Virus record (IMG/VR): IMGVR_UViG_3300020153_000011
Span: 1 to 21,482 of that record
From: a virus
Reading direction: 5' to 3' (one strand)
DNA length: 21,482 bases
Shown: positions 1 through 21,482 of the stretch, one piece after another
Numbering within the stretch: the stretch's first letter is position 1
Layout: each line of letters begins with the position of its first letter
Translations under genes and position numbers: made by a program
Notes under the pieces: model-generated
Seen by the model: the letters and a program-made list of their open reading frames with translations, nothing else
The model's database searches: none
Told to the model about the DNA's origin: nothing

Positions 1-42
1 TTCCTCCCACTTATGTCCCACTCATCACCCACCCCTGAGGTC

Positions 43-71
43 AAAAAAACCCCCGAGCGAAGGCTCGGGGG
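43..71 (-). terminator. Intrinsic terminator of the rnpB-like gene
   Basis: Read on the minus strand, a 9-bp GC stem (CCCCCGAGC pairing with GCTCGGGGG, tetraloop CTTC) is followed directly by seven T residues. This is a textbook rho-independent terminator. It lies just downstream of the rnpB-like 3' end on the same strand, which supports both calls. Confidence 0.85.
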
Positions 72-72
72 C

Positions 73-100
73 CCAGGATAGGGCGTAAGCCGGGTTCTGT
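73..100 (-). ncRNA. rnpB: 3'-terminal fragment of RNase P RNA (rnpB), interrupted by the prophage end
   Basis: The minus strand reads CAGAACCCGGCTTACG and then CCCTATCCT before the terminator. The block ACAGAACCCGGCTTA is the strongly conserved 3' strand of helix P4 in bacterial type A RNase P RNA, normally about 20-25 nt from the 3' end, as here. Upstream on that strand (above about 100) I find none of the other conserved blocks, such as the GAGGAAAGTCC region, so only a tail is present. The break coincides with TGT at 98-100, which could be the terminal TG of a Mu-like element. RNase P RNA is essential, so an intact copy must exist elsewhere, perhaps at the far phage end. The identification rests on one short conserved block plus the terminator. 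Confidence 0.6.
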
Positions 101-114
101 TTTTGCGGTCATCT

Positions 115-198
115 TGTAAGCGAGCATGCTTTGAGTTAGTTGGCATAGGACCCGGCTGTAAGCGAGCATGCTTTGAGTTAGTTGGCATAGGACCCGGC
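115..198 (+). repeat. Two identical tandem 42-bp repeats, candidate transposase end-binding sites
   Basis: Two perfect copies of a 42-bp unit (115-156 and 157-198) begin TGTAAGCGAGCATGCTTTGA and end with GGCATAGGACCCGGC. Each contains the palindrome AGCATGCT. They start 14-17 bp inside the presumed phage end. In Mu, two or three about-22-bp sites per end bind the transposase. Position and degenerate copies further in suggest the same role, but binding is inferred. Confidence 0.6.
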
Positions 199-248
199 AA
201 AAGGCGGCAAAAGGCGAACGAAGGCGCTCCTGGACGCGGCAAAAGGCG
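196..248 (+). repeat. Three GGCAAAAGGCG direct repeats
   Basis: GGCAAAAGGCG occurs at 196-206, 206-216 and 238-248. The first two abut and share one base, and they follow directly on the 42-bp repeats. No function can be assigned. They could be bendable or protein-binding DNA in the phage end. Confidence 0.5.
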
Positions 249-293
249 GCGGTCAGGCGGCGCGAGGCGGCGGGATCCGGCGGGAGGGGTGCG

Positions 294-457
294 TCATGCT
301 TTTGGTCAGAAAGTGGCGGTCAGTCCGTGCAGAAGGCGAAATCACGCTGTCTACAACGGCATAGTGCGATAATGAAGGGCTGACTTTGTAAAGTATTAAC
401 TAGGTCCGATTATGCTTTAGGTAAGAAAAGAGCATGCTCCAGGTAAGTGGCATAAGG
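294..457 (+). repeat. Degenerate copies of the terminal repeat motif
   Basis: Three weaker matches to the terminal repeat occur. The best is 430-457 (GAGCATGCTCCAGGTAAG then TGGCATAAGG), which follows the unit with one base missing. A shorter one is at 409-424 (ATTATGCTTTAGGTAAG) and another starts at 295 (CATGCTTTTGGTCAG). The shared core is roughly ATGCTTTRRGTWAG. They could be inner transposase sites comparable to Mu L2/L3. Confidence 0.45.
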
Positions 458-694
458 CTCGTGTTGGTGAGTAAAGATGGCTACAGGCCTGATACAGGAA
501 GGCTAATATTCAATGAGAAAGGAGGACCCGCATCAGAAGGACATAAAAGCGGTTTATGCACTCTAACGCTGTCTAGTAGACAGCATGGGGGAAAGATCAA
601 GGGGTTGAGTAGACAGCGTAGACACCTTTGGTGGAAGGCCGAGAAAACCTTTTGGTGCGGCATTATTCACATCTTGCATATCGGTAGACAGCGT
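344..694. repeat. Four copies of an 11-bp motif ACGCTGTCTAC in both orientations
   Basis: Forward copies lie at 344-354 and 566-576 (last base G). Reverse-complement copies (GTAGACAGCGT) lie at 609-619 and 684-694. The copy at 566 extends into the 17-bp palindrome GCTGTCTAGTAGACAGC at 568-584. The motif does not appear in the coding part of the window. Inverted copies around a palindrome suggest a dimeric DNA-binding protein. Confidence 0.55.
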
Positions 695-769
695 GACGCT
701 GCGAACACCCAAAAGATGAGAGAGCTAACCAATATGCTAATCACAAACTCATGCAATACGCCATAATGC

Positions 770-952
770 TTAGTCTGGTCTTTCCTTGGCCTCTCTCAGC
801 GCTTCCCTGAGCGCCGCTTTGGCGTACCGCTCCTCCGCCTCGTTTCGGCAGAGCTCCGTCACAATGAGCAGGTAGGCGAGGGGTCTGCCCTCTTCCAGGC
901 ACCGCGCGGCCAGGTCTTTCAGGCCCTTGTAGAGCAGGTCCTTTTCGTCCAT
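770..952 (-). CDS. Small hypothetical protein, last minus-strand gene
   Basis: This encodes 60 residues from the ATG at 952, mostly helical and charged (DEKDLLYKGLKDLAARCLEE at the start, EALREAKERPD at the end). I do not recognise a family. A GTG at 982 overlapping the stop codon of the preceding tail gene would give 70 residues, but that start sits in the loop of a strong terminator hairpin. The ATG lies about 9 bp past the terminator T-run and has no clear ribosome binding site, so expression is doubtful. In Mu-like phages a tape-measure gene usually follows the tail assembly chaperones. This gene is far too short for that. Confidence 0.4.
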   Translation of the reverse strand: MDEKDLLYKGLKDLAARCLEEGRPLAYLLIVTELCRNEAEERYAKAALREALREAKERPD

Positions 953-960
953 AGTCCGGT

Positions 961-993
961 CAAAAGCGCCCCCCGGGCTCACTCCCGGGGGGC
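961..993 (-). terminator. Intrinsic terminator at the end of the left late operon
   Basis: On the minus strand a perfect 10-bp stem (GCCCCCCGGG with CCCGGGGGGC, 6-nt loop AGTGAG) is followed by GCTTTT. The stop codon of the frameshifted tail gene falls inside the loop. This would end most transcription of the capsid/tail operon before the 60-residue gene. Confidence 0.7.
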
Positions 994-1382
994 CTTGTAG
1001 CGCCTCTCCAGCCAGAGGGCTTGGGCGGCCAGCTGGACGAACTCCTCCAGGTCGTCAGGGGGTTCCCGGTGCAGCCAGTGGCGGATGAGGGCTGAAAGCT
1101 GGGCCAGGGAGTGGGGCTCCGCCTCCACCTCCCTCAGGCGGTCGGGAAACCCAGGGCCTCCATGAGGCCGTTGGCCGCCTGCAGGGCCAGCCCGGGCTTT
1201 TCGCCCGTGGCGGCGGTCCAGGCCTCGAGGTCCTCCGCCAGCTCCCGGGTGAACTCCAGGGCGCTGGAGAGGGGGGCCCGGGCCACCTTGGCCAGGAAGC
1301 GGTTCAGCTGGTCCACGCTGGGGCGCTTGAAGACGTAGGTCTTGCCGCCGTGCTCAAGGGTGTAGAAGGGGGTTTCCTTCAT
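979..1382 (-). CDS. Tail assembly chaperone, long form by -1 frameshift
   Basis: The chaperone gene stops at 1134, but the -1 frame continues open from there to a TGA at 979-981 and encodes about 53 more residues with good coding character (RLREVEAEPHSLAQLSALIR at its start, ALWLERRYKAPRE at its end). The overlap holds GGGTTTCCCG (1152-1143), which contains two slippery heptamers in the correct phase, G GGT TTC and T TTC CCG. Slippage at the first would give a 134-residue fusion. Paired short and frameshifted tail chaperones upstream of the tape measure are widely conserved in tailed phages, including Mu. The extension has no good start of its own. Confidence 0.65.
1134..1382 (-). CDS. Tail assembly chaperone, short form (Mu gp41-like)
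   Basis: This encodes 82 residues from the ATG at 1382, just after the tube gene. The N-terminus (METPFYTLEHGGKTYVFKRP after the first two residues, K shifted) is followed by helices, as in small tail assembly chaperones that coat the tape measure during tail building. The assignment rests on size, position directly after sheath and tube genes, and the frameshift signal near its 3' end (see the long form). In Mu the corresponding slot is gp41. No tape-measure gene follows, which is unusual for this gene pair. Confidence 0.65.
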   Translation of the reverse strand: MKETPFYTLEHGGKTYVFKRPSVDQLNRFLAKVARAPLSSALEFTRELAEDLEAWTAATGEKPGLALQAANGLMEALGFPTA

Positions 1383-1390
1383 CTAGCCTC

Positions 1391-1804
1391 CTAGCCGTGC
1401 TCCACGCCGCCCAGGATGGTGAACTCCAGCTCCACGGTGACCTTCTCCGTGTCCTGCTCCACGCCCCCGAAGGAGCGCTTGGTGAAGAGGCAGTCCAGGA
1501 TCTTGTCGGTGACCGTGGAGCCCTCCTTCTCGTAGCTCACCACGATGTCAAAGGGCTCCAGCTTCAGGGGGTTCCCCTCGGGGGCCGCGGCCCGGACCCG
1601 GTCGTACTCCTCCCGAAGAAGAGTTACCTTCCCCGAGCCCTCGTAGTTTCCCTTGGTGTAGCCCCTGGGGGTGCGCCCCTTGCCGAAGATGGCGTTCACC
1701 TTTTCGCCGTCCTCGTAGTCAATGGAGAGGACGTCCGCCAGGGGGATGCCCTTCACCTGGATGCTGATGTGCTCCCAGTCGTAGTACCGGCCGTTAATCG
1801 GCAT
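1391..1804 (-). CDS. Tail tube protein (Mu gpM-like)
   Basis: This encodes 137 residues, start ATG at 1804 with GGAGGTGAGGC just upstream. The pattern MPINGRYYDWEHISIQVKGI, then a lysine/glycine-rich beta segment (GRTPRGYTKGNYEGSGKVTL) and a final strand VTVELEFTILGG, is typical of Mu-type tube proteins. The gene follows the sheath gene directly, the conserved sheath-tube order of contractile tails. The product should polymerise into the inner tube through which DNA passes. Confidence 0.85.
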   Translation of the reverse strand: MPINGRYYDWEHISIQVKGIPLADVLSIDYEDGEKVNAIFGKGRTPRGYTKGNYEGSGKVTLLREEYDRVRAAAPEGNPLKLEPFDIVVSYEKEGSTVTDKILDCLFTKRSFGGVEQDTEKVTVELEFTILGGVEHG

Positions 1805-1815
1805 GCCTCACCTCC

Positions 1816-3234
1816 TCACGCGGCGGCCTGAAGGAAGGGGTTCTCAAAGCCGATGTCCAGCTCAATCTCCCGCAGGTAGCCCAGGGGGACGATGCGCACC
1901 TGCAGGCGGAGCCTGCTGGTGGCCAGGATGTCCTGCCCCGGTGGGATGACCACCCGGCCCCGGGCGATCTCCCCCGCCGCCTGCATGACCCGGAGGGGGG
2001 TGTTGGCCCGGGCGATGAGGGAGGCCAGGGAGGCGTTGAGGTCCGTGGGGTCCACGTGCCACTGCACGAAGTCCAGGAGGGCCTGGCGCACCTGGGTCAC
2101 CGCCTTGTCCATGACCCTGCGGTTCTGTACGGTCTTATAGTCGCTGGTGGCGGGCGCGGCCATGCGCCCTTCCACCACGAAGACCCCGTCCCGGCCGATT
2201 AGACGGTAGACGGTGGTGAAGCCCGCGGTGTCCAGGGCCAGGGCGTGGGCGTTGTTGAAGAGGGACTTGCGCCCGAAGTCCGTCTGGACGAAGGGGGCCA
2301 CGGCCACCACCCCGCTCAGGGGCCCCAGCTGCACCCAGGCGGGGGAGATGTGGGGCTTGTGGCGGCTGATCCGGGCCCCGATGCGGGCGGCCAGGGACTG
2401 CACCTCCAGCCTCCCGGTGAGGGTGTCCACCACCTCCCCCCAGGCGGCCACGATCATGACCCGCTTGGAGGAGAAGCCCGCCTTCTCCAACAGGCGGGCG
2501 TTCACCCAGGCGTCCACGTCCTGGCCTGGGGGCACGGTCTCCGTGAGGAAGAAGATGTAGCGGTAGTTGTTCTCCGCCTCCAGGGCCAGGGCGTCCAGGG
2601 CGGCCCACATGGCGGCGTCCGTGGGCTGGGCGATCTGGATGTACTCGTAGAGGATGGGGGCGTTCAGGGCCTCCCGCACCGCCTGCTGGACGCTGGAGAC
2701 GCTGGCCCGGGGGGCGGTGGCCGTGAAGCGGTAGGTCGCCCCCGCCGTGTAGGTCCCGGCGGCGAAGTTAAGGTCCAACCCGGTCCCGGGCAGGGGCACG
2801 CTGGCGGCGGTGGTGGTCTCCAGGCTCTCCGTGTCCCCCCCGTCCAGGCTGTAGACGAAGGTGGCGGTGCCCACGGCCCCGCCCCGGACGATGCGCACCA
2901 CGATCTCGTAGGCGTCCAGGGGGCTCCCGGTGACGGTGACCGCGGGGGAGCTGGGGTTCCCAGAGTCCGCGCTCACGCTCCCCGCGATGTCCGCCTGGGC
3001 CCGCACCGCGTAGACCTGCCCCCCGCCGTAGGCCAGCTGGTCCGCCACCGCCCGGGCCAGGGGGCCCGTGCCCAGAAGGGCTGGCACCCGGGAGAGGTCG
3101 GAGAGGCCCACCACCTGGTTCAGGGGGCCCTGGCTGGAGACCCCCACCACTACCCGCTGGCCCTCCCCGCTGGGGGCCACGATGCCCAGGCCCCCGTCCT
3201 GAATCTCGGGGTACACACCCGGCAGTCTAGCCAC
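1816..3234 (-). CDS. Contractile tail sheath protein (Mu gpL-like)
   Basis: This encodes 472 residues from GTG at 3234, with AGGAGGTGAGGC before it. The N-terminus (ARLPGVYPEIQDGGLGIVAP) and C-terminus (RLRLQVRIVPLGYLREIELD) match the sheath fold; the last part carries the interlocking arms. Residues about 90-175 form a beta-rich insert with FVYSLDGGDTESLE and GTYTAGATYRF, an Ig-like module also found in other phage surface proteins. The sheath shows that the tail is contractile (myovirus type). The gene precedes the tube gene with an 11-bp gap. Confidence 0.88.
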   Translation of the reverse strand: MARLPGVYPEIQDGGLGIVAPSGEGQRVVVGVSSQGPLNQVVGLSDLSRVPALLGTGPLARAVADQLAYGGGQVYAVRAQADIAGSVSADSGNPSSPAVTVTGSPLDAYEIVVRIVRGGAVGTATFVYSLDGGDTESLETTTAASVPLPGTGLDLNFAAGTYTAGATYRFTATAPRASVSSVQQAVREALNAPILYEYIQIAQPTDAAMWAALDALALEAENNYRYIFFLTETVPPGQDVDAWVNARLLEKAGFSSKRVMIVAAWGEVVDTLTGRLEVQSLAARIGARISRHKPHISPAWVQLGPLSGVVAVAPFVQTDFGRKSLFNNAHALALDTAGFTTVYRLIGRDGVFVVEGRMAAPATSDYKTVQNRRVMDKAVTQVRQALLDFVQWHVDPTDLNASLASLIARANTPLRVMQAAGEIARGRVVIPPGQDILATSRLRLQVRIVPLGYLREIELDIGFENPFLQAAA

Positions 3235-3244
3235 GCCTCACCTC

Positions 3245-3445
3245 CTACTCCTTGGCTGTGGGCCCGTGGAGGAACTCCTTCAGGGCCCGTTCAAACTGGG
3301 CCCGGGAGACCCGCGCCCCCACGGCCCAGCCCATGCGCACCCTGAGGCCCGCCAGGGCCCAGGGCTCCACCTTGAGCTCCTCCGCCAGCTCCTCCACGGT
3401 GGGGAGCTGGGCTTCCTGCTCCTGCGTTTGCGTTTCCTTGGCCAT
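3245..3445 (-). CDS. Small hypothetical tail-region protein (Mu gp38 position)
   Basis: This encodes 66 residues from ATG at 3445, one base after the previous stop codon and with GAGGAGG upstream. A TTG at 3463 in the same frame is a weaker choice. After a polar N-terminus (KETQTQEQEAQLPTVEEL) there is a helical segment ending VSRAQFERALKEFLHG. Mu has a similarly small gene (gp38) just before the sheath gene. I recognise it by position and size only; its role is unknown. Confidence 0.6.
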   Translation of the reverse strand: MAKETQTQEQEAQLPTVEELAEELKVEPWALAGLRVRMGWAVGARVSRAQFERALKEFLHGPTAKE

Positions 3446-3446
3446 C

Positions 3447-3932
3447 CTAGACCTCCTCGACAAGGCCTTCCACCTCCACCTCCACGGGCACCCAGGCCAC
3501 CCCGTCCAGGACCTCCACCCCGAAGGGGATCTCCAGGGCCAGGGCGTTCTCCGTGAGCAAGACGCCCTCCTCGTCCGTGTAGACCAGGCTCAGGTCGTCC
3601 AGCCTGGCGTGGTAGGCCCCTCCCGCGGTCAGGGGGGTGGCCCAGAGGTAGAGGAGGAGGCCCACCAGCATGCGGTCCAGCTCCTCCGGGTTCCTGGCGT
3701 AGAGCTCCACCCGGGCCCGGAGGACCCCCTGGTAGAGCCTCCTCGTGGTGCGCTCGGGGCCCGCCTCCACCCGGCTCCCGTCCCGGCGGAGGCTTCCCCC
3801 CACCAGGCGCACCAGGGCCGCGGGGGCGGTGCGGTAGGCCTCTTCCCGGGTGCGCCCCACCAGGATCCGGGTCTCGGGGAGGCCCACCTCCCTGAGTCCC
3901 CTGCGGAGGTAGTCCACAATGGGCTGGGTCAC
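3447..3932 (-). CDS. Tail completion/terminator-like protein (Mu gp37, DUF1834-like)
   Basis: This encodes 161 residues if started at GTG 3932, which overlaps the upstream stop as GTGA and has AAGGAG 11 bases before it. A GTG at 3944 would give 165 residues but lies inside that ribosome binding site. The sequence begins with a helix (QPIVDYLRRGLREVGLPETR) and continues with strands such as GVLRARVELYARNPEELD, ending in beta structure. This fits gp37-like proteins found between gpG and the sheath in Mu-like phages, thought to act at the head-tail junction. Assignment is by order and pattern. Confidence 0.65.
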   Translation of the reverse strand: MTQPIVDYLRRGLREVGLPETRILVGRTREEAYRTAPAALVRLVGGSLRRDGSRVEAGPERTTRRLYQGVLRARVELYARNPEELDRMLVGLLLYLWATPLTAGGAYHARLDDLSLVYTDEEGVLLTENALALEIPFGVEVLDGVAWVPVEVEVEGLVEEV

Positions 3933-4369
3933 CGCTGAAGCCACTCCTTGAGGAGGCGTTCCGCCTCCCGGCGGTCCTCCTCGGTGATGCCCAGGTAGGG
4001 GCGGGCGGGGATGCGCACCTTCCGCCCCCGGCCCGCGTACCCCCCGTACTGGTGGATGCGGGCGTAGACCACGTTGGTGCCCACGACGATGGCGTCCCCC
4101 CGCACCGTCCAGGCGATGGAGTTCCGGAACCTGCCCTGGTTGAAGAGGGGCTTTGCCCCCTTACGGCGTCTCTTGGAGCGGGCCAGGGTGACGGGGGAGA
4201 GGGGGGGCCAGGGGGTGCCGTCGGGGGCCCGGCTCTCCTCAAAGCGGCGGAGGGTGCGGCTCTTCACCCCCTCGGCGATGGCCTCCTTCACCCGGCGGGG
4301 TATCCCCCCGGCCAGCTGGTGGAGCTTTTCCTCCAGCTCCCGCCAGTCCCCCCTGAGCCGCACGCCCAT
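3929..4369 (-). CDS. Virion morphogenesis protein (Mu gpG-like)
   Basis: This encodes 146 residues, ATG at 4369 overlapping the previous stop as ATGA. Family hallmarks are visible: a helical N-terminus, the segment SRAPDGTPWPPLSPVTLARS, then KPLFNQGRFRNSI and VYARIHQYGG. These match the Mu gpG / phage virion morphogenesis family (PF05069), needed for head-tail joining or tail length. In Mu this gene follows F; here it sits in the opposite arm from F, one sign that the late genes were rearranged. Confidence 0.85.
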   Translation of the reverse strand: MGVRLRGDWRELEEKLHQLAGGIPRRVKEAIAEGVKSRTLRRFEESRAPDGTPWPPLSPVTLARSKRRRKGAKPLFNQGRFRNSIAWTVRGDAIVVGTNVVYARIHQYGGYAGRGRKVRIPARPYLGITEEDRREAERLLKEWLQR

Positions 4370-4806
4370 CAGAAGTCCTCCAGGCTCTCCCGGCTGAAGA
4401 CCCGCTTGCCCCGGATCCTCGCCCCGCCCAGGGGCCTGGCCGGGGTGGACGCTGGCGGTAGGGGGAGGGAGGCCCGGCCCACGGCCACGTCCCGAAGGAA
4501 GGCCACGGCGTCTTTGTAGCGGTCCCGCACCGCCTCGTCCGCGGTGCCCGGGCGGATGCCTTTCCTGAGGAAGAGCCGGTACACGGCGATGTCCAGGGCC
4601 CTGGCCTTCAGCACCTCCGGCAGGGCGGGGAGGGGGAGGGCGTAGCGCTGGGCCAGGTAGCTCTCCACCTCTCCCCAGGCCTGGCGCAGGGCCTCCTCGG
4701 CCCGGGCCGCCCCCTGGGGGGTGAGCTCCCCCGCCCCCTCGTCGTCCACCAGGTAGAGGAGCTCCCCCTCGGGGAGAGCCTGCCGGAGGTCATCCAGCCC
4801 GATCAT
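4369..4806 (-). CDS. Head-completion protein (Mu gp36, DUF1320-like)
   Basis: This encodes 145 residues, ATG at 4806 overlapping the capsid stop codon. It begins MIGLDDLRQALPEGELLYLV and has the core AWGEVESYLAQRYALPLPAL, then a helix ending in AVYRLFLRKG. This is the all-helical adaptor pattern of DUF1320 (Mu gp36), usually directly downstream of the major capsid gene, as here. Such adaptors connect portal and tail. The C-terminal about 35 residues are Pro/Arg-rich and look flexible. Confidence 0.8.
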   Translation of the reverse strand: MIGLDDLRQALPEGELLYLVDDEGAGELTPQGAARAEEALRQAWGEVESYLAQRYALPLPALPEVLKARALDIAVYRLFLRKGIRPGTADEAVRDRYKDAVAFLRDVAVGRASLPLPPASTPARPLGGARIRGKRVFSRESLEDF

Positions 4807-5702
4807 CAGCTACCCGCGCCGGTGGAGCCGTAGGCCAGCTGCCAGTAGAGGTAGCCCACGGCCTTGCGCTCGTACACGCCAAAGACGAACTCGTTGTGGT
4901 GGAAGACGTGGTCGTCCTCGGGGTTGGTCTTGGCCACCCACTCGGGGTCCATGCGCCGCTGCAGGATGAGGGGCTTGATGGGCCGGGAGCCGTCCACCAG
5001 GAACCAGTAGCTGGCGTAGCTGTCCACCAGCCAGGGGTTGACCAGGACCTCGGCCGCCCCGTAGTCGGGGTTGGCCCCTCCGTTCGGGAGGGTTGGCACC
5101 CCCACGATCTCCGTGGCGGTGGACGCCAGCCCGGGGCCCACGATGAGGAGAGGGCGCTCCAGGAAGAAGCCCAGAGGGTAGCCCCGGCTGTCCTGGAGGC
5201 TGCGCATGCTGGCCAGGGCCTCCCGGAAGGCTTCACGGGAGAGGGGCGCGGTGCCGGCGTTCTGGTAGTTCTTCTTGCCCACCCGGTGGGTGCTGAAGAA
5301 GTTAGCCCCGTCCGGTCCCTGGGCGCTGAAGCCCTTGAGGAGGAGCTGGGTCACCAGGTAGTCGTCGTGCTGGGCCCAGCGGAAGGCGTACTCGCGGGCG
5401 TTGGCGCCCACCTGGTCCAGGAGGTCGTCCTCCACGTCCTTGCGGGCGATGGCGAAGGTCATCTCCCAGTCGGCGTTCTCAAGGTTGATGGTCTTGAGGC
5501 TCAGGTTCTGGACCTGGCGCTCCCCCTTCCACTCCCGCATGGTGGGGAAGTCCTCCAGCCAGGTGTAGACCCCCACCCGCCCTTCCGTCCTGGACTCCAG
5601 AGCGATCCTGTTCCAGAAGGGCCGGTACTCCTCCCGGGCCTGGAAGACCAGGGCCCGGAGGGAGCGGGAGAGGGCGTGGATGCTATCGCGGTTCAGGATC
5701 AT
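4806..5702 (-). CDS. Major capsid protein (Mu gpT-like)
   Basis: This encodes 298 residues from ATG at 5702, directly after the decoration gene's stop codon. The N-terminus (NRDSIHALSRSLRALVFQAR) and the segment DWEMTFAIARKDVEDDLLDQ are typical of Mu gpT-type capsids (PF10124), as is FFSTHRVGKKNYQNAG in the middle. Length is close to Mu T (about 300). It should adopt the HK97 fold and form the icosahedral shell. Order protease-decoration-capsid matches Mu I-J-T. Confidence 0.9.
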   Translation of the reverse strand: MILNRDSIHALSRSLRALVFQAREEYRPFWNRIALESRTEGRVGVYTWLEDFPTMREWKGERQVQNLSLKTINLENADWEMTFAIARKDVEDDLLDQVGANAREYAFRWAQHDDYLVTQLLLKGFSAQGPDGANFFSTHRVGKKNYQNAGTAPLSREAFREALASMRSLQDSRGYPLGFFLERPLLIVGPGLASTATEIVGVPTLPNGGANPDYGAAEVLVNPWLVDSYASYWFLVDGSRPIKPLILQRRMDPEWVAKTNPEDDHVFHHNEFVFGVYERKAVGYLYWQLAYGSTGAGS

Positions 5703-6086
5703 CTACCACACCTCCACCCAGACGTAGTCTCCGTCCACCTGCAGGGCCCGCCCCGCCTTGGAGCGGCCCGTGCCCGTCTTGCCCACGGTGTTGGGTCCGG
5801 TGGCGTACACGTCTTTCCCCAGCTCCGTGGGGCCCACGGGGTCGGCGGGGTCGTTCTCCAAGCGGAACACCCCCCGGCGCACCAGGACCTGTTTGGCCCC
5901 GTCCCCGCCCCCGGTGTTGTCCACGGTCTCCTGGGCCACGCCCAGGGCGATCTTCCCGGTGCCCGGTCCCGCCTCCTCGGCGTAGCCCCCCGAGACCATG
6001 ACCAGGGCCCCCTGCCGGATCACGGCGTTCGCCTTCACCGGGAGGGCGATCAGGTATTCGTCTAACCAGCGCTCGGTGTCAAACAT
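5703..6086 (-). CDS. Capsid decoration-like protein (Mu gpJ position)
   Basis: This encodes 127 residues, ATG at 6086, three bases after the protease stop. It is beta-rich with an early segment LIALPVKANAVIRQGALVMV, a central KIALGVAQETVDNTGGGDGA and a final DGDYVWVEVW. Such sequences resemble small capsid cement proteins (DUF2190/gpD-like) that stabilise shells by binding capsomer junctions. It lies between protease/scaffold and major capsid genes, the usual place. The family assignment is tentative. Confidence 0.65.
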   Translation of the reverse strand: MFDTERWLDEYLIALPVKANAVIRQGALVMVSGGYAEEAGPGTGKIALGVAQETVDNTGGGDGAKQVLVRRGVFRLENDPADPVGPTELGKDVYATGPNTVGKTGTGRSKAGRALQVDGDYVWVEVW

Positions 6087-6089
6087 AGG

Positions 6090-6590
6090 CTACCCCCACT
6101 TCTGCCAGGCCTCGTCCTTCACGCCCAGGGCCCGGCGGAGCCGCTCGGCGGGGTCCTCCTCCAGGGAGGCCCTGGGCGCCTCGCTCCGGGGCAGGCTGGT
6201 GGGCACCAGCCGGGGCATCCCCTCGAGGGCCTTCCGGGTGGCCTCCAGATCGGCCCGGGCCTGGGCCAGCCAGAACTCCCGCTGGTGGGGCAGGATGCGC
6301 CCCTCCTCCAGGGCGGCCCGCACCAGGGCCTGGGCCTTCTCCTCCCGGGTCTGGGCCCGGAGGGCCTCCAGCTCCGCCCGGGTGCGCTCCAGCTCCGCCA
6401 GGGCGTCCTGGGCCGCCAGGAGCCTGAGGAGCTTGGCCTTGAGCTCCATCGTGTCCTCGCCTCCCAGGCCCAGCTCCAGGACCACCCGGCCCACCCGGGC
6501 TTCCCTCAGCGCCCCTTCCAGGGCCTGGAAGGCCTCCTCCTCCGTGGCCTGGGGCGGGAGCCCCAGGGCCTGCCTCAGCTTCTCCAGCAT
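6090..6590 (-). CDS. Nested capsid scaffold protein by internal start (Mu gpZ-like)
   Basis: Within the protease gene, in the same frame, codon 171 is an ATG (6590) preceded by GGAGG with a 5-base spacer, a strong ribosome binding site. Starting there gives a 166-residue protein (MLEKLRQALGLPPQATEEEA) made almost entirely of coiled-coil helix, the expected form of an internal scaffold. In Mu, scaffold Z is made from an internal start in gene I. The site here makes the same arrangement likely, but use of this start is inferred. Confidence 0.65.
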   Translation of the reverse strand: MLEKLRQALGLPPQATEEEAFQALEGALREARVGRVVLELGLGGEDTMELKAKLLRLLAAQDALAELERTRAELEALRAQTREEKAQALVRAALEEGRILPHQREFWLAQARADLEATRKALEGMPRLVPTSLPRSEAPRASLEEDPAERLRRALGVKDEAWQKWG

Positions 6591-7100
6591 GTCCGCCTCC
6601 GCTTCAATGCGCTTTTGCATCCGGATGCCGGGGTTGTTGGTGAGGGCGAAACTATGGTAGCCCAGCACCCGGTGCCTGCCCATCTCGTCGGGCCGGGGGT
6701 CGTAGTAGAAGACGGGGGAGACGTAGGCGTACTCCCCCCGGCTCACCCGCTCCCTGCCCGTCTCCGACCACTCCACCACGCCGTACACGACGCCGTCCTC
6801 GCCCACCTCCAGACCGGTGATGAACCCGGCGGCCGGGGCCTCCCCCGCCTGCCCCTCCTCCACCCGCACCGTCTGGTGGTGGAAGTCCAGGACCCAGGGC
6901 ACGCCCCTCTCCTCCAGGTCCCGCAATGCCGCCTGGAGGCTCTCCTCGTCGTAGAGGAAGAGGGTGCCGTTGCCCACGAACTCCCCGTAGGGGTGGAGGG
7001 GAATGCGGCTAGGCGCCTCGCCCAAGGCGGCGCGCAGCGTGCCGGAAAAGGTCGGGGTGGAGGTATCGGTATTCTTGGGGAAGCCGGTCAAACTCGGCAT
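6090..7100 (-). CDS. Prohead protease with scaffold domain (Mu gpI-like)
   Basis: This encodes 336 residues, ATG at 7100 with GAGGAGG five bases upstream. Residues 33-80 carry the Mu-type protease pattern, IPLHPYGEFVGNGTLFLYDE followed by VLDFHHQTV (compare DYEHQT in relatives). The block EYAYVSPVFYYDP (123-135) and HSFALTNNPGIR (149-160) are also characteristic (PF10123). From residue 171 the protein becomes a long charged coiled coil, the scaffold part. The protease matures the head by cutting scaffold and itself. An 80-bp gap separates it from the holin-like gene, large for this operon. Confidence 0.88.
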   Translation of the reverse strand: MPSLTGFPKNTDTSTPTFSGTLRAALGEAPSRIPLHPYGEFVGNGTLFLYDEESLQAALRDLEERGVPWVLDFHHQTVRVEEGQAGEAPAAGFITGLEVGEDGVVYGVVEWSETGRERVSRGEYAYVSPVFYYDPRPDEMGRHRVLGYHSFALTNNPGIRMQKRIEAEADMLEKLRQALGLPPQATEEEAFQALEGALREARVGRVVLELGLGGEDTMELKAKLLRLLAAQDALAELERTRAELEALRAQTREEKAQALVRAALEEGRILPHQREFWLAQARADLEATRKALEGMPRLVPTSLPRSEAPRASLEEDPAERLRRALGVKDEAWQKWG

Positions 7101-7180
7101 AGGGCCTCCTCAGGACCACACCCCAGTAGGCTCGGTTCTCCAGCCTGGCCGTCTCCCGGGAGAGGGGCCAGCGGGGGGCG

Positions 7181-7456
7181 TCAGGCCCCGGCCCCGGCGG
7201 GGGTGCCTTGAGCGCCCTCGCCCTTGCGAAAGGTGCCGTCCCGGTTGAAGACGGACACCACCATGTCAATGACCCAGCCCACCACCTGGTCCGGGAGCCA
7301 GGCGGGCCAGAAGCCCAGGATGGAGACCACCACGTCCTTGATCCGCTTCAGGGCCTCCTCCTTCTTCTGGATCCCGGGCACTCCGTCCATGAGGTCCTCC
7401 ACCACGAGGACGGCCAGGCCCACGGCGAAATAGACCACCCGCAGAAGCTTCAGCAT
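7181..7456 (-). CDS. Holin-like membrane protein
   Basis: This encodes 91 residues from ATG at 7456, with TTAGGGAGGAAGC as ribosome binding site; it is the first gene after the left 85-bp element. There is a hydrophobic N-terminal segment (residues 3-20, LLRVVYFAVGLAVLVVE), a charged GIQKKEEALKRIKD linker, and a second moderately hydrophobic stretch (VVVSILGFWPAWLPDQVVGW). This layout resembles some small phage holins, but no endolysin gene is nearby, so lysis function is tentative. The C-terminus is Gly/Ala-rich. Confidence 0.5.
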   Translation of the reverse strand: MLKLLRVVYFAVGLAVLVVEDLMDGVPGIQKKEEALKRIKDVVVSILGFWPAWLPDQVVGWVIDMVVSVFNRDGTFRKGEGAQGTPAGAGA

Positions 7457-7464
7457 GCTTCCTC

Positions 7465-7549
7465 CCTAAAAAGCCTTACCCCCTGGGCTTACCCAGGGGG
7501 CACTTACCCAACCTTAGCCGTAGGGTACCACGGGGGGTGGGGGGGTGTC
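7465..7549 (-). promoter_or_regulatory. Left copy of the 85-bp inverted duplication, late-operon control element
   Basis: Read on the minus strand, this matches 15788-15872 base for base over a 17-bp block (GACACCCCCCCACCCCC) and a 55-bp core, separated in both copies by a diverged 13-bp spacer. The core contains two TGGGTAAG repeats 15 bp apart, a 9-bp stem (CCCCCTGGG/CCCAGGGGG, loop TAAG, 7500-7479) and a five-T run 6 bases later. It begins at the repressor stop codon and ends in the ribosome binding site of the holin-like gene. It may hold a terminator, late promoter or antitermination site; the sequence does not settle which. Confidence 0.75.
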
Positions 7550-8198
7550 AATCCAGCCGGCTCCGCACCTCAACCACCCGCCCCACGATCTCCGCCACCT
7601 CCTCCTTGGGGATGACCGGAGGGCCGTTGTTCTCGTCGGGGTTGGTGGAGTACAAGGCGTCCCGGCCCATCTTCTTGACCACGTAGGTATGCTCGTTTAG
7701 GCGCGCCACCACGATGGCCCCGGGGTGGCCCTTGTCCTGCGTGTTGACGATGACGATGTCCCCGTGGCAGATGGGGCGCTTGCCGGCGCACATGGAGTTG
7801 CCCCGCACCTTGAAGGCCACCAGGTGGGAGGCGTCTCCCTTGACGCGGACGGGGACGGTGCGCTCCTCGATCTCCTCCAGCTGGGGCGGGCCGCCGCCCA
7901 CGTAGCCAAGGACAGGCACTCCCACTTCTTTCCGAGTCAAAAAAGAGCCTTCGGGATAAAGCCTCTCAATGAGGTTCTCCACAGGGATTTCCAGCGCTAG
8001 GGAAAGTTTGGTAAGGGTGTCCAGGCTGGGCTTGATGTACTTGTCCCCGATTTTCCGCCCAATGACCAGGCTATACACTGTTGTGCGGCCGATGTCGTAA
8101 TGGTCCGCAAACTCTTCCAGCTTGCGGAAGCCCTTTTCACGCATCTTGGCCAGGATTTCCTTGGCGAAAGGCCCTTCGAAGTAGCGTTTTCTCTCCAT
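7548..8198 (-). CDS. Phage repressor, LexA/CI-type with S24 peptidase-like domain
   Basis: This encodes 216 residues from ATG at 8198 preceded by GGGGGGAGC; an in-frame TTG at 8228 has no such site. Residues about 23-80 form a helix-turn-helix domain (ADHYDIGRTTVYSLVIGRKI). The C-terminal half is an S24/LexA fold with catalytic Ser in RGNSMC (Ser135) and Lys in TYVVKKM (Lys175 or 176). The usual Ala-Gly or Cys-Gly self-cleavage site is not evident; the hinge reads LGYVGGGPP. It is divergent from the Cro/Ner-like gene, as expected for the immunity region, and should keep the early operon silent. DNA damage may trigger self-cleavage. Confidence 0.88.
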   Translation of the reverse strand: MERKRYFEGPFAKEILAKMREKGFRKLEEFADHYDIGRTTVYSLVIGRKIGDKYIKPSLDTLTKLSLALEIPVENLIERLYPEGSFLTRKEVGVPVLGYVGGGPPQLEEIEERTVPVRVKGDASHLVAFKVRGNSMCAGKRPICHGDIVIVNTQDKGHPGAIVVARLNEHTYVVKKMGRDALYSTNPDENNGPPVIPKEEVAEIVGRVVEVRSRLD

Positions 8199-8251
8199 GC
8201 TCCCCCCTTTCACGACCCGGGTCCTCAATACTTTCTTCTATTGAAGCACCC

Positions 8252-8281
8252 TTGACTTACTCACAAGTGGGATGGTACACT
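8252..8281 (+). promoter_or_regulatory. Candidate early promoter
   Basis: TTGACT (8252-8257) and TACACT (8276-8281) are spaced by 18 bp and resemble -35 and -10 boxes of the housekeeping sigma factor. Transcription would begin near 8288-8290, at or next to the ATG of the Cro/Ner-like gene, so the mRNA would be leaderless, common in Thermus/Deinococcus. The adjoining palindrome would let a repressor block it. Confidence 0.6.
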
Positions 8282-8298
8282 ACTCTCAGATGAGAGTA
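8281..8298. promoter_or_regulatory. Palindromic operator at the early promoter
   Basis: TACTCTCAGATGAGAGTA has perfect 8-bp arms around two central bases. It overlaps the presumed transcription start and the ATG at 8290. A closely related palindrome (CTCTCACGTGAGAG) recurs at 11426-11439. The repressor and/or Cro/Ner-like protein are the likely ligands. Confidence 0.7.
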
Positions 8299-8523
8299 AA
8301 GGCCCGCCTTAATCTTCACAGGGTTGAACGCCTCCTAGAGGAGCGTGGGTGGTCCAAGTACCGCCTTTCCCGCCTGGCCGGACTGAGTTATGGGCATGTG
8401 ATCATGCTCCTCCAGGGGCGGCGCCCTAATCCGTCTATAGCCACTGTCGCTAAGCTGGCCCAGGCTTTTGGTGTACCCATCGAGGAGCTTTTGGAGGAAG
8501 ACGATGGCGTGGTTGCCCGTTGA
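8290..8523 (+). CDS. Cro/Ner-like helix-turn-helix regulator
   Basis: This encodes 77 residues from ATG at 8290; another ATG at 8272 in the same frame would add six residues but lies upstream of the expected transcription start. The Cro/CI-type helix-turn-helix is clear: WSKYRLSRLAGLSYGHVIML, then GRRPNPSIATVAKLAQAFGV. As the first gene of the early operon, opposite the repressor, it takes the place of Mu Ner, which damps early and repressor transcription. Its 3' end overlaps the transposase gene by 20 bases and carries that gene's ribosome binding site. Confidence 0.8.
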   Translation: MRVKARLNLHRVERLLEERGWSKYRLSRLAGLSYGHVIMLLQGRRPNPSIATVAKLAQAFGVPIEELLEEDDGVVAR

Positions 8524-10465
8524 CGAAGCCGCTGCCCTGTTGGGGGTTTCCAGGGCGTGGGCTTGGAGGGTGATCAAGGAGCGGGGCCTACCGACCCGGC
8601 TTGAGCGGATGGGCCGCGTGTACCGCACTTTGGTTGACGCTGATCTCCTCGCTCTGGCTTTGGGCAAAGAGCCTGTTGGGGGCAAAGAGGAAGAGCCCAC
8701 GGGGCTTCGCCCTTCCAGCGGCACGAGGACGGCCTGGGCCGATGTGGCCCTTGTGGCCGAGGAGTACGGTCAGTTGCCAAGAGGCCTGCGATGGGAGCTC
8801 GTCCTCCGTACCGCCGAGCGGTGGGGCGTGACCCCTGAGTACGCTTACCGGGTCATTCGGCGTTTTCGGGAGGAAGGGGCGGGTGGCATTGCGCCGAAGG
8901 TGCGCCGGGATAAGGGAGTGCATCGGGTTCCTTCCGAGCTTCGCCAGCTCATCCTGGGCCTGAAGTTGGCCCACCCCGGAGCCTCGGCCTCAAAGATTCT
9001 GCGCATTATCCAGTTGAATGACCCCGATCTCCTGCGATACAAGCCGTATCAAAATGGCTCTACCATCAACACGCTTTCCGCCTCCACGGTGCGCAGGTTG
9101 ATCAAGGCGGCGGAGAGCATCCCCGCATACCGATGGGCCCTCCTCTCTGATGAGGGTAGACGGGAGTTCGCCCGCACTTGGGCGGGGCATGTGATGGCCG
9201 AATATCCCATGCAGATGGTCATGGTGGACATGACCAGGTGCGACACCTTTGTCTACAACCCTGACGAGGGGAGCGCCTACCGGCTCAGGATCCACGTGGC
9301 CCTGGATGTGTTCTCCGGGGCCTCGCCCAGCCTGGTGTTCAGCCGCGAGGAGTCCCAGGTGCCCACCGATCAGCTCCTCATCCTGATGACCCAGGACAAG
9401 AGCGGGTTGGCCCCAGGTTGGGACATCTTCGGTGTCCCGGAGCGGATTTACTGGGATAACGGTAAAGTGTACAAGTCCGAAAAATCTGAACACTTCGCCC
9501 GCCAGCTGGGCATTGAGCTGATTTACTCCCGCCCCCGGGTATCCCACACCCGAGGGCGGGTTGAGTGGTTTTTTGGGGCCTTCCACCAGGAGTTTGAGGC
9601 TCTTATCCCCGGCTATGCGGGCCAGGACGCCACCGAGCGGGACTCCACCCAGCTGAAGCGCCTCATCGCCAACACCCGAGCCTGGGTGGCGGCGGGCATG
9701 CCTCCTGAGGAGGACCCCTATCCTAACCGGCTCCTCCTGGAGGAGGAGTACAAGGCCCGCGCTCTAGCCTGGCTCCTCCAGGACTGGCACCGGAAGCCAG
9801 TGGGCCGGGACGGCCTTTCCAGGGCAGACCTTTTCCGGGCCTACGTGCCCCGGCACCGCCTCGTGCGCCTGGACCTCGGGGACCTTTATCTCCTCACCGC
9901 CTACCAGACCGAGCGGGTGGTGCGGGGGAACGGGACCGTGGCCTACAACGGTAGGACCTACTACCTTCGCCCCGAGGATGGCTCCCTCCTCCCCTGGCAG
10001 GGGCAGAAGATCGTGGTCCTGGACGTCCGGGTTCTCCCCGGCCAGCCCCTTCGGGCCGCCCTGCGCCAGCCCGATGGGAGCCTCCGGGTTCTTGGGGAAC
10101 TCATTCCCGAACCTCTGCGGGCGGACAGCCTCGAGGCTAAGGCCAAGAGGCTGGCCGACAAGGCCGCCATTCGGGCTGTGCGGGAGGCGGCCCAGGAGCT
10201 CACCGCCCAGCTGGGGCCTGCCGTGCGGTTTGAAGAGATCCTGGAACGCCTTTCCGGCCTCGCGCCTCTGGCCCGAAGGGAGCGGGTCCGCCCGATGGCC
10301 CAGGAGCTCCCCCGCCCCTCGGAGGAGGAGCTCCAGGCCGCCGCGGCCGAGCTGGAAGACGGTTTGGACGACTTGATCTGGGAACCCATCGCCCTGGGCG
10401 ATAAGTGGCTCCGGGAGCGGGGCCTTCTTCCCCCGGGTGAAGGGAAAAAAGGAGGTGACGCATGA
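8504..10465 (+). CDS. DDE transposase, MuA-like
   Basis: This encodes 653 residues from ATG at 8504 with GGAGG six bases upstream; a TTG at 8468 would add 12 residues without such a site. Residues 5-55 form an excisionase-like helix-turn-helix (VDEAAALLGVSRAWAWRVIK), and a second DNA-binding region follows to about 210. The catalytic core shows Asp242 (VMVDMTRCD), Asp318 (IYWDNGKVY) and Glu354 (GRVEWFFGAF), the DDE triad of the retroviral integrase superfamily. A beta-barrel-like part follows and the C-terminus is helical, where MuA contacts MuB. Length is near MuA (663). It should cut and join the phage ends during integration and replicative transposition. Confidence 0.92.
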   Translation: MAWLPVDEAAALLGVSRAWAWRVIKERGLPTRLERMGRVYRTLVDADLLALALGKEPVGGKEEEPTGLRPSSGTRTAWADVALVAEEYGQLPRGLRWELVLRTAERWGVTPEYAYRVIRRFREEGAGGIAPKVRRDKGVHRVPSELRQLILGLKLAHPGASASKILRIIQLNDPDLLRYKPYQNGSTINTLSASTVRRLIKAAESIPAYRWALLSDEGRREFARTWAGHVMAEYPMQMVMVDMTRCDTFVYNPDEGSAYRLRIHVALDVFSGASPSLVFSREESQVPTDQLLILMTQDKSGLAPGWDIFGVPERIYWDNGKVYKSEKSEHFARQLGIELIYSRPRVSHTRGRVEWFFGAFHQEFEALIPGYAGQDATERDSTQLKRLIANTRAWVAAGMPPEEDPYPNRLLLEEEYKARALAWLLQDWHRKPVGRDGLSRADLFRAYVPRHRLVRLDLGDLYLLTAYQTERVVRGNGTVAYNGRTYYLRPEDGSLLPWQGQKIVVLDVRVLPGQPLRAALRQPDGSLRVLGELIPEPLRADSLEAKAKRLADKAAIRAVREAAQELTAQLGPAVRFEEILERLSGLAPLARRERVRPMAQELPRPSEEELQAAAAELEDGLDDLIWEPIALGDKWLRERGLLPPGEGKKGGDA

Positions 10466-11232
10466 CGGAAGCAGAGATCAGCAGGCTTATTGACGAGGTG
10501 TTTGGTGGCTACGTTCCCGAGGCGGAGCTAAGGGACCCCCGCAACGGGTTCATCCCCACCGCCGGGGCCCGGGCTCTTCTGGGGCACTTGGCCCTTGCAG
10601 TCCAGGAGCGCTTCCCGTTCGCTCTGGTGGTGGGGCCCGCCGGGGTGGGGAAGACCCTGACATGCCGCTACTACGCGATGGAACACGAGGCCCCCTGGGT
10701 GCGGGCCCAGCCTGCCTACAGCCCGGCCGCCCTCCTTGAGGACATGGCCGTGGAGCTCCGCATCACCAGGACCAAGGTCTTCCGGGTCCTCCTCGCTATG
10801 GTCCGGGACGCCCTCCTTCTCCGCCCCCGGGTGGTCTTTATAGACGAGGCCCAGCTCATGGACCGCCCCACGCTGGAAACGGCGAAGTACCTGGCCGACG
10901 AAACGGGCTCCACCTTCGTCCTCATCACCACCGATGAGTACGCCCCTCAGATCCGCCGCTATCGGGACATTGAGTCCCGCATCGGAACCGTGGCCCAGAT
11001 AGGGCCCGTGCCCGCCGCTGAGCTGGTGGGCATCTACGAAGGCTCGGGCTACACCCGCGCCGCCCTGGAGGAGGTCCACCGGCTCACGGGCGGGATTCTC
11101 AGGGACGTGGTTCGCCTCATCAAGCAGATGGACACCCTGGTGGAGCTCAACAGCATCCCAAAAGGGGCCATTACCCCGGCTCACGTGCGGCGTCTGGCCT
11201 CCAGGTTGAATCTTGCGGGGGGTGCAGCGTGA
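10462..11232 (+). CDS. Transposition target-capture ATPase, MuB-like
   Basis: This encodes 256 residues, ATG at 10462 overlapping the transposase stop as ATGA. Walker A is GPAGVGKT (58-65) and Walker B VVFIDEA (124-130), in an AAA+ fold like MuB/IstB/TniB proteins; VLITTDEY follows as a sensor-like segment. MuB forms ATP-dependent filaments on target DNA and stimulates the transposase. Compared with MuB (312 residues) the N-terminal helix-turn-helix part is short or missing. It is translationally coupled to the transposase gene. Confidence 0.9.
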   Translation: MTEAEISRLIDEVFGGYVPEAELRDPRNGFIPTAGARALLGHLALAVQERFPFALVVGPAGVGKTLTCRYYAMEHEAPWVRAQPAYSPAALLEDMAVELRITRTKVFRVLLAMVRDALLLRPRVVFIDEAQLMDRPTLETAKYLADETGSTFVLITTDEYAPQIRRYRDIESRIGTVAQIGPVPAAELVGIYEGSGYTRAALEEVHRLTGGILRDVVRLIKQMDTLVELNSIPKGAITPAHVRRLASRLNLAGGAA

Positions 11233-11579
11233 AGAAGCGCCCTTTCTCCCAAATAGAGGGGGCTATCCCCCCCATGCGTTACGAGGCCACATACATCTAC
11301 TTGACTGAGGACGGCACGTGGCCGAAGAACCCCATCGCCATCATCCCTAAGGACCTGGACTGGCTGCAGGAGGAGACCTATGTGGCCATCCGTGATCTCC
11401 GCCCTTCATCTGTGATGGGAAGTATCTCTCACGTGAGAGTACTGGAAGTGCGTCCTGAGATACATGTGAGTACTGGTCGCTACAGCCAGGTGATCCGGCG
11501 AGTACTGGTCACACCCGTCTTGTCCTTAGAGGAAACGAACAAAGCCATTGGGGAGGTCGATGATGAGCTTCCCTTCTAA
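11229..11579 (+). CDS. Hypothetical early protein with SSB-like acidic tail
   Basis: This encodes 116 residues, GTG at 11229 overlapping the MuB stop as GTGA. I do not recognise the fold; it appears beta-rich (MRYEATYIYLTEDGTWPKNP and VRVLEVRPEIHVSTGRYSQV). The last six residues, DDELPF, closely resemble the C-terminal tip of bacterial SSB (DDDIPF type), the docking peptide for replication-restart and repair proteins. Codon use in 11420-11530 is unlike neighbouring genes, with more A/T at third positions, because the stretch also carries DNA repeats. The DDELPF codons overlap the next gene's ribosome binding site and start, so the tail might be coincidental. Confidence 0.75.
   Translation: MKKRPFSQIEGAIPPMRYEATYIYLTEDGTWPKNPIAIIPKDLDWLQEETYVAIRDLRPSSVMGSISHVRVLEVRPEIHVSTGRYSQVIRRVLVTPVLSLEETNKAIGEVDDELPF
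11426..11508. promoter_or_regulatory. Second operator-like palindrome plus three GAGTACTGG repeats inside a gene
   Basis: CTCTCACGTGAGAG (11426-11439) is a perfect palindrome with the same arms as the operator at 8281-8298. GAGTACTGG occurs at 11437-11445, 11468-11476 and 11500-11508, spaced 31 and 32 bp, close to three helical turns. The array could be an operator, a transposition enhancer like the Mu internal activation sequence, or a control site for the downstream early genes. No clear promoter is seen with it. Confidence 0.55.
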
Positions 11580-11985
11580 CCTGCCGCCCGCTAAGGAAAT
11601 CATCCGCTTACTGGAGCTCCCCGCCCTCATCCGGAAGGTGGGGGAGAGGTTGACCGCCCTCCGGGCTGAGCGCCGTCAGGTGGAGCGGGAGCTGAAGGAG
11701 CGGGAGGCCCGGGTCTACCTGGCCGCCGAGGGGCGCTCCGCCCAGGAGCGGGAGGCCCGGGCCCGCGTCTTCCTTTCCCAGGACCCAGAGTACCAGGCCC
11801 TGGTGAAGCGGATGGACCAGCTTTACGCCGCCATTGACGTGGCCACGGAGGAGAAGAACGCCCTGGAACACGAGCGCAAGGCCCTATACGCCTACGTCAT
11901 CAACCGGCACAGCGACCTCCTGGAAGCCGCCATGAGCCAGGGGGCCTTCGGCTTCAGGGCCCCTCTTTCCACGGGGAAGGCATGA
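11560..11985 (+). CDS. Hypothetical coiled-coil early protein
   Basis: This encodes 141 residues, first of two adjacent ATGs at 11560, with GGGGAGG just upstream inside the preceding gene. The middle is a long charged helix pair, including RRQVERELKEREARVYLAAE and FLSQDPEYQALVKRMDQLYA, likely an antiparallel coiled coil. In Mu this early region encodes Gam, a helical DNA-end-binding protein, but I see no specific Gam signature, so this is only a thought. Confidence 0.75.
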   Translation: MMSFPSNLPPAKEIIRLLELPALIRKVGERLTALRAERRQVERELKEREARVYLAAEGRSAQEREARARVFLSQDPEYQALVKRMDQLYAAIDVATEEKNALEHERKALYAYVINRHSDLLEAAMSQGAFGFRAPLSTGKA

Positions 11986-12170
11986 CCAAGGACGAGCTCA
12001 TTCGGCTCCTCAGGGAGGACCCGGAGGTCCGGGCCGCCCTCGCGGAAGCCCTCCAGGGGGTGCGCCCCCGCCCTCTGGAGGAGGCGGGAAGGGGGATCGC
12101 GGCCATCCTGGCCGAGGCGGAACGGGAATGGCTCAGGAAGCGGGAGGAGAAGCATGAAGAAGGACGCTAA
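11982..12170 (+). CDS. Small hypothetical early protein
   Basis: This encodes 62 residues, ATG at 11982 overlapping the previous stop as ATGA. It opens TKDELIRLLREDPEVRAALA and ends in a charged helix (EREWLRKREEKHEEGR). It is fully helical with no membrane segment and no recognised family. Tight overlap on both sides suggests a real, co-translated gene. Confidence 0.7.
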   Translation: MTKDELIRLLREDPEVRAALAEALQGVRPRPLEEAGRGIAAILAEAEREWLRKREEKHEEGR

Positions 12171-12441
12171 GAAGACCAGGCTGGAGGAGCTGGTGGACGA
12201 GCTGGCGGAGGAGGGGCTTCCCCGGCACCTGCGGGTGGCCTACGCCCTCTATGACCTGGCCCGGGACATGGTGCGGGCGGCCAACGAGGCTCGGGACACC
12301 GAGGCTGTGGACCTGGGGGAGCTGGACCGGCTGGTGCGCCGGGCCCTGGCGGTGCGCCTGGCCGCCGAGGCGGATTCGGACCAGAAGGCGAGGGAGGTGC
12401 TGGCCCACCCGCACCGGCTGAAGGGGGTGGAGTGCCCGTGA
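12154..12441 (+). CDS. Small hypothetical helical protein
   Basis: This encodes 95 residues, ATG at 12154 with GGGAGGAGAAGC before it, overlapping the preceding gene by 17 bases. It contains ELVDELAEEGLPRHLRVAYA and then a helix ending in DMVRAANEARDTEAVDL. It is acidic and helical; no family recognised. Confidence 0.7.
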   Translation: MKKDAKKTRLEELVDELAEEGLPRHLRVAYALYDLARDMVRAANEARDTEAVDLGELDRLVRRALAVRLAAEADSDQKAREVLAHPHRLKGVECP

Positions 12442-12710
12442 GGCGGCCCTTCAAGAGCGCCCTGGACACCATCCGCGCCTACGGCCTCACCCCGGGGGAG
12501 CTCCGGGAGCGGGCCCGGCTGGCGGAGCGGCACGGCCAGGCCTGTCTGGCCCAGCTCTACCGGGACGAGGCGGAGGCCCAGGAGGTGGTCATGCGCCTCC
12601 GCCCCTGCCCTCTCTGCGGGGGCACGGGGCGCATCGCCGACGACATTTTCTGCTGGCGGTGCGACCCCCAGCTTTCCCGGGCCTGGGTGGAGGTGCGCCG
12701 TGGACCATAG
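12438..12710 (+). CDS. Small zinc-ribbon protein
   Basis: This encodes 90 residues from GTG at 12438, which overlaps the preceding stop as GTGA; an in-frame GTG at 12432 is possible. After a helical N-terminus (SALDTIRAYGLTPGELRERA) it has a zinc-binding motif CPLCGGTG plus FCWRC, i.e. CxxC-x11-CxxC. Such ribbons occur in DNA- or RNA-binding proteins and in DnaJ-type cysteine-rich modules. Its target is unknown; a role in phage replication or in altering host transcription would be guesses. Confidence 0.75.
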   Translation: MRRPFKSALDTIRAYGLTPGELRERARLAERHGQACLAQLYRDEAEAQEVVMRLRPCPLCGGTGRIADDIFCWRCDPQLSRAWVEVRRGP

Positions 12711-12942
12711 GTTCCTGATCCGGCGGCTTCGGGCGGACTCCGGCACCCCCTACCGCCTGCGCATCCGGGGGCTCACGGGGGAGGGGACGGTGTTCCTGAA
12801 GTGGGACGGGGGCGGGGTCATGTTCTACCTCCGGCCTCTCCGGCAGTGGGAGGGGCCCTACGCCGAGCCCCGGGCCCTCGAGGTCATGGCGGGCTGGCGG
12901 ATCCTGGAGGCCCGGCCCGTGTCCGTGGAGGAGGTGGCGTGA
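12700..12942 (+). CDS. Small hypothetical beta-rich protein
   Basis: This encodes 80 residues, GTG at 12700 with GGAGGTGC upstream, overlapping the zinc-ribbon gene by 11 bases. The middle reads as a beta sheet (TPYRLRIRGLTGEGTVFLKW and GGVMFYLRPLRQWEGPY). No family recognised. Confidence 0.65.
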   Translation: MDHRFLIRRLRADSGTPYRLRIRGLTGEGTVFLKWDGGGVMFYLRPLRQWEGPYAEPRALEVMAGWRILEARPVSVEEVA

Positions 12943-13328
12943 GCCTGCGGGAGCGCCTGCGGGAGCTGGGGTGGGAGGGGAAGGCCCTTCTCACTCCCCA
13001 CCAGGTGGCGGCCCTCCTGGAGGTGGGGCGCCCCGCCGTGGAGGACCTCATGCGGCGGGGCCACCTCCGGGTGGTGCGGATGCGGCAGAAGGTGTACGTG
13101 ACCCTGGCCAGCCTGGAGGAGCTGGTGGAGGGGGCGGTGCCCCGGAGGCGGGCGGCCTGGATGGCCCTGAGGCTCCTGGAGCGCCTGGGGGGGCGGGTGG
13201 AGCTGGCCACCCACCCAGAGGGGTACATCGCCCGGGCCCTGGGGGCGGAGGGGCGGGGGCTGACCCTGGAGGAGGCCGTTCTGGCCCTGGCGGACCAGCT
13301 GGCCCAGGAGGTGGAGGGTGAAGGCTGA
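12939..13328 (+). CDS. Excisionase-like helix-turn-helix protein
   Basis: This encodes 129 residues, GTG at 12939 overlapping the preceding stop as GTGA, with GGAGGAGGTGGC upstream. Residues 18-65 form a MerR/excisionase-type winged helix (LTPHQVAALLEVGRPAVEDL, then RGHLRVVRMRQKVYVTLASL). The C-terminal helical half may mediate dimerisation. It probably binds DNA; it could regulate early or late transcription or assist transposition. No exact relative recognised. Confidence 0.75.
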   Translation: MSLRERLRELGWEGKALLTPHQVAALLEVGRPAVEDLMRRGHLRVVRMRQKVYVTLASLEELVEGAVPRRRAAWMALRLLERLGGRVELATHPEGYIARALGAEGRGLTLEEAVLALADQLAQEVEGEG

Positions 13329-13701
13329 GCGGATCACCGAGACCGAGTTGCGCCTGGCGGCGGAGCTCCTCCTGCAGCGGGGGGAGTGGGGCGTGGCCCG
13401 CGGCGACTTCGTGCGCCAGTTCGGGGGGGACCGCCGGGGGCGGGCCATCATGGCCGAGTTGCGCAAGAGGGGCGTCCTGCCGGTGGTGGTGGCGGAGAGC
13501 CCCGCGGGGGACGAGGTGTACAAGGTGCCGACGACCGAGGAGGAGTTCCAGGCCTTCCGCCGGAGCCTCCTCTCCCGCATCCAGGAGCTGCACGCCGCCA
13601 TCCGGGGCCTGGACGAGGCCTGGGCCCACTGGCGGGCGCACCGGGCCCCCCGGTGGCGTCAGCCCGGCCTCTTTGAGGTGGGCGATGGAGGGAGAGGATG
13701 A
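13318..13701 (+). CDS. Hypothetical protein with winged-helix-like N-terminus
   Basis: This encodes 127 residues, GTG at 13318 with GGAGGTGGAGG upstream, overlapping the preceding gene by 11 bases. Residues about 1-70 could form a small winged helix (ELRLAAELLLQRGEWGVARG, RGRAIMAELRKRGVLPVVVA). The rest is a helix with TEEEFQAFRRSLLSRIQELH and the end is PGLFEVGDGGRG. No family is assigned. Confidence 0.65.
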   Translation: MKAERITETELRLAAELLLQRGEWGVARGDFVRQFGGDRRGRAIMAELRKRGVLPVVVAESPAGDEVYKVPTTEEEFQAFRRSLLSRIQELHAAIRGLDEAWAHWRAHRAPRWRQPGLFEVGDGGRG

Positions 13702-13900
13702 GGTCCTGGCCTTCTTGGCGGGCTTCCCTTCGCGCTACCCGCGCCGGCTGGGGGAGCTGGAGGTGCACGCTTTCCGGGACGAGGAAGGGCGCTGGACCCT
13801 GGTCCTCTTCCGGGGCGAGGCCCTGGTGGCCCTGGACTGGGGCTGGGACCCGGAGGAGGTAGAGGAGGCGCTGTGCCGACGCTTCTCAAGCTGGTCCTGA
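13685..13900 (+). CDS. Small hypothetical acidic protein
   Basis: This encodes 71 residues from ATG at 13685 with GAGGTG four bases before it; an in-frame TTG at 13673 is less likely. It has a helix (DEVLAFLAGFPSRYPRRLGE) followed by a beta hairpin (RWTLVLFRGEALVALDWGW). No family recognised. Confidence 0.6.
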   Translation: MEGEDEVLAFLAGFPSRYPRRLGELEVHAFRDEEGRWTLVLFRGEALVALDWGWDPEEVEEALCRRFSSWS

Positions 13901-14064
13901 TCTACGCCCTGGTCGCCCAGGTGGGCCTCCTGGCCCTCCTGGGCTACCTGGCCTTGACCCGCCGGGAGCCCCTCCCCCCAGGGGCCTCGGTGGGCCTCCT
14001 CCTCTTCGCCAGCCTGGTGGGTTTCCTGGGGGTGGTCCTGGCCCTGGTGTGGAGGTGGGTATGA
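13873..14064 (+). CDS. Small membrane protein with two transmembrane helices
   Basis: This encodes 63 residues, GTG at 13873, preceded by GAGGAGGCGC. Two hydrophobic helices are clear: residues 4-27 (LLKLVLIYALVAQVGLLALL) and about 38-61 (SVGLLLFASLVGFLGVVLAL), joined by the short polar loop TRREPLPPG. The size and topology could suit a holin or a superinfection-exclusion protein, but position in the early operon argues against a late lysis role. Confidence 0.7.
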   Translation: MPTLLKLVLIYALVAQVGLLALLGYLALTRREPLPPGASVGLLLFASLVGFLGVVLALVWRWV

Positions 14065-14279
14065 CGGACTGGGAGCGCTTTGCGAAAGAGGTGGAGCGGC
14101 GTCTGGTGCGGGACGGGGAGGTCGCCATCTGCGTGGGCCTCACCTCGGTGGGGGGTCCCTACTGCCCGCCCCTGGAAGGGCTTATGAAGGCCTACATCCA
14201 GGTGCCCAGGGGCCTGGTCTGGTACGGGCGCGCCCAAGGCCGGGTCTACTGGATGTGGCAGCCCCTGGAGGAGGCGTGA
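14061..14279 (+). CDS. Small hypothetical protein
   Basis: This encodes 72 residues from ATG at 14061, overlapping the preceding stop as ATGA and following GGAGGTGG. It has an N-terminal helix (TDWERFAKEVERRLVRDGEV) and then strands with GGPYCPPLEG and RVYWMWQPLEEA. No family recognised. Confidence 0.65.
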   Translation: MTDWERFAKEVERRLVRDGEVAICVGLTSVGGPYCPPLEGLMKAYIQVPRGLVWYGRAQGRVYWMWQPLEEA

Positions 14280-14530
14280 GCCCCGAGGAGGCCCTGAACA
14301 CCCTGCTCCTGCACGCCTACGAGGCTGCTTCCGGCGGGGCCTACCTAGAGGTGGAGCGGGCGGGCGAGACCCTGCGGGAGGCTCTGCGCAGGCTGGCGGG
14401 GGCCGAGCGGGAGCTGGAGGTCTTGCGGGCCCGGGAGGCCTCCCTCTCCCGGCGGGTGCGTGAGGCCGAGGAAGCGCGCTACCGGGCCCTCAGGCTGTTG
14501 CTGGAGCTGGAAAGGGAGTTGAAAAGATGA
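14276..14530 (+). CDS. Small coiled-coil protein
   Basis: This encodes 84 residues from GTG at 14276 overlapping the previous stop as GTGA, with GGAGGAGGC upstream. From about residue 30 it is a single heptad-rich helix (ETLREALRRLAGAERELEVL, then RALRLLLELERELKR). Likely a dimeric coiled coil; its partner could be the next gene's membrane protein, to which it is translationally coupled (ATGA). Confidence 0.65.
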   Translation: MSPEEALNTLLLHAYEAASGGAYLEVERAGETLREALRRLAGAERELEVLRAREASLSRRVREAEEARYRALRLLLELERELKR

Positions 14531-15375
14531 GAAACGCCATGATCGGGCTGTTGATTCTGGCTTATCTGAGCACCCTGGCCATGAGCGCGGGCCACCTGGC
14601 CCAGTGGTACGCCAAGAGCCTGGGGGGGCTTCCCCCCGGGCTGGCCTGGGGCCTGGCGGGGAGCCTGGAGTTCACCGCCTTCCTCCTCTCCCTTCTCTCC
14701 AACTCCCTCCTCCGGGGCTCTTCCTGGGCGGGGACGGGGGCGGTCCTGGCCCTGGGCCTGGTCTGGGTGGGGAACGCCCTCTCCATGCACCGGGGGGCCC
14801 CGGACCTCCCCCTGTGGGAGGTCCTGCTGATGAGCCTCTTCGTGCCCGTGGGCACCTACGTGGTGGGGAAGGTGGTGGGGGAGCTCCTGGCCTGGCCACA
14901 TCCTGTGGCCGTGATGGCCACGAGGGAAAGGAGGACGGCCACTCAGAGTGGACACCTGGCCTCTTCGCTGGCCGGGGAAGCGGCCACTAACCGGGAGAAT
15001 GTGGCCGCCCCTGGCCAGGGGGCGGGCAGGGAGGTGGCCACCCAGCGGGCCCACTTGGCACCTGGGGTGCTCAAGGATAATGGGGAAGATGGTGCCCTGT
15101 GGCCAGGGGTTGGCCATGAAGGTGGGCGTGAGGGCACGGCCACCCTCAAGGTGAAGCGGAGCGTGGACATGGAGTGGACGCTGGAAGGTCGGGCGGTGGA
15201 GGTGGTCAGGGCCCTGTCCGCCCACGGCGGTCCCGTGGCCGTGGCCAGGTTGGCCGCGGAGCTGGGGTGGCCGCGGACCACCCTGAGGCGGTACTTGGAC
15301 CGCCTGGAGGGGGAGGGGGTGGTCGTGCGCACCGAGGAGGGCTGGGCCCTGGCCAGGGAGGTGGACCATGTTTGA
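14527..15375 (+). CDS. Membrane-tethered winged-helix protein
   Basis: This encodes 282 residues, ATG at 14527 overlapping the previous stop. The N-terminal about 120 residues hold four hydrophobic segments (roughly 4-22, 36-58, 66-86, 94-120). A polar, probably disordered linker follows (about 125-212), then a winged-helix domain at 218-278 (EVVRALSAHGGPVAVARLAA, WPRTTLRRYLDRLEGEGVVV) of the MarR/IclR type. A DNA-binding domain on a membrane anchor is rare in phages; DUF2637/SpdB2-like proteins of actinobacterial plasmids have a comparable layout. It may hold DNA at the membrane or sense membrane state. The linker DNA is packed with TGGCCA sites. Confidence 0.75.
   Translation: MRNAMIGLLILAYLSTLAMSAGHLAQWYAKSLGGLPPGLAWGLAGSLEFTAFLLSLLSNSLLRGSSWAGTGAVLALGLVWVGNALSMHRGAPDLPLWEVLLMSLFVPVGTYVVGKVVGELLAWPHPVAVMATRERRTATQSGHLASSLAGEAATNRENVAAPGQGAGREVATQRAHLAPGVLKDNGEDGALWPGVGHEGGREGTATLKVKRSVDMEWTLEGRAVEVVRALSAHGGPVAVARLAAELGWPRTTLRRYLDRLEGEGVVVRTEEGWALAREVDHV
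14893..15143. repeat. Cluster of TGGCCA/CGGCCAC motifs in the linker of the membrane-winged-helix gene
   Basis: The palindrome TGGCCA occurs at 14893, 14915, 15012, 15035, 15100 and 15111, with two more at 15242 and 15350. CGGCCAC versions begin at 14936, 14981 and 15137. The copies fall in all three reading frames (encoding Trp-Pro, Ala-Thr and Gly-Gln/His), so protein repeats do not explain them. A binding-site array for a DNA-binding protein is possible. Confidence 0.45.
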
Positions 15376-15817
15376 ACCCAGGGAGCTATGGCGGGCCCAG
15401 TGGGTGGCCGCGGCCCTCTGGCGGGTGGTGCACGGGGAAGCCCGGTGGGTCACCCTGGAGCCTCAGGACCACCGGCCCTCCCAGGGGCTCCCGACGGAGT
15501 ACGCCCTGACCACCCGTCAGGCGGACGCCCCGGCCTACCTGCCCGTGTACGTCCCCCCTCTGCCCGACCTGGGGATAGAGCGGGAGTACCTGCGCCTGTG
15601 GCGGTCGGACTACGTGGCCTTTCTCAAGAGCCTCCACCCCGGGGAGCGCCAGGTGGTAGAGGCGTGGCTCGGCAAGGGCAAACTCACCCCCCTCGCGATT
15701 TACAACCCCTCCGCCAGGCGGATCCAGGTCATGGCCTCCCAGGACGCGCTGGACCTCTTCGTGCGCCTGGCCCGCCGGGCCACCCTAGACACCCCCCCAC
15801 CCCCTGAGGTAGAGTAG
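15368..15817 (+). CDS. Hypothetical protein at the end of the early operon
   Basis: This encodes 149 residues, ATG at 15368 overlapping the preceding stop, with CAGGGAGGTGGACC upstream. It is a soluble protein with Trp-rich N-terminus (REWLWRAQ-like, actual ELWRAQWVAAALWRVVHG), a proline-rich middle (LPVYVPPLPDLG) and helical C-terminal half (EYLRLWRSDYVAFLKSLHPG). In Mu the activator Mor/C sits at this point of the genome, but I see no helix-turn-helix here. Its last codons and stop lie in the right copy of the 85-bp element. Confidence 0.7.
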   Translation: MFEPRELWRAQWVAAALWRVVHGEARWVTLEPQDHRPSQGLPTEYALTTRQADAPAYLPVYVPPLPDLGIEREYLRLWRSDYVAFLKSLHPGERQVVEAWLGKGKLTPLAIYNPSARRIQVMASQDALDLFVRLARRATLDTPPPPEVE

Positions 15818-15872
15818 GGCTAAGGTTGGGTAAGTGCCCCCTGGGTAAGCCCAGGGGGTAAGGCTTTTTAGG
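15788..15872 (+). promoter_or_regulatory. Right copy of the 85-bp inverted duplication, late-operon control element
   Basis: This is the inverted partner of 7465-7549. The 55-bp core (15818-15872) is identical. The hairpin stem is 15837-15845 with 15850-15858, the TGGGTAAG repeats are at 15827 and 15842, and the T-run is 15865-15869. The left 17 bp encode the tail of the last early protein, and the right edge merges into the AGGAGGAGG ribosome binding site of the packaging operon. It therefore sits at the early/late boundary exactly as the left copy sits between repressor and capsid operon. Confidence 0.75.
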
Positions 15873-15882
15873 AGGAGGTGGT

Positions 15883-16143
15883 GTGGACGAGCGCGTGGAG
15901 GGGCTCATGCGCGTGGTGGAGGGTCTGCTGGAGGAGTTGGCCCGCCAGGGCGTACCCGAGGACCGCCTCCGCCCCTACCGGGAAGAACTCCTGGCCCTGC
16001 GCATCTACACCCGGATGCGGAAGGACAAGGAGCCCGCTCCCCCGGCCTTCTGGGCCAACCCGCGCTTCTGGCTGGTCCTGGCTCTGCTCCTGGCCATCGT
16101 CGCAAGCCTTCTGGGCCTTCCCGTCCACAAGCTCTTTCCCTGA
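15883..16143 (+). CDS. Small protein with C-terminal transmembrane helix
   Basis: This encodes 86 residues, GTG at 15883 after GGAGGAGGTG. The N-terminal half is helical (DERVEGLMRVVEGLLEELAR) and the C-terminus has one hydrophobic helix at about 62-80 (FWLVLALLLAIVASLLGLPV). It is first in the right late operon, the equivalent position to the holin-like gene on the left, but the sequences are not alike. A lysis function is possible but unsupported. Confidence 0.7.
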   Translation: MDERVEGLMRVVEGLLEELARQGVPEDRLRPYREELLALRIYTRMRKDKEPAPPAFWANPRFWLVLALLLAIVASLLGLPVHKLFP

Positions 16144-16156
16144 GTGAGGAGGTGCG

Positions 16157-16486
16157 ATGTTCCGCGATCCGAACCGCATGCGGCTGATCCGGGGGGCCGT
16201 CATGCAGGTGCTTTACCTGCATGCGATGGGCACGGAAGCGCCCCTCAACGTAGCGGACCCCTACGCTATACCCAGGGGGGTGCTGGTGAGAACCCTGGAG
16301 TACTCCCACATCCTTCCTGCCCGCTCCGAGCTCAACGCCGTGGTGAGGTACCTACAGGAGAAGGGCTACGTGCGGGCCGAGTGGGACGAGGATGGGGAGT
16401 TCCGCGTAGTCCGGCTCACGGAGAAGGGCATAGACCTGGTGGAGGGGTCCATCCAGGACCCTGGTGTGCTCCTCCCCAGGAGGTAG
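16157..16486 (+). CDS. Winged-helix protein upstream of terminase genes
   Basis: This encodes 109 residues, ATG at 16157 with GAGGAGGTGC upstream. It has a winged-helix pattern: a helix RMRLIRGAVMQVLYLHAMG, then SELNAVVRYLQEKGYVRAEW and a wing with GEFRVVRLTEKGIDLV. Small proteins of this type occur before terminase in several Mu-like phages; the function is unknown. It may be an ArsR-like regulator. Confidence 0.75.
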   Translation: MFRDPNRMRLIRGAVMQVLYLHAMGTEAPLNVADPYAIPRGVLVRTLEYSHILPARSELNAVVRYLQEKGYVRAEWDEDGEFRVVRLTEKGIDLVEGSIQDPGVLLPRR

Positions 16487-16487
16487 C

Positions 16488-16667
16488 GTGGACCTCCAGG
16501 AGGAGATCCGGGCCCTCTCGGTGGCCGTTCGGCGCTACCAGGAGGAGACTCTTTTGGAGCTCCGCCGCCTGCGGGAGGAGCTGGAGGAGGAACGCCGCCA
16601 GCGCCGGGCGGAGCGGTGGCTCTTCGCCCTGACCCTCGTGGCGGCTCTGGTGGGGTGGTGGCGGTGA
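16488..16667 (+). CDS. Small coiled-coil protein with C-terminal membrane anchor
   Basis: This encodes 59 residues from GTG at 16488 preceded by AGGAGGTAGC. Residues 3-40 form a charged coiled coil (RRYQEETLLELRRLREELEE) and the last about 15 are hydrophobic (LFALTLVAALVGWW), so it is probably tail-anchored. Its position before TerS equals that of DUF2730-type (Mu gp25-like) proteins, which have the anchor at the other end. Function unknown. Confidence 0.65.
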   Translation: MDLQEEIRALSVAVRRYQEETLLELRRLREELEEERRQRRAERWLFALTLVAALVGWWR

Positions 16668-17203
16668 AGCTCCACTACCGCAGGCACCGACTGTGCAAGG
16701 TGTGCGCCCTCCCGGACGAGGTGCGGGAGCGGGTGGACGCCATGATCCTGGGCGAGGAGACGGAGGAGGACGGCCGCCCCCACTCCCTGGAAGGGATCGC
16801 CGCCTGGTTGAAGGCCCAGGGGTACGAGGCCTCCACCAGCTCCGTCCGCCGCCACGCCCGGCACCTGGCCCCGGCCCTGGACCAGGTGCTGCAGATGGAG
16901 CGCCTGGTGGAGGCGGTGGAGGAGGCCACCGGGAAGCGCCTCTCCTACGCCGCCGCCCTCGCCAACATCGTGGTGCACAAGACCCTCCGCTACCTGGACG
17001 GGCTGGAGCTGGGGGAGGCGGAGGTGGACCCGGAGAAGATCGTCCGCCTGGGGCTGGAAGCGGCCCGGGTGGCCCTCTCCCTGGCGCGGATAGACCGTTC
17101 CCTCAAGCAGGAGGCGGCGGAGAAGGTGGAGAAGGCCCTCCGGGTGCGGGAGATAGAGCCCGAGGTGATCGAGGCCATCAAGCGGGATCTCTATGGCCTT
17201 TGA
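16664..17203 (+). CDS. Terminase small subunit (Mu gp27, DUF3486-like)
   Basis: This encodes 179 residues from GTG at 16664, overlapping the preceding stop as GTGA; a GTG at 16658 is also possible. The N-terminus resembles DUF3486: CKVCALPDEVRERVDAMILG, then a helix-turn-helix LEGIAAWLKAQGYEASTSSV, then long helices to the end. TerS recognises phage DNA for headful packaging and stimulates TerL. It overlaps the TerL gene by 11 bases. Confidence 0.8.
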   Translation: MKLHYRRHRLCKVCALPDEVRERVDAMILGEETEEDGRPHSLEGIAAWLKAQGYEASTSSVRRHARHLAPALDQVLQMERLVEAVEEATGKRLSYAAALANIVVHKTLRYLDGLELGEAEVDPEKIVRLGLEAARVALSLARIDRSLKQEAAEKVEKALRVREIEPEVIEAIKRDLYGL

Positions 17204-18470
17204 CCTTCTGCCCTACCAGCGGGCCTGGCTGAAGGACCAAAGCCGCTTCAAGATCGGCCTCTGGTCCCGCCAGACGGGGAAGAGCTTCGCCCTGGCCGCG
17301 GAGGCGGCCCTGGACGCCGTGGAGAACACGGGCTCCACATGGGTGCTCCTCTCCGCCGGGGAGAGGCAGAGCCGGGAGCTGGCGGAGAAGGTCCGGCATC
17401 ACCTGGAGGCCATGAAGCAGGTGATGGAGTACATGGAAAGCCGCTTCCTGGAGGGGGGCGAGAGCGTGACCCAGCTGGAGATCCGCCTCCCCAACCTCTC
17501 CCGCCTCATCTTCCTCCCCGCTAACCCCCGCACCGCCCGCGGCTACACGGGCAACGTGGTCCTGGACGAGTTCGCCTTCCATCAGGACTCCGAGGCCATC
17601 TGGGCGGCCATGTACCCCATCATCACCCGCAGGCCGGACCTGAAGATCCGGGTCATGTCCACGCCCAACGGCCCCCGGGGGAAGTTCTGGGAGCTCTGGG
17701 AGAAGGGCGGGCCTGTGTGGTCCAGGCACAAGGTCACCATCTACGACGCCGTGGCCCAGGGCCTTCCCGTGGACCCCGAGGAGCTCCGGGCGGGCCTGGC
17801 CGACGACTTCATCTGGCAACAGGAGTACCTGTGTGAGTTCCTCTCCGCCGAGGAGGCCTTCCTGCCCTGGAGCCTCATCCTGGAGGCCGAAGCCCGGGAG
17901 GACCCTCGGGGCCCCTGGAACCCCGAGGCGGCCTACCTGGGGATGGACATCGGCAGGCACCGGGACCTCACGGTTCTCGTGGTCTTGGAGCGGGTGGGGG
18001 ACGTGTACTGGGTGCGCCTTTTGGAGACCCTGCACCGGGCTCCTTTCGCCCAGCAGGAGGCCCGCCTCCACGCCCTCCTGCCCCAGGTACGCCGGGCCTG
18101 TATAGACGCCACGGGTCTGGGGGAGATGCTGGCGGAGAACGCCCGCCGGGCCTTTGGCTACAAGGTGGAGCCCGTGAAGTTCACCCCCGAGGTGAAGGCG
18201 GACCTGGCCCAGCGCCTCCGCCTCTTCTTTGAGGACCGGAGGGTGCGCATCCCCGAGGACCGGGCCCTGCGGGAGGACCTGCACAGCGTGCGGCGGGTGG
18301 TGACCCCCTCGGGGAACGTCCGCTACGACGCCGAGCGGTCGGAGCGGGGACACGCGGACCGCTTCTGGGCCCTGGCCCTGGCCCTGCACGCCGCCGAGAC
18401 CCGCAGGGGCCCGGTGGAGTACAAGAGCGTCCTCCGGCGGGCCTTCGCGGGCTGGAAAGGAGCCTACTGA
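17193..18470 (+). CDS. Terminase large subunit (Mu gp28-like)
   Basis: This encodes 425 residues from ATG at 17193. The ATPase has a Walker A-like SRQTGKS (25-31) and Walker B VVLDEFA (122-128), followed by the coupling motif VMSTPNG (154-160). The RNase H-like nuclease shows Asp252 (GMDIGRHRD), Asp305 (CIDATGLGE) and Asp388 (HADRFWALAL), as expected for the metal-binding triad. It pumps DNA into proheads and cuts it when full. In Mu-like packaging it starts at one end and takes in flanking host DNA. Confidence 0.92.
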   Translation: MAFDLLPYQRAWLKDQSRFKIGLWSRQTGKSFALAAEAALDAVENTGSTWVLLSAGERQSRELAEKVRHHLEAMKQVMEYMESRFLEGGESVTQLEIRLPNLSRLIFLPANPRTARGYTGNVVLDEFAFHQDSEAIWAAMYPIITRRPDLKIRVMSTPNGPRGKFWELWEKGGPVWSRHKVTIYDAVAQGLPVDPEELRAGLADDFIWQQEYLCEFLSAEEAFLPWSLILEAEAREDPRGPWNPEAAYLGMDIGRHRDLTVLVVLERVGDVYWVRLLETLHRAPFAQQEARLHALLPQVRRACIDATGLGEMLAENARRAFGYKVEPVKFTPEVKADLAQRLRLFFEDRRVRIPEDRALREDLHSVRRVVTPSGNVRYDAERSERGHADRFWALALALHAAETRRGPVEYKSVLRRAFAGWKGAY

Positions 18471-19981
18471 TGGCTATCTTGGACCAGTACGGACGGCCCA
18501 TCCCCAGTGAGCCCCCAAGGGGGGCCCGGGGGGCTTTAGCCATAGAGCCCCCCATGCCCTCCTACCCCGCCCGGGGCCTCACCCCGGAGCGCCTCTCCCG
18601 CATCCTGCGCCAGGCGGACGAGGGGGACCTGGGCGAGCAGGCGGAGCTCTTCCAGCAGATGGAGGAGCGGGACGCCCTCCTCTTCTCCCTCCTGCAGACC
18701 AGGAAGCAGGCGGTGGTCGGCCTGGACTGGCGGCTGGAGCCCGCGGAGGCCTCCCGCCAGGCCCGGCGGATCCTGGCGGAGGTGGAGCGGGTGTGGTGGG
18801 ACCTCCCCCTGGAGGACCTCATGCTGGACCTCCTCTCCGCCATCCCCCAGGGGGTGAGCGTGGTGGCCGTGGCCTGGCGGCGGGAGGGGGAGGTGTGGCG
18901 CCCGGCCCACTTCCGCTGGGTCCACCCCGCCTCCCTGGTCTACGACCCGGAGGAGGACCGCTTCCTCCTGGCCACCCGGGAGAAGCCCCGGGGGGAGCCC
19001 TTCGCCTACGGGGCGGCCATAGAGCACCGCTACAAGGCCCGATCGGGCCTCCCCACCCGGGCCGGGCTGATGCGGAGCCTGGCCTGGCTTTACCTCTTCA
19101 AGCACTACGCCCTCAAGGACTGGGTGACCTTCGCCGAGGTGTACGGCCAGCCCTACCGCATCGGCAGGTACGACCCCGCTGCCGGGGAGGAGGAGCGCAG
19201 GCGCCTGGAAGAGGCGGTGCGCTCCCTGGGGGCGGACGCCGCCGGGGTCATCTCCAAGGACACGGAGATCCAGATTCTGGAGGCGGCCAAAGGCCAGGGG
19301 CCCCAGGTGTACGAGAACCTGATCCGCCTCTGCAACCGGGAGATGGCCCAGGCGGTCCTGGGGCAGACCCTTACCGCCAGCGAGGGGGACGGGGGGTCGT
19401 ACGCCCTGGCCAAGGTGCACGAGCGCGTGCGCATAGACCTCCTCCGGGCGGACGCCCGCGCCCTGGCCAAGACCCTGCGGGAGAGTCTCTTGAAGCCCTT
19501 CGTGGCCTTCAACTTCGGCCCCGAGTTCCTTCACCTGGCCCCCTACCCCGTCCCCGAGGTGGAGGAGGAGCGGGACCTGGAGAGCCGGGCCCGGGTCCTG
19601 CAGGCCCTCCAGGGGATGGGCCTCGCCCTCCCCGAGGCCTGGCTCAGGGAGGAGTTCGGGGTGCCCGCCCCCCAGGAGGGGGAGCGGGTGGTGGCCCCGG
19701 GCCTGGCCCCCAAGGAGCGGAAGACCCGGGGGCTGGTGGCGGGCCAGGCCTTCGTGGACCGCCTGGCGGACCGCCTCTCGGAGGCCGAGGCCCCGGGCCT
19801 CCCCGCCCTCCTGAAGGCCATAGAGGAGGCCCAGGACTACGAGGACCTGAGGCGGAGGGTGCTGGCCCTCTACCCGGACCTCCCCTTCGCCGAGCTGGCC
19901 CAGCTCCTGGACGCCGCCCTCCTCCTCTCGGAGCTCGCCGGCAGGCTAGCCCAGCGCCAGGACAGTGGCCTGGACGGTTGA
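18470..19981 (+). CDS. Portal protein (Mu gp29, DUF935-like)
   Basis: This encodes 503 residues, ATG at 18470 overlapping the TerL stop. Signatures of DUF935 include ERDALLFSLLQTRKQAVVGL, the helix LFKHYALKDWVTFAEVYGQP and AVLGQTLTASEGDGGSYALA. Mu gp29 is 512 residues. The portal forms the dodecameric ring at the head vertex through which DNA enters and leaves. Its 3' end overlaps the MuF gene by 17 bases. Confidence 0.92.
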   Translation: MAILDQYGRPIPSEPPRGARGALAIEPPMPSYPARGLTPERLSRILRQADEGDLGEQAELFQQMEERDALLFSLLQTRKQAVVGLDWRLEPAEASRQARRILAEVERVWWDLPLEDLMLDLLSAIPQGVSVVAVAWRREGEVWRPAHFRWVHPASLVYDPEEDRFLLATREKPRGEPFAYGAAIEHRYKARSGLPTRAGLMRSLAWLYLFKHYALKDWVTFAEVYGQPYRIGRYDPAAGEEERRRLEEAVRSLGADAAGVISKDTEIQILEAAKGQGPQVYENLIRLCNREMAQAVLGQTLTASEGDGGSYALAKVHERVRIDLLRADARALAKTLRESLLKPFVAFNFGPEFLHLAPYPVPEVEEERDLESRARVLQALQGMGLALPEAWLREEFGVPAPQEGERVVAPGLAPKERKTRGLVAGQAFVDRLADRLSEAEAPGLPALLKAIEEAQDYEDLRRRVLALYPDLPFAELAQLLDAALLLSELAGRLAQRQDSGLDG

Positions 19982-21134
19982 GCCCGACCCCCTCAGGCCG
20001 GAGCGGGCCCTCCGCTGGTTCGCCCGCAGGCTGGCCCTCCCCGACGAGGAGCTGAAGGCCCTCTCGGAGGAGGCCCGGAGGCGGGCCTTCTGGGTCTCGG
20101 GCCTGGCCGCCCTGGACATGGTGCAGGAGGTGATGGACGCCCTGGAGCGGGCCCTGGCCGAGGGGGAGACCTACGAGGACTTCCGCCGACGCCTCTCCGA
20201 GCGGGTGCGGACCGCCTGGGGGCGGGGAAGCCCATACCGCCTGGAGCTCATTTTCCGAACCAACCTCCAGCTGGCCTACGGGGCGGGGCGGTACCGGGAG
20301 GCGGAGCGGGTGAAGGACCTCCGCCCCTACTGGGGCCTCTCCGTGGTCCTGGACGGGCGCACCTCCCGCATCTGCGCCCCCCTGGCGGGGGTGGTCCTGC
20401 CCGCCGACCACCCCTTCTGGCGGAACCACATCCCGCCCCTGCACTACAACTGCCGGACCGCCCTGGTCACGTACTCCCGGGAGGAGGGGGAGCGCCTGGC
20501 CTGGAAGGAGGCCCCCGCCCACGCCCCCCAGGAGGGCTTCGGGAGGCCTCCGGGGCGGGAGGAGTGGAGCCCCAACCCCCGGGACTACCACCCGGAGCTA
20601 TGGCGTGCCTACCTCCGGGCGTTGGGGCGGGGGATGCCGGAGGCGGACCGCTACCTGGCCGGGCTCGTCACTACCCGCCAGCCCAGGCCCACCGACTGGA
20701 TGCTTGCCGCGGGGAGGGTATCGGTGGCCAGCTTCCCCGAGCGGGAGGAGCGGGTGAAGGACCAGGAAGTCAGGGCAATCCTGGGACCGAGGGCGCAGAG
20801 GATCGCCCAGAAGATCGCCAAGCACGCCCTCCTGGAAGGGCAGTTCCGCCCCGACCTCACTCCAGAGGAGTACCTGGAAGCTTTGCGTTCGGCTGCGGCC
20901 CACCCGGAGGCCGCCGTCGTGGTGCACGCCCCTCCCAGGGGGCCCGCGCTACTGGTTATCGCCCCCAGCGAGGCCGCTGGCGAGGCCTTAGGCCCCAACG
21001 CCCTCCCCTGGCTTGTGGTGGTCTATGACCTCACTTATGGTACCCTGATAACGGGGTACCAAGCCTCGTCCCTGAAAGAGGTCACCCTATGGCGCAACCA
21101 CCTCTGGCTACGCAAGAACCCCAGGCTCTCCTGA
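19965..21134 (+). CDS. MuF-type minor head protein with C-terminal extension (Mu gp30/F-like)
   Basis: This encodes 389 residues from GTG at 19965, no strong ribosome binding site but overlapping the portal gene. Residues about 60-170 are the MuF domain (PF04233): FRTNLQLAYGAGRYREAE, then TSRICAPLAGVVLPADHPFW and HYNCRTALV. From about 260 a separate domain follows, ending in strands VVVYDLTYGTLITGYQ and TLWRNHLWLRKNP. This end resembles BECR-type (barnase/EndoU/colicin E5/RelE-like) nuclease domains that are often fused to MuF proteins, where they are thought to be toxins. The MuF part helps head assembly; the nuclease reading is an inference from pattern. Confidence 0.88.
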   Translation: MAWTVEPDPLRPERALRWFARRLALPDEELKALSEEARRRAFWVSGLAALDMVQEVMDALERALAEGETYEDFRRRLSERVRTAWGRGSPYRLELIFRTNLQLAYGAGRYREAERVKDLRPYWGLSVVLDGRTSRICAPLAGVVLPADHPFWRNHIPPLHYNCRTALVTYSREEGERLAWKEAPAHAPQEGFGRPPGREEWSPNPRDYHPELWRAYLRALGRGMPEADRYLAGLVTTRQPRPTDWMLAAGRVSVASFPEREERVKDQEVRAILGPRAQRIAQKIAKHALLEGQFRPDLTPEEYLEALRSAAAHPEAAVVVHAPPRGPALLVIAPSEAAGEALGPNALPWLVVVYDLTYGTLITGYQASSLKEVTLWRNHLWLRKNPRLS

Positions 21135-21370
21135 AACGGGCCGAGGGTTACTGGAGCGTCATCCGGGACGCCCTCCTCAACCCCGATGACTGGGACGACC
21201 AGGAGTGGCAGAGCGAGGTGGCCGAGCTCGGCCACCTCTACGGCCTCTTGGCCCGGGTGCGTCCAACCACCCCCGAGGAGAGGGAACGCCTTTCCCGCCT
21301 GGTGGAGGACATCCGGGCCGTGGTCTCCCGCTACGGCCTGGAGCCCCCAGAGGTTGACCTGGAACCTTGA
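21089..21370 (+). CDS. Small acidic protein overlapping the MuF gene, possible immunity protein
   Basis: This encodes 93 residues from ATG at 21089 with AAAGAGGT seven bases upstream, starting 46 bases before the MuF stop. It is acidic (about 19 Asp/Glu against 10 Arg/Lys) and helical, with NPDDWDDQEWQSEVAELGHL and ERLSRLVEDIRAVVSRYGLE. I do not recognise the family. A small acidic protein coupled to a MuF protein with a toxin-like C-terminus matches the pattern of an immunity gene; alternatively it is a head-completion factor. Confidence 0.7.
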   Translation: MAQPPLATQEPQALLKRAEGYWSVIRDALLNPDDWDDQEWQSEVAELGHLYGLLARVRPTTPEERERLSRLVEDIRAVVSRYGLEPPEVDLEP

Positions 21371-21384
21371 AGGCTGATGCGCAT

Positions 21385-21407
21385 GGCCGGGGAGCACCCC
21401 CCCGGCC
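21385..21407 (+). terminator. Probable terminator of the right late operon
   Basis: GGCCGGGG (21385-21392) pairs with CCCCGGCC (21400-21407) around a 7-nt loop, 14 bases after the stop of the last gene. No T-run follows (AAAGCCTTTCCC), so it is not a canonical intrinsic terminator, but it could end or slow transcription. Confidence 0.5.
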
Positions 21408-21431
21408 AAAGCCTTTCCCACCCCCGGGTTG

Positions 21432-21443
21432 GAAAGCGCTTTC
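21432..21443. promoter_or_regulatory. Perfect 12-bp palindrome GAAAGCGCTTTC
   Basis: In the last 112 bases of the window, past the final gene, GAAAGCGCTTTC is a perfect palindrome. It could be an operator for what follows beyond the window or chance. No promoter or gene is evident from 21408 to 21482, and no copy of the left-end repeats is seen there. Confidence 0.3.
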
Positions 21444-21482
21444 TTGGCCCTCAGACCCCCCTAGAAGGCCCGGCCAGACCCC

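Follow-up and report, generated by a model that had tools for sequence, protein, structure and literature searches.

Paired late-operon start cassettes and a candidate late regulator in a Mu-like transposable phage of Thermaceae

Results

Gene content and the inverted repeat pair

The window, i.e. the whole stretch of DNA analysed here, is the complete 21,482-bp IMG/VR record IMGVR_UViG_3300020153_000011. It has the gene content of a Mu-like transposable phage, with an rve-domain transposase, an AAA ATPase and a syntenic set of terminase, portal, F, protease, capsid and sheath genes (Table 1), in which what we take to be the Mu I-like protease/scaffold gene is named from the established Mu-like gene order. 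At the left end, positions 1-765 have a GC content of approximately 46-60%, compared to approximately 65-75% in the next stretch, and a 42-bp unit occurs twice in tandem at 115-198. Comparison of this segment with plasmid and E. coli collections gave no match, and it is possibly a host junction or foreign DNA.

The two arms of the repeat are 93% complementary across 85 nt, which makes this inverted repeat longer than any other in the window by a wide margin, and include a 55-bp core without mismatch (7465-7519, minus, against 15818-15872, plus). A 41-nt part of this core matches only these two places in the window, with 0 matches expected in shuffled sequences, and the 85-bp pair reported in the first-pass annotation is thus real. 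The shared stretch extends from the GACA of the -35 hexamer, which reads TTGACA in copy A and TAGACA in copy B, to the ribosome-binding site. Copy A lies behind the repressor gene, the TGA stop of which is located inside TTGACA, and the 3' end of gene 15368-15817 extends into copy B, in agreement with the annotated position of each copy between a regulatory or early gene and the ribosome-binding site of a late arm.

An assembly duplicate is excluded, since relatives from other metagenomes as well as isolate genomes carry both copies. Gene conversion, raised previously as a possible origin of the identical core, is plausible for this window specifically, where a recent A-B conversion is likely because hairpin and tail are the same in both copies here but position-specific in most relatives. 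No exact or near match of the 85-mer was found in phage, plasmid and viral collections, suggesting that the anatomy persists while the sequence changes rapidly, and Rfam gave no match.

Table 1 Positions of the repeat copies, their elements and the surrounding genes in the window.
Feature	Position	Strand	Basis
Whole repeat copy A, head of left late arm	7465-7549	-	Inverted-repeat comparison
-35 TTGACA and 18-nt C-rich spacer, copy A; CCA ends 10 nt ahead of -10	7528-7551	-	TTGACA 6/6 in all Thermus A copies
Tandem hexamers TACCCT-N5-TAAGGT, copy A (-10; -10-like box at -1 to +5)	7511-7527	-	T/A/T of both invariant, 20 distinct copies
GC hairpin copy A: 11-bp stem, TAAG loop, start at about +14; T-run 4 nt past stem	7477-7502	-	Folding and alignment
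Whole repeat copy B, head of right late arm	15788-15872	+	Inverted-repeat comparison
-35 TAGACA and 18-nt C-rich spacer, copy B	15786-15809	+	Aligned copies
Tandem hexamers TAGAGT-N5-TAAGGT, copy B	15810-15826	+	Invariant T/A/T, 20 distinct copies
GC hairpin copy B, same as copy A; T-run starts 4 nt past stem	15835-15860	+	Folding and alignment
Presumed Mu I-like protease/scaffold gene; then capsid, tail sheath, tube in left arm	6090-7100	-	Synteny
First gene of left late arm, small protein; very weak holin match	7181-7456	-	Family search
Repressor, S24 peptidase domain; stop codon overlaps copy A -35	7548-8228	-	Domain search
MuA-like transposase	8468-10465	+	Domain search, rve domain
MuB-like AAA ATPase	10462-11232	+	Domain search
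Candidate late regulator and final early gene, 149 aa, without a family; 3' end extends into copy B	15368-15817	+	Covariation with copy A, rho 0.85
First gene of right late arm, small protein	15883-16143	+	ORF and relatives
Large terminase; then portal, Mu F-like gene in right arm	17193-18470	+	Relatives

Anatomy of the cassette

The two repeats are copies of one late-operon start cassette, consisting of a promoter, a second promoter-like box and a hairpin. In the aligned copies a -35 element is followed after 17-18 nt by TANNNT and, a further 5 nt on, by a second TANNNT; behind these come a short leader, a GC hairpin with its T-run, and finally the ribosome-binding site. The -35 in the alignment is TTGACA in copy A, without exception and at 17-18 nt from TANNNT in Thermus, and TAGACA, TGGACA or TTGCCA in copy B; it is absent from most copies outside Thermus.

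The second TANNNT is located exactly 5 nt downstream of the -10, at -1 to +5, so that a -10-like box is present in the initially transcribed region. Across 22 columns (-12 to +10) of 20 distinct Thermus and Meiothermus copies, the only invariant positions are T-12, A-11, T-7, T-1, A+1 and T+5, the first hexamer being imposed by the search pattern and the second not required by it. Overall, a TANNNT is followed by another at N5 spacing in 29 of 1,010 cases in 13 loci, and most of these 29 are probably cassettes themselves.

A hairpin is present in every copy, with a very stable GC stem of 8-12 bp that starts at +6 to +16 and whose sequence varies yet keeps its pairing. In Meiothermus the T-run is close to the stem, the A copies continuing from the stem directly into TTTTGTTT or TTTTGGTTT, and in the Thermus copies it is placed 4-7 nt past the stem. 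As the hairpin-TTTT pairs of the host mostly have the T-run 0-3 nt from the stem, termination at the Thermus hairpin is uncertain and may be poor. The shuffle z-scores of the single-sequence folds are modest (-0.9 and -1.7), and the case for the hairpin therefore rests on conservation, not on energy.

Occurrence in relatives

Relatives were gathered via the MuA-like transposase, yielding 12 contigs of viruses and 6 from Thermus or Meiothermus genomes. In every relative that spans both sides the pair occupies the same positions, with copy A behind the repressor, heading the protease-capsid-sheath arm, and copy B behind the homologue of gene 15368-15817, heading the arm with the small protein, terminase, portal and F genes. 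Third copies are present in the right arms of four contigs (L003, L005, L007 and L009), and most of these have the spacer type found in the rest of the phage; the third copy of the T. brockianus prophage has a different spacer.

A profile of the last early protein detected homologues in 15 of 50 Thermaceae genomes. Six divergent homologues (L154-L159, 33-50% identity) served as a prediction test, the regions behind them being read after the tandem-box rule was fixed, and five of the six have the N5 tandem box and a hairpin behind the gene. The tandem-box gap in L155 is 6 nt rather than 5, and L154 also contains an A copy. Scanning of four joined prophage regions with the pattern revealed 2-4 cassettes in each, e.g. 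four in G033 and three in the T. brockianus prophage, and in G047 and G039, where the late genes are unsplit, direct copies are found behind the regulator and before the protease. Divergent Thermaceae prophages thus contain up to four cassettes each, at the heads of late operons, in direct or inverted orientation. When applied to other Mu-like contigs (0.90 Mb), the same scan matched once; shuffled sequence (1.0 Mb) gave no match, and two doubtful matches were located elsewhere in the Thermus loci.

The collected loci also differ in arrangement. Terminase, portal, F, protease and capsid genes are all on one strand in other Mu-like phages (L031, L033, L034) and in G047/G039, and the protease-tail part is across the early module in divergent orientation in the Thermus clade as well as in L018, L020 and L154. 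Meiothermus phages have an extra small gene between regulator and copy B (approximately 18054-18250 in L018). The MuA-like frame is broken in L013 and L014 (7 stops in a one-frame read-through of L013), its product being 93% identical to that of the window, and a run of more than 40 G in the isolate genome contig L015 (14731-14780) is probably an assembly artefact. In Thermus sp. 2.9 (L017) and T. aquaticus Y51MC23, i.e. in two species, the published prophages are flanked by identical host genes (PMC4605624), which is surprising given that random transposition would be expected of such a phage.

The spacer and the candidate regulator

Spacer types differ between phages, e.g. C-rich as opposed to AGGACCAAG. 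Within them, a CCA is fixed 10 nt before the -10 in Thermus, apart from the L013 type and a single point mutation. In L018, L020 and G033 the distance is 11 nt, and the undivided lineage has AGCAAAA at -26 to -20 in place of the CCA. In G033, four otherwise unlike spacers keep CCCA at one distance, which gene conversion would not explain. Copies within one genome agree in the spacer (identity 0.81 versus 0.45 between groups) and in the leader (0.89 versus 0.58), with no special agreement in the stem (0.91 versus 0.86). With its fixed CCA and its covariation with the candidate regulator, the region between -35 and -10 is a candidate recognition element.

The sequence of copy A tracks gene 15368-15817, located 8 kb away, with a rho of 0.85 (34 genes, 12 phages; permutation p 0.0005), the 14 C-terminal residues that overlap copy B being left out; the permutation ignores shared ancestry, for which the remaining genes of these genomes act as the control. 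None of these is comparable, the next being MuA (0.45) and the repressor adjoining copy A reaching 0.41. Part of the covariation may originate from A-B gene conversion, as gene 15368-15817 is linked to copy B. Judged from these sequence comparisons, 15368-15817 is the candidate late regulator. The product of 14527-15375, with an apparent membrane-type N-terminal half and a C-terminal winged helix, was also considered as regulator and rejected, as it does not track the cassette sequence (rho 0.19); relatives have clearly different winged-helix versions behind a conserved N-terminal half.

The model of the 15368-15817 protein is confident (core pLDDT above 90). Domain and family searches gave no family match, and a sequence search of the PDB and separate fold searches returned nothing significant, although absence of a Q or AlpA fold from the match list proves nothing; the weak top rows of the fold search, which include sigma region 4-flap chimeras (Z 2.5), are not usable. 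The Q families PF06530 and PF03589 gave no match under conditions that detected control sequences, the search with Q family PF06323 was uninformative as it detected no control either, and no member of the Mor/C family PF08765 was found in 7 genomes or records, its control being detected.

Discussion

Based on the promoter anatomy, its conservation and its covariation with gene 15368-15817, we propose that the late regulon is probably under Q/AlpA-like antitermination, with the 15368-15817 protein as regulator. Lying in the initially transcribed region, the second TANNNT would serve as a pause box that resembles a -10, and the leader hairpin would act as a terminator. In the lysogen and in early infection, polymerase starting from the cassettes, or reading in from the repressor or early transcripts, would stop at the hairpin after approximately 40-50 nt. 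The regulator would then recognise the spacer between -35 and -10, load onto the polymerase that sigma retains at the second TANNNT and take it past the hairpin, so that all late arms are switched on together. In cassettes that lack a -35, as in the Meiothermus types, the same protein may both recruit and antiterminate polymerase. The initial suggestion of a duplicated late promoter, terminator or antitermination site for both arms is hereby supported and extended to up to four cassettes per phage and a candidate regulator, with antitermination as the probable mode of action.

In lambdoid phages, the gene of the Q regulator is located directly upstream of the late promoter, as gene 15368-15817 is to copy B, and in lambda the terminator is much farther from the start than the cassette hairpin at +6 to +16. 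Thermus phage P23-45 encodes gp39, which acts on polymerase and on termination; it acts on polymerase generally and is not known to do so via promoter cassettes. For the late promoters of Mu, we know of no leader terminator or tandem -10. The cassettes appear to fit the Q/AlpA anatomy closely, Q-type control being defined by a recognition element between -35 and -10, a sigma-holding -10-like box and a terminator behind (PMC6606751, PMC9371919). They appear to share this arrangement, with late genes downstream, with pR' and tR' of lambda Q and 21Q (PMC6606751), yet no sequence relation to Q was found, there are up to four sites instead of one per phage, and the phages are transposable phages of Thermaceae. 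AlpA of Pseudomonas aeruginosa, one protein serving two separate operons, has its element at -25 to -20 (PMC7969949, PMC9371919), a position that the cassette CCA overlaps, and its target alpB has the -10-like box at -1 to +5 (PMC9371919), with terminators predicted from +26 or +54 at AlpA targets (PMC7969949, PMC9371919). However, AlpA is a bacterial cell-death regulator, and no sequence or fold match was found for the 15368-15817 protein.

Antitermination is favoured by the invariant second TANNNT at the same place as the alpB box, by the five correct predictions behind divergent regulators, and by the position of the cassette at the heads of late operons together with its near-absence from the background. 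It is further favoured by the tracking of gene 15368-15817 by copy A, with agreement within a genome in spacer and leader, not stem, by the fixed CCA that overlaps the AlpA element position, and by stems that vary but stay paired and that in Meiothermus A copies run straight into TTTTGTTT or TTTTGGTTT. The displaced T-run in Thermus, the -35 that is mostly absent outside Thermus and the lack of a Q-family or significant fold match for the regulator count against it.

The first two of these points also suit activation, the main rival, which we regard as unlikely. Here, the 15368-15817 product or another protein would bind the spacer and recruit polymerase, like Mu C or T4 MotA, and the hairpin would do no more than keep read-through from the repressor and early transcripts out of the late genes. 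The targets of Mu C are lys, I, P and mom (PMC4461284), i.e. one regulator for several late operons, and two cassette positions correspond to Plys and PI. Mu-type activation nevertheless fits less well, as A/B identity begins at the -35, leaving no shared upstream activator site, whereas Mor binds at -43.5 (PMC4390567), and as no homologue of the Mor/C family was found in the 7 genomes or records searched. Moreover, the TTGACA of the Thermus A copies is by consensus strong enough unaided, and the invariant second TANNNT would be left unexplained. A considerably less probable reading is that the promoters are strong and constitutive, that the hairpin stabilises the late mRNA at its 5' end, and that regulation lies elsewhere; a very stable stem near the start and the poor T-run in Thermus are compatible with this, in contrast to the terminator-like tails in Meiothermus, the second TANNNT and the covariation with a distant gene. 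The earlier alternative of an 8.3-kb invertible segment swapping which late arm the early operon reads into, suggested by inverted repeats with an identical core, is rejected as exceedingly improbable, since the repressor-transposase module has the same relative orientation in all 18 distinct phages with both arms (the window and 17 other Thermus or Meiothermus transposable phages), no inverted form being found among them, the early proteins scanned include no recombinase besides MuA, and the cassettes are direct repeats in undivided relatives.

Returning to antitermination, it is an evenly balanced proposition that in the transposable phages of Thermaceae up to four scattered late operons form one regulon under an antiterminator class that is novel in sequence, has no relation to Q or AlpA and replaces Mu C. 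In the literature covered, with subscription journals mostly outside it, we found nothing on antitermination in transposable phages or on late control in Thermus prophages, and no description of such a late-control system in Thermaceae.

Whereas Mu late genes are controlled by activation and those of lambda by antitermination, a Mu-like family here seems to apply the logic of lambda to several operons, which lie in both orientations, with a regulator that sequence searches cannot name. The covariation between cassette and gene provides a concrete protein-site pair, and the RNA polymerase of the hosts is one of the best characterised in structure. If true, the proposed mechanism would suggest that sigma-dependent promoter-proximal pausing serves regulation in Thermaceae.

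Follow-up and report, generated by a model that had tools for sequence, protein, structure and literature searches.

The stretch of DNA analysed here (the window) is an IMG/VR virus record of 21,482 bases, and the coordinates of its relevant features are collected in Table 1. It belongs to a heat-loving, Mu-like transposable phage, with the focal gene near the end of the early operon. The original prediction had used the label of a phage early operon, and this label fits since MuA and MuB are encoded upstream and terminase, portal and MuF downstream. Genes for a Mu-type protease, capsid, neck, sheath and tube are found on the minus strand, to the left of the repressor.

The late genes of Mu type are split over both strands in a Thermus-type lineage, comprising the window (1391-7100 on the minus and 16616-21134 on the plus strand) and loci L068-L073 and L086. 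Terminase, portal and MuF share one strand, and the protease, capsid and tail genes lie beside the repressor on the other. Unlike in this lineage, the protease and decoration genes of L081-L084, and the capsid gene where seen, follow MuF on the same strand.

Directly upstream, the focal gene overlaps by the letters ATGA with an open reading frame whose heptad pattern was reached by none of 500 shuffles, in agreement with the expected translational coupling to a coiled-coil protein. This reading frame was not detected in the Meiothermus-type relatives when neighbourhoods were compared. Downstream lies g15368, which has four invariant residues (W8, A10, W18 and W27) and yielded no Pfam or PHROG match and no solved relative. 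At 15786-15860 a promoter-like site precedes a terminator-like hairpin by about 20 bases, and the next gene lies beyond the hairpin; it looks as though the late transcript would start into its own terminator.

Table 1. Positions of the focal gene, its predicted parts and its neighbours in the window
Feature	Position	Strand	Remarks
S24 repressor	7548-8228	-	context
Cro-type HTH	8272-8523		context
MuA-type transposase	8468-10465	+	context, upstream of focal gene
MuB-type ATPase	10462-11232	+	context, upstream of focal gene
Coiled-coil-like ORF	14255-14530	+	upstream, overlaps focal gene; heptad test
Focal gene	14527-15375	+	ATG start, 282 aa; membrane domain, linker, beta-hairpin, winged helix
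Predicted membrane helix 1	14530-14619	+	residues 2-31; G22-H23 invariant (AlphaFold2; conservation)
Predicted membrane helix 2	14635-14703	+	residues 37 to ~59-63; E48 invariant (AlphaFold2; conservation)
Predicted membrane helix 3	14722-14796	+	residues 66-90; G82-N83 invariant (AlphaFold2; conservation)
Predicted membrane helix 4	14812-14892	+	residues 96 to ~121-122; G114-K115, G118-E119 invariant (AlphaFold2; conservation)
Disordered linker	14893-15138	+	residues 123-204; fast-changing (AlphaFold2; identity comparison)
Beta-hairpin ahead of head	15142-15186	+	strands 206-210, 216-220 (AlphaFold2)
Winged-helix head, IclR/MarR type	15190-15351	+	residues 222-275 (Pfam; AlphaFold2)
g15368, next gene	15368-15817	+	after focal gene in all Mu-type loci compared; co-exchanged with head
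Promoter-like site TAGACA-18-TAGAGT	15786-15815	+	right end of cassette; 1 found, 0.1 expected
Terminator-like hairpin with T run	15835-15860	+	1 found, 0.9 expected by chance; fold z -1.61
Terminase small and large subunits, Mu-type portal, MuF	16616-21134	+	context, downstream of focal gene

Architecture of the focal protein

AlphaFold2 and the Pfam match agree with the predicted layout of four transmembrane segments, a disordered linker and a winged helix. The linker is indeed present, but it counts about 82 residues rather than the 90 or so stated earlier. When the whole protein is modelled the overall pLDDT is 58.9, with block means of mostly 83-89 in the winged helix and values below 50 for residues 108-204, which have no confident structure. 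Modelled alone, the membrane part reaches a pLDDT of 85.4 and a pTM of 0.70. The head matches Pfam HTH_IclR over residues 222-268 (E 3.6e-10; 39.9 bits, cut-off 22). An effector or dimerisation domain of IclR/MarR type was absent from Pfam and NCBIfam scans, and the remainder of the protein consists of membrane core and linker.

According to the models all four helices are predicted to insert into the membrane. In the window protein a Kyte-Doolittle value above 1.6 is found for helices 1 and 4 only, helices 2 and 3 being less hydrophobic; among the relatives this threshold is reached by helix 2 in L009, L044, L035 and L038, and by helix 3 in L035. The loops between the modelled helices are just a few residues long, so a periplasmic sensor domain would be lacking. 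The idea that the protein signals envelope events such as superinfection consequently finds no direct support.

The membrane core is the best-conserved part of the family. Between the window protein and L003 the membrane part is 86% identical against 33% for the linker; L003 and L010 share 99% of the core and 31% of the rest, and for the window protein and L044 these values are 63% and 30%. The distance from helix 4 to the recognition helix ranges from 44 to 136 residues within the family. In the linker of L032 a unit of about 22 residues is repeated in tandem several times, and the linker of L011 is likewise repetitive.

Relatives in phages and conjugation operons

With the focal protein (P0001) and A1 as queries, five and then ten IMG/VR loci (including the first five) were obtained. 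A Meiothermus-type query added five contigs, which brings the total to 15 (L002-L006, L009-L013 and L090-L094); two genome contigs, both Meiothermus, matched as well. Among 111 Deinococcota genomes, 45 were matched by profile A1 at E <= 1e-3, many of them through head-only matches to unrelated regulators. Counting core matches only, the membrane core is present in its native order at 22 loci in 19 of the 111 genomes, in addition to the 15 IMG/VR contigs. One of these 22 spans two frames (L026, G079:C10:49687-50489), and the split is due to a frameshift mutation or else to an error in the sequence. Given that the relatives retain the complete architecture, the focal gene is not the product of two genes joined by error, a possibility that had been raised at the outset.

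Of the 40 loci compared, 24 have a Mu-type gene order in which MuA/MuB precede the focal gene and TerS-TerL-portal-MuF come after it; the gene following the focal one is g15368 in every one of these 24. L045 and L084 show the equivalent position on sequences too short to reach MuA/MuB. The remaining 16 are conjugation loci, permuted loci and L046 (an unrelated regulator only). Seen from the other side, Portal_Mu occurs at 20 places in 17 of the 111 genomes, and the focal gene is found 3-6 kb away at 15 of these, precisely the ones scoring above 290 bits. The other five (below 215 bits) have no focal relative and no MuA/MuB match within the stretches fetched, some of which end near a contig end.

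Comparison of nearly identical phages yields a new point. The DNA of L003 is 97-100% identical to that of L010, L011 and L013 over the membrane part and 92-100% beyond the promoter-like site, against 43-74% across the linker, head, g15368 and promoter-like site. Linker, head and next gene thus form a cassette that is exchanged between phages about 99% identical on either side of it. The promoter-like site has a similar form across head types (by eye). L005 carries the head of L003 (type A) together with a third kind of g15368 and promoter region; this mixture indicates that the cassette has at least two break points and that head and promoter are not strictly linked.

The core was also compared with viral models using Foldseek. 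The top-ranked model is A7XXH4, a protein of Thermus phage P74-26 (E 3.8e-5; TMq 0.76; 34% identity), which from its length and match we read as P74p12. The gene for this unannotated protein of 200 aa (7384-7986) is flanked by those for DNA polymerase and ribonucleotide reductase. The core profile is matched by the N-terminus of P74p12 at E 6.5e-10 (hhalign P 2.3e-10, against 0.019 reversed), and its C-terminus matches HTH_17 at E 1.6e-4, under the Pfam cut-off. P74p12 resembles the focal protein in having four homologous helices in the same order, a linker and a C-terminal helix-turn-helix, but differs in its short linker and in its head, which is of HTH_17/MerR-excisionase type. PHROG 26929 matches the focal protein at E 6.7e-7 and the core alone at 1.2e-6, and judging by length and match P74p12 probably belongs to it. 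The earlier statement that no known phage protein shows this architecture therefore does not hold: P74p12 is a homologue with the same layout, and gp25 of phiC31 shares that layout by fold. Other ranks include a Rhodococcus phage 'excisionase' (7) and a mycobacteriophage 'helix-turn-helix DNA binding domain protein' (19).

Several other searches returned nothing. No tblastn match to the focal protein was found among phages or plasmids even though P74-26 is in the phage set, hence tblastn is too weak for this core. The whole-protein model gave nothing at E < 0.001 against viral models. A PDB sequence search found no solved relative (three matches at E 0.92-0.94 are due to chance), the best PDB Foldseek match has E 0.3, and the top VIA-align hit (entry 9cu8, a TNFR2 complex; Z 8.5) falls inside the stated background for helical bundles. 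This lack of a solved structural match is not evidence for a new fold. In the literature searched, which covered few subscription journals, we found no account of the focal protein, and DUF2637 is named in one paper; the accessible parts of a Thermus prophage paper (PMC4605624) and of a P23-45 transcription paper (PMC10770324) hold nothing on it.

A second new point is that the phage-type membrane core is present in type IV secretion (conjugation) operons as well. Seven native-order loci lie outside Mu-like prophages (L074-L080). Their cores are 55-78% identical to two non-Mu query cores (99% between L078 and L079), and the L044/L075 core is 63% identical to that of the window. Pfam assignments for nine proteins at three of the seven loci include a TraG/VirB4-type ATPase, a type IV coupling protein, an SLT transglycosylase and a VirB11/SpoIIIAA-like ATPase. 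With tblastn, coupling protein, VirB11-like ATPase and SLT were found within the fetched 18.5-20 kb at six of the seven loci; at L079 a ParB gene was the only one seen alongside the focal-type gene. A ParB-type gene directly adjoins the focal-type gene in two Deinococcota elements (L078 and L079).

Given the Thermus connection we also considered ICETh1 and transjugation. In the accessible parts of PMC5365140 and PMC7767461 this is an FtsK-type TdtA system without mention of a protein of the focal kind, whereas the elements found here carry VirB4, a coupling protein and VirB11.

The core also exists in a circularly permuted form, at six genome loci (L039-L043 and L047) and on nine Thermus plasmids. 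The equivalent of helix 4 comes first, followed by helices 1-3, the linker and the head. In hhalign, with five sequences (two after redundancy filtering), helices 1-3 of both forms align with P 2.6e-10 and probability 96.8, and the permuted N-terminal helix aligns to helix 4 of the family with P 1.9e-4; a reversed control gave P 0.012. On pTHTHE1601 and the NEB1569 plasmid the permuted gene is part of an operon with a TraC/DUF87 ATPase, a coupling protein, a transglycosylase, an ATPase and a zinc metallopeptidase. Native proteins have 0-2 K/R in loop 1-2 (zero in 13 of 22) and 1-2 in loop 2-3; permuted ones have three in loop 1-2 and 0-1 in loop 2-3. By the positive-inside rule this reversal of loop charges suggests an inverted membrane topology in the permuted members, provided that the head is cytosolic in both forms.

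Thus the proposed search of Thermus plasmids and prophages recovers the same core in both. The membrane part recurs with different heads in related phages and conjugative systems, two kinds of genomic context, and is widespread in the host group.

Possible function

The reading we prefer, although tentatively and at somewhat less than even odds, is that of a membrane anchor with exchangeable DNA-binding heads which holds the DNA of the element at the inner membrane. The focal protein would be an integral inner-membrane protein carrying its winged helix on a long flexible cytosolic arm, and this C-terminal winged helix would keep the DNA of the mobile element at the membrane by binding a site on it. 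The four-helix core would be the constant part, through which the protein docks, oligomerises or touches a conserved partner in the membrane, and the exchangeable head would set which DNA is held. For conjugative elements this would mean delivery of their DNA to the type IV secretion apparatus, and for phages a membrane location of the phage DNA during replication or transposition.

An anchor is the simplest reading because a constant core, a variable linker and a variable DNA-binding head are combined in a replication or transfer operon in all contexts. The variable linker length is what would be expected of a tether. Further points in its favour are the strong conservation of the core, the exchange of head and linker between nearly identical phages, the core in conjugation operons (native and permuted) and the location of the P74-26 homologue between polymerase and reductase genes. 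On the other hand, the hydrophobicity of helices 2 and 3 of the window protein is only moderate, IclR/MarR-type heads are commoner in transcription factors, and a position near the end of the early operon, by a promoter-like site, fits regulation equally well. Neither was a DNA target found, since no 12-mer outside the cassette tracks head type beyond other groupings. With the cassette masked, the 12-mers separating four type A contigs from three type B contigs number 16 one way and 312 the other, inside the range of 0 to 2358 seen for the other 34 groupings of these seven sequences. This result weakens the tether and a regulatory role alike.

Nearly as likely as the anchor is a membrane-bound transcription regulator, the head of which represses or activates a promoter of the element while the core senses membrane state or a partner. 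In the phage the promoter would be the promoter-like site before the lysis, terminase and head genes, and the head could possibly be freed by proteolysis of the linker. The IclR/MarR-type head agrees with such a role, as do the zinc metallopeptidase just downstream in the Thermus plasmid operons and the outcome of the scans of early-operon proteins, in which a Mor/C-type activator was not recognised. The focal protein itself has no Mor-type Pfam or PHROG match. The cassette keeps head, g15368 and promoter-like site together, but the combination in L005 argues against strict linkage, and an extracytoplasmic sensor domain is lacking.

Temperate phages and conjugative elements both exclude relatives, and it might be argued that the core blocks or senses incoming DNA while the head recognises a site on it. 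The presence of the family in both kinds of element and the variation of the head between close phages are in line with superinfection or entry exclusion. We nevertheless consider this improbable: the gene lies in the early lytic operon and not beside the repressor, across contigs the type of head follows neither the repressor nor the MuA type, and the P74-26 homologue is part of a DNA metabolism cluster. A role in lysis, as a holin or similar protein that has gained a DNA-binding tail, is suggested by the four short-loop helices and by the position shortly before the presumed lysis/terminase block, but is very improbable given the same core in conjugation operons and Pfam holin matches at noise level (E 2.7 and 3.9).

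The observation underlying the original prediction is confirmed and its interpretation is partly supported. A broader proposal, which we regard as rather doubtful in its entirety, is that one four-helix core with swapped helix-turn-helix heads serves as a membrane-docking module shared by Mu-like and siphoviral phages and Thermaceae type IV secretion elements. It would be permuted and inverted on Thermus conjugative plasmids, would have DUF2637 as a distant counterpart, and would anchor or read element DNA at the inner membrane.

To our knowledge, studies of mobile-element proteins that bind DNA from a membrane anchor are few (SpdB2 and phi29 p16.7 are examples), and it is rare for a small membrane domain to be circularly permuted with its topology apparently inverted. 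Such an inversion is testable, a fixed core with natural head swaps provides ready-made chimaeras, and family members on Thermus plasmids and in a lytic phage of known sequence make the system tractable. A core common to phage and conjugation operons also raises the question of which need a secretion system and a transposing phage share where DNA at the membrane is concerned.

Comparison with known systems

The DUF2637 (PF10935) proteins of actinobacterial plasmids and phages may resemble the focal core in fold, going by predicted models on both sides: phage proteins carrying this name come third and fourth in the Foldseek list (E 4e-3 and 5e-3; TMq 0.67 and 0.65). The plasmid form (Microbacterium KAE78_RS14655) likewise has four helices, a linker and a C-terminal helix-turn-helix. 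Homology is without sequence support. PF10935, with a cut-off of 22.8 bits, does not match the core of ten family members at E up to 10 and gives weak matches of 14-15 bits, below that cut-off, to three permuted members. The hhalign P values of 0.13-0.22, from a profile of only seven DUF2637-type sequences, are close to those of reversed controls (0.40-0.51). Membership, suspected by eye from the spacing of an acidic residue in helix 2 and an N in helix 3, thus failed the sequence tests; on the fold matches a distant relation may still exist, and we do not count the focal protein as a member.

One true DUF2637 member, with a C-terminal HTH, does occur in Deinococcota (G104, E 1.7e-10), and it has the Microbacterium plasmid protein as a relative. 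The latter is matched by 513 phage records at E <= 1; five proteins read from these are all core-only and annotated as 'excisionase', 'membrane protein' or 'hypothetical protein'. The mycobacteriophage 'excisionase' records of PHROG 733 (L063 3001-3432, L064 2986-3429 and L067 3001-3435) are membrane-only and DUF2637-like, and their label looks wrong.

By eye, phiC31 gp25 (Foldseek rank 13) has a similar hydrophobic N-terminal half, a long acidic/proline linker and an HTH-like C-terminus. Its Foldseek E is only 0.078, however, its sequence is not similar to the focal family (hhalign P 0.43) and it has no Pfam HTH match.

Regulators of CadC/ToxR type also tether a winged helix to the membrane, with a cytosolic N-terminal OmpR-type head, one helix and a periplasmic sensor. 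The focal protein differs in its C-terminal head, its four helices and the absence of a sensor domain between them. Phi29 p16.7 combines one membrane segment at its N-terminus with a coiled coil and a homeodomain-like domain, and has no four-helix core; like the focal protein it is a phage membrane protein with DNA binding (predicted for the latter). According to the accessible part of PMC4974454, p16.7 binds DNA and organises replication at the membrane. SpdB2 of the Streptomyces plasmid pSVH1, likewise integral to the membrane, has dsDNA and the TraB translocase as binding partners (PMC4170104, accessible part). SpdB2 and SpdB of pIJ101 resemble the focal protein in being integral membrane proteins of mobile elements; in sequence, pIJ101 SpdB matches neither PF10935 nor any PHROG. 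As far as these accessible parts describe them, SpdB2 and p16.7 are the nearest functional precedents for a protein that would hold element DNA at the membrane.
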